Assembly: GCA_021819585.1 (NCBI GenBank)
Contig: JAKAQS010000006.1
Coordinates: 1-41,589 of the forward strand
Direction of reading: 5' to 3'
DNA: 41,589 nt
From: Acidobacteriota bacterium
GTDB lineage: Bacteria > Acidobacteriota > Terriglobia > Terriglobales > Acidobacteriaceae
This document shows, piece after piece, positions 1 to 41,589 of the stretch. Under the pieces are notes generated by a model. The model saw only the letters and a program-made list of their open reading frames with translations, did no database searches and had not been told where the DNA came from. Every line of letters begins with the position of its first letter. Within the stretch, counting starts at the first letter, position 1. The position numbers and the translations under genes are program-made.

Positions 1-772
1 TGCGGGCAAGCAACTCCCGGGCCTTGTTCAGGTTGTCACCGGCTGCCTGCCTCAGGCAGGCGATGTCATTGGAACAGAAGAGCAGGTCGATGCCTAACTT
101 GATCCAGAAGGGATAGTCGGCGGGCGCGCAGGCAGTGGCGATGCTCTTGTTGTTGGCTCTGCCGGCGCGCACGATCCTCTCCGCCGCCGCCTTCACCTCC
201 GGATGGCTGGTATGGAAAGGGTGCCCAAGGCTGGCGGCCAGATCGGCTGGACCGATGAAAAGGTCTGCTCCGGGGATGGCAGCCAGCTCCTCCACGCGCT
301 CCAGGCCGCTGCCGGTTTCGATCTGAGCCATGAGGCATAGATCCTCATTGATCTTCTTCTGCGTGGCGATCATATCGCTGGGCACCCCGTAACGGTAGGC
401 CCGAGAGACGGAGAAGATGCCGCGGGCGCCCTCCGGGGCAAAGCGGGCGAACTTGAGCAGTTCGTGGATCTGCTCGGGCCGCTCGATCATGGGCACATCC
501 AGGATGTCCGGGCCGCACTCGGCAGCCTTGAGCACGTTGGCCCGCTGCGTATCCGGGATTCGGATCATCGTCAACATAGCGGAGCCGGCAGCCATGCGGC
601 AGAGGTCGGCCGCCTCCGCAAAGGAGATGTGGCCGTGCTCCATCTCGATCCAGATGGCCTGATAGCCAAGTTCGGCAGCCATCTCCAAAAAAATGGGATC
701 GTAAAAATAAAGAGCGGCGCCGAAGAGCGTTCTACCACCGTTGTTCTGGACAGCCTGCTGCAAACGATTCAT
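1..772 (-). CDS. HpcH/HpaI-family class II 2-keto-3-deoxy sugar-acid aldolase, 3' end cut by window edge
   Basis: Reads MNRLQQAVQNNGGRTLFGAA from ATG at 772 and stays open to base 1, giving 257 codons, close to the family's usual 255-270, so only the last residues are missing. Family marks: an IEMEHG segment near residue 43 (the usual D/E-x-E-H active-site strand), then AQIETGSGLE with the metal-binding Glu, and FIGPADLAASLG with the metal-binding Asp. The family cleaves 2-keto-3-deoxy acids to pyruvate (or a keto acid) plus an aldehyde in the cytosol, with a divalent metal. Its ATG overlaps the stop of the symporter upstream (ATGA), and AGGAG lies about 6 nt before the start, so it is the fourth gene of the kinase-pdxA2-symporter operon. 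Substrate is not readable from sequence; a keto-deoxy sugar acid is inferred. Confidence 0.85.
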   Translation of the reverse strand, partial: MNRLQQAVQNNGGRTLFGAALYFYDPIFLEMAAELGYQAIWIEMEHGHISFAEAADLCRMAAGSAMLTMIRIPDTQRANVLKAAECGPDILDVPMIERPEQIHELLKFARFAPEGARGIFSVSRAYRYGVPSDMIATQKKINEDLCLMAQIETGSGLERVEELAAIPGADLFIGPADLAASLGHPFHTSHPEVKAAAERIVRAGRANNKSIATACAPADYPFWIKLGIDLLFCSNDIACLRQAAGDNLNKARELLAR

Positions 773-2328
773 GATGGATCTCCTGGTTGAAAGGGTAAGA
801 GCGGTCTCTGCTTGCGCTGGGCGAGCCAATCCCAGAGCGTGTAGCGGAGGGCGGAGTCGGATCGGGACGGAAAGAGAACCGTACCGAACAGCCCTGCGGC
901 CAGAAACAAGACGTTGCCGCAGGCGCCGATGGTGTACTCGCTCCACGGGTAGTTGAAGCCGTGGAGGTTGACGATCTTCCCTCCGTCGAGGGTGAGGACG
1001 GCGTAGGTGGTGAAGAGCAGGTTAGAGAGGATGCCGATGAGAGCCGCCGCACGGCTGGCGCGCCGAAAGAGAAACGCCAGCAGAAAGAGCCCGGCCAGCC
1101 CGCCGGCGAGGATCGCCGTGGCTGCGTAATAGAGCGCCAGAGCCGAGCCGCGAGTATGGGTAAGACCGAGCGCGACGGAGATGGCCAGCAAACCGCACAG
1201 CGCGATCACCAGCTTGCCAAAGCGAAGCTTTTGCGCATCCGTGCAGCGCGGATAGAACTGGGAGTGAAAATCCTGCACCAGAATGAGGCCGACGCAGTTG
1301 AGATCCGACGCCACCATGGACATGGCGGCGCCAAACAGCGCGGCCAGAAAGGCGCCGCTCACCCAGGAGGGCATATGCGAGACCATGTAAAGCGGAAAGA
1401 CCTGATCGACATGCATCACTCCTGCCGGCAACTTCTGCCCGGTAAGACGATAGATCGCCCACAACAGCGAACCGATGAACATGAAGGCGGTCCAGACCGG
1501 CAGACAGAGGGACGCTCCCAGGGCCATCCCGCGCAGGGCGCCGCGATCGGATCTGGCTGCAAGATAGCGCTGCACGACGCTCTGATCAGCGGTGTAGCGC
1601 TGCAGGTAGAAGAAGACGCCATAGATGGCCAGGGTCCAGAATGTTGGCTGGGAGAGATCAAAGTGCATGGAGCCGAGGCTCATCTTGTGGCTGGCCGAGA
1701 GTAGGTGGAACATCGCTGTGGGCCTGGCGCCGGAGAAAAACAGCAGGATCACAAGCGTCACCGCCATCCCGGCCCACAAGAGGAAGCCCTGCACCACATC
1801 GGTCCAGATCACCGCGGAGAAGCCGCCCACCAGGGTGTAAAAGACGGTGATCGCCCCCAAAACGGCGATCAGCCGGCCCATGGACCAGCCAGTGCAACTG
1901 GCCGCTGAGAGCGCCAGAAGATAAAAGACGAACCCCATCTTGACGAAGCTGCCCAAAGCGACGGTCAAGGCGGCGTACATGCGCACCAGGCGGCCGAAGC
2001 GCCGGCCGAAGTACTCGTAGACCGACATCACGACCGAGTGACGGAGGAATGGAACGACGATCGGTCCGACGGCAAGAATAACCAGCAGAAAGAAGATGCC
2101 CGGGGAGAGTAAAGACCAGTCACCGGCGTAGGCCGCGCCAGGATAGGCGATGAAGGTGACGCTGGTGATGGTGGTGGCCAGCAGCGACAGCCCCGCCGCC
2201 CATCCCGGCACCGAACGGCCGGCGATGAAGTAGGCATCCGTGGTCCTCTGCCGCCGGTAGAAGCGCAGGCTGATGCCGACCAGCGTAGCCAGATAGGCGG
2301 CGATAAGGAAGACATCCACCGGATGCAT
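769..2328 (-). CDS. Sodium:solute symporter (SSS family), probable sugar-acid importer
   Basis: 519 residues starting MHPVDVFLIAAYLATLVG, with about 13 hydrophobic helices along its length. The N-terminal pattern (first helix, charged loop, YFIAGRSVPGW, then LLATTITSVTFIAYPG) is the classical SSS signature region with the sodium-site helix. SSS proteins couple substrate uptake to the Na+ gradient across the inner membrane. The ATG at 2328 abuts the TAA of the pdxA2-like gene with no spacer, and its own TGA overlaps the aldolase start by 4 nt, so translation is probably coupled. Placement between a sugar-acid kinase/dehydrogenase pair and an aldolase suggests it imports a hydroxylated acid such as a tetronate or aldonate; the sequence alone does not give the substrate. 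Confidence 0.88.
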   Translation of the reverse strand: MHPVDVFLIAAYLATLVGISLRFYRRQRTTDAYFIAGRSVPGWAAGLSLLATTITSVTFIAYPGAAYAGDWSLLSPGIFFLLVILAVGPIVVPFLRHSVVMSVYEYFGRRFGRLVRMYAALTVALGSFVKMGFVFYLLALSAASCTGWSMGRLIAVLGAITVFYTLVGGFSAVIWTDVVQGFLLWAGMAVTLVILLFFSGARPTAMFHLLSASHKMSLGSMHFDLSQPTFWTLAIYGVFFYLQRYTADQSVVQRYLAARSDRGALRGMALGASLCLPVWTAFMFIGSLLWAIYRLTGQKLPAGVMHVDQVFPLYMVSHMPSWVSGAFLAALFGAAMSMVASDLNCVGLILVQDFHSQFYPRCTDAQKLRFGKLVIALCGLLAISVALGLTHTRGSALALYYAATAILAGGLAGLFLLAFLFRRASRAAALIGILSNLLFTTYAVLTLDGGKIVNLHGFNYPWSEYTIGACGNVLFLAAGLFGTVLFPSRSDSALRYTLWDWLAQRKQRPLLPFQPGDPS

Positions 2329-3333
2329 TTAGCGAACGCCTCCAGCCGTGGCCGAGGCCGCGGTCGATCGCGCAGCCGTGGCCAGCTTGCCGCCGGCCAT
2401 GCGCGCAGCCAGACGCATGGCGGCCTTCATATTGGTGGCATCCGCTAGGTTGCGTCCGGCGATGTCGAAGGCGGTGCCGTGATCCACGGAGGTGCGCAGG
2501 ATAGGCGTTCCCAGCGAGACATTCACCGTGTCCGCAAAGTCGATCAGCTTCATGGGAATGTGTCCCTGGTCGTGGTACATGGCCACGATCAGATCGAACT
2601 CTCCGCGCAGGCCGCGCACAAAGATGGTGTCCGGAGGCCAGGGGCCGGAGCACTCCATCCCCAGGGACCGCGCCTGCGCGATGGCTGGAGCGATGATCTC
2701 ATGGTCCTGCGCGCCAAACAGGCCGTGCTCTCCCGCATGAGGGTTCAGCCCGCAAACGCCGATGCGCGGCGGCCTCTGCAACATCAGTGTGAGAGCCTCA
2801 TGGCCAAGCTCCAGAGTGCGGAGAATGCGCGAAGTCTCCAGCCGGCAGGCCTGCTCCAGCGGGATATGCGTGCTGACATGCACGGTGGAAAGCTTCTCGG
2901 AGACCAGCAGCATCCGCGACTCGGTGGCTCCGGTCAGATCTGCAATGTACTCCGTATGGCCGGTAAAGGCCCGCCCGGAGAGCGTAACCGCTTCCTTGTT
3001 GAGAGGCGCTGTCACCATCGCATGCGCTTCACCGCTCATGCACATGGCTACAGCGCGGCGGACGTAGCCTATGGCCGCCAGGCCATATTCTGCGCGCAGT
3101 TGGCCAAACGCAATGGGATGATCCTCGGCCAGATCGCCGGTGGCGACAATCGTGCAAGGCAAGCCGGCAGGGTCAATATCCGCGATACGGCCGGCGGCGT
3201 TGAGGGCCGCGTGGTCAGCGATGAGAGACCATCGGGCGAGCTGGGCCAGTTCCGGGTCGGTCAGAGCCTTGAGCGCAACCTCGGCGCCAACGCCGGCCGG
3301 GTCTCCGATACTGATCGCAATGTGAGGCTTCAT
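2329..3333 (-). CDS. pdxA2: PdxA2-type 4-phospho-D-threonate 3-dehydrogenase
   Basis: 334 residues of the PdxA fold: GDPAGVGAE near residue 10, GHTEYIADL near 125, THIPLE with His156, NPHAGEHG with His199, YHDQGHIP with His254 and the C-terminal SVDHGTAFDIAG. The three histidines match the divalent-metal ligands of PdxA. In vitamin B6 synthesis PdxA oxidises 4-hydroxythreonine-4-phosphate; PdxA2 paralogs next to a DUF1537 kinase instead oxidise and decarboxylate 4-phospho-threonate to dihydroxyacetone phosphate (D-threonate pathway, Zhang et al. 2016). Here the kinase is directly upstream with a 4-nt ATGA overlap at 3330-3333, which supports PdxA2 over biosynthetic PdxA. The C-terminus is Ala/Thr-rich and low in complexity. 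D-erythronate-type substrates remain possible. Confidence 0.85.
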   Translation of the reverse strand: MKPHIAISIGDPAGVGAEVALKALTDPELAQLARWSLIADHAALNAAGRIADIDPAGLPCTIVATGDLAEDHPIAFGQLRAEYGLAAIGYVRRAVAMCMSGEAHAMVTAPLNKEAVTLSGRAFTGHTEYIADLTGATESRMLLVSEKLSTVHVSTHIPLEQACRLETSRILRTLELGHEALTLMLQRPPRIGVCGLNPHAGEHGLFGAQDHEIIAPAIAQARSLGMECSGPWPPDTIFVRGLRGEFDLIVAMYHDQGHIPMKLIDFADTVNVSLGTPILRTSVDHGTAFDIAGRNLADATNMKAAMRLAARMAGGKLATAARSTAASATAGGVR

Positions 3334-4469
3334 GATTCTGCCCGTCCCGATACGCGCTGGAGTAGCTGATTCAGGGCCGAAGCAGCTCCGAGACCGCCCG
3401 ATTTGGTGACGACAATCCTGCCGTCCGCCAATCCGCCCTGCGCCACCGCCCAGGGAATGCCGGGCGCAAACTCGCCGTGCAGCAGCAACGACTCGACCCC
3501 CAGCGCGCGCAAAGCCAGCAGTGCTGTCTCACCGCCGGTCAGCACCCAGGCGTGCGGATCGGCGCTGGAAGATGCAGCGCGGATTCTCTCCTCGTCTCCG
3601 GGCCCGCAGCGGATGCGCAGCAGCGTGGCATCGGGCAGACGCCCAAACTCTATCTGCCGGAGCTGCAGCTCGGTGACCGGATGCATGGTTCCGCAGATGA
3701 CCAGCGTGCGCCCGGCAGAGGGTAACTCTTCCAGGGAGACGGGCGCACCGCACAGGGCGGCCAAAGCCCGAGCCAGCCCGCTGGACCCCGCATACAGCAT
3801 CCCTCCTGCCGCCAGAGCAGCGCCGGCGAGCGCCTCCATGTCTTGCTGCGTGGCGCTGTCACAGACCAGAATCGTCTTGCCGGAGCCGAGCGCCGGCGCT
3901 ATCTCTTCGGGGCGCGCAATCAGCGCCATCTGCCGGCGCAGATCCTCTGGGAAACATTCGCGGATGGAGATCCGTTGAAAGCTTCCGCCGGCGTCTTGAA
4001 CCTGAAGGATGCCGCCTTGAACGCTCCGTCCTTCGGAGGGAAAGGCCGGGGCCAGCAGAATGGCTCGGCTGCGCATGGCCTGCTGGGCGGCAAGCAGCTC
4101 CGTTGCCAACGGTCCGCGCAGCGTGGAGTCGATCTTTTTGAAGAACAGTGCCCCGCTGCTTTTGCGCAGCGCAGCAGCCGCGCGCCGGACCTCCTCGGCC
4201 GCCTGATCCGGTTCCAGATGGCGTGATCCGGTGACCACGGCCTGTACCTCCTCGGGAGTCTCGAAGAGCGCTTGCCCCTGCTGCCACACCCGCACTCCCC
4301 TCCCACTGCGCAGAAATGCCACCCCAGCGTCGCATGCCCCGGTAAGATCGTCCGCCAGCAGCCGGATCTGCCGCGGTAACCGCGAACCTTCCAGAACCGA
4401 GCATTGATCTTGCGTGACGGATTCAGAAATCATGCGAGGATGGGTTCCTTTATTTTCGAGAGTATACAT
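3330..4469 (-). CDS. dtnK: Four-carbon acid sugar kinase (DUF1537 family), probable D-threonate 4-kinase
   Basis: 379 residues. The N-terminal substrate domain has the family motif LLADDLTGACDAGV (DDLTG at 40-44), then FFKKIDSTLRGP near 110 and a C-terminal nucleotide-binding stretch with VLTGGETALLALRALG. DUF1537 kinases phosphorylate the 4-OH of tetronic acids. Pairing with the downstream pdxA2-like gene (ATGA overlap) is the D-threonate arrangement (DtnK/PdxA2), the basis for the symbol. It is shorter than the second DUF1537 protein in the window and clearly diverged from it. ATG at 4469 has AGGAAG just upstream; an in-frame ATG at 4433 also has AAGGA 12 nt ahead. First gene of the leftmost minus operon. 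Confidence 0.8.
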   Translation of the reverse strand: MYTLENKGTHPRMISESVTQDQCSVLEGSRLPRQIRLLADDLTGACDAGVAFLRSGRGVRVWQQGQALFETPEEVQAVVTGSRHLEPDQAAEEVRRAAAALRKSSGALFFKKIDSTLRGPLATELLAAQQAMRSRAILLAPAFPSEGRSVQGGILQVQDAGGSFQRISIRECFPEDLRRQMALIARPEEIAPALGSGKTILVCDSATQQDMEALAGAALAAGGMLYAGSSGLARALAALCGAPVSLEELPSAGRTLVICGTMHPVTELQLRQIEFGRLPDATLLRIRCGPGDEERIRAASSSADPHAWVLTGGETALLALRALGVESLLLHGEFAPGIPWAVAQGGLADGRIVVTKSGGLGAASALNQLLQRVSGRAES

Positions 4470-4801
4470 TTACTTCCTGTTTTGCCTCCATACGACATGA
4501 ACTAAAGTCCGAATGGCGGAATCTGACCCTCGGTAGCGGCTCTTCAACGTTGGACGTCAGGCGCCTTCCCGGCAGATACAAGCCTCCGCACCAGCGAGCC
4601 TGCTGCAGCCTTCGACAAGCTGGGCGCAGGACTCTCCATCTGCTGAGGTGGCCGCCAGTCCTGTCCTGAGAGTGGTGCGTTTGACCGGCTTCATTTTCCC
4701 GCCTGGCTCCCCGAGCCGTTGCGGGAGCGCTTGCCGGTGAGAAGAGCAGGCGGAAAGATCGGCTTGGACGGGGACTGGCGATCCTATATGATCGGGGCGC
4801 G
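4470..4801. promoter_or_regulatory. Divergent intergenic region, kinase operon / alpha-beta hydrolase
   Basis: 332 bases without a convincing gene, between two divergent start codons. The right end carries a strong plus-strand promoter (separate entry). The left side has only weak minus-strand candidates: TTGAAG and CAGATT with 16 bases between, plus an 8-bp palindrome CAACGTTG near 4544. No hairpin of terminator quality was seen. Confidence 0.5.
4764..4792 (+). promoter_or_regulatory. Near-consensus sigma-70 promoter, predicted leaderless start
   Basis: TTGGAC at 4764-4769 and TATGAT at 4787-4792 are separated by exactly 17 bases. A start site about 7 nt after the -10 box falls at 4799-4800, next to the ATG at 4802, so the transcript would have almost no leader. 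No Shine-Dalgarno sequence precedes that ATG, which is consistent. CGATC (4779-4783) and GATCG (4790-4794) form an inverted repeat over the -10 box and could be an operator. Confidence 0.6.
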
Positions 4802-6130
4802 ATGGTCTTCCCTTTATCCAGCAACAAATCTCGGCGGCCTTGGGCACGATCTCGTGCTCTGCTGATGACGGCCGCGCTTATGCTGGCAGCCTTCCCTGCC
4901 CTGGCGAAGGTCTCCCGGCGTCAGGTAGAAACATGGCGGTCACAGATCCGCGCGGCGCTCTTTCTTACCCAACATTTGCCCTTCCTGGACACGCAGAGCT
5001 ATGGCAGCTTTTCTCCGGCGCCCGGGGTGGTGGCCGACCGCGTTACCTACGTGACAGAGTACGGTCTGCGCGTACCGGCGATCGTCTACCATCCGGCAGG
5101 CGCGGCGGACAGGCTACCGGGCATGGTGGTGGTCAACGGGCATGGAGCCGACAAAACAAGCTGGTACTCCTGGTACACGGGGGTGATGTACGCCCGAGCC
5201 GGGGCCGTGGTGCTCACCTACGATCCGATCGGCGAAGGCGAGCGCAACGACGAGCACCGCGATGGAACCGGGGAGCATGACCGGGTGATCAACGTCCCCG
5301 GCGTACCCCAGCGCATGGGTGGCGCCATGGTGATGGACGTGATGCAGGCTGTCTCTTATCTTGACAGCCGTCCCGACGTGGATCCGCATCGCATCGCCGC
5401 ACTTGGATTTTCCATGGGCTCTTTTGTGGTCTCGCTGGCCGGAGCGGTGGATCCCAGGATTCATGCCGTCTTTCTCACCGGCGGCGGCGACCTGGACGGC
5501 CCCGGGGGCTACTGGGATTCGAGCCATATGGTAATGTGCCAGAGCGGCCCGTATCGCGCCCTGTCCTTTCTGGGCGACCGGCCCGCGGTCCTCTTCACGC
5601 TGCAGGCGCGGCGCGGACCGACGATCATCTGGAATGGAACCAGCGATACGGTCGTCGCCATCCCCCAGCACGGCCCGGAGTTCTTTGCCGATCTGCGCAA
5701 ACGGGTGATCGCGCTGAATGGCTCTGCCAGGAACGTCTTCACCACCTACTTCGATCCCGGAGCGAGCCATCGCCCGGCCTGGGTGACACCGCGCGCCGCC
5801 GAGTGGCTGGCAGCCAACCTTCGCTTCGCCAACTGGAGCGCGAAGAGCATTCCCGGCTTGCCGACGATCCGCATCGGGGCATGGGCCGCGGAGAACCATG
5901 TGTACCTGAACAAGAGCGCCATGCGCCAGGACCGCGATGCCGGCCTGCTGACCATCAATGTCGGCGTGCCCAGGCTAACGCCCGAGCAGCTCAACGTGCT
6001 GCCCCTCGCAGAATGGGAGAAGCAGAAGGCTCAGTTCGTGTACGGCTCGTGGGCGAAGGACGCAATTGCCGCCGCGAGCAGGCAGAACGCTCCGGCAGGG
6101 ACCGCTTCAGGGAAGGCCGCGCAGCGGTAG
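4802..6130 (+). CDS. Exported alpha/beta hydrolase (dienelactone hydrolase / acetyl-xylan-esterase-like)
   Basis: 442 residues. A basic N-terminus (KSRRPWARSR) and hydrophobic stretch ending FPALA near residue 34 form an export signal. The mature part is an alpha/beta hydrolase: VNGHGADK near 111 (oxyanion strand), TYDPIGEGE near 139, nucleophile elbow GFSMGSF with Ser204, and a late DPGASHRPAW supplying the likely catalytic His. Such proteins act as carbohydrate esterases (acetyl or methyl groups) or general lipases; the neighbourhood favours a polysaccharide de-esterase, which is inference. Start taken at 4802 because a strong promoter ends just upstream; an in-frame ATG at 4865 would remove the basic region. 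Its last 24 bases overlap the 3' end of the convergent BNR gene. Confidence 0.8.
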   Translation: MVFPLSSNKSRRPWARSRALLMTAALMLAAFPALAKVSRRQVETWRSQIRAALFLTQHLPFLDTQSYGSFSPAPGVVADRVTYVTEYGLRVPAIVYHPAGAADRLPGMVVVNGHGADKTSWYSWYTGVMYARAGAVVLTYDPIGEGERNDEHRDGTGEHDRVINVPGVPQRMGGAMVMDVMQAVSYLDSRPDVDPHRIAALGFSMGSFVVSLAGAVDPRIHAVFLTGGGDLDGPGGYWDSSHMVMCQSGPYRALSFLGDRPAVLFTLQARRGPTIIWNGTSDTVVAIPQHGPEFFADLRKRVIALNGSARNVFTTYFDPGASHRPAWVTPRAAEWLAANLRFANWSAKSIPGLPTIRIGAWAAENHVYLNKSAMRQDRDAGLLTINVGVPRLTPEQLNVLPLAEWEKQKAQFVYGSWAKDAIAAASRQNAPAGTASGKAAQR

Positions 6131-7261
6131 GCGGACGAACTTGATGGTCTGGCGACGCCAGGAGTAGGTGATCAACAGATCGCCGTTGGCCGCCTGAACG
6201 ATGGCCGGATAGGAGTACTGGCCGGGGCCATCTTCAAGCGTCTTGACAACGGTAAAGTGCTCGCCATCCCGGCTGACCGCCAGATTCAGCGGCGTGCGTG
6301 CATCGTAGCTGTTGTTGAAGGCCAGAACGATGCGGCCATCGCGCAGGCGAACCGCGTCGATGCCGGAGTTCGGGTTGGGCAGGTCAATAAAGCGCGCCTG
6401 CGTCCAGGTGATGCCATCGTCCATGGAGTCCGCCACGGCGATACGCGCGGCTCGCGTGTGGCTGCGAGCGTAAAAGCGCAGATGCCGGCCTCCAAGCGAG
6501 ACGACCGTCGGCTGAATAATGCCGATGGTGGTCTTGGCCGGCGGATAGAGCTTGGTGTGCGGCCCCGCGTCGTCGGGTTCAGAGGAGGAGGATGGAGCGT
6601 TCCGGGCTGCGGTTGCCGCTACCAGAGCGGCGCGCGCAGCGGCGTTGGGGATGTCCAGACTGTCCGGAACCGTGATGGGGCCAAAGCTGGTCCAAGTGGC
6701 GCCATCGTCGGTGGAGCGCTCGATCCACGCCGTCCACTTGCCGTTCTCCACTGACGAACCGCTGACGATGGTTCCGTCGCGTAGCACCAGAGGCTTGTCT
6801 TTGATGGGACCGAGGATGCCGTTGGGCAGATCCTCCGCTGCGCTCCAGGTGCGGCCGTCGTCGCTGCTCCACTTCCGAGCGCCCTTCCAGGTGCTGGGGT
6901 GAGTCCCGTACTTGTAGTACAGCCAGAGGCGGCCGTCGCGGGTGTGGAAGAGCACAGGGTTCCAGCAGGCAACACCAGAGGCACGGGCCAGTTCAACGGG
7001 CCGGGACCAGACGCCCTGGTGCAACCGTGCGCCGTAGATGGCTACGTCCGGCGCGCCCTCTTTGGTTCCACCGAACCAGGCCGCCATCACGTCGCCGTCT
7101 TTCAACTCAACCACCGTGGAGGCGTGGTTATCGGGCTGCGTACCAGGGAGCGCATGGCCGCTGGAGAGCGGCGGAAAGATGAATCCGCTCCCCGTCTGCG
7201 CCTGTGCGCAGGCAAGCGCCGTTGCCAGTCCTGCGATCGCTGCCCATCGGGCAATCCTCAT
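6107..7261 (-). CDS. Exported BNR/Asp-box sialidase-fold protein (putative exo-glycosidase)
   Basis: 384 residues from ATG at 7261, with GAAGGAG 6 nt upstream; a longer frame exists to 7351 but lacks a good ribosome site. Signal peptide MRIARWAAIAGLATALACAQ. The mature protein has repeated Asp-boxes: SSDDGRTW, STDDGATW, SMDDGITW, with a degenerate SRDGEHF, plus the block HASTVVELKDGDVMAAWFGG typical of the BNR_2 group, so a six-bladed propeller is expected. Related proteins are annotated as exo-sialidases, and GH33-fold enzymes can release other 2-keto-3-deoxy sugars (KDO or DHA) from pectin, but I could not identify a complete sialidase arginine triad. Function is therefore open. It lies 114 bases after the GH29 gene and may share its transcript. 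Confidence 0.8.
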   Translation of the reverse strand: MRIARWAAIAGLATALACAQAQTGSGFIFPPLSSGHALPGTQPDNHASTVVELKDGDVMAAWFGGTKEGAPDVAIYGARLHQGVWSRPVELARASGVACWNPVLFHTRDGRLWLYYKYGTHPSTWKGARKWSSDDGRTWSAAEDLPNGILGPIKDKPLVLRDGTIVSGSSVENGKWTAWIERSTDDGATWTSFGPITVPDSLDIPNAAARAALVAATAARNAPSSSSEPDDAGPHTKLYPPAKTTIGIIQPTVVSLGGRHLRFYARSHTRAARIAVADSMDDGITWTQARFIDLPNPNSGIDAVRLRDGRIVLAFNNSYDARTPLNLAVSRDGEHFTVVKTLEDGPGQYSYPAIVQAANGDLLITYSWRRQTIKFVRLPLRGLP

Positions 7262-7375
7262 CTTCGTCTCCTTCGTGAACCATCCGTCTATTCCATAAAT
7301 CGGAATTTTCGCCACTTCGAGGGCGCCCAATGATTTCGCCGAGCCTTGCATGGGTCGCCAGACGGCGTGCCGGAC

Positions 7376-9013
7376 TTACGATGCACCGTTGCCTGCCTGG
7401 ACGCTTGCGCTCCGCTTGGCTGTCCTGGAGCGGATGCGAAAAACGTACGCCGGCTCCCGCGGCCTCACCTGCGGCAGCTCGATGTGCAGGCCATCGCTCT
7501 CTTGCTTCCAGACCAGATGGGCTGCCGCACCGAGCAAGGCGACGCTGGCGACGGGGCCGGGCAGATAGGGCGTCCCGCGAAAGAGCGATTGTAGGCGCAG
7601 CTCTCCGTTGGCCGGCCAGCCCAGGGCGATGGCGTAGAGGCTGCCGGAGCGCGTGGTGTAACGAATGTCGGCGGCGGTGAACTGTTGGCGGTCCGTGTTC
7701 ATTGCCGAGGAGGCGTCCAGATGCGGACCCTCTCCGAAGACGAACCAGGGACGGGTGCCGTAGATCGCCTCACCGTTCAGGCGCAGCCACGCGCCGATCT
7801 GCAGCAAAACCTTTTGCACCGGCTCCGGAATTGTTCCGTCGGCGCGCGGGCCTACGTTGAGCAACAGATTGCCGTTCTTGCTGACGACATCAACGAGTTC
7901 GTCGATCAGGGAGCCGGCATCGCGATATTCATCGTTGGTGGCGTATCCCCAGGAGTGAATGCTCACCGAAGTATCCGTCTCCCAGGGCAGCAGCCGGGTG
8001 GTCTGCATCTTGCCTCGCTCAATATCCAACACGGCCGTATGGGCGGGCATGGCCTGCTCCTTGTAGGTGAGCACGACGGGTTGGCCGCGGCGCGCGGCCT
8101 GATCGTAGTAATACGCTGCAAACCTCTTCAGATAGGGGCGGAAGGCGGGCTGGCCGATCCACCAGTCGAAGTAGAAGAAGTCGGGGTGGTATTTTTCGAC
8201 GAGTTCGCCGCTGCGCGCCAGCCAATCGTCCAGAAAGGCCGAGTCCGGCGGGAGCCACTGCTCCAGATGATTGGGATTGGGCTCCTTCTTGCTGACCGAA
8301 CCCGGCAAGGCCATGGGCTGAGCGGGGCCGTAGAGCGAGGCGTAGCGGAGGCTGCGAACGTCAGAGTCAAAGCTCATGCCCCCGTCATACCACCACCAGT
8401 GCTCGGCGCGGTGCGAGGAGACGCCGAAGTGCAAGCCGCGGGCTCGCGTGGCGGCGGCGAGTTCGGCCACCACATCGCGATGGGGGCCCATACGGGCTGC
8501 GTTCCAGGGCGTGATGCTGGAGTCGTACATGGCAAAGCCGTCGCAGTGCTCGGCCACGGGAACGATGTAGCGCGCGCCGGAGCGAACGAAGAGATCCACC
8601 CACTGCGCAGCATCGAAGTGCTCTCCGCGGAACATGGGAATGAAGTCCTTGTATCCAAACTTCGACTGCGGACCGTAGGTTGCAATCTGGTGCTGGAAGG
8701 CAGGTGTTCCGGGCTGATACATGTTGCGGGAGTACCACTCGTTGCCAAAGGCGGGAACCGAGTAGACGCCCCAGTGGATGAAGACGCCGAATTTGGCGTC
8801 TCGAAACCACTCCGGCACGCGGTAGGCGCCCAGCGAGTTCCAGTCCGAACGGAAAGGGCCGGCCTGCGACCCCGCCTGGACGTGTTGCAACTCCCGCTGG
8901 ACGGCTGGGCCGGATTGGGCGCGAACGGAGGAGGGGAGGACAAAGGCCGAGAGAGCCGCGGCCAAGGGCAACACCAGGCGCGCCACGCCCACGGGTGAAG
9001 AAGCAACTTCCAT
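7376..9013 (-). CDS. GH29 alpha-L-fucosidase, exported
   Basis: 545 residues. Signal peptide (residues 1-32, cut after VRAQ), then the GH29 barrel opening WFRDAKFGVFIHWGVYSVPAF (split signature near 69-89), NEWYSRNMY near 91, AEHCDGFAMYDS near 154, SSHRAEHWW near 199 and DFFYFDWWIG, where Asp283 is the expected nucleophile. A C-terminal beta-domain follows NLLLNVGPRADG. GH29 enzymes release terminal alpha-L-fucose by a retaining mechanism, here probably in the periplasm. AAGG sits about 7 nt before the ATG. Fucose occurs in xyloglucan, arabinogalactan proteins and RG-II, so this alone does not fix the polymer. The divergent gene to the right begins about 200 bases away, leaving room for a shared control region. 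Confidence 0.92.
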   Translation of the reverse strand: MEVASSPVGVARLVLPLAAALSAFVLPSSVRAQSGPAVQRELQHVQAGSQAGPFRSDWNSLGAYRVPEWFRDAKFGVFIHWGVYSVPAFGNEWYSRNMYQPGTPAFQHQIATYGPQSKFGYKDFIPMFRGEHFDAAQWVDLFVRSGARYIVPVAEHCDGFAMYDSSITPWNAARMGPHRDVVAELAAATRARGLHFGVSSHRAEHWWWYDGGMSFDSDVRSLRYASLYGPAQPMALPGSVSKKEPNPNHLEQWLPPDSAFLDDWLARSGELVEKYHPDFFYFDWWIGQPAFRPYLKRFAAYYYDQAARRGQPVVLTYKEQAMPAHTAVLDIERGKMQTTRLLPWETDTSVSIHSWGYATNDEYRDAGSLIDELVDVVSKNGNLLLNVGPRADGTIPEPVQKVLLQIGAWLRLNGEAIYGTRPWFVFGEGPHLDASSAMNTDRQQFTAADIRYTTRSGSLYAIALGWPANGELRLQSLFRGTPYLPGPVASVALLGAAAHLVWKQESDGLHIELPQVRPREPAYVFRIRSRTAKRSASVQAGNGAS

Positions 9014-9212
9014 GGCAAGACCTTATCAGAGCCAGGCAGGATCGACCGCCCGCGAGATCTGCCTGCGGACGGATTCCGGAGAACGGAATGTCGACCAGAG
9101 AGAGGAAACGCCATTTCGCAGACGCCCGATCCCTCCTATGCTCAAGCTGATTCCACCGCGGCTGCACCGGCAGATCTCCCACAAGCCATATGTGCGCAAA
9201 GAGTGGGAAAGG
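9014..9212. promoter_or_regulatory. Divergent control region, GH29 / racemase-family gene
   Basis: 199 bases between divergent starts if the racemase-like gene begins at 9213. A plus-strand -10-like TATGCT at 9137-9142 has only a poor -35 (TTTCGC, 16 bases upstream). No clear operator palindrome was seen. Confidence 0.3.
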
Positions 9213-9920
9213 ATGCGCGCCTTGCCGATCGATTCTGTCCCTACGCTAGCATTACTTCACACCAGCCCCTCGGTGGCACCTGTCTTCAGCGGGCTCTGCC
9301 AGAAGCATCTGCCCGAGTTCAGGATCTTTCACATGGCGGACGAGAGCCTGATTCAGGAGACGATGCGCGCCGGAAGGTTGCGTAAATCGACGGCGCGGCG
9401 GGTGGTGAACCACGTTGGATCGGCAGTAGAGGCCGGAGCCGATGCGGTGCTGGTCACCTGTTCTTCCATCGGACAGGCCACACGCATCGCGCAGCAGCTC
9501 TTTGATTTGCCCATCTTGCGCGTCGATGAGGCGATGGCCGAAGCCGCGGTGCGCCAAGCCTGCGTTATTGGAGTAGCGGCCACGGTGCGCACCACGCTGG
9601 ACCCCACGCTGGCTCTGCTCCGCGAGAAGGCGCAAGAAGCGGGCAGAGAGGTGAAGCTGGTAGAGTGTCTGAGTGAAGCCGCCTTTCCGGCCATTCTTGC
9701 CGGAGACACGGCGAAACACGACGCTCTGGTGTCCAAGGCATTGCTCGAAGAGCTTCAGGGAGTGGATCTGATCGTGCTGGCTCAAGCCTCCATGGCGCGC
9801 GTGGTGGATGGTCTCCCGGCGGGAGCATTGCGGGTTCCGGTTCTCACCAGCCCGGAGCTGGCAGTGCTGCGCGCAAGGCAGGCGCTGCAGTCGCTGGGGC
9901 AGGCAGAGGCCGGCGATTGA
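9213..9920 (+). CDS. Asp/Glu/hydantoin racemase-superfamily enzyme
   Basis: 235 residues from ATG at 9213. Features: TLALLHTSPSVAPVF at the N-terminus, AVLVTCSSIGQATR (first catalytic-type Cys followed by Ser/Ser), ACVIGVAATVRTTLDPT and LIVLAQASMARVVDGL, where the second Cys of true racemases appears replaced by Ala-Ser. The superfamily uses one or two cysteines for proton transfer in racemisation, isomerisation or decarboxylation. Loss of the second Cys argues against a classical amino-acid racemase. The frame is open back to 9012 (two bases into the GH29 start), but those residues are Arg/Pro-rich and unlike the family; 9138 is another possible ATG. Coupled to the MFS gene by a TTGA overlap, suggesting it acts on the imported compound. 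Substrate unknown. Confidence 0.7.
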   Translation: MRALPIDSVPTLALLHTSPSVAPVFSGLCQKHLPEFRIFHMADESLIQETMRAGRLRKSTARRVVNHVGSAVEAGADAVLVTCSSIGQATRIAQQLFDLPILRVDEAMAEAAVRQACVIGVAATVRTTLDPTLALLREKAQEAGREVKLVECLSEAAFPAILAGDTAKHDALVSKALLEELQGVDLIVLAQASMARVVDGLPAGALRVPVLTSPELAVLRARQALQSLGQAEAGD

Positions 9921-11197
9921 AGCAGCGGGGCTGGAGGCAGAGGCACTGGGTTCTGACGCTCCTGGGGCTGCTTTCTGTCCTCACCTTTCTTGACCGCCTT
10001 GCGATTGCAGTAGCCGCTCCAGGCATTGAGCGAGAGCTGCATATTGCTCCACAGGCCTGGGGTTGGATCCTGAGCGCTTACGTGCTGGCAAACGGATTGT
10101 TCGAGATGCCCTCCGGAGCGATGGGCGACCGGCATGGCCAGCGCGGCGAGTTGACCCGGATCGTCACCTGGTGGTCAGGCTTTACCGCGCTGACGGGTTG
10201 GTGCCGTGGATTCTGGCAACTGCTGAGCGTGCGGTTTCTGTTTGGCATGGGCGCGGCTGGGGCCTATCCCAACGCCGCCGGAGTGATCGCGCGCTGGTTC
10301 CCTCCGCGAGAGCGGGCTCGCAGCCAGGGCGTGGTATGGGCAGCGAGCCGACTGGGCGGCGTGCTGGCGCCGCTGCTGATTGTCCCGGTGGAGAGGTACT
10401 GGGGCTGGCGGGCGGTGTTCAAGCTGCTCGGCGCGATGGGCGTAGCGTGGGCAGCGGTGTGGTACACGCGCTTTCGCAACCATCCCGCAGAGCACCCCGG
10501 GATCCATGCGGAAGAACTGGAGGAGATTGGAGAGTCCCAGACGCATGGCGCACACTCGATTCCCTGGCGGCGGCTACTGGAGTCGCGGCAGCTTTGGCTG
10601 CTGGCGCCGGCCTACGGCTGCTACGGATGTGGAAGCTGGTTCTACTTCTCATGGTTTCCGGTGTGGATGGTGCATACCGCCCATCTTTCATTGAACGGCG
10701 TTCTGCTCGCGTCCTTGCCCTTCGCCATGGGGGTTGTGGGCAACCTTGCGGGCGGTGAGCTGGCCGATTGGCTGGTGCTGCGCTGGGGCGCGCGGTCCGC
10801 TCTGCGCGCGATTCCAGCAGTTTGCCTCACCGTGACCGCAGCCCTGCTGTGCGCCATGGCGATCCTTCACGGCAAAGCCGCCACCGTAGTTCTCTCCAGC
10901 CTGGGCTTCGGCATGATGGATCTGATGCTGCCCTCCGCATGGGCCATGTGCATGGCGATCGGAAGGCAGTGGAGCGGAACCGCGACCGGCTTGATGAATA
11001 CCGCCGGACAGGCCGGCGGGTTCCTGGCCACGGTGGGCTTTGGCTACGTGATTCAAGCCACCGGCAGCTACAACGTGCCGCTGTTTCTCATCGCCGCCAT
11101 GGTGGCCATCGCGGCTCTGCTCTTCTCGCGCGTGGATGCCACCCAGGCAGTGGGAGACGACCCAGGTTTGCACCAGTCCGGGCAGGCAACCTGTTGA
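9917..11197 (+). CDS. MFS transporter, ACS/hexuronate-like organic anion importer
   Basis: 426 residues with 12 predicted membrane helices. The loop between helices 2 and 3 carries the MFS signature GAMGDRHGQRGELTR, and the first helix block LLGLLSVLTFLDRLAIAVAAPGIERE is typical of the anion:cation symporter (ACS) group that imports galactonate, glucarate and hexuronates. It starts at TTG 9917, overlapping the TGA of the racemase-like gene by 4 nt, with AGAGG about 8 nt upstream. The two genes form a small plus-strand operon set between two minus-strand blocks. Uptake of an uronate or aldonate released from pectin is plausible but inferred. It ends 18 bases before the convergent kinase gene; a 5-bp hairpin GCCGA-A-TCGGC fills that gap. 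Confidence 0.85.
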   Translation: MKQRGWRQRHWVLTLLGLLSVLTFLDRLAIAVAAPGIERELHIAPQAWGWILSAYVLANGLFEMPSGAMGDRHGQRGELTRIVTWWSGFTALTGWCRGFWQLLSVRFLFGMGAAGAYPNAAGVIARWFPPRERARSQGVVWAASRLGGVLAPLLIVPVERYWGWRAVFKLLGAMGVAWAAVWYTRFRNHPAEHPGIHAEELEEIGESQTHGAHSIPWRRLLESRQLWLLAPAYGCYGCGSWFYFSWFPVWMVHTAHLSLNGVLLASLPFAMGVVGNLAGGELADWLVLRWGARSALRAIPAVCLTVTAALLCAMAILHGKAATVVLSSLGFGMMDLMLPSAWAMCMAIGRQWSGTATGLMNTAGQAGGFLATVGFGYVIQATGSYNVPLFLIAAMVAIAALLFSRVDATQAVGDDPGLHQSGQATC

Positions 11198-11215
11198 GGC
11201 CGAATCGGCTGAAGA

Positions 11216-12508
11216 TTATCTTCCGTCACGTACACGAACCAGGAAGTCCTCTGGCCCGATCTGGCCGCCCTTGAGCACCACCTCCAGCCCATCCAGCGCG
11301 GAACCGGGGACGTGGAGGCGGCATAGCGGAGCACCCGGCGTGAGCGGCGCGGCAAAGGTAAGTGCTTTCGCCCCCAGACGGCGCACAGCGTGCGAGGCGG
11401 TGTCTCCTCCGGCGATCACTAGCCTGCGCACCCCGGAGCGCAGCAGCAGCTCACGTAGCAGCTCGCCCAGGGCGTGGCTTTGCTCCACGCCGTAGGCGCC
11501 GGCTCTGTCCGGTATGCCGAGCGCGGTGTAGAGCACAACGCTGCCGCCGCGCGCCAGCTCCTTCAGCGCCTTCTCCGCTTGTGGGGCCATGGTTGTTTCA
11601 GGACGCACACACCAGGCGCGGAAGCCCTTCCGCTGCGCTGCCTGAATCTGCCCCGCAGTGACCGGCGAACAGCTTCCGCTCAACACCAGCAGGTGGTCGA
11701 CTGCCGGCGGCGAGGCGAGATTTTCAGCGGAGCGGATGCCTTCCAGGCTCTGCCACAGCCGCAGCAGACCGTAAGTGAGCCCCGAAGAGCCAACGGCAAA
11801 GACCGGTTGAGCGGAGGCTTCCGCCCAGAGCAGCGCAGCCGACTTCCGGAGCGTCTCCTCATCCAGGCCGTCAAAGACGATGGCGCGCGCTCCCGCCTCG
11901 CGCACAGCTCGCAGCCGCTCCTCGCCGCCGCCGGAGCGCAGCGCAGGCAGATCGACGCTGCCTATCGGCAGGCTGGTCTGCCGGGCCAGATGCAGGCGCA
12001 GATCAGCCTCATCCATCGGCGTGACCGGATGACGGCTCATCGTAGGATGGCGGTCGATACGGTAGATTCCATCCCGCGCCTGAGCAAAGAGGTTACTGAA
12101 GAGAACGAAGCGGCCCAGATGCGGAGCCGCAGCCAGGATGGGAATCCAGGCTGACGCAAAAGCCTGCGCGCCCAGTTCCATGGCGCGTCCGATGCTGCCC
12201 GTGTGGGGCGCGCTGTCAAAGGTGGAGCAGACCTTGTAGTGATTGACCGGCGCGCCCAGAGATCGCATGGCGGCGAAGACCTTCGGCAGGTGCTCGTCCA
12301 TCCACTGCGGCGAGCGGCTGCGGCTCTCCCCGGCGATGCCGATGGCGCGGCAGTGGGCAAAGCCGGCCAACGCCGGCTCATCCGGCGGATCGGTGAACAG
12401 CACCGCCGGAACGTCATGCACCGCCAGCGCCTCCAGCACATCGGTTGAGCCGGTGAAGTCGTCACCGTACCATGTGTAAAGAAGCGCTTCAGAGGCAGAT
12501 CGGCTCAC
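11216..12508 (-). CDS. DUF1537 sugar-acid kinase partnered with the RuBisCO-like protein (OiaK-like)
   Basis: 430 residues from GTG at 12508, which overlaps the RLP stop (GTGA) with GGAGG 10 nt upstream; the frame is open further but only through the RLP gene. Motifs: WYGDDFTGSTDVLEAL (DDFTG at 16-20), VCSTFDSAPHTGSIG near 95, VLSGSCSPVTAGQ near 270 and the C-terminal nucleotide motif VIAGGDTASHAVRRLGA. Kinases of this type next to RLPs phosphorylate 3-oxo-isoapionate in the oxidative D-apiose pathway (OiaK, Carter et al. 2018). It differs strongly from the DUF1537 protein at 3330-4469, so the two probably use different acids. Substrate by analogy only: a 3-oxo or branched sugar acid, with the RLP acting on the phosphorylated product. 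Confidence 0.82.
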   Translation of the reverse strand: MSRSASEALLYTWYGDDFTGSTDVLEALAVHDVPAVLFTDPPDEPALAGFAHCRAIGIAGESRSRSPQWMDEHLPKVFAAMRSLGAPVNHYKVCSTFDSAPHTGSIGRAMELGAQAFASAWIPILAAAPHLGRFVLFSNLFAQARDGIYRIDRHPTMSRHPVTPMDEADLRLHLARQTSLPIGSVDLPALRSGGGEERLRAVREAGARAIVFDGLDEETLRKSAALLWAEASAQPVFAVGSSGLTYGLLRLWQSLEGIRSAENLASPPAVDHLLVLSGSCSPVTAGQIQAAQRKGFRAWCVRPETTMAPQAEKALKELARGGSVVLYTALGIPDRAGAYGVEQSHALGELLRELLLRSGVRRLVIAGGDTASHAVRRLGAKALTFAAPLTPGAPLCRLHVPGSALDGLEVVLKGGQIGPEDFLVRVRDGR

Positions 12509-13791
12509 GAGGCGAAAGCCTCCAGTGCCGCTCGCAACTCCGCGTGTTCGACTGCGTACTGCTGGAGCGAGACGCCGGCCGCGGCTGCCTCCCATGCCTG
12601 GCGCAGGCTGCGGACCCCAGCCGCGGATCCCTGTGGATGGGCCAGAATTCCACCTCCGCAGGCGTAGATGAGATCCACGCTTCCGGAAGAGCCGTCGCCG
12701 AGGGCGCGAAAGGTTTCGGGAACCTGACCCACCGACTGGCCAGAGGAGAAGACCGGCATCACTTCACAGCCGGCGTGTGGGGCCTGGAACATGGGGGTAA
12801 GACACTCGCGCGCCGAGGCGATGACGCTCGCGTCCTCCTCGCAGAACTTGTTGCGGAGACCGTTGACGTGGACGTGGTCGATGCCGGCCAGACGCCAGAA
12901 CTTCTGATAAGCGATGAAGCTCATCCCGGTGGCGTGCGAGCGGCTGAACATGCCCCAGCCGTTACGGTGGCCGTGTATGGCAAGCTGCGCGTGACGGCGC
13001 AGCGCGGTGAGAGCCGGCAGGCCGATGCTGTTCAGGCTCACCATCACGCACGTGCCGCCTTCGGCCAGCACCAGATCGTGGCGCTGGAGCATCTGGTCAA
13101 TCTCGCCGGTGATATTGGCCGCATACATGGGCATCTTGCCGGTCTTTTGCGCAACCTGCCTCAGTGCGCGCAACACAGCGGGCACACGCTGGTCAAAGCG
13201 ACAGTGGGGGCCGTCCGCCTGCAGCTCATCATCCTTGAGGAAGTCGACGCCGGCCTCGGCGAGCATCTTAGCCTGCGCCGCCGTCTGCTTCGGCGTCATG
13301 CCCACGCTGGGTTTCAGAATGGCGCCGATCACCGGCCTGCCGTACACACCGGTAAGGCGCCGGGTTCCAGCCACGCCGAACTGCGGCCCCGGATATCTCT
13401 CCAGAAATGCCGGGGGCAGCGTGACGTCCAGCAGTTTGAGCCCCGAAAACGGCTTGAGTTCGAAGAGATTGCCGGCCACCGTGGCGAGCAGATTGGGCAG
13501 CGACGGCCCCATGTTCTCCAGCGGCCAGAAGAGCGTGACCTCAGCGGTGCGGCGCGTGATGGGGCCGGAGTGCGCCTTGGGAACGCAAGAGCCGGAAAGC
13601 GACGGGCTCTCCACCAAGCCCGTTTCGACAATCTGCTCAACCCGCGCTGCATAGCGCTCGCGGAGTTCGTCGGTTTCACCCGGTACGCGCACGAAAGTTC
13701 CGGTAGACTGCTCTCCGGCCATGATGGCCGCGGCATCCTCCAGCGGATAGGCTGTCTCGATCCAATATCGGGCATACACGCGCTGCTTCAT
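12505..13791 (-). CDS. RuBisCO-like protein (RLP), candidate 3-oxo sugar-acid phosphate decarboxylase
   Basis: 428 residues from ATG at 13791 (GGAGA about 5 nt upstream). RuBisCO large-subunit fold: N-domain with ENMGPSLPNLLATVAGN near 92, then the barrel. By hand alignment Lys160 in AILKP matches RuBisCO K175; the carbamylated Lys and metal acids are kept in FLKDDE (Lys186, Asp188, Glu189); HR at 275-276 and DHVH at 305-308 match the substrate histidines. RuBisCO K177 is Ser162, and loop 6 reads SSGQSVGQ at 349-356 with no K334, so CO2 fixation is not expected. RLPs beside DUF1537 kinases decarboxylate 3-oxo-isoapionate 4-phosphate (OiaC) or act as transcarboxylase/hydrolase (OiaX). The GTGA overlap with such a kinase supports that class of reaction. 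Confidence 0.88.
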   Translation of the reverse strand: MKQRVYARYWIETAYPLEDAAAIMAGEQSTGTFVRVPGETDELRERYAARVEQIVETGLVESPSLSGSCVPKAHSGPITRRTAEVTLFWPLENMGPSLPNLLATVAGNLFELKPFSGLKLLDVTLPPAFLERYPGPQFGVAGTRRLTGVYGRPVIGAILKPSVGMTPKQTAAQAKMLAEAGVDFLKDDELQADGPHCRFDQRVPAVLRALRQVAQKTGKMPMYAANITGEIDQMLQRHDLVLAEGGTCVMVSLNSIGLPALTALRRHAQLAIHGHRNGWGMFSRSHATGMSFIAYQKFWRLAGIDHVHVNGLRNKFCEEDASVIASARECLTPMFQAPHAGCEVMPVFSSGQSVGQVPETFRALGDGSSGSVDLIYACGGGILAHPQGSAAGVRSLRQAWEAAAAGVSLQQYAVEHAELRAALEAFAS

Positions 13792-13834
13792 ACTTCTCCG
13801 ATCCATTCTTTGCTCTGCGTTGCAGGCAGTCCGC

Positions 13835-15640
13835 TCAGGCCCGATCAAAGTACATGGCGTAGGTCTCGTCGCGAACCTGAAAGAAGGGCGCAAAGGTGCG
13901 CGACCCTGCCGCGAGAAGCGTGGGGGCGTGAGCCACCGGCTGCAGTTTGCCCATGTCCAGCGGCGAAGAGCCACGGGCAGGAGCAGCTTTGGGGTTGCGC
14001 TCCACGTAGACCAGGGGTCCGCGCAGCACAGCCGCGGTGCGCGGATGCAGATCGTCGATCGGCTCAGTGCGAAGGGACAAGGGCCACTCCAGCTCGACCA
14101 CATCGCCATCCGTCCAGGTGCGGGCAAGCGTCGCGAATCCGCGCCGCATGTTGGACGGGACCACGTTGCCGTTCACCCTTACCCGCGGAGCGCTCTGCGA
14201 CCAGGACGGAGTGCGCAACTGGAGGGTGAAGGCGACCGGCCGACCGCAGGCCACCGTGAGCTGAACCGCGCCTTGCAGCGGATAGAGCGTCTTCTGCTCC
14301 AGCATCACCGAAGCGCCTCCCTGCTGCCAGTACACCCGCGAGGGGGCGTAGAGGATGACGGCGATGCCGCCGGCGGAGCGAAAGTAAATATCCTTCACGT
14401 AATCGGCGACGCCCTGCACCAGCGTGCCGGAGCAGCAAGGCCATCTCTGCGGGTAGTATCCTTTGCGAGCCTGAGCGTTGTAGCTGGAGTAGTAGAAGTA
14501 ATCTCCCTGCCCATCCGGATCCTTGGCGGCCAGAAGACCGTTGTAGGCTACCCGCTCCAGGCCATCGCCATATTGAGCTTCGCCCGTGGCGCAGAGCAGA
14601 TAGCGCGCCAGCTTGATGGCGGCATAGCTCCCGCAAGGAGTCTCAAAGTGGTCGTGAGTGGAGAAGAGGCTGGCGTAGAGCAGCCCCTTGCCGGGTTCGA
14701 CGAACAGCTCATCCGGTCCCCATCCACCGGTGGCATACTGCTGACCGTCGCGCAGGAGATTCCAGGCGTTGCGCATGGTGCGCAGATACTTCTCTTCGCC
14801 CAACACAAGGCGCGCCTTGCCGGCCGAGCTGAGCGCGATGACATGGCTGTACGCATGACGCCCAGGCAGAACATCCATCCCTTGGGCGAGCGGATCAAAG
14901 AACTCCCGGTCCAGCAGATAGGCCTTGGCACGCTGCAGAAGAGCCTGATCCCCGGTGAGATCATGGGCCGTAAACAGGTTCTCGGGAAGCACATAGGTCT
15001 CATCGTAGGGGGGATCTCTTCTGCCGATGCGATCGCGGCCGCGCACGGGGAGATAAGGCAGCGCCCCGGAAAAGACCCGAGGAATCAGCGCGCGCGCCGG
15101 CTCCAGGCCGCTCAGGCGAAAGGCGTCGATGAGCCCGATCAGATGCTTGTCCAGGATGTAGCAAGGCCAGAGATTCGCCGCGTTGGGTGCGGCGAAGACC
15201 CGGTTGCCGTTGCCCAGCGTGAGCGCAAAACCCTCCAGCAGCGCCCACACCTTGGCATGACAGGCCGCATCGCCGGTGGTGCGGCCGATGCGCGCCAGGC
15301 CGGAGACATACTGGCCAAGCGCGTGGCCGGGCACAAAGCCATTGCGTCCATACCATCCCCCCATAGGGGCTCCCGGAGCGGGCAAACCCGCGCCTTCTCG
15401 GTAGACCCGAAGCAGGCGATCATTCTCCAGGCCGAGATAGGCGGCATGGATCCGGTCGTACTGCTGTTTGAGCGGACCGCCGGTTAGCTCCACCGCGCCA
15501 TAGTCGAACTCCTCAAGCTCCTGGGAGACCGCGGGGGCAGGCGCGCTGTTCAGCGGCGCGGGCGAGCAAACCCCAGATCCTTGCGCGAGGGCAGCAGCCG
15601 CGCCGGCCAGAAACTCTCTTCGTGTGACGGGGCGCTGCAT
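13835..15640 (-). CDS. GH127/DUF1680-type beta-L-arabinofuranosidase-like hydrolase, Tat-exported
   Basis: 601 residues from ATG at 15640. MQRPVTRREFLAGAAAALAQ is a twin-arginine signal. The body is the DUF1680 (alpha/alpha)6 fold, with DHFETPCGSY (Glu333, Cys336) and RWPCCSGTL (Cys402-Cys403). In the founding GH127 enzyme HypBA1 a Glu and three Cys bind zinc, and one Cys is the nucleophile; here Glu and Cys are spaced ExxC rather than ExC, a small difference within the wider family. GH127 and relatives release beta-L-arabinofuranose, and one member acts in RG-II breakdown. It sits between the regulator (56-base gap) and the RLP (43-base gap), which ties this glycosidase to the RLP pathway. 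Exact sugar specificity is uncertain. Confidence 0.85.
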   Translation of the reverse strand: MQRPVTRREFLAGAAAALAQGSGVCSPAPLNSAPAPAVSQELEEFDYGAVELTGGPLKQQYDRIHAAYLGLENDRLLRVYREGAGLPAPGAPMGGWYGRNGFVPGHALGQYVSGLARIGRTTGDAACHAKVWALLEGFALTLGNGNRVFAAPNAANLWPCYILDKHLIGLIDAFRLSGLEPARALIPRVFSGALPYLPVRGRDRIGRRDPPYDETYVLPENLFTAHDLTGDQALLQRAKAYLLDREFFDPLAQGMDVLPGRHAYSHVIALSSAGKARLVLGEEKYLRTMRNAWNLLRDGQQYATGGWGPDELFVEPGKGLLYASLFSTHDHFETPCGSYAAIKLARYLLCATGEAQYGDGLERVAYNGLLAAKDPDGQGDYFYYSSYNAQARKGYYPQRWPCCSGTLVQGVADYVKDIYFRSAGGIAVILYAPSRVYWQQGGASVMLEQKTLYPLQGAVQLTVACGRPVAFTLQLRTPSWSQSAPRVRVNGNVVPSNMRRGFATLARTWTDGDVVELEWPLSLRTEPIDDLHPRTAAVLRGPLVYVERNPKAAPARGSSPLDMGKLQPVAHAPTLLAAGSRTFAPFFQVRDETYAMYFDRA

Positions 15641-15696
15641 TGGCGTCTTCTGTTCCTCCCTCTCAGAGTAGAAGCGGGAACATCGTCCGGAAAGCC

Positions 15697-16950
15697 TCAA
15701 GCATGGGCGGCACGCTGATTCCGGGATGCGGAATCAACTCTACCCAGCAGCGAACTCCTCCTGATTCCGGGACCGTCGGCTTCGTCCAGGGGATAGATGA
15801 GATCGACGTTGCGCGGGGTAAGAAGCTGATGCTTGACGAAGACGGTGGCGGGAACCGGCTTGTGCTGGAGGATGTTCAAGGCCAGCGCCATGAGCTCATC
15901 GCCGTAGCGTTCGGGAAAATAGGCCACGGACCCCACCAGCCGAGTGCCGGGGCGGCGCAGCTCGGTGCGCGCTCCGCGCAGCGCATTTTGACCCATGATC
16001 GCGCAGAGATGCGCCGCACCCGCTTCTTCAAAGGCGCGCAACGCGGCCAGCGCGCAAATATCATTCACCGCGCCAACCAGGGTCCTGCGCGTACCGCGGC
16101 GGCGCAGGAACTTGCGCAGCACCTCCAGCACTTGCTCAAACGTGCCCCGGCCGTTCAAGCGAACCAGAGGGGTGTTGACGATCCCCGGAAGTTCGCCTCG
16201 CAAGCCATCCACCAGACCCGCGCTGCGCAGCTCCAGCAACGAACCTGCGATGGGCAGATCCAGCAGCACCAGTTGATCCACCTGGCCCTCCCAGTGATCG
16301 CGCGTCCAGCGGCCCAGAGCGCGTCCTCCCATCATTCCGGCCTTGTAGTTGTCCGCTCCAAAGTAGGTTGCTCCGGGGTGCGGAACTTCAATGGCGATCA
16401 CGGGCGTATCAGCGGCAAGAAACTTGGAGGCGATGACCGGAGCCACGCGCTCGTAGGTCTGAAACTCCAGCACCAGATCCACCTGTTCCCGGATCATGGC
16501 GTCGGCGTTGCGCAGGGCCTCGCGGGCGCTGTAGCGGTTATTGAAGGTCACCAACTGGACGTGCTCGCGAGCCGCGGCCGTCACCACGCCGCGCGTCACC
16601 TCGCGCGCAAACTCGGTATCGCCCTGCGTGGCAAAGCCGATGCGAAACGGCCGCGTGGAGACCGGGCCGAAGCTGTTGCGGTACACTCCCGCGCTGACCC
16701 GTTCGATCAGCCCTCCGTGAATCAGCGTCCGCAGCAGACGGAAGCAGGTGGTCTTGGGCAGATGCGTGCGCTCCATCACCTCGGTCAACGGCAGTTCCTC
16801 GCCGAGATGCCGAAAGGCCTTGAGCACCTCGCAGGCCCGCAGCACGGTCTGCGATTCGTTGCGGTCCCCTTTTCGCTCCCCGCCGCGCGTGGCCTGCTCC
16901 TTGCCAGGCGGATCGATAAGGTCAAAGTCGTCTTGTGAATGTCTGGCCAT
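15697..16950 (-). CDS. Chimeric regulator: IclR-type winged HTH fused to a type-1 periplasmic-binding sugar sensor
   Basis: 417 residues from ATG at 16950 (GGGAG 6 nt upstream). Residues 34-94 are an IclR N-terminal winged helix (TVLRACEVLKAF, LTEVMERTHLPKTTCFRLLR, GGLIER). From about residue 102 the protein changes to a type-1 periplasmic-binding fold (PFRIGFATQGDTEFAREVTRG, IREQVDLVLEFQ, DTPVIAIEVPHPGATYFGADN), as in LacI-type effector domains, instead of the usual IclR_C domain. No signal peptide, so it is cytosolic and should bind a sugar. Encoded inside the GH43/GH78/GH127/RLP/kinase group and preceded by a promoter with palindromes, it probably autoregulates and controls GH127-RLP-kinase. 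Residues 1-33 are charged and unlike either domain. Confidence 0.85.
   Translation of the reverse strand: MARHSQDDFDLIDPPGKEQATRGGERKGDRNESQTVLRACEVLKAFRHLGEELPLTEVMERTHLPKTTCFRLLRTLIHGGLIERVSAGVYRNSFGPVSTRPFRIGFATQGDTEFAREVTRGVVTAAAREHVQLVTFNNRYSAREALRNADAMIREQVDLVLEFQTYERVAPVIASKFLAADTPVIAIEVPHPGATYFGADNYKAGMMGGRALGRWTRDHWEGQVDQLVLLDLPIAGSLLELRSAGLVDGLRGELPGIVNTPLVRLNGRGTFEQVLEVLRKFLRRRGTRRTLVGAVNDICALAALRAFEEAGAAHLCAIMGQNALRGARTELRRPGTRLVGSVAYFPERYGDELMALALNILQHKPVPATVFVKHQLLTPRNVDLIYPLDEADGPGIRRSSLLGRVDSASRNQRAAHA
15715..15772. repeat. Repeated CTGATTCCGGGA element with an inverted repeat
   Basis: CTGATTCCGGGA occurs at 15715-15726 and again at 15761-15772. The first copy is part of a perfect inverted repeat, TGATTCC (15716-15722) and GGAATCA (15730-15736). 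Both lie in the 3' end of the regulator gene, upstream of the GH127 start, and could be operator half-sites or chance within coding sequence. Confidence 0.35.
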
Positions 16951-17001
16951 GGTGTCTCCCGTGGCTTGCAAGAGTTGCGATCTGCAGCTCCGAGACAACA
17001 C

Positions 17002-17029
17002 CCTATATTCTGTTTTGCGGAATTGGCAA
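17002..17029 (-). promoter_or_regulatory. Promoter of the chimeric regulator gene
   Basis: On the minus strand TTGCCA (17029-17024) and TATAGG (17007-17002) are separated by 16 bases, about 50 bases before the regulator start codon. The -35 lies inside the palindrome described separately, so binding there would block polymerase. Confidence 0.45.
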
Positions 17030-17044
17030 TTCCAAAATTTTGGA
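17019..17044. promoter_or_regulatory. Overlapping palindromic operators upstream of the regulator
   Basis: GGAATT-GGC-AATTCC (17019-17033) is a perfect 6-3-6 inverted repeat, and TCCAAAATTTTGGA (17031-17044) is a perfect 14-bp palindrome sharing three bases with it. The first resembles the E. coli IclR box (TGGAAATnATTTCCA). Both are AT-rich islands in GC-rich DNA and cover the -35 box of the regulator gene, as expected for autoregulation. Confidence 0.55.
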
Positions 17045-17066
17045 CAGCCCGTGCCGGCGCTCAGGC

Positions 17067-19595
17067 CTACTGGGCGCGGAGACTATAGCTGCCTGGAGAG
17101 TCCAGTGGAATGGCCAGCCGGGCGCCACCCTCCGCCGGTTGACCCGTGCGCGGTACGCCGTTGACCAGAACCTGCGTGGCCCCGGGGGGCACCGGAAAGA
17201 GGACCGTGGCATGCACTCCTGCGGGCAGAACGACGGTTGCGATCAGGCCATCCTGCCGGCGCAGGTTAACCTTGAGCAAACCGTGAGGGGTGGGCTCCTG
17301 GCCTCGAGCCCACTGCAGGTCCAGCAGGTCGGGGCGAAGGATGGTCCGGCTGAACCCGGCAGCCGCCGGCTGGATGCCGAGCACCTGCTCCATGAGCCAG
17401 TAGGCCGGCCCGGTCGACCATCCGTGCGCCAGGCTGGTGAAGTAGCCGGTGCGGCCGTCCGCCTGCAGATCGGAGTGAGGATCGCTCTTGGGCCAGGAAG
17501 GATCGTAGGCCTCCCAGAAGCTGGTGGCGCCCTCGTCGATCATGCCGCCCCAGTACTGGCGGATCCAGCCCAGCGCGGCCTCGCGGCGATTCATTCTGGC
17601 CATCGCGTCCAGCACGTAGGCTCCATAGTAGGGCGTGATGAGATTGGGCCGGAAGGTCGGCTGCCCAACCTGCGCCAGGACGCTGTTCCAGATGGAGTTG
17701 AACTGGCTGGGATCGGCAACGCCGGAGAGCACCGCCATGGCGTTGGTCTGCCAGCGGGGGCCGAAGTCCCCCTGGGCCTGCGACCAGAGGCTGGCCTGCA
17801 AACTCTGTTTCAACTGTGCGGCCCGCGTCTGGAAGTGCTGCGCGTTGGCCGTGTCGCCGAGCTGCTGCAACAGATCGGCCCCGGCCAGATAAGCGCGCAC
17901 ATACTCCAGGCTGGTGGCTCGGCGCACCTCCGCAGTATCGCCGTAGAGGCCGGGCGCCCAGTCCACGAACTGCCACGCGCCGGTGCGATTCAGAAACAGG
18001 TTCTCGGCGTTGAACTCCCGGTCCATGAACTGGAGCAACTGCACGAGATGCAGATGCTCCCGACGTAGATAGGCCAGATCGCCGGTGTGCTGAATGTACG
18101 CCTCCAGCGCGGTCGGCCAGAAGGCAGAGTAGCCGGGGATGCCGTTGAGATGCTGCCGGATCGGCGCGGGGCCGATGAGACGGGAGAGCGTATCTTTGAT
18201 GAGAAAGCGATCGAAGAAGATACTGTCGCTGACCCGTCCGCTCACATCAACGTCCCCCATCCAGCGCCCTCGGTCACGCTTGGGCGAGTCCCAGAGATCG
18301 TCCTGCATGCCGAGATGCACCGTGTAGGCTGCCGTCTCCCAGATGCGATTCAGCAGAGGGTCAGAGCAGGCAAAGGATCCCTGATAGTGGACGGGGAAGT
18401 AGATGTCCTCCAGACGAATGGCCTTGAACTTGAGCGTCGGGGCGCCGGAGAGAAAGCGAATCCGCACGTAACGAAAAGCGGACTTGGGCCCATGGCCGGT
18501 CTGGTTCGCAGTCAATCGAAGCACGTTTTCACCCAGATAGGGGTCGTGATCCAGCTCGCCCCGCGACTCACCGTACTTGATGGAGACCGTAACGGGTGAA
18601 TCCATGGCCGAGACAAGCTGGATGCGGCCGGCGACCTCACGGCCAAAGTCCAGCGTGAGCGCGGGGGCATACTCCTGGCCCGGCTTGGCGCTCCTGAGAT
18701 GCACGGTGAACACCTGTGCCGAAGCGCCGTCCGGTTGGGTGAGCGTCTCGATGTTCTCAAAGCTGCTGCGCCCCATCGTCAGATCCTCCACCTTGCCGGC
18801 GGGAAGGTACAAATGCGCCAGGAAGGGCGAAGCGCCCTGATAGCCGGGCCAATCGTAGAGTCCGGCGTCGGCGTTCCACTGGTACAGATCGATGGAACCT
18901 TCGATGGGGCTCAGGGGCATTACCGCCGGCCACGCGGAGTCATCGAAGGCGGTCTGCTCCCACCCTGCGGCGGCGCGCAGCGTACCCTTCCACCGCGGGC
19001 CGGAGACCAGGATGGGCGGGGCGTCCACGCCGTCCGGCGCTGGTATCAGCTTGGCCAGGAGCACCTCTCCGAAGATCTGCTGCATGGCCAGTGCGCTGTT
19101 GACAAAGCCGGGAACGCCGCGGCCGCGCACCACCTGCATGGCAAGCACGTTGCGTCCAGGCCGGAGCAGCCGCGCCACATTCACAGGGAAGACGTGCATA
19201 TCGAGCGGATTGAGAAGGTCGCTGGAGATCCGCTCGGCGAGCACACCGTTGACGTAGAGCGTGACCGAACGAGGACCGGCCAGATAGAGCGTGGCCCGCG
19301 CCGGCGCAGCATCGAGATGGAAGGTGACGCGGAAGTAGTGCTCAGCCGTATTGTGGGTCAGGCCAGGCGAGCGGTAGCGTTGCGGAACGCGAGCGCCCAC
19401 CATGGAGTCTTCCCGCGTCCAGATGTACTGCTCCGTGAGCGGCGTAAGCAGGCCGGAGAACATCCGAGGCTGGGCGACGGAGCGCGTAGGATCCAGTTGT
19501 CCGGCTGGAATCGCCGCTGACCGATGCTGGGCCGCGAGAGCGCCGGCGAAGAGAAGGCATAGAACCGGCAGACGTCCGGCGAGATGCTGCTGCAT
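17067..19595 (-). CDS. GH78-like alpha-L-rhamnosidase family protein, exported
   Basis: 842 residues. Signal peptide (1-22, ending GALAAQ). N-terminal jelly-roll modules include a carbohydrate-binding type stretch (YFRVTFHLDAAPARATLYLAG near 87-106), then a Bac_rhamnosid-type domain and an (alpha/alpha)6 barrel from about 410. The conserved catalytic segment reads DSPKRDRGRWMGD at 436-448: Asp436 matches the first acid of the GH78 motif, while the position of the general-acid Glu (RE in the second GH78 protein here) is Asp441. Still likely a glycosidase for rhamnose or a related deoxy sugar, but specificity may differ. ATG at 19595 has GGAG 7 nt upstream. It lies 99 bases after the GH43-like gene; the regulator promoter follows its stop. 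Confidence 0.82.
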   Translation of the reverse strand: MQQHLAGRLPVLCLLFAGALAAQHRSAAIPAGQLDPTRSVAQPRMFSGLLTPLTEQYIWTREDSMVGARVPQRYRSPGLTHNTAEHYFRVTFHLDAAPARATLYLAGPRSVTLYVNGVLAERISSDLLNPLDMHVFPVNVARLLRPGRNVLAMQVVRGRGVPGFVNSALAMQQIFGEVLLAKLIPAPDGVDAPPILVSGPRWKGTLRAAAGWEQTAFDDSAWPAVMPLSPIEGSIDLYQWNADAGLYDWPGYQGASPFLAHLYLPAGKVEDLTMGRSSFENIETLTQPDGASAQVFTVHLRSAKPGQEYAPALTLDFGREVAGRIQLVSAMDSPVTVSIKYGESRGELDHDPYLGENVLRLTANQTGHGPKSAFRYVRIRFLSGAPTLKFKAIRLEDIYFPVHYQGSFACSDPLLNRIWETAAYTVHLGMQDDLWDSPKRDRGRWMGDVDVSGRVSDSIFFDRFLIKDTLSRLIGPAPIRQHLNGIPGYSAFWPTALEAYIQHTGDLAYLRREHLHLVQLLQFMDREFNAENLFLNRTGAWQFVDWAPGLYGDTAEVRRATSLEYVRAYLAGADLLQQLGDTANAQHFQTRAAQLKQSLQASLWSQAQGDFGPRWQTNAMAVLSGVADPSQFNSIWNSVLAQVGQPTFRPNLITPYYGAYVLDAMARMNRREAALGWIRQYWGGMIDEGATSFWEAYDPSWPKSDPHSDLQADGRTGYFTSLAHGWSTGPAYWLMEQVLGIQPAAAGFSRTILRPDLLDLQWARGQEPTPHGLLKVNLRRQDGLIATVVLPAGVHATVLFPVPPGATQVLVNGVPRTGQPAEGGARLAIPLDSPGSYSLRAQ

Positions 19596-19694
19596 GAGGA
19601 GGCTCCTGCTGCGCCGAGAGGGTGAGGCCGGGAACGGAATCCACGCTCACGGGACGGCGCTTGTCCAGATTCCTGGGTTCACCGGCTGGTTGAC

Positions 19695-20798
19695 TCAGGT
19701 CCAGGGTTGAGAGCGGGCTACGGAGATCCCGCGTACATCGTGCGGATACTTGCCGGAGACTGCGGTGTAGAAGTGGTAGAAGTCGCCCTTCCACGCGATC
19801 ACCGATGGCTTGTGGGCAAAATCATCGTCGACCGAGCCGGGAGGGCCCGCGTTCACCAGGATCGTGCTGGTCTTTTGCGGATGGTCCGGGCTGTTGCCCA
19901 TGGCCAGCAGGTCGCGCGCCTTGCGGTCGCGGCTGCTCAGGCCGTAGTAGAAGATCGCCCACTGGTGACGCCGGCGCACGACGCAGGGGTCACTGGCGAA
20001 GCGGTCATCCCAGCTTCCCGGAGGTCCGTTGCGGATGATGGGATTCAGCGGCGAACGTGTCCAGTGCTTCAGGTCGCGAGAGGTAGCCAGTCCAATCTGT
20101 TCTCTCCAGCCGCCACCCTCACGCTTGGGCAGATTGCGCGTCTTGGCGTTGTAGAAGAGATAAAACGTCCCATGCTCCTCAACCAGGCAGGGTTTGTAGA
20201 GCCCTCCCTGCTCCCAGGCCGTCGCCTGCGGATCATCGGGACGCAGACACGGCGGCTCCAGTTCCCAGTACTGCAAATCGTCGCTCCAGCAGAGGCCGAT
20301 CACCGCGGGACCGGCCTCCATGCCGGGGTTTGGATAGGCGTGCCAGGCGCCCAGGTAGCGGCCGTGAACTTTTTTGAGCCGCGCGGGGCTGAGCGCCTCG
20401 CTTTCTCGTACGATCCACATCATGGCGACGTTGTAGCGGAAGATGGGCGAGTCCGGCTTGCGAGGCAAGATGCAGCCCATGCGGGTCCAGTCCCGCAGAT
20501 TGGAGGAGCGCGCCATTCCGGTCTGATAGCCGATGCCATCAAAGCCGATGTAGGTGAGGCGAAACTCCCCTTCGTGACGGAAGACGAAGGGACCGTCCAC
20601 AAACTTCTCGTCGAAGTCTCCTGTCACGCCGCTGCCACCCAGCACCAGGCGGTTAAGCTTGTATGGCGTGAGCAACGCATGCGGCGCGGGGGGAGCGGCG
20701 ATCGCAGGGTCGGTCATGCCCGCGAGGACGCTGAGTTTGGCTGGGCCGGCGCTACAGCAGGCTGCGCCGGCCGCGTAGAGAAATGTACGTCGATTCAC
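19695..20798 (-). CDS. GH43/invertase-superfamily five-bladed propeller hydrolase, Tat-exported
   Basis: 367 residues from GTG at 20798, with GGGAG 5 nt upstream. The N-terminus MNRRTFLYAAGAACCSAG is a twin-arginine signal. The rest shows the repeating blades of the arabinanase/levansucrase/invertase clan: KFVDGPFVFRHEGEFRLTY (blade 1, with the Asp expected as base), SSNLRDWTRMG, WSDDLQYWELE, KPCLVEEHGTFYLFYNAKT, SRDLKHWTRSP, FASDPCVVRRRHQWAIFYYG and HKPSVIAWKGDFYHFYTAV. Proteins of this kind are usually annotated GH43-like and act on arabinosyl, xylosyl or galactosyl chains. Assignment to one GH family needs a profile search. First gene of the minus block that leads to the RLP and kinase. 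Confidence 0.75.
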   Translation of the reverse strand: MNRRTFLYAAGAACCSAGPAKLSVLAGMTDPAIAAPPAPHALLTPYKLNRLVLGGSGVTGDFDEKFVDGPFVFRHEGEFRLTYIGFDGIGYQTGMARSSNLRDWTRMGCILPRKPDSPIFRYNVAMMWIVRESEALSPARLKKVHGRYLGAWHAYPNPGMEAGPAVIGLCWSDDLQYWELEPPCLRPDDPQATAWEQGGLYKPCLVEEHGTFYLFYNAKTRNLPKREGGGWREQIGLATSRDLKHWTRSPLNPIIRNGPPGSWDDRFASDPCVVRRRHQWAIFYYGLSSRDRKARDLLAMGNSPDHPQKTSTILVNAGPPGSVDDDFAHKPSVIAWKGDFYHFYTAVSGKYPHDVRGISVARSQPWT

Positions 20799-21095
20799 TT
20801 GTCTCCCTGCTCTCCCGGTCGGCTGCTTTCCGCCGCAGCCTCACCTTTACCGCTTATCGCTGGCCCCCTGCGAGGTGCTGGGCAGACGCGCGGCTCCGAC
20901 CAGCATAGGATCTCTCTGGCGAGGCGGGTAGGCCATTCGCCGTTTGCCCTTTGAAGCGCCGTACTTCCGCGTTGAAGAGCAACGTCAATCCCTGTCTCAC
21001 GAGCCGCCTTCGATGGCCTGGCCTCCCGCAGCGAAGCTCGGGAGGCTGAAGCCGGCGATCCGATCCGCGGAATGGGGTTTGACTACAGAACCCGG
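20799..21095. other. Intergenic region between two minus operons
   Basis: 297 bases without a convincing gene. It should hold the end of the GH78 transcript (hairpin, separate entry) and the promoter of the GH43-like gene. A minus-strand TATGCT near 20910 is a possible -10, but I see no matching -35. Confidence 0.4.
21021..21046 (-). terminator. Hairpin downstream of the GH78 rhamnosidase gene
   Basis: GCCTCCCG (21021-21028) pairs perfectly with CGGGAGGC (21039-21046). The stem can extend across a one-base bulge through AGC-GAA-GCT. It begins 50 bases after the GH78 stop. There is no T-run on either side, so it may be a transcript-end stabiliser or pause site rather than a classical intrinsic terminator. 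Confidence 0.5.
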
Positions 21096-23960
21096 TTACT
21101 GGGAGGGCTGCCCGGCCGTCTGCTGGGAGGGCACGATGGAGAAACGGTACTGACCGGATCCAATCTCGAGATCGACAGAGCCCGACTCGCTCTTGAGCAG
21201 CGTAACGCCGGCAGCTTCCGCCGCCGGATGCCCGCTTTCCAGCAGGGTTGAACCGGCAGCCTTGGGTAGCCTCACCACGGCGCGGGCGTTGGCTGGAATG
21301 CTTACATCCAGCCGCGTCTGTCCCGGCAGATGCCGCCAGGCCACGCTGATCGCACCTTTGACGGACTGGTAGACCACCTGAGCCGAGTTGATCCGCCGCA
21401 GCATCGCCGGGTCAATGACGATCTGCTCCGGCGCCGGCCGGGAGAGATCCAGATGCAAGCCCATCATGCCGGCATAGAACCACTCCTCGGCGTCGCCCAG
21501 CATCAAGTGATCCTGCGAGCTGCCGTGGCGCGCGTTCCATGCCTCTGTCAGCGCCGTTGCTCCCTGCGCCAGTTGATAGCCGTAGCTGGGGCTGTCGGTG
21601 CGCAGCAGCATGTTCAGCATCACATCGGACGCGCCGTTGTCCATCAGCGCGTCCACAACGTAATGGAAGCCGACGTCGCCGGCCGTAACGTGATTGCCAT
21701 GGGCGCGGATGTCCGCCACCAGGCTGGCCAGCACCGCCGGACGATCAGCAGGGGGCGTCAGGCCAACCACCAGCGGCATGGCGTCGGCAGTCTGGCTTCC
21801 CTTTTCGTATTCATGAGCCTGCGGATGATAGAAGCGTTGCTGAAACGCCTTGGCCACCGCCTCGCGCAAGGGCTCCAGCCGCGCCTCCTCCTGGCTGTAC
21901 CCGAGCTGATGCGCGGCAGAGGCGAGCGCCACGATGTCCTGATAGTAGATGGCGGTTCCGGTGAGCGCCGGCGAGGTGAGCTGCGGCAGCCCCGGACCAT
22001 GCGGGCCAATGTCGTACCAGTCGCCCAGACCGTAGCCGACGATGCTGTCATGACTGCGGCTGGTGAGATAGTCCACGTAGCGCCGCATCACCGGATACTG
22101 GGCGCGCAGGGTATCCAGATCGCCGTAACGCTGATACGCGATCCAGGGATCGAGCACCGCCGCGCTGCCCCACTCTGGAGAGTCATTGAACGCGTTGTTC
22201 AGCCGAGGGGGGAAGATGACGTACTCCGGGGCGATGGTGGGGACCTCGCCGTCCGGATTCTGCTCGTCGGCGATGTCCTGCTCGATCTTGGCGTAGAGAC
22301 TCTGCAGATCAAAGTCGTAGTTCAGCGCCGAACCCATCAGGTGCGTCTGTTCCAGCCAGCCGAGCTTCTCTCGATGCGGGCAGTCGGTGAGAATGCTGAC
22401 AATGTTGTTTTCTTCGGCAAACAGGATCAGGCGGTGAATCTGGTTGAGCAGCGTATTGGAGGAGACGAACTCTCCGCTGGGAGCAGCCGAGGAGTGTACC
22501 GCATCTCCGGCCAGCGACAACAGTCGCGCCTTGCCGCTGATCTCCACCTGCACGTAACGGAAGCCATAGTAAGAAAACCGCGGGCGCCAGTGCTCGACGC
22601 CATGGCCGCGCAGCGTATAGCTGAACCACTGCGCCCGGCCAGGACCGGCGTTAGCACTCTTCTGCGAGACGCTGCCGTCGGCGTTCTGCAGTTCGCCACA
22701 GATGAGCTTGACCCGCGCCCCTGACCTGCCGTGGACCACAATCTCCGGCCATCCGGCGAAGTTCTGGCCCAGATCGAAGACCTGTGCTCCGGAGGGGAGA
22801 ACCTTGCTCGATATGGGGTGATACACGTGCTCGACCCGGATCGGCGGAATCTCGCCGGGAAGAAGCACTCCGCCGGGGCCAGAGACAACGACCGCATCAC
22901 TCCAGCTATGCGCTGCGATCCGGCCCGGCCGGTCCCATTGCTTCGGCTGCCGGCGCGCGTCGTAGTCCTCTCCACCGTAGGTGGAGGAGAAGACAATGGG
23001 GCCGGGAGTCGTCAGCCAGTTGGGACCAGTCAGGATGGTCTGCCGGGTTCCGTCGCGAAAGCAAAGGTGCAGCTCCGCGGTGAGCCGCGGAGGACCGAAG
23101 GAGCCGACGAATTTGCTGTAGCGGCCCTTGGCGCGGGCAACGTTGTACATGCCGTTCCCAAGCAGGACGCCGATGGCGTTCGCGCCTGGTTTCAACATAG
23201 AGGTCACATCATAGGTATCGTAAAGAACGCGCCGGCGGTAGTCCGTCCAGGCAGGCGTCAGCTCCCGGCGGCCCACTCTTGCGCCGTTGAGATGCACCTG
23301 ATACTGGCCGAGACCGGCAACATAAAGAAGAGCGCGGGCTACCGGCTTGCGCAGGTTAAGGGTGGTGCGGAAGACCGGCATGGGAGCCGTTACACCCTCC
23401 GCTTTGCCCGCGGCTCCGGTGGCGGCCGCGATCCACGGGGCGATCCAATGCGCAGGCGCTATGGTGAACTCCGCCATCGGGCTCCATCCGCTGGGCTCGC
23501 CGCTCTGGTCCCACACCTCCACCTGCCAGTAAACCCTCTGCTCTGGCGCGAGCGAATGTCCCTGATAGGCGACGTCCGCTGTGCGGTTGGAGAGGATCTT
23601 CCCACTGTCCCACAGATCCGCCTGGCCGTTGGTAAGCAGCGTCGGCGAAGAGGCGACCAGAACGCGATAGGCGCTCTGCACAACGCCGCGAGCCTGCGGC
23701 TGGCTCGCCGTCAACAGCCAGCCCAGATGTGGGTGCTGGGAGGCGATGGCCACGGGATCGTTCTGCAGCTCGCAAACCAGCCGGCTCGGAGGCTGCAGCA
23801 GCGAGGCTGCCCGGGCAGGCAGGGAGACGGCAAGCAAAAGAAGAGCAAACCGGAGAGTCCGGCGGCGGCGCGTCTCCGCAGCTCTCCGCGCAAGGTGTGG
23901 GCCGTGGCAAAGGCACGCTGCCGCAAGGGGCGTCTGTTGCTGCGCAGTTCCGGCGCTCAT
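21096..23960 (-). CDS. GH78 alpha-L-rhamnosidase, exported
   Basis: 954 residues from ATG at 23960, which overlaps the TGA of the isomerase gene by 4 nt; the frame is open to 24404 but only across that gene. A basic patch and hydrophobic segment (RRRRTLRFALLLLAVSLPARA, split at 32-51) is the export signal, with an unusually long n-region. Domains: Bac_rhamnosid_N-type (near 90-370), concanavalin-like domain, six-hairpin barrel and C-terminal beta domain. The catalytic motif is intact: TDCPHREKLGWLEQ with Asp526 and Glu531, matching D567 and E572 of Bacillus RhaB. It should release terminal alpha-L-rhamnose. Coupling an exported glycosidase to an intracellular isomerase implies that the sugar catabolised by this operon accompanies rhamnose in the polymer. 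Confidence 0.88.
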   Translation of the reverse strand: MSAGTAQQQTPLAAACLCHGPHLARRAAETRRRRTLRFALLLLAVSLPARAASLLQPPSRLVCELQNDPVAIASQHPHLGWLLTASQPQARGVVQSAYRVLVASSPTLLTNGQADLWDSGKILSNRTADVAYQGHSLAPEQRVYWQVEVWDQSGEPSGWSPMAEFTIAPAHWIAPWIAAATGAAGKAEGVTAPMPVFRTTLNLRKPVARALLYVAGLGQYQVHLNGARVGRRELTPAWTDYRRRVLYDTYDVTSMLKPGANAIGVLLGNGMYNVARAKGRYSKFVGSFGPPRLTAELHLCFRDGTRQTILTGPNWLTTPGPIVFSSTYGGEDYDARRQPKQWDRPGRIAAHSWSDAVVVSGPGGVLLPGEIPPIRVEHVYHPISSKVLPSGAQVFDLGQNFAGWPEIVVHGRSGARVKLICGELQNADGSVSQKSANAGPGRAQWFSYTLRGHGVEHWRPRFSYYGFRYVQVEISGKARLLSLAGDAVHSSAAPSGEFVSSNTLLNQIHRLILFAEENNIVSILTDCPHREKLGWLEQTHLMGSALNYDFDLQSLYAKIEQDIADEQNPDGEVPTIAPEYVIFPPRLNNAFNDSPEWGSAAVLDPWIAYQRYGDLDTLRAQYPVMRRYVDYLTSRSHDSIVGYGLGDWYDIGPHGPGLPQLTSPALTGTAIYYQDIVALASAAHQLGYSQEEARLEPLREAVAKAFQQRFYHPQAHEYEKGSQTADAMPLVVGLTPPADRPAVLASLVADIRAHGNHVTAGDVGFHYVVDALMDNGASDVMLNMLLRTDSPSYGYQLAQGATALTEAWNARHGSSQDHLMLGDAEEWFYAGMMGLHLDLSRPAPEQIVIDPAMLRRINSAQVVYQSVKGAISVAWRHLPGQTRLDVSIPANARAVVRLPKAAGSTLLESGHPAAEAAGVTLLKSESGSVDLEIGSGQYRFSIVPSQQTAGQPSQ

Positions 23961-25408
23961 CCCAGCACCATACCGGCCGAGCCGATGGGGGGAAGCTCCG
24001 CTGGGCGATGGTGGTGGTAGGTCTCCCAGCCCAGATAGCGGCTCAGCGCCTCCGCCACGGAGGCCGCGCAATGGCTGCGATTCATGGCGGCATGATGCTC
24101 GAAGCCATTCAAGCAGACGACGTGCATCAGGCGGGGCAGATCCGGCACCTTGACCACAGCCCGCGAGCCGAAGGTCTCCAGCGGATCGGCCGTGAACTCT
24201 CCCTCGCCAACGTAGGCGAAGATCTTGCCGGCGCGATCGTTGGTACTCACGCGGCCAAAGGTCATGGGGCCTGTATCGGTGCGGCCGTCCAGCGCGCCGA
24301 AGGTGTTCTCTTCGCCCAGCGTGGTGCCCAGGATCGGCGCTGTGGAGATACGGATGTCCGGCAAAAACTCCTTGGCCCAGTTTCCGCAATGAAAGAAGAC
24401 GCACTTGTCCGGATCGCCACCGTAGTTATTGTTCCAGTCCACCAGCGCGCTGGGCCTACCGCCGGCCAATTGCAGAGCGTACATGCCGACAACGCCGGCG
24501 ATATCGACCTCGCAGGCCGAGGGCAGCAGTTGCTCGCTCATCATGGACATGACCGTGCATACGTTCACGCCGTAGTTCTTTTGCAGCGAACTCCAGCATT
24601 GCAGAGCCGTTGCCGTCAGCCCCAGCGACTGCATCCACTCATCGACGACCAGCGCCAGCTTGGCCATGCGCAGCATGGCCTCCTCAGGAATCGAAGAGGC
24701 ATCCGCATAGGAGCGGATCTGCTCGACGCGCAGCTTCACTCGCGGATCAGCGGCGGCGATCCTGGCCGCATTGCCGAAGATCTCCGACATATCGATGGTA
24801 TTGACGGAGATCCCCGCGGCCTCCAGCAGCTTCTCGCTGTAGCGCGTGGTGTTGAAGGCGTTAGGGCGAGCGCCCACGGCTCCGATGCGCGCGCCGCGCA
24901 AGCCGCGCACCACCTTGCAGGAGCCGATGAACCTCTCCAGATCCTGCCGGAATCGCTGATCCAGAACTCGCACCGTGTGATCCTGGGTGAGCGTATAGGG
25001 AAGGTCATACTGGCGCAGGTTGTTGCACACCGAGATCTTGCCGCAGAACGCATCGCGGCGGCGGCTCAGGCCGAACTGATCCAGGTCGTCGGGATAGGCC
25101 TGAACCAGAATGGGCAGACGCACATCCGCGATGCGAATGGCGTCGGCGATGCCCTTCTCGTCCCCGAAGTTGGGCAGGCAGACCAGGATCCCCTCGATCT
25201 GATCGCGCTGGCGGCGAAACAGCTCGCCGCACCGGCGCGCATCCTCCCAGGTCTCTACCGCGCCCAGTTTGCTCTGCTCCGGCGAAAGCCAAACCGGTTC
25301 GATGGCCATCTCGGCAAACAAGCGCGTAAGGTCGCTGCGCGCCTCGGCGACCAACTGGTCCGGGAAGAAGTCGCGGTTGCCTAGGATTACACCGAGCGTT
25401 GTCGTCAT
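23957..25408 (-). CDS. L-fucose/L-arabinose isomerase-like aldose-ketose isomerase
   Basis: 483 residues, GGAGAG 6 nt before the ATG. COG2407-type fold: N-terminal Rossmann-like part (EGILVCLPNFGDEKG near 72), QAYPDDLDQFG near 103, ARIGAVGARPNAFNTTRYSE near 173, then the active-site domain with SACEVDIAG (Glu300), LVDWNNNYG (Asp324) and GFEHHAAMN (His438/439). These match the Glu, Asp and His that bind manganese in E. coli FucI. It is shorter than FucI (about 590 residues) and lacks close similarity outside the active site, so fucose is not assured. The product would be phosphorylated by the FGGY kinase upstream; because the operon has a transketolase and no aldolase, a pentose-type substrate is more likely than fucose or rhamnose. 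Confidence 0.82.
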   Translation of the reverse strand: MTTTLGVILGNRDFFPDQLVAEARSDLTRLFAEMAIEPVWLSPEQSKLGAVETWEDARRCGELFRRQRDQIEGILVCLPNFGDEKGIADAIRIADVRLPILVQAYPDDLDQFGLSRRRDAFCGKISVCNNLRQYDLPYTLTQDHTVRVLDQRFRQDLERFIGSCKVVRGLRGARIGAVGARPNAFNTTRYSEKLLEAAGISVNTIDMSEIFGNAARIAAADPRVKLRVEQIRSYADASSIPEEAMLRMAKLALVVDEWMQSLGLTATALQCWSSLQKNYGVNVCTVMSMMSEQLLPSACEVDIAGVVGMYALQLAGGRPSALVDWNNNYGGDPDKCVFFHCGNWAKEFLPDIRISTAPILGTTLGEENTFGALDGRTDTGPMTFGRVSTNDRAGKIFAYVGEGEFTADPLETFGSRAVVKVPDLPRLMHVVCLNGFEHHAAMNRSHCAASVAEALSRYLGWETYHHHRPAELPPIGSAGMVLG

Positions 25409-25462
25409 CTTTCTCTCCTCAGGGCGATCGTGTTGGCCCTGTTTGCGTTGCAGCCGCTGCCC

Positions 25463-26485
25463 TCAGTGTGAGAGCCGCGAGCAGGTAATCAGCGTCAAGC
25501 CGGCCAGATAGCAGAGGAACATCGCCGCCAGCACTCGCCCAGCGCCGCGCGGAGCCTGGGCAAACTCCTTCCATGCCAGCACGCCCCAAAGAATGGCGAC
25601 CACCGGAGCGGCGTTGGAAAGAGCATAAGACACCGCCGGCCCGGCCGTGCCCACAGCCAGAAAACTGGCTGTGATGCCGGCGGCCCAAATGACTCCTCCC
25701 AGCACGCCTGTCGCGTGGGTAGCGGCGCTGCCACTGAAGTACTCGGAGAACCGCACCGGCAACCCCTCCACGGGCTTGCGCATGAAGAACGGATTGAAGA
25801 CCAGGGTGGTCAGAAAAGCTCCCAGCGAAAAGAACATGACCGCGGTCAGCGGCATCAGGTTTCCCGACCCACCCGAGACGAAGCGGGGATCGATGGACTT
25901 CACCACCAGGCTGTAAAAGAAGGCGATCAAGACCCCCGCCAAGACGGACAACAGAATTCCCTTTGCTCCCGGCCTCTTCGCCGCGCCGGCCAGGCGGCCA
26001 TAGGCTCTCATACTAAGCAGAACGGCCAGCACGATCACCGCGACGCCGGCGAACAAAAGTGGAGAGTCGCCGGGGTTGTGACGCCCCTCCAGAACCACCA
26101 GGGCAAAGCTCAGCACGATGCCCAGCACCCAGGCGATGCCTCCGCCGATGGGAAACCCGACCGCCATCCCGGCGACGGCGATCGCCGCCACCAGCAACAG
26201 ATTGCCTAGATTCCACACCGCGCCGCCCAGCAGCGCCCAAGCGATACTGGCTGGACTTGCCTGGGCCAGATCGGCCAGAAAGGGCCGCCCTATGGAGCCC
26301 ATGGAGCCAAGTGTGAATGCAGCCAGCAGAGAGGCCGGCAACAGGCCGACAACAAAATCCCAGTAGTACAGCTCAAATCGCCAGGAGCGCGCGGCCAGCT
26401 TCTGCGTATTGGCCCACGATCCCCAGCAGATCATGGTGAGAACGCAGAGAAGAACAGCCACCGCGTAGCTATGGACGGCGATCAT
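25463..26485 (-). CDS. DMT/GRP-type sugar permease with 10 membrane helices
   Basis: 340 residues, nearly all hydrophobic, with about ten helices. It opens MIAVHSYAVAVLLCVLTMICW then GSWANTQKL, a pattern of the ureide-permease/glucose-ribose-porter branch of the drug/metabolite transporter superfamily, and includes GMAVGFPIGGGIAWVLG and SYALSNAAPVVAILWGVLAWKEF (split). Such proteins usually act as sugar:proton symporters, as RhaT does, and are often misnamed multidrug transporters. The ATG overlaps the FGGY kinase stop by 4 nt (ATGA at 26482-26485), so it is co-translated with the catabolic genes and is the natural importer of the sugar that the isomerase and kinase use. Specificity is unknown. 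Confidence 0.82.
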   Translation of the reverse strand: MIAVHSYAVAVLLCVLTMICWGSWANTQKLAARSWRFELYYWDFVVGLLPASLLAAFTLGSMGSIGRPFLADLAQASPASIAWALLGGAVWNLGNLLLVAAIAVAGMAVGFPIGGGIAWVLGIVLSFALVVLEGRHNPGDSPLLFAGVAVIVLAVLLSMRAYGRLAGAAKRPGAKGILLSVLAGVLIAFFYSLVVKSIDPRFVSGGSGNLMPLTAVMFFSLGAFLTTLVFNPFFMRKPVEGLPVRFSEYFSGSAATHATGVLGGVIWAAGITASFLAVGTAGPAVSYALSNAAPVVAILWGVLAWKEFAQAPRGAGRVLAAMFLCYLAGLTLITCSRLSH

Positions 26486-28011
26486 GGGCAGGTTCCTTTC
26501 CCCTCATACAGGGTACGCTGCACAGCCAGCCTCCAGGCCCCGCGCATGCGCTTCCGCTCTTCAGCGCTGCTTCGCGGCGTAAACTTCCGCGCCGGCTGCA
26601 CGGACAAAGAAGGCTGGCTGGCCGCGCTCCACCAACCCAGCGTCTGGCCGCCCAGCATGGCCGCGCCGCGCGCGGACAACTCCACCTCCGCCGAGCGCAA
26701 AACCGGGCAGCCGATCAGGTCAGTCTGCAACTGCATCAGGGCGTCGTTGCGGCTGGCTCCGCCGTCGGCCAACAGCGCGGTTGCTCGGATGCCTGCGCTC
26801 TTCTCCATCGCCTCCAGAACATCGGCCACCTGCCCGGCGATCGCATCCAGGGCGGCGCGGGCCAAGTGCGCGGAGGTGTGCGAGCGTTCCAGGTTGGCGA
26901 TAAGTCCACGCGCCGCGCCGGCCCAGTGTGGCGCGCCCAGGCCCACCATGGCCGGCACCAGCACCATGCCGCCCGCATCCGGAACCGTCGCCGCCAGCGT
27001 TGCCGCATCTTCAGCCGGATGAGCCAACCCCAAAAACTCACCCACCCACTGCAACGCGGCGCCGCTCATGGCGATGTTTCCCTCCAGAGCGTAGTACACC
27101 GCGTCCTGCCCGCTCCAGGCAACCGTGCGCGCCAGCGAAGCGGTAGGCGCGGGCGGCTCCGCGGTAAGCATCATCAGCGAAGACCCGGTTCCATAGGTCG
27201 CCTTGACCACCCCGGCTGAGATCTCCCCGTGCCCCACCAATGCGGCATGCGAGTCACCAATCATCGCCACCACGGGAACTCCGCGCAAGCACTCGATGGA
27301 CATGCACTCGCCGAACAGGCTCGCCGAAGGACGAAGCTCCGCCAAAGCCGTGCGCGGAATCTCCAGCAGCCGCAGTAGTTCATCCTCCCACTGCAGCGAG
27401 CCCAATCCCAGCAGCCCCGTGCGCGACGCGTTGGTGTGGTCGGTGGCATGAACACGGCAGCCGGTCAGGTTGTAGAGCAGCCAACTGTCCACCGTGCCCA
27501 GGCAGAGCTCACCGGCTTCGGCCCAGGCGCGCAGCACCTCGGGCTGCTGGGAGAACATCCACGCCCACTTGGTTGCGCTTAAAAGAGGATCCAAGGGCAG
27601 GCCGGAGATCTGCTGCAAAAGCGGCGCCTGAGAGCGAATGCGCTCACATACCGGCTGAGAGCGGCGGCATTGCCAGGAGATCGCATTGCCGATGGGCGAG
27701 CCCGCGGGCAGTTGCTCACCGTCCGCCGCCGCATCCACCGTGCGGCTTCGTGTCCAGGCCAGCGCCGTCTCACGCTGGTTGCTGATGGCGATGCCGGCGA
27801 TGGAGGCTTCAGAAAATCGGGCGCACTCCTCCGCAACCCGGCAGACCGATCGCCAGAGGCGCATCGGATCCTGCTCAATAAAGCCACCATGCGGCTGGAG
27901 CAGCTCGACTGCAACCGCGGTGCGGAACAGAACCCGGCCCTCACGATCCACAAGCAGAGCTTTGGTGTTGGTGGTGCCCTGATCGATGGCCAGAATGCAG
28001 GGCCTGCTCAC
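26482..28011 (-). CDS. FGGY-family carbohydrate kinase (apulose/xylulose/glycerol-kinase-like)
   Basis: 509 residues from GTG at 28011, overlapping the transketolase-C stop (GTGA). FGGY marks: LAIDQGTTNTKALLVD near 7 (phosphate 1), AISNQRETALAW near 75, DSWLLYNLTGCRVHATDHTNASRT near 175-200 (split), KATYGTGSSLMML near 269 and LADGGASRNDALMQLQ plus ELSARGAAMLGGQTLGWW at the C-terminus. The adenosine-binding end resembles glycerol kinase. In the non-oxidative D-apiose route an FGGY kinase makes D-apulose 4-phosphate for a two-subunit transketolase; finding exactly such a transketolase directly upstream favours that or a similar ketose kinase over glycerol. The sugar itself cannot be read from sequence. 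Confidence 0.85.
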   Translation of the reverse strand: MSRPCILAIDQGTTNTKALLVDREGRVLFRTAVAVELLQPHGGFIEQDPMRLWRSVCRVAEECARFSEASIAGIAISNQRETALAWTRSRTVDAAADGEQLPAGSPIGNAISWQCRRSQPVCERIRSQAPLLQQISGLPLDPLLSATKWAWMFSQQPEVLRAWAEAGELCLGTVDSWLLYNLTGCRVHATDHTNASRTGLLGLGSLQWEDELLRLLEIPRTALAELRPSASLFGECMSIECLRGVPVVAMIGDSHAALVGHGEISAGVVKATYGTGSSLMMLTAEPPAPTASLARTVAWSGQDAVYYALEGNIAMSGAALQWVGEFLGLAHPAEDAATLAATVPDAGGMVLVPAMVGLGAPHWAGAARGLIANLERSHTSAHLARAALDAIAGQVADVLEAMEKSAGIRATALLADGGASRNDALMQLQTDLIGCPVLRSAEVELSARGAAMLGGQTLGWWSAASQPSLSVQPARKFTPRSSAEERKRMRGAWRLAVQRTLYEGKGTCP

Positions 28012-28976
28012 GGGGCCTGCCTTTGACGCACAAGATCGGCGGCCGCACTTTCGATTCCCTCCGCCGTCAAGCCGAAGTGCTCCAGCAGAAACGCCTCGCT
28101 GCCGGTGGGAGCAAAGACCCCAGGAACGCCCATCCGGCGCACCCGCACCGGATGCTCCTCGGCCACAATCTCACACACCGCTCCACCCAGCCCGCCGTAG
28201 ATTGACGCTTCTTCCACAGTAAGAATCGCCCCCGTCTCGCGTGCGGCTCGCAACACCGCCTCGCGGTCCAGCGGGGTGATGCTGGACATGTTGACCACCC
28301 GCGCCTGTAGGCCACGCCGGCTGAGCTGCTCAGCCGCCTGCAGCGCGCGAAAGACCAGAACGCCGTTGACAAAAATGGTCAGGTGACTGCCCTCACGCAG
28401 CACCGGCGCCTGCCCGGGAAAGAACTGATGGCGATCCGGAAACAGCTTGGGCACCGGCATGCGGCTGAGGCGCAGAAACACCGGGCCGTCATGGCCGCCA
28501 GCCCACTGCAGGGCCGAGCGCGTCTCCACCGGATCTGCCGGCACAATCACGCTGAGGTTAGGAATCACCCGCGTCCAGGCCAGATCCTCAATGGAGTGGT
28601 GAGTTGGCCCCAACTCCCCGTAGGCCAGGCCGCTGGACATGCCGCAGAGCTTGACGTTGTTCTGGGCATAACCCAGGTCCACCTTCACCTGCTCCATGGC
28701 GCGCGCAGTTAGAAAGCAGGAGGCGCCACAACAGAACGGAATCATGCCACCGGAGGCCAGCCCGGCGCTGGCGCCCACCATGTTCTGCTCCGCGATGCCG
28801 ACGTTGACAAAGCGCTCTGGAAAGCGGCGGCGAAAGCCGCCCAGCTTGGTGGACCCCACCGAATCGTTCACCACCGCGCAGATGCGCTGATCTTCGGCGG
28901 CCATCTCCTCCAATGTGGCGGCAAAGATGTCGCGGCAGTCAAAGGTCTCCGTCGCGCTGCTCATGGACTGTTTCAT
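28008..28976 (-). CDS. Transketolase, C-terminal subunit (pyrimidine-binding and C-domains)
   Basis: 322 residues from ATG at 28976, overlapping the stop of the N-subunit gene (ATGA). It contains RFPERFVNVGIAEQNMVGAS (near 51-70) with Glu63, the conserved acid that activates thiamine diphosphate, then GPTHHSIEDLAWTRVIPNLSV (split) and a C-terminal domain with VVNMSSITPLDREAVLRAA and VEEASIYGGLGGAV. Split transketolases place the cofactor site between two polypeptides. Gene order N-C followed by an FGGY kinase matches AptA/AptB apulose-4-phosphate transketolases of D-apiose degraders, though split transketolases also serve other pentose pathways. Translation probably depends on the upstream gene. 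Confidence 0.9.
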   Translation of the reverse strand: MKQSMSSATETFDCRDIFAATLEEMAAEDQRICAVVNDSVGSTKLGGFRRRFPERFVNVGIAEQNMVGASAGLASGGMIPFCCGASCFLTARAMEQVKVDLGYAQNNVKLCGMSSGLAYGELGPTHHSIEDLAWTRVIPNLSVIVPADPVETRSALQWAGGHDGPVFLRLSRMPVPKLFPDRHQFFPGQAPVLREGSHLTIFVNGVLVFRALQAAEQLSRRGLQARVVNMSSITPLDREAVLRAARETGAILTVEEASIYGGLGGAVCEIVAEEHPVRVRRMGVPGVFAPTGSEAFLLEHFGLTAEGIESAAADLVRQRQAP

Positions 28977-29815
28977 CGCTCGGCGCCTTCCAACTCGGCC
29001 AGAGCGAGCGCCAGTTCCTTGTTCGTGGGCACGTGATGGTGCCACTTCGGGTTGTTCTCCATAAAGGAGACGCCGCAACCCTTCACCGTATTGGCGATGA
29101 TGCAGGTGGGCTTGCCGGGAACCAAGGGCGTAGAGCTGAGCACTCTGCGCAGTTCGCCGTAGTCGTGTCCATTCACCTCGGCCACCTGCCAGCCGAAGGC
29201 GCGCCACTTGTCCGCCATGGGGTCCATGCGAATGATCTTCTCCACAAAGTCACCCTGCTGAATGCCGTTGCGATCCACAATGAGCACCAGATTGTCCAGC
29301 CCGTATTGGGCGGCGCAAAGTCCGGCCTCCCAGTTACTGCCCTCTTGCAGCTCTCCATCTCCCGTGAGCACAAAGGTGCGCCACGGCGCCTTCAGCATCC
29401 GGGCCGCCAGCGCCATTCCCGTGGCCAGCGGAAGACCGTGCCCCAGCGGACCGGTGTTGGCCTCGACACCCGGCGCCTTCTTGCGATCAGGATGGCCATT
29501 GAGGATGGAGAGCGGGTCCATGAACGTCCCCAGCACCTTCTCCTCCAGAAAACCGGCCTCCGCCAGCGTGGCGTAGAGAGCCGCCGAGCAGTGCCCCTTG
29601 CTCAGAACGAACCGGTCGCGGTCTGGCCAGGAAGGTTCGCTTGGACGCAACCGCAACACGCCCAGATAAAGAACAACCAGGATATCGGCCGCGGAGAGGT
29701 CGCCGCCAGGGTGACCGATCCTGGCGTGATGCACCATCCGCAGAGCCCGCATCCGAACCCGCCGCGCCGCCAAGGGCAGCCGCTGCAAGTCCTCCGTCGT
29801 TGTTGTCTCACGCAT
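28973..29815 (-). CDS. Transketolase, N-terminal subunit (thiamine diphosphate domain)
   Basis: 280 residues from ATG at 29815; an upstream in-frame GTG at 29842 would add nine residues, and neither has a strong ribosome site. Motifs: HHARIGHPGGDLSAADIL near 29 (the transketolase GHPG loop), FVLSKGHCSAALYA near 69, TGPLGHGLPLATGMALA near 121 and the cofactor motif TGDGELQEGSNWEAG at 151-165 followed by LIVDRNG, completing the GDG...N metal/diphosphate site. About half a normal transketolase; the C-half is the next gene, overlapping by 4 nt. First structural gene of the operon through FGGY kinase, permease, isomerase and GH78. Role inferred: two-carbon transfer from the kinase product. Confidence 0.9.
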   Translation of the reverse strand: MRETTTTEDLQRLPLAARRVRMRALRMVHHARIGHPGGDLSAADILVVLYLGVLRLRPSEPSWPDRDRFVLSKGHCSAALYATLAEAGFLEEKVLGTFMDPLSILNGHPDRKKAPGVEANTGPLGHGLPLATGMALAARMLKAPWRTFVLTGDGELQEGSNWEAGLCAAQYGLDNLVLIVDRNGIQQGDFVEKIIRMDPMADKWRAFGWQVAEVNGHDYGELRRVLSSTPLVPGKPTCIIANTVKGCGVSFMENNPKWHHHVPTNKELALALAELEGAER

Positions 29816-30099
29816 CGTCACAACCCAGTTTCTGCTCTGCACGGCGAGCGGTCGATGGCGTTATTTTTACATGGGAACCAATTCAGATCGCTCTCCACAA
29901 TCTGCTGTAGCATAAATATGCATGTAAGCATGGCATCTCTGCCAGCGAAATCCACGCAAGATCCGCGGAAAACAATCACATCCGCGACGGCCGAGGTTCG
30001 GCTTCCATGGCTCTCGGTGGAGCGGTCCGGTTCCGAGGGTTGAAACCACCCACTCCACCGGTCACGATGGGTTTGCAGGACTTCAACTCATCTCAGAAG
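29816..30099. promoter_or_regulatory. Control region of the transketolase operon
   Basis: 284 bases between the regulator stop and the transketolase-N start, without a gene. The AT-rich part (29860-29925) stands out from the GC-rich surroundings. A minus-strand TATGCT over 29907-29916 may be the -10; no good -35 was found. Confidence 0.4.
29910..29921. promoter_or_regulatory. Candidate SorC-regulator operator at the transketolase operon
   Basis: GCATA-AA-TATGC is a 5-2-5 inverted repeat about 95 bases before the transketolase-N start. Its core GCATAAATAT recurs exactly at 31139-31148, upstream of the SorC-type regulator, suggesting one protein binds both. Confidence 0.45.
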
Positions 30100-31056
30100 T
30101 CAGGCGCGATTCACAATCGCCTTGGCCGTCCATGAGTCGGTGATGAGCACGTCGATCCATTGGCCGCGCAGCGCGCCGCGAATCGCCTCCACCTTGCGCT
30201 TCCCCCCCGCCAACGCCACCACTCGCTTGGCCTTCTTGATCTGCTGCAACGACATGCCGATCACCCGTTCGGAGAGTTCGGTATGCACCGGCGCGCCCTC
30301 GCAATCAAAGAACTGCAGGCAAAGGTCGCCGGCCGCCCCCTGCTTTCGCAACTGGCTCAACTCCTGGGAAGAAAAGACGTTTCCGCTGCTGGCTAGCAGC
30401 CGCGAGGGCTCAACCGCTCCGATGCCGACCAGCACCAGATCCATAGCCTCAAAATGCTTCGTTGCGGCGCGTACATAGCTCTCCTGAAGCAGCACCTCTT
30501 TGGCCTCCGCCGAGGAGGTAACCCCCGGCACGGGAAGCAGTACGGCCTCGCCGCCGATAAGATGCGCCAGGCGTTGGGTGAGATGCGTAGCATGTATCTG
30601 TGCGCTCGGATTGCCCAATCCGCCCAGAATCTGCACGACTTTGCTTCCGCTGCCGGTCTTGGCTGGATGCATGGCGTTGGTCATCTCCAGCAGCGACAGG
30701 CTCCATGAGGAGATGCCGATCACCTGGTCCGGCCTGACCGCAAGCTCCATGAAGGAGGCGCCGGCGCTGCCAATATCGCGCACAATCTGTGCTTCGTTGT
30801 TGGAGACCGAGTCGACCACCACCGCGTCGCGCAGCCCAAACTGAGATTCAATCGCTTCCTCCAAATCGGCGTGGACCCCACCCGGCGCAGTGACGCTGAT
30901 GCGGACGATTCCCGATTCAAGGGCTCGCTTCAAAAGCCTCGAAACCGTGGACTGGTGAACATTGAGCCGCTCCGTGATCTCCGTCTGGCTGATGCCCTGC
31001 GCATAGTACAGGCGTGCGATCTTCGTCATCAGCCGGATCTTGTCGGATTGCGCCAT
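30100..31056 (-). CDS. SorC/DeoR-type sugar-responsive transcriptional regulator
   Basis: 318 residues, AAGGGGA 6 nt before the ATG. Residues 8-45 form a helix-turn-helix (ARLYYAQGISQTEITERLNV, then HQSTVSRLLKRALESGIVRI), followed by the sugar-binding domain of the SorC family with VVQILGGLGNPSAQIHATHL near 138, DLVLVGIGAVEPSRLLASSG near 205 and VVALAGGKRKVEAIRGALRG near 280, where the GG-K/R-K segment contacts phospho-sugar effectors in this family. Such regulators usually repress nearby sugar genes until a phosphorylated intermediate binds. It lies directly upstream of and in line with the transketolase/kinase/isomerase operon, so that operon is the likely target and the FGGY kinase product a likely effector. 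Confidence 0.88.
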   Translation of the reverse strand: MAQSDKIRLMTKIARLYYAQGISQTEITERLNVHQSTVSRLLKRALESGIVRISVTAPGGVHADLEEAIESQFGLRDAVVVDSVSNNEAQIVRDIGSAGASFMELAVRPDQVIGISSWSLSLLEMTNAMHPAKTGSGSKVVQILGGLGNPSAQIHATHLTQRLAHLIGGEAVLLPVPGVTSSAEAKEVLLQESYVRAATKHFEAMDLVLVGIGAVEPSRLLASSGNVFSSQELSQLRKQGAAGDLCLQFFDCEGAPVHTELSERVIGMSLQQIKKAKRVVALAGGKRKVEAIRGALRGQWIDVLITDSWTAKAIVNRA

Positions 31057-31138
31057 GGAAATCCCCTTGCATCAATCATCAGCTTGCGGCACAAGGCTCC
31101 CGCTGCCTTCCGCTCACGCCGCAGAGTTCCATGGTAGT

Positions 31139-31148
31139 GCATAAATAT
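31139..31148. promoter_or_regulatory. Second copy of the GCATAAATAT motif, upstream of the SorC regulator
   Basis: Exact GCATAAATAT, 83 bases before the regulator start, a distance similar to that of the copy before the transketolase gene (about 95). The palindrome is less complete here (followed by AAA instead of GCA). Suggests autoregulation. Confidence 0.4.
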
Positions 31149-31172
31149 AAAGATGTGAATTGAATGGCGAGA

Positions 31173-31214
31173 GCGGCTTGTTGTTCGGGCCACTAGGACC
31201 AAGCCCAGAGCCGC
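31173..31214 (-). terminator. Nested hairpin downstream of the GH95 gene
   Basis: GCGGCT (31173-31178) and AGCCGC (31209-31214) pair, enclosing a second GGGC/GCCC pair. It starts 16 bases after the GH95 stop on the minus strand. No T-run follows, so intrinsic termination is uncertain. Confidence 0.35.
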
Positions 31215-31229
31215 CTCAAGCCATCCTTC

Positions 31230-33782
31230 TCAGGCCAAGCCCAGCGAATATCCGCAGCCCCTGCGGACCTCCAGACGGTACTCGCCGCGTCCGCTACCAG
31301 CGGCTTCCGCAGCCGTAGGCCGGCCATTGATCGACTCGAGGCGCTGGCCGGCCGGCAAGGTCAGCGTGAGGCCGCGGTCGAGCCCGGCGTAGAGCGTAGC
31401 CTCACGCGCCTTGCCATCCTCCCACGCCAGATCAACCGTGAGGCCGCCACGCGCCCGCAGCCCCGTCACCCGGCCGCTGGGCCAGGCGTTGGGTAGCGCC
31501 GGCAGCAGACGCACCACCCCGCCGTGACTTTGCAGCAGCATCTCCGCCATCGCCGCCGGCGCGCCCAGGCTGCCATCCACCTGGAAATAGGAGCTTGGCT
31601 TCTCTCCACAGACGTCGAAGAGATTGTCGAGCGTCGAGCGGCGCAGCAACTCCATCAGTTGCTCGTGGCAGCGGTCGCCGTCCTCCAAGCGAGCGAAGCA
31701 GTTCACAATCCAGGCCCGGCTCCAGCCGGTGCTGCCCCCGCCATACTGCAACCTGCGATCCAGCGAGACACGGCAGGCCTGGGCAAGTTGCGGCGTGCCG
31801 CGCAGCGTGATCTGGTCATCGGGATAGAGCGCCCATAGCTGCGAGATATGCCGGTGCCCCGGCTCCACCTCCACATAGTCCTGCTGCCACTCCTGCAGGT
31901 TCCCGAACCGCCCGATCTTGAACGGAGGAAGGCGGGAAGCGGCTTTCTCCATCTGCCGGCGCAGCTCCGCATCCACCCCCAGAAGCTTCGCCGCCTGGCC
32001 GGTCTTGGTGAAGATAGCGTGTGTGATCTCGATATCCATGGTGGGTGACATGCACAGGTGCGCTGCACTGCCGTCGGCAAGCCGGTAGGAGTTCTCCGGC
32101 GAACAGGAGGGCCCGGTCGCCAGGTATCCATCCGGAGCGGGAGTCAGGTAATCGAGCAGAAAACATGCGATCTCGCGCAACCGGGGATAGGCCCGCCGGC
32201 GCAGAAAATCGGTATCGCCGGAGAAGAGATAGTGCTCCCACAGATGCGTGGACATCCAGGCGGCGCCCATCGCCCAGATGCCGCCGCCCAGGCCGTCAAT
32301 CGGACCGGCATCCCCCCACAGGTCGGTGTTGTGATGGACCACAAACCCGCGCGCTTCGTAGTAGCTTTTGGCCACACGGGCGCCGGCCGGGCGAGTGCTG
32401 TCCAGCAGATCAAAGAACGGCATGGCGATCTCAGCCATGCCGGTGCGCTCCGCGCTCCAATAGTTCATCTCCGCGTTAATGTTGACGGTGTACTTCGAGC
32501 CCCACGGCGGATCCACCGACTGATTCCAAATGCCCTGCAAGTTCGCCGCGAGCGTGCCGGGCCGGGAGCTGGAGATGAGCAGATAACGGCCAAACTGAAA
32601 GAAGATGGGAAACAGCGATGGATCTTCCCCGCCTGCTTTGATCCTCTGGATGCGCTGGTCGGTGGGCATCGCGTCCAGGGCACTGGCCGCGCCCGCCGGC
32701 CCTGCGTCCAGGCGCAGAGAGCAGCGGCGGAAGATCGCGCGATGGTCAGCCATGTGGCGTCTGCGCAGATCGGCGTAGCCGCGCCGGCCGGCAGCCTCCA
32801 GATTCCGATGCACTGCGGCAGACATCGCTGCTTCTCCAGCGGGGCAGCGAAAGCTGGTCGCGCAGTCCAGCAGCAGAGTGACCGCATCGGCCCCAGCGAT
32901 GCGCAGTTGCGCCGGCTGATCGCCCTCGCCCGGAGTGGTGCTCACCGCCCCTCCTTCGGCATGAGCGCGCAAGCAGGCGAAGAATCGCACGCCCGTTTGT
33001 CTTTCCTTGACCTGTTGACCCGGATTGTCATTCACCGGCAGAGCCTGCCCGCGCAGAATCAGTCCGTTCGAACCCGCTGCGGCAGACTCATGATCGCCCG
33101 GTCGTCCCAGCGTGGCCACCAGGGAAATCGCTCCTGGAGCGGCAGCGGCCAGCCGGATCACAATCACCTGATCGGGAGCGGAAGAGAAGACCTCGCGGGT
33201 AAACTTCACGCCGTTCCTCGTAAAGGTTGTGGTCACCACAGCGCGGTCCAGATCCAGCTCCAGCCGGTAGCCGGCAGGCTGGGCAGCGGACGACGGGCTG
33301 CCGGCAGAGCCCGAGGCAGAACCAGAGGCGGAGAGATCAAGCATGAGATCGCCCAGCGTCTGATAGCACGGCATGCGGGGCGGCAGCGAGAGCATATCCT
33401 TGACGGCCATAGCCTCGGCCTCATGCACCTTGCCCGCAAACAGCAGTTGCCTTATCACCGGAACCGCCTTCCCGGCCCGCGGATTATCGCGGTTCCGGTA
33501 CTCTCCATCCCAGATGGAGTCTTCGTTCAGTTGGATCCGCTCCACGCCGGTGTTGCCAAACACCATGGCGCCCAAACGGCCGTTGCCCACCGGAAGAGCG
33601 CTCTGCCAGGTAGCGGCGGGCTGATCAAAGAACAGGCGCAGACCATCCCAGTTCGCCTCTTTGGAGAGAGCCGATGCGCCAGGAGGCTGAGCAAAAAGCC
33701 TGAGGCGCGAGAGCAAGGCGCCGCTCACGGCGGCGCCGCGAAGAAACCTGCGGCGGCTGATCTGGCGGCTGATTCTGGGCAT
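31230..33782 (-). CDS. GH95 alpha-L-fucosidase / alpha-L-galactosidase, Tat-exported
   Basis: 850 residues from ATG at 33782 (CAGGAG 6 nt upstream; a longer frame to 33830 overlaps the GH79 gene). Twin-arginine signal [17 protein letters not shown] at 8-24. GH95 marks: the N-terminal beta-domain with [16 protein letters not shown] near 61 and [17 protein letters not shown] near 84, then the (alpha/alpha)6 barrel with [20 protein letters not shown] (Asn434 and Asn436, matching N421 and N423 of bifidobacterial AfcA) and CSPENSYRL, whose Glu corresponds to the AfcA general acid. The family inverts alpha-1,2-fucosyl linkages or removes alpha-L-galactose; in RG-II breakdown a GH95 is the L-galactosidase. 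It follows the GH79 gene by 20 bases. Confidence 0.92.
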
Positions 33783-33802
33783 GCGTTCTCCTGGCCTTGG
33801 CT

Positions 33803-35281
33803 TCACTCTGCTTTCAACCGGGCGTTCCAAAGCAGGGCTGAATGGGCCTCGATGCGAAGCACTCCCTCCGCATTGATGGGCAGTCTCTGCCGATGCAGGG
33901 TTACGCCGGTCTTGGCCTCCAGGGATGGAGCGGTGAGCGTGCCGGCCTCACCCTTCGGCCACGATCTCAAAGATCCCGCAAGCTGAATCGCCGCCGGCTC
34001 ATTCGTCTTGTTGATCACAGCCACCAGGCACTCGGGAGACGCCGCACCCGGCAAACGCGCGGCGTAACTCGTCACACTGTCACTGCCGCACTGCAGGCTG
34101 GTTTGGATCATCGTAGCGCCTGCAAAGCGCTGGGCAAACTGCATGCCCATGTACTCTGGCCGGCGCAGGAATCCAGAGGATGGGCTGCCGACGATCGGCG
34201 AATACCATCCGTTGCCTCCGCCATGCAGATTCACGCCCGCCATCCCCAGGCCGGCAAAGTGCAGCATCATGTCCGCGCACCACAGAGAGGCGGCAAAGGT
34301 ATCCGAGACCCCGGCCAGCCCTCCGTTCCAGCAGGAGTTCACCTCCGAGATGCGGCAGGGAAGGTGGGCCGAGCGCATCGCCTCCTGCACCGTCGCCACC
34401 TTTGTCCACGGCATCGTCGTCAGCCTTGGGTTCGGACGCAGCAGATTTTGCAGAGTCGCCAACGGATTTCCCGCCGGCCCCATCGCGTAATAATGCACGG
34501 TCAGCAGGACGATGTCCGGATGTTGCGCTGCCATCTCCGCAAACGCCGTCAGGTAGACGAGCTTGTTGGAGATATCCGGGCCGGCGAATTTCGCCTGCGG
34601 AACGCGCGCCACAATCGCTGCGTGAAACTCAAGCCACTGGCGGATGTAATCTTTCGGCCCCCATCCCTTGGGTCGAAAGTGGCTGAAGGAGTCCGGCTCG
34701 TTGCCGATCTGCAACGCTAGAAGACGCGGCCCCAGAATCCGGCAGGCGGCCTCAGCCTCCGCGGCGGCATTCTCTTTGGTTCCCTGGCCCAGATTCAGGC
34801 CGTAGATGCATCTCCATCCGGTTGCATCCAGAAAGCCGCGCAGGTTGCGCAGCGCCAGGGCAGAGGTGACCGTGCCCTGCTTGACGGTCTTGCTGGTATC
34901 AGGTCCAAACACTTCAAAGGGCGGAGGGCCCGCGGGAGCCTGCTCCGCAAAGGTGGTGTACTCTGACGTGCCGCCGCCCAGCCGCAGCACGCCGCAGGGA
35001 CTCAACGCCCGGAAGAGATTGACCAGTTCCCGGTTCCGCGCGGAAAAGAACTCCGGATTGGCCAGTTGAGCTGACTCGTAGCTCAGCCCGTTGTAGTCCG
35101 CGGGAACTGCGGCCAACTCGCGTTGCGGCTCAATTTGCAAGCTGCCGCTCAGCGTCGACCCAGCCTTGCCCGCCTCCGCGGATGGTTGCCCAGCGGACTC
35201 CACACCCTGCGCAGAACTGCGCGGGGCCAGCACGCTAGCTGCCGTGGAGGCGGCCAGGGAAAGAAAGCGGCGACGATGCAA
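33803..35281 (-). CDS. GH79-like beta-glucuronidase, Tat-exported
   Basis: 492 residues. [16 protein letters not shown] is a twin-arginine signal. Clan-A barrel: [15 protein letters not shown] near 97, [14 protein letters not shown] with acid/base Glu195, [16 protein letters not shown] near 256 and [13 protein letters not shown] with nucleophile Glu313, then a C-terminal beta-sandwich. This layout resembles the GH79 beta-glucuronidase of Acidobacterium capsulatum. It would release glucuronic acid or its 4-O-methyl form from arabinogalactan protein or pectin side chains. The start is odd: the codon at 35281 is TTG without a ribosome site; an in-frame CTG at 35290 has GAGGT 9 nt upstream, and an in-frame stop lies at 35303-35305, so no ATG can serve before the RRRF motif. 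First gene of a two-gene unit with GH95. Confidence 0.82.
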
Positions 35282-35946
35282 GGGCGCCAGGGGACGCAGA
35301 CCTCAGTTCTTCCGGCATCTGGCTTCCAAATCCAACTGGAAGGGGTACGCCGGCTGGCCGGACTAGCCCCGGCGCCCACCCTCACGGCAAAGGAAGCCGT
35401 GAAGCCAATGGAAGCCATGGCGCAACAGTCCCTATGCAAATCTTCGCCCCGACACCCTGTCAAGGCTTCTCGGGCCTGACGAAGAACTTTCTCATCCTCT
35501 GCAAAGATATGCGCTCCTGCATCTCTCCTGAAGCCGTTACCGAGCCAGAGCCGTCAGAGAGCCAGAGCCGCCCGTGACAAGCGACCTTCTCTTGCTTGCG
35601 CCTTTCTGCCCATCACGCCTCGCCACCAGGCCACCGGTCAGGCGTGACGCCTGGGGCGCCCTGAACACGCGGCCGGTAAGCACTGAGAGAAAGATTCGGA
35701 GAGAAAAAATGCCATCGCCGGAGTCTTCAGGAGCCATGAAACCTGCTCCGCGCCGCATCAGTAACCTACGGACGTTGATGAACCACCCCTTCCGCAAAAA
35801 GGAATGGGCGATCGCGGAGAAGATGCATCCCATCCGCGCAGTCGGCTTTGCCGGCGCAACGCAGCACAGGGAATCCCAGACTCTCCTGATCTCCCAGGCT
35901 GGTTGCACAAGGCGCAGGATAATCTACTCCGGGAAGGAGGTCCAAA
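35282..35946. promoter_or_regulatory. Long divergent intergenic region, GH79 / beta-helix operons
   Basis: 665 bases, the longest non-coding stretch here. It contains a perfect 15-bp palindrome CAGGCGT-G-ACGCCTG at 35639-35653 near the middle and three GAAGCC repeats near 35390-35420. Short frames in it (for example 35709-35957 plus) lack family features. It probably holds both divergent promoters; I found no convincing -35/-10 pair. Confidence 0.4.
35639..35653. promoter_or_regulatory. 15-bp perfect palindrome, candidate operator
   Basis: CAGGCGT and ACGCCTG flank a single G. It sits near the middle of the divergent region between the GH79-GH95 and beta-helix operons, so one regulator could serve both. 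It could also be a small hairpin. Confidence 0.35.
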
Positions 35947-38031
35947 TTGTCTACTGAAAGGATCCGCGGCCGGATCGGCCGCGGCGCTGCTGCCGTGGCT
36001 ACTGTTCTGGTGGCGCAGATAGTCATCGCTGCTGCGGCCTGCGTTGCGCAAGCTCACAAAAAGCAGGCTGCGGTGGTAATTGCCGTCTCGCCTACGGGTA
36101 GCGACAGCGCAGCCGGAACCTTGCAGGCGCCCTTCCGCACGCTGCCGCGGGCCCAACAGGCAGTCCGCTTGGTCAACGCCGGCCATAACGTGGATGTTTT
36201 GGTGGAAGACGGCATCTACCGGCTAAGGAGCCCGCTGCTGTTTCGCGCCCAGGATGGAGGCAGAAACGGCTATCGCGTCTCCTGGAAGGCTGCGCCCGGA
36301 GCGCATCCCGTGCTCTCCGGAGCGGTCCGCATCTCCGGATGGAAGCTCTTCGATCGCAGCCGGAAGATCTATGTGGCCGATACGCCGCCGGGCCTGGACA
36401 GCCGCGAGATTTGGGTCAACGACAAGCTGGCTCCCGCCGCCTCCATGGAGATTCCACGCTCCAAGGCCCGCTTCACCACCCAGGGCATCGTGCTGCTCGG
36501 CAACAGCTACAGCGAGCTTGCCAAACTTCCCGAGCAAAGCCGGCTCCAGGTTGTCGCCGGCGGATTCTTTACCCAGAGGATCTCACCAGTGGAAAAGATC
36601 TCCGGCAACACCCTGGTGATGCGGCAGCCCGCGTGGCAAAACAATCTGTGGGGCTATGACACCATCGAGGCGCCCTTCCATCCTGAGCTGGCGCATCTTT
36701 ATCTGGAGAACTCCCTGGCATTTCTAAAGCGTCCCGGGCAGTGGTACCTGGATCCTGTTGCCGGCAAGCTCTACCTTCGGCCACCGGATGGAGTCGACGT
36801 AGCCACGATGGATGTGGAGTTGCCCCGGCTCACGGTGTTGCTCTCGATCGGCGATACTCTCCCCCTCCTGACCCAGGATCTGGAGTTCCGTGGCATTCGC
36901 TTCTCGCATACCACCTGGCTGGGCCCGTCCGGCAACCAGGGATACGCCAGCCAGCAGAGCGGATCGTACCTTGCCGGAGCCGATCCCATCTATCCGAGGG
37001 ATCCCATCCAGAGCTGCGCGCGCGGCTGTCCGGACTTTGAGAGCCGGCGCAATCAGTGGAGTCAGATGCCGGCCTCCGTGCAGGTCTCCGCAGCCCAGCG
37101 CATCACCTTCGATGGCGATATCTTCGCCCATCTGGGCCAGTACGCCTTGGGCATCGGCAACGACGCGGATGCAACTCTCTCCGGAGCCGGCCTGGCAGCC
37201 GGCGACATTGTTGTGAGGGCTTGCGTCTTCACCGACGATGCCGGTGGAGCGATTCTGGCCGGCGGCGTGCAAGCACCAGCGCACCATCCGGGCGACCCGC
37301 GCCTGATCGACCGCGATCTGATCGTCATCGACAACCGCATCCATGCGGTCAGCGAAGAGTACCGGGACAATAGCGCCATTCTGAGCACCTATGGCGCCTC
37401 GCCCCTCATCCTGCACAACGACATCTCGGACGTGCCTTACGACGCCATTGACATCGGCTATGGATGGGGCATTCAGGATCCCGGGGGCAACTCGAACTAT
37501 CGCAACTTCATGCATGGGTATCGGTTCCCTCAAAATCCGGTCTATGAGACGCCCACCACCTATCGCAATGCCGTGGTGGCCGGCAACCGGATCCACGACG
37601 CCAAGCAGGTATTTCATGACGGCGGCGCCATCTATAATCTCTCCGCCAGCCCTGGAACTCTGATCACCGACAACTACATCTTCGACAACCATGGCAGAAT
37701 CGCCATCTACCTGGATGAAGGCTCGCGCTACATCGTCGTGCGCAGAAACGTGGTGCAGGACCCCAAAGGCGAGTGGCTCAACATCAACACCGTTCACCAT
37801 GCCTGGCCGCTGCGCATCTCGCCGGACAACACGGCCTCGGACAACTGGCATGACAGCGCCAAGACCGGAGGACTTTGGACCAACTACCAGAATGACCTCA
37901 TCCTGGACGATCATCTGGTGACGCATGGCGACTGGCCAGACGAGGCGCTGCGGGTCATGAAGAAGGCGGGAATCGAGCCATCGGCAGGTCCGGTGGCGTA
38001 TGAGGAGGCGCAACCGGATGCGAACCACTAA
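35947..38031 (+). CDS. Exported right-handed parallel beta-helix protein, GH141-like
   Basis: 694 residues from TTG at 35947; the start is fixed by AAGGAGGT six bases upstream, a near-perfect ribosome site. Signal segment GAAAVATVLVAQIVIAAAACVAQA (split, 13-36). Then IAVSPTGSDSAAGTLQAPFRTL, an opening typical of pectate-lyase-like helices, GGRNGYRVSWKAAPGAHPVLSG near 105, a beta-insert and many short helix coils (RITFDGDIFAHLGQYALGIG, VVRACVFTDDAGGAILAGG, LITDNYIFDNHGRIAIYLDEG). This architecture matches proteins assigned to GH141, which includes an alpha-L-fucosidase from RG-II breakdown and a xylanase. A polysaccharide lyase or epimerase is the alternative. It overlaps the esterase gene by 14 nt at its 3' end. 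Confidence 0.75.
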   Translation: MSTERIRGRIGRGAAAVATVLVAQIVIAAAACVAQAHKKQAAVVIAVSPTGSDSAAGTLQAPFRTLPRAQQAVRLVNAGHNVDVLVEDGIYRLRSPLLFRAQDGGRNGYRVSWKAAPGAHPVLSGAVRISGWKLFDRSRKIYVADTPPGLDSREIWVNDKLAPAASMEIPRSKARFTTQGIVLLGNSYSELAKLPEQSRLQVVAGGFFTQRISPVEKISGNTLVMRQPAWQNNLWGYDTIEAPFHPELAHLYLENSLAFLKRPGQWYLDPVAGKLYLRPPDGVDVATMDVELPRLTVLLSIGDTLPLLTQDLEFRGIRFSHTTWLGPSGNQGYASQQSGSYLAGADPIYPRDPIQSCARGCPDFESRRNQWSQMPASVQVSAAQRITFDGDIFAHLGQYALGIGNDADATLSGAGLAAGDIVVRACVFTDDAGGAILAGGVQAPAHHPGDPRLIDRDLIVIDNRIHAVSEEYRDNSAILSTYGASPLILHNDISDVPYDAIDIGYGWGIQDPGGNSNYRNFMHGYRFPQNPVYETPTTYRNAVVAGNRIHDAKQVFHDGGAIYNLSASPGTLITDNYIFDNHGRIAIYLDEGSRYIVVRRNVVQDPKGEWLNINTVHHAWPLRISPDNTASDNWHDSAKTGGLWTNYQNDLILDDHLVTHGDWPDEALRVMKKAGIEPSAGPVAYEEAQPDANH

Positions 38032-39400
38032 CCCCCGCTCCCGAGCCATGCTCCGTGCAGCAGCCATGCTCCTGGCCGCCGCAGCGTGCCTGGGATCTGC
38101 GTGCATGGCCCAGGAGCAGGCGCAGCCACTCAGCCTGCCGCCAAACCTTCCCAATCCTCTGCTGTTTGCGAACGGCTCTTCTGTGACCACCGCGGCCCAA
38201 TGGCGGCAACGCCGCGGACAGCTCCTGCGCACATTTACCGAACAGATGTACGGCCGCATGCCGCCGCGTCCCGCAAAGATGCGTTTCCAGGTCTATGACC
38301 TTGATAACCATGCTCTGGGCGGAACAGCCACGCGCGAACAGGTGGCCATCCTGTTCGACGGACGGACTGCGGGACGCAGAATGGACCTGCTGGTCTATAT
38401 TCCAAACGCCGTCAGACATCCGCCTGTGATTCTTGGCCTGAACTTCTGGGGCAACGAGACCGTCGATCCGGATCCAGGGATTCGCATCGACGATCGCTGG
38501 ATCGAGTCCGGGAAGAATCCCTTCGTCGATCTCTCCTGCGTCAAGGATCATCGCGCCACCTCGGCTTGCCGCGGCATAGACTCCGGGCGCTGGCCCGTGC
38601 GCATGATCCTGCAAGCAGGCTATGCCCTGGCCACAGCCTACCGCGGCGACATCGACCCGGACCACATCGGCGGATACGCCCAGAGCATTCGCAGCGCCTA
38701 TCCGCAATGGACCAAAGGCAATGACAACTTCTCCACGATCGCCGCCTGGGCCTGGGGATTGAGCCGCGCACTGGATTATCTTGTGAGCGACCCGAAAGTG
38801 AACGGCCATCGGGTCATAGCCTTTGGCTGGTCGCGGCTGGGCAAAGCCGCAGTATGGGCTGCCGCCACCGACCCGCGATTTGCTGCGCTGATCAGCAACG
38901 AATCCGGCGCCGGCGGCGCGAAACTCTTCCACCATCCCGGCGGGGAGACCATCCTGCACCTGAACACCGCCTTCCCCTATTGGTTCTGCCGAAACTTCCG
39001 TCAGTTCAACGGAAGGGATGCCTCTCTGCCCTTCGATCAAAACGAGGTGATGGCGCTGGTCGCCCCGCGGCCTCTGTACATCGCCAGCGCCATCGATGAC
39101 CGGTTCTCCGATCCCAAGGGCGAGTTCCTGGATGCCGTCGCCGTAAGCTCCGTCTACCGCTTCCTTGGAGTGGAAGGACTGCCCACGTCCAAGTGGCCAC
39201 CTGTCAATCAGCCTGTCTTTGGGAGGGTCAGTTACCATGTGCGCGGCGGCGGCCATAGCGTCACAGATTTTGATTGGGAGCAGTACCTGCACTTTTGCGA
39301 CCTTTATGTAAAGGCGAAGTCATTGCGCCTCTCCAGCGGCGCACAACCCGGAGCAAAGTCGAAACGGAGTGAAGATGCGGTCGATTCGAATGCGCAGTGA
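38018..39400 (+). CDS. CE15-like glucuronoyl/uronate-ester hydrolase, exported
   Basis: 460 residues from ATG at 38018, with GGAGG 9 nt upstream; an ATG at 38000 is also in frame. Signal peptide through about residue 31 (LRAAAMLLAAAACLGSACMAQ, split). Alpha/beta hydrolase with the CE15 elbow GWSRLGKAA (Ser272), SNESGAGGAK (Glu295) and the His loop RGGGHSVTDFDWEQY (His413), plus LGLNFWGNET near 139 and TAYRGDIDPDH near 207. CE15 enzymes cleave esters of 4-O-methyl-glucuronate (lignin-xylan links) and, in bacteria, other uronate esters. Its place between a GH141-like helix and a GH30-like hydrolase suggests it unmasks glucuronate or galacturonate before cleavage. Overlaps both neighbours, so co-translation is likely. 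Confidence 0.87.
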   Translation: MRTTNPRSRAMLRAAAMLLAAAACLGSACMAQEQAQPLSLPPNLPNPLLFANGSSVTTAAQWRQRRGQLLRTFTEQMYGRMPPRPAKMRFQVYDLDNHALGGTATREQVAILFDGRTAGRRMDLLVYIPNAVRHPPVILGLNFWGNETVDPDPGIRIDDRWIESGKNPFVDLSCVKDHRATSACRGIDSGRWPVRMILQAGYALATAYRGDIDPDHIGGYAQSIRSAYPQWTKGNDNFSTIAAWAWGLSRALDYLVSDPKVNGHRVIAFGWSRLGKAAVWAAATDPRFAALISNESGAGGAKLFHHPGGETILHLNTAFPYWFCRNFRQFNGRDASLPFDQNEVMALVAPRPLYIASAIDDRFSDPKGEFLDAVAVSSVYRFLGVEGLPTSKWPPVNQPVFGRVSYHVRGGGHSVTDFDWEQYLHFCDLYVKAKSLRLSSGAQPGAKSKRSEDAVDSNAQ

Positions 39401-41426
39401 CGTTTTCAACTCTCCTGAGAGCGGGGCGTGCTCTCCACAGGATCCCGGCTCACCCCGCAGAAGCGGGCGCCTGGCTGCTGCAAACCACGTCCCGACCAAC
39501 AGCCTCTGGGCGATGGTTGGCGCCTGCGGACTGGCCGTCCTGCTCTTGAGCGCAGCCGCGAGGACCGCCTTCGCCCAGGCAGCCGTCGCCCTGCCTTCTG
39601 TTGCTCCCTCCCTTCCAGCGGGCTCGGTTCCTTTTCAGTTCATCTCGGATGGTCCCCGCGGCTCCGGTTGGGATCACGGAGACAAGATCGCCCGTTTCTA
39701 CATGCATGAGTGGCTGCCGGCGTTTTTCTCGCGCTCTCTGGTCCTTGACCAGGACATTCCGCGCGGAACCAACCTTTCCTGGATCTTTACCGGCCCGCAC
39801 GCGGGCTTCACGGTAACTGTCGACGCCGAGAGTGTGCGCGTGGTGCAGCGCTACTACGACTCTTACGCTCTCTATGGAAGCGGCGAACCGCAAGCGGGAT
39901 ACCCACAGAGGACGGTTATTGAAGCGGATGCGCCCTATACCGGTCATCTGCGCTCCCTCACAGTCAGCCTGAACTCGCACCTGGCTCTCCAGGTCGCGGT
40001 CAACGGCCGCTCCCTCATCGAGCAAAGTTGTCTCTTCGACGTGCAGCGCAGCCAACTGGAGTACGACGCTCCGCGGTCGGCCCACGATATCGTCTCCGGG
40101 GCTCTGTTGCCTCAGACATCCACGGATGCAACGGTGACGATCCATCCCCAGAAGACCTATCAGACCATGATGGGCTTCGGAGGAAGTCCCAGCATTCCCG
40201 CCTATGCCATGCTCAGCGCCGCGGGCAAAGAGAGGTTCTGGAAGATTCTGAGCAGTTACAATCTCCTGATCGATCGCGAGTATCCCATGGGAACCCGCCT
40301 CAATCCAGAGATGTCCAATCTCGACGATCTCGCCGATGCCAGCCCTCACTACTATGGAGACAACTTTCCCAACGGAGAGGTCTCCGATTTTGACTACAGC
40401 CGCCGCATTCAGGAACTGGGCGGCAGCGTGATCTACGAGATGTGGGATCTTCCCGCATGGGCCACTCAGCCGCGGGATAACAATGCACTGTGGCGAAAGC
40501 ATGGCGTCGCCGACCCGGAGGCCTACGCGCGCGCCATCGTCAACTACTGCCGGATCGCCAAACGGCGCACGGGACGTCCCCCGGCAATCGTCGGAGTGCA
40601 AAATGAAGTGGAAGAACCAGGTTCCGTAGCGCTGCAAATGGTGCGCGTCTTGCGGAAGCGTTTGGATGAGGCCGGCTTTGCCGATGTGAAGATCCACATG
40701 GCGGATGCGCCTTTTACCTGGCAGGGCGTGCAACGGGCGGAGGCGCTCCGAAAAGACCCGGAAGCATGGAAGGATATCGACTTTGCCGCAGTGCATGAGT
40801 ATGACTACCAGGACTTTTTCGCCAATCCGGATCTCTTCGACAGTTCCCTGCTGGCGATGCATCACGCAACAACAGGCAAGCCCTTCCTGGCGACGGAGAT
40901 CTGCATCAATAAGCCCTCGCTGCAGACCGGCTCGTATCGCGTAGCGTTCAACGTCGGGCAACTCTACCACAAGAATCTTACCCTGATGGACGCCGTAAGC
41001 CTGATGTACTGCTGGCTGATCCTCGACGTGGAGCAGCCCAGCTTTGGAGCCTCGCGCGCCCTTCTGATCCCGAACCGCCAGGATGGCTTCTTCCCGGTAG
41101 CGTCGAGTGCGCAACTGCGTATCCTGGGCGCCTTCAGCCGCCATATCCTGAAGGGCATGGTGCGCGTTGACGCGCAATCTTCCAGCTCTGGCCTGCTCTC
41201 CACCGCCTTCCAGGGCGTAAATGGAGAAGCAACGGTAGTGCTGCTCAACCGCTCCACGCAGCCAATGCACGTCGCTCTCGAGTGGCCTGGCGTAAGCTGG
41301 CGCGAAGTGGAACGAACCAGCCCCTATCTGGAGAACGCCGTTTCACCGGCGCCTTCGCAGATCCTCATTCAGCCAGGAGAGATCGTTACCTTGAGCACGA
41401 TCGTACGCGGCCCTGCGGTTTCCTGA
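39375..41426 (+). CDS. GH30-like glycoside hydrolase with an extra N-terminal beta-domain
   Basis: 683 residues from ATG at 39375 (GGAG 5 nt upstream); GTG at 39369 is possible. A 44-residue basic, Pro/Ser-rich tail precedes a hydrophobic segment (LWAMVGACGLAVLLLSAAAR) that is a signal or membrane anchor. Residues 85-245 form a beta-rich region I cannot assign. From 255 the barrel reads KTYQTMMGFGGSPSIPAY, then VGVQNEVEEPGS with acid/base Glu411, FAAVHEYDY near 470 and FLATEICINK with nucleophile Glu508, and a C-terminal beta-domain (EATVVLLNRSTQ). This is clan-A, GH30-like. Possible targets: beta-glucuronyl-xylan, beta-1,6-galactan or beta-fucosides/glucosides. Overlaps the esterase stop by 26 nt. 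Confidence 0.8.
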   Translation: MRSIRMRSDVFNSPESGACSPQDPGSPRRSGRLAAANHVPTNSLWAMVGACGLAVLLLSAAARTAFAQAAVALPSVAPSLPAGSVPFQFISDGPRGSGWDHGDKIARFYMHEWLPAFFSRSLVLDQDIPRGTNLSWIFTGPHAGFTVTVDAESVRVVQRYYDSYALYGSGEPQAGYPQRTVIEADAPYTGHLRSLTVSLNSHLALQVAVNGRSLIEQSCLFDVQRSQLEYDAPRSAHDIVSGALLPQTSTDATVTIHPQKTYQTMMGFGGSPSIPAYAMLSAAGKERFWKILSSYNLLIDREYPMGTRLNPEMSNLDDLADASPHYYGDNFPNGEVSDFDYSRRIQELGGSVIYEMWDLPAWATQPRDNNALWRKHGVADPEAYARAIVNYCRIAKRRTGRPPAIVGVQNEVEEPGSVALQMVRVLRKRLDEAGFADVKIHMADAPFTWQGVQRAEALRKDPEAWKDIDFAAVHEYDYQDFFANPDLFDSSLLAMHHATTGKPFLATEICINKPSLQTGSYRVAFNVGQLYHKNLTLMDAVSLMYCWLILDVEQPSFGASRALLIPNRQDGFFPVASSAQLRILGAFSRHILKGMVRVDAQSSSSGLLSTAFQGVNGEATVVLLNRSTQPMHVALEWPGVSWREVERTSPYLENAVSPAPSQILIQPGEIVTLSTIVRGPAVS

Positions 41427-41496
41427 AGGCCGCGATTGCCCCGTCAGGTGCAGCGTAGACCGAGCCTGCGCGAAAGATACCCGCCGCCAAAAGCAA

Positions 41497-41542
41497 ATGG
41501 CAGCCGCTACGCCGAGTGATGCGCCGGGGTAACGGCTGCCAT
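41497..41542 (-). terminator. Hairpin terminator between convergent genes
   Basis: ATGGCAGCCG (41497-41506) pairs perfectly with CGGCTGCCAT (41533-41542), and after one mismatch TAC/GTA extends the stem. On the minus strand it is followed by TTTGCTTTT, a good U-rich tail, so it most likely ends the gene entering from the right and may also end the GH30 operon. Confidence 0.6.
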
Positions 41543-41571
41543 GGGTTTCTGCCGTCTCTTGCCCGGCTGTT

Positions 41572-41589
41572 CTAAAACTCGTAGTGCAG
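41572..41589 (-). CDS. C-terminal codons of a gene entering from the right, possibly a TonB-dependent receptor
   Basis: The minus strand reads Leu-His-Tyr-Glu-Phe then TAG, 30 bases before a terminator hairpin with a U-tail. A C-terminal Phe with alternating aromatic residues is the outer-membrane beta-barrel insertion signature, and large TonB-dependent receptors next to CAZyme clusters are usual in Acidobacteriota. Only five codons are visible, so the identity is a guess. Confidence 0.3.
   Translation of the reverse strand: MHYEF

Follow-up and report, generated by a model that had tools for sequence, protein, structure and literature searches.

A RuBisCO-like protein and DUF1537 kinase module of a soil acidobacterium and its possible role in aceric acid catabolism

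The closest described counterpart of the module analysed here is the oxidative D-apiose pathway, in which the kinase OiaK is said to work with a RuBisCO-like protein (RLP), either the decarboxylase OiaX or the transcarboxylase/hydrolase OiaC, and in which PF16896 is the family of the oxidoisomerase of apiose loci (ApnO). A related route, the 3-oxo-tetronate pathway, runs through OtnK and OtnC together with OtnI. The oxidative pathway with OiaK and an RLP is attributed to Carter et al. (2018), as cited in PMC6302742, and background was also drawn from PMC10850190 and PMC12282258. Plant pectin contains the rare sugar acid aceric acid, and its consumption is the most likely use of the gene set described below. 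Its catabolism is not treated in the titles or abstract beginnings among the matches listed in our literature search, and its fate after RG-II breakdown looks like a gap in knowledge.

Gene content and family placement

The window, i.e., the whole stretch of 41,589 nucleotides that was analysed, belongs to a soil bacterium, and the module was read from its genes [Table 1]. As the preliminary description had stated, the kinase, RLP, GH127, and regulator genes all run in one direction, and the overlap of the RLP stop with the kinase start (GTGA, 12505-12508) was read in the DNA. The MFS and AGR genes, which that description had passed over, face the kinase gene convergently, and the MFS start overlaps the AGR stop through the shared letters TTGA. 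The grouping exceeds chance because the RLP-kinase pair recurs in related loci and GH127 often adjoins it; in those loci, MFS and AGR are steadier partners of the pair than GH127. The dehydrogenase, lactonase, and oxidoisomerase, earlier reported missing from the window, were likewise absent from Pfam scans of 26 frames lying beyond position 768.

Table 1. Genes of the module and of its immediate context in the window.
Feature	Position	Strand	Start	Basis
DUF1537 acid-sugar kinase, OiaK-like	11216..12508	-	GTG	Pfam PF07005 + PF17042; NCBIfam OiaK 439 bits
RuBisCO-like protein (RLP)	12505..13791	-	ATG	Pfam PF02788 + PF00016; NCBIfam OiaX 440 bits
GH127/GH146-like glycosidase	13835..15640	-	ATG	Pfam PF07944 + PF20736; Tat-like N-terminus
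Regulator, IclR helix-turn-helix fused to periplasmic-binding-protein domain	15697..16950	-	ATG	HTH_IclR + Peripla_BP_4
MFS transporter	9917..11197	+	TTG	Pfam/NCBIfam; nearest D-galactonate transporter subfamily, below cut-off
AGR, Asp/Glu-racemase-family protein	about 9213..9920	+		Pfam PF01177; alignment; AlphaFold2; Foldseek
GH29-type alpha-L-fucosidase (context gene)	7376..9013	-		Pfam PF01120
Alpha-L-rhamnosidase-type (Bac_rhamnosid6H) protein (context gene)	17067..19595	-		Pfam PF17389/PF17390
GH137-like glycosidase (context gene)	19695..20798	-		NCBIfam NF049877; PDB 5mt2/5muj

The RLP scored 439.9 bits with the OiaX model NF042437 (equivalog cut-off 700), against 129 and 174 bits with the MtnW models TIGR03332 (cut-off 513.6) and NF007095 (cut-off 409), which rules out a methionine-salvage identity and upholds the kinship of the RLP/DUF1537 module with OiaX/OiaK. 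Membership of OiaX itself is ruled out by the same score and by the tree, where the window RLP falls in a 22-row clade (99/96) apart from the 4-row OiaX clade. This tree excludes the short row L028 and contains no RLP from L065 or L067, and its row L002 is labelled with MFS and AGR, yet the L002 contig ends at the RLP. The window RLP retains K175, K201, D203, E204, H294, and K334 as well as E60, N123, and H327 (positions that we take to follow RuBisCO numbering), whereas all 4 rows of the OiaX clade carry E60D, N123G, and H327Q. Because it stands outside that clade and retains these three residues, the RLP looks, from its sequence, more like the transcarboxylase/hydrolase (OiaC) type. The earlier choice of "OiaC or OiaX" is thereby narrowed: OiaX drops out, and the last step to an OiaC type is one that we infer. 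The listed active-site residues are identical between AGR-type and PF16896-type RLPs. AGR-linked RLPs occupy three tree positions (the 22-row clade, L050, and the partial L020 row), a placement that suggests repeated recruitment.

The kinase, with the two-domain DUF1537 architecture, matched the OiaK model NF042436 best, with 439.4 bits over the full length (equivalog cut-off 700) versus 169 bits for OtnK. OiaK scores of 6 AGR-type kinases (412-460) overlap those of 5 PF16896-type kinases (416-575), and the PF16896-type kinases of L014-L016 are placed among AGR-type rows in the kinase tree; neither score nor tree splits the two types cleanly, and both were rejected as markers of substrate type.

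AGR (AlphaFold2 model pLDDT 92.7) has a single invariant cysteine, Cys75, and carries Gln183 at the second cysteine position, as we assign it from glutamate racemase motifs, with Gln there in 13/13 aligned sequences. The two-cysteine racemase mechanism is therefore not expected of AGR, and a role as amino-acid racemase is unsupported. Relatives at 46-48% to the L012 protein occur in rhizobial amino-acid-like contexts. The L073 locus combines an OtnK-type kinase (383 bits against a cut-off of 350), an OtnC-like decarboxylase (220 against 250), and an MFS gene with an AGR placed after the first two, presumably in the slot where OtnI would act. We propose that AGR is a carbonyl-shift isomerase; to our knowledge, no aldose-ketose isomerase of this fold has been described. 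The MFS transporter, conserved beside the RLP in related loci, is nearest to a sugar-acid subfamily (D-galactonate; 208 bits, cut-off 395).

Distribution of the gene set and its link to pectin

RLP, kinase, and AGR genes occur as clusters in Acidobacteriota, joined there by MFS and frequently by GH127, as well as in Pseudomonadota (L010, L011, L012) and Bacteroidota (L050). In Croceibacterium (L029/L049), a single plasmid bears all three, separated by about 31 kb, and at the Chloroflexota locus L020, AGR and RLP form one operon on a contig that breaks off within the RLP or shortly behind it, before any kinase. Both RLP and AGR were found in 8 of 396 Acidobacteriota genomes, RLP only in 2 (both with PF16896), AGR only in 1 (39% identity), and neither in 385 at the E-values used (Fisher p=3e-14, which ignores relatedness and is descriptive only). 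Among 295 genomes surveyed in the Planctobacterium order, only the starting genome was recovered.

PF16896 had no match in the host assembly (93% complete), in a search that was positive in 9 of the 29 genomes tested. Of the 21 genomes whose RLP belongs to the 22-row clade, 19 lack it; of the 7 RLP-kinase genomes outside that clade in which no AGR was seen beside the RLP, 6 have it. The preliminary description had the freed sugar oxidised first, a view left unsupported by the missing PF16896, by an MFS transporter nearest to a sugar-acid subfamily though below its cut-off, and by a racemase fold in the extra conserved enzyme. Several genomes are mixed. G411 has an RLP-kinase pair with neither PF16896 nor a linked AGR, and G687 has the pair with no AGR match. 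In G405 and G406, AGR and PF16896 share a contig, at distances to the RLP of about 16 kb in the former and 7 kb in the latter. G414 holds the L020 operon plus a second RLP beside a kinase and PF16896 on contig C63, with an AGR (39%) about 11 kb away, and the PF16896-type genomes G407-G410 have AGR homologues (39-52%) on other contigs.

Conceivably, D-apiose or D-apionate is degraded here as in the oxidative pathway, with an unrelated substitute for the oxidoisomerase, apionate imported by the MFS transporter, and a side role for AGR. The proximity of RLP and kinase to OiaX and OiaK, the shared contigs of G405, G406, and G414 (C63), and one apiosidase-family protein on another contig of the host genome (PF13204, 74.5 bits) are in keeping with this alternative. 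It is nevertheless unlikely given the distribution of PF16896 in the clade, the aceric-hydrolase equivalog that partners L020, and the fold of AGR, as a racemase fold lacking a cofactor is not expected to catalyse a redox step. No scanned gene of the window was recognised as Gfo/Idh/MocA, which also speaks against it, although genes of this family do occur in the wider cluster of Croceibacterium and Rufibacter.

The GH127 protein, with conserved Cys and Glu columns and an N-terminal RREFLAG that we take to be a Tat-like motif, matched the aceric acid hydrolase model NF049879 partially (84.8 bits, cut-off 950); the L020 GH127, beside AGR and RLP, exceeded the cut-off over its full length (1009.7 bits). 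Rufibacter has a GH127 that is 53% identical to the L020 enzyme and is encoded on the plasmid that also bears its RLP, kinase, and AGR genes. Foldseek placed GH146 arabinofuranosidases nearest to the model of the window GH127 (mean pLDDT 69.4, medium confidence) and BT1003 (5mqo) 12th, and the structure was rejected as proof of substrate. PDB 6ex6 corresponds to BT3674 and 5mqo to BT1003. GH127 adjoins the RLP-kinase pair in 6 of the 10 named Acidobacteriota loci of the clade (L002-L009, L018, L019) and in 8/8 family-f1 genomes surveyed, where L008 and L037 are probably one genome. Of the 21 genomes in the RLP clade, 20 have a window-type GH127 (21 being nearer 20, as G273 and G402 have identical GH127 coordinates and are probably one genome) versus 0 of 6 others tested (Fisher p=2e-5, again ignoring relatedness and descriptive only). 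Among 301 Chloroflexota genomes, 2 exceeded the NF049879 cut-off, and the RLP-AGR module accompanied the hydrolase in one of them; in G575, where a GH127 passes this cut-off, the surrounding 20 kb contained neither RLP nor AGR, and this genome is not among the surveyed RLP genomes. The GH137-like gene scored 95 bits with NF049877 (cut-off 1800) and matched PDB 5mt2/5muj (E=7e-20), presumably the RG-II enzyme BT0996. The earlier link to pectin, probably RG-II, is supported.

The GH127 could instead be a common beta-L-arabinofuranosidase whose place in the cluster reflects pectin use alone, with RLP, kinase, AGR, and MFS handling an unrelated imported sugar acid. Its nearest structures would fit, as would its absence next to the RLP in L004, L005, L006, and L019; however, each of these genomes encodes a copy with 63-64% identity elsewhere, on a separate contig, and in Chloroflexota a different GH127 subfamily, the aceric-hydrolase equivalog, accompanies AGR and RLP, which makes such a coincidence improbable.

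A possible route for aceric acid

We give nearly even weight to the reading that AGR, MFS, GH127, RLP, kinase, and regulator form a functional unit, a variant of the RLP/DUF1537 module without the oxidation step, with aceric acid as its most likely substrate; an aceric-acid-derived acid had been a side suggestion of the preliminary description and gains support. Secreted glycosidases would trim a side chain of pectin, probably chain B of RG-II, and GH127 or a neighbour would release a branched sugar with an acid group. This sugar, most likely aceric acid (3-C-carboxy-5-deoxy-L-xylose), would be imported by the MFS transporter. AGR would then move the carbonyl from C1 to C2 and yield a branched 3-oxo acid homologous to 3-oxo-isoapionate; the sole carbonyl-shift isomer of this branched acid is, by our reasoning, a 3-C-carboxy-aldose. 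The kinase would phosphorylate the terminal hydroxyl, and the RLP would split the product, most likely in a transcarboxylase/hydrolase reaction, to 3-phosphoglycerate and lactate (predicted L), products that would therefore need no additional special enzyme. Gene content, conservation, family placement, catalytic residues, and the lack of a PF16896 match in the assembly were observed directly, whereas we infer the substrate as well as the reaction of AGR and the final products; the full proposal of aceric acid catabolism, in which a racemase-fold, single-cysteine aldose-ketose isomerase feeds an RLP that splits its substrate without net carbon loss, is more tentative than the functional unit itself.

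Counted for this pathway were the AGR-RLP-kinase linkage, the three tree positions of AGR-linked RLPs, the distributions of PF16896 and GH127, the L020 hydrolase, the two separate RLP loci of G414, the loss of the second AGR cysteine, L073, and the argument on the carbonyl-shift isomer. Counted against it were the 85 bits of the window GH127 and the nearness of its model to GH146, the mixed genomes (G405, G406, the C63 contig of G414, G407-G410), G411, G687, and G575, the OiaK score overlap and kinase tree, the rhizobial AGR contexts, the Gfo/Idh/MocA neighbours, the want of a described aldose-ketose isomerase with this fold, and the identical active-site residues of the two types.

A downstream role for AGR, in which it would epimerise or isomerise a ketose phosphate after simple OiaX-type decarboxylation in place of EryH/EryI, would agree with the TIM-family and RpiB-family genes beside oiaX at L055 (none noted beside AGR-type loci) but is improbable. 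Such genes are also missing at the OiaX loci L061 and L064 (within 5 kb) and at annotated RLP-kinase-PF16896 loci without AGR (L030-L032, L034, L058). At L073, the partners of AGR are OtnK and an OtnC-like decarboxylase, and DHAP, the product expected of the latter, needs no such step. The RLP, moreover, retains E60/N123/H327, unlike the OiaX clade. The absence of EryH/EryI-like genes was also dropped as a mark of the transcarboxylase type on account of L061 and L064.

The three-enzyme set of AGR, kinase, and RLP makes the fate of aceric acid directly testable. If the aceric acid reading is true, RuBisCO-like protein chemistry would extend to a second natural sugar acid, the Asp/Glu-racemase fold would gain a new reaction type, and neighbour genes would help annotators separate apiose-type from other RLP loci.

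Comparison with described systems

With the oxidative D-apiose pathway, the module shares adjacent, overlapping RLP and DUF1537 kinase genes of the same families with retained catalytic residues; it differs in its host genome without PF16896, in having no recognised apiose dehydrogenase or sugar ABC transporter, in carrying AGR, MFS, and GH127, and in RLP and kinase scores below the equivalog cut-offs. Like the 3-oxo-tetronate pathway, it would have a DUF1537 kinase phosphorylate a 3-oxo acid before this is decarboxylated, and L073 places AGR beside an OtnK-type kinase; unlike that pathway, the window has an RLP in place of OtnC and an OiaK-like kinase rather than OtnK. AGR shares the fold and the first catalytic cysteine of Asp/Glu/hydantoin racemases (PF01177) but has Gln for the second. 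Finally, the degradation of RG-II chain B by Bacteroides thetaiotaomicron, with the aceric acid hydrolase BT1003 and a GH137 enzyme, is mirrored in the window by GH127-fold and GH137-like enzymes and by GH78-, GH29-, and GH95-type genes, whereas the window GH127 belongs to another subfamily, and we propose here that the freed acid is metabolised inside the cell.

Gene content around the RLP-kinase pair

The window (contig C303) belongs to an assembly of 3.88 Mb in 347 contigs (93% complete), and the nearest named relatives of the contig are Granulicella-type Acidobacteriota MAGs. The arrangement given in the preliminary description, with kinase, RuBisCO-like protein (RLP), GH127 and regulator genes in one direction, was borne out: all four lie on the minus strand, and GTGA, read in the DNA, is shared by the RLP stop and the kinase start. 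Left unnamed there was a gene pair tail to tail with the kinase, encoding an Asp/Glu-racemase-family protein (AGR) and an MFS transporter. Alpha-L-rhamnosidase, GH29 and GH95 genes are also carried in the window. The fused architecture of the regulator seems unusual, and its best copies in Acidobacteriota relatives are 67-93% identical. An isomerase 61% identical to that of the fucose-isomerase-type set adjoins a PF16896-RLP-kinase set in another locus (L065).

Positions and strands of genes and gene sets in the window
Feature	Positions	Strand	Remarks
Second acid-sugar set	769-4469	minus	sodium:solute symporter, PdxA-type dehydrogenase, DUF1537 kinase (nearest model D-threonate kinase, 141 bits, below cut-off)
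AGR, Asp/Glu-racemase-family	9213 (probable start)-9920	plus	
MFS transporter	9917-11197	plus	nearest to D-galactonate transporter subfamily, below its cut-off
Kinase	11216-12508	minus	
RLP	12505-13791	minus	
GH127	13835-15640	minus	
Regulator	15697-16950	minus	IclR-type helix-turn-helix joined to periplasmic-binding-protein domain
GH137-like gene	19695-20798		resembles solved chains, which we take to be the BT0996 domain
Fucose-isomerase-type set	23957-31056	minus	L-fucose-isomerase-C-type protein, RhaT/ureide-permease-like transporter, FGGY kinase, split transketolase, Sugar-bind (DeoR/SorC-type) regulator; may form an isomerase-kinase-transketolase pathway for a sugar, possibly apiose

Placement and active site of the RLP and kinase

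Against the OiaK and OiaX models (cut-off 700 each), the kinase scored 439 bits and the RLP 440 bits, the latter also reaching 252 bits for form III RuBisCO; these scores place both broadly within the OiaK/OiaX group, and neither is an equivalog. Methionine salvage, which the preliminary description had set against a sugar-acid role, is disfavoured by the 129 and 174 bits that the RLP obtained with two methionine-salvage enolase models. Among solved structures, 3nwr comes closest to the RLP; it is itself a RuBisCO-like protein, with no function named for it. In the proposed comparison with other RLP clades, a maximum-likelihood tree of 54 rows (46 of the RLP group), the RLP resolved into a 22-row clade of its own (99/96) and not within the annotated OiaX proteins, which form a clade apart. 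This clade comprises Acidobacteriota loci with MFS and AGR, four Pseudomonadota loci (L010, L011, L012, L029) and L002, the contig of which stops at the RLP; its surroundings are mainly RLPs adjoining a PF16896 gene.

K175, K201, D203, E204, H294, R295 and K334 are kept in 46/46 RLP-group rows. E60, N123 and H327 are kept in all 22 rows of the clade and replaced by D, G and Q, respectively, in 4/4 OiaX-clade rows, and the L045 RLP has L and G at positions 60 and 123. E60 and N123 serve carboxylation chemistry in RuBisCO, and we infer that the RLP resembles the transcarboxylase/hydrolase kind more than the OiaX decarboxylase. The same three residues are kept in RLPs linked to PF16896 and therefore do not tell the two substrate types apart; likewise, PF16896-type kinases (L014-L016) are interspersed with AGR-type rows in the kinase tree, with overlapping OiaK scores for the two types. 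It is highly likely that kinase and RLP act on a branched 3-oxo acid.

An Asp/Glu-racemase-family partner

AGR and MFS genes stand opposite the RLP-kinase pair in 9 of the clade's 10 named Acidobacteriota loci; at the remaining one, L002, the contig stops short of that side. Protein queries in 396 Acidobacteriota genomes (E <= 1e-80 for RLP, <= 1e-25 for AGR) found both in 8, RLP only in 2, AGR only in 1 (39% identity) and neither in 385, and AGR, MFS, GH127, RLP and kinase occur together in all 8 RLP-holding genomes of one family, f1. Planctobacterium marinum (L012) has RLP-kinase-AGR as a three-gene run, and a Rufibacter tibetensis (Bacteroidota) plasmid (L050) has the same three, after which come a bile-acid:sodium-symporter-type gene and a pectinesterase. 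On a Croceibacterium plasmid, GH127-RLP-kinase and AGR-MFS lie ~31 kb apart, and the Chloroflexota locus L020 reads LacI, GH127, AGR, three transport genes, RLP, contig end. The AGR-RLP link probably arose more than once, since the RLPs of L050 and L020 (the latter partial) are placed outside the 22-row clade. It is very probable that AGR, MFS, RLP and kinase make up one functional unit.

PF16896 was taken as the apionate oxidoisomerase (ApnO) family from rhizobial apiose loci. Among 29 genomes scanned, it was absent from 19 of the 21 with an RLP of the clade, the exceptions (G405, G406) carrying it on the RLP contig, ~16 and ~7 kb from the RLP. Of seven further RLP-kinase genomes in which no AGR was noted next to the RLP, six carry it (G235, G104, G407-G410) and one, G411, does not; it is also present in G414, which holds both kinds. 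The separation of the two types is not clean: G407-G410 have AGR homologues (39-52%), though not on the RLP contig, and on G414 contig C63 (L074) an AGR (39%), adjoining a solute-binding protein and two permease-like frames, lies ~11 kb from an RLP-kinase-PF16896 set. No AGR match was found for G687 (Chloroflexota), which has an RLP-kinase contig. G273 and G402 appear to be one genome.

CaiB-type CoA-transferase genes and a solute-binding protein lie close to the module in some loci (L009, L010, L041; L078), and on the Rufibacter plasmid two CaiB-type genes are accompanied by MaoC and Gfo/Idh/MocA genes; these arrangements hint that the pectin loci also encode a CoA-dependent route for sugar acids. 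Elsewhere (L035, L056, L057, L059, L063), RLP-kinase pairs have SDR, TRAP or VOC partners and no directly adjoining PF16896-type gene (L056 has one ~5 kb off); the cassette may thus serve several sugar acids.

The AGR is predicted to adopt the Asp/Glu-racemase fold (AlphaFold2 mean pLDDT 92.7; Foldseek), and 13/13 aligned AGR sequences keep Cys75 and have Gln at the second racemase cysteine position. Such a one-cysteine site is ill-suited to two-base racemisation; a one-base carbonyl shift would fit, and we lean slightly towards AGR as an upstream isomerase. Some other contexts agree with this role. In L073 (G305), a LacD-like aldolase, MFS, OtnC-like decarboxylase (220 bits, cut-off 250), OtnK-type kinase (383 bits, above the cut-off of 350) and AGR form a run that may encode a variant of the 3-oxo-tetronate pathway, AGR replacing OtnI; L075 (G400) has MFS, AGR and a split transketolase consecutively; and in Deinococcus (L053) AGR adjoins a class II aldolase. 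The rhizobial relatives (46-48%), among oxidoreductase and ABC genes, are at odds with it. The gene after the L075 transketolase resembles the LarA family by eye.

A candidate route from aceric acid

The apiose-pathway RLP substrate would be a branched 3-oxo acid with no hydrogen on C2, and a carbonyl shift would therefore lead only to the aldehyde, a 3-C-carboxy-aldose. Aceric acid is, to our knowledge, the natural plant sugar of this kind, which AGR could isomerise directly to the 3-oxo acid. This would explain why dehydrogenase, lactonase and oxidoisomerase are unneeded, and likewise the anion-carrying transporter families beside AGR (galactonate-type MFS, bile-acid-symporter type), the ABC-type set of L020 being the exception. 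Provided that the RLP works as a transcarboxylase/hydrolase, it and the kinase would then yield 3-phosphoglycerate and lactate. The earlier interpretation is partly supported: the broad OiaX/OiaK membership stands, and the prior oxidation of a sugar would fall away.

With the aceric acid hydrolase model (cut-off 950), the L020 GH127 reaches 1009.7 bits, and the Rufibacter plasmid has a GH127 53% identical to that enzyme. In G414, the genome of L020, another contig carries a further RLP together with a kinase and a PF16896 gene, as expected if the two RLPs serve two substrates. GH127 of the window's type occurs in 20/21 clade genomes and 0/6 others tested; the remaining clade genome, G406, carries a different GH127 (779 bits against the same model) ~20 kb from the RLP. 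In the window itself the link is matched by the GH137-like gene, GH137 being named among RG-II enzymes in PMC10850190, and by the alpha-L-rhamnosidase, GH29 and GH95 genes. Counting against the aceric acid link, the window's GH127 reaches 85 bits with that model, and its predicted structure is closest to GH146 arabinofuranosidases. G575 (Chloroflexota; aceric hydrolase, 961 bits) has no RLP or AGR within the 20 kb examined. The L040 GH127 frame (G281:C56:2762-4549) is broken by TAG and so reads as two open frames.

We give the full explanation, in which aceric acid is the main substrate, a little under an even chance. If true, aceric acid gains a catabolic pathway and the Asp/Glu-racemase fold an added reaction; among the matches listed, no title or abstract opening in the open-licence literature mentions either. 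In essence, the module is a variant of the known RLP/DUF1537 kind of pathway.
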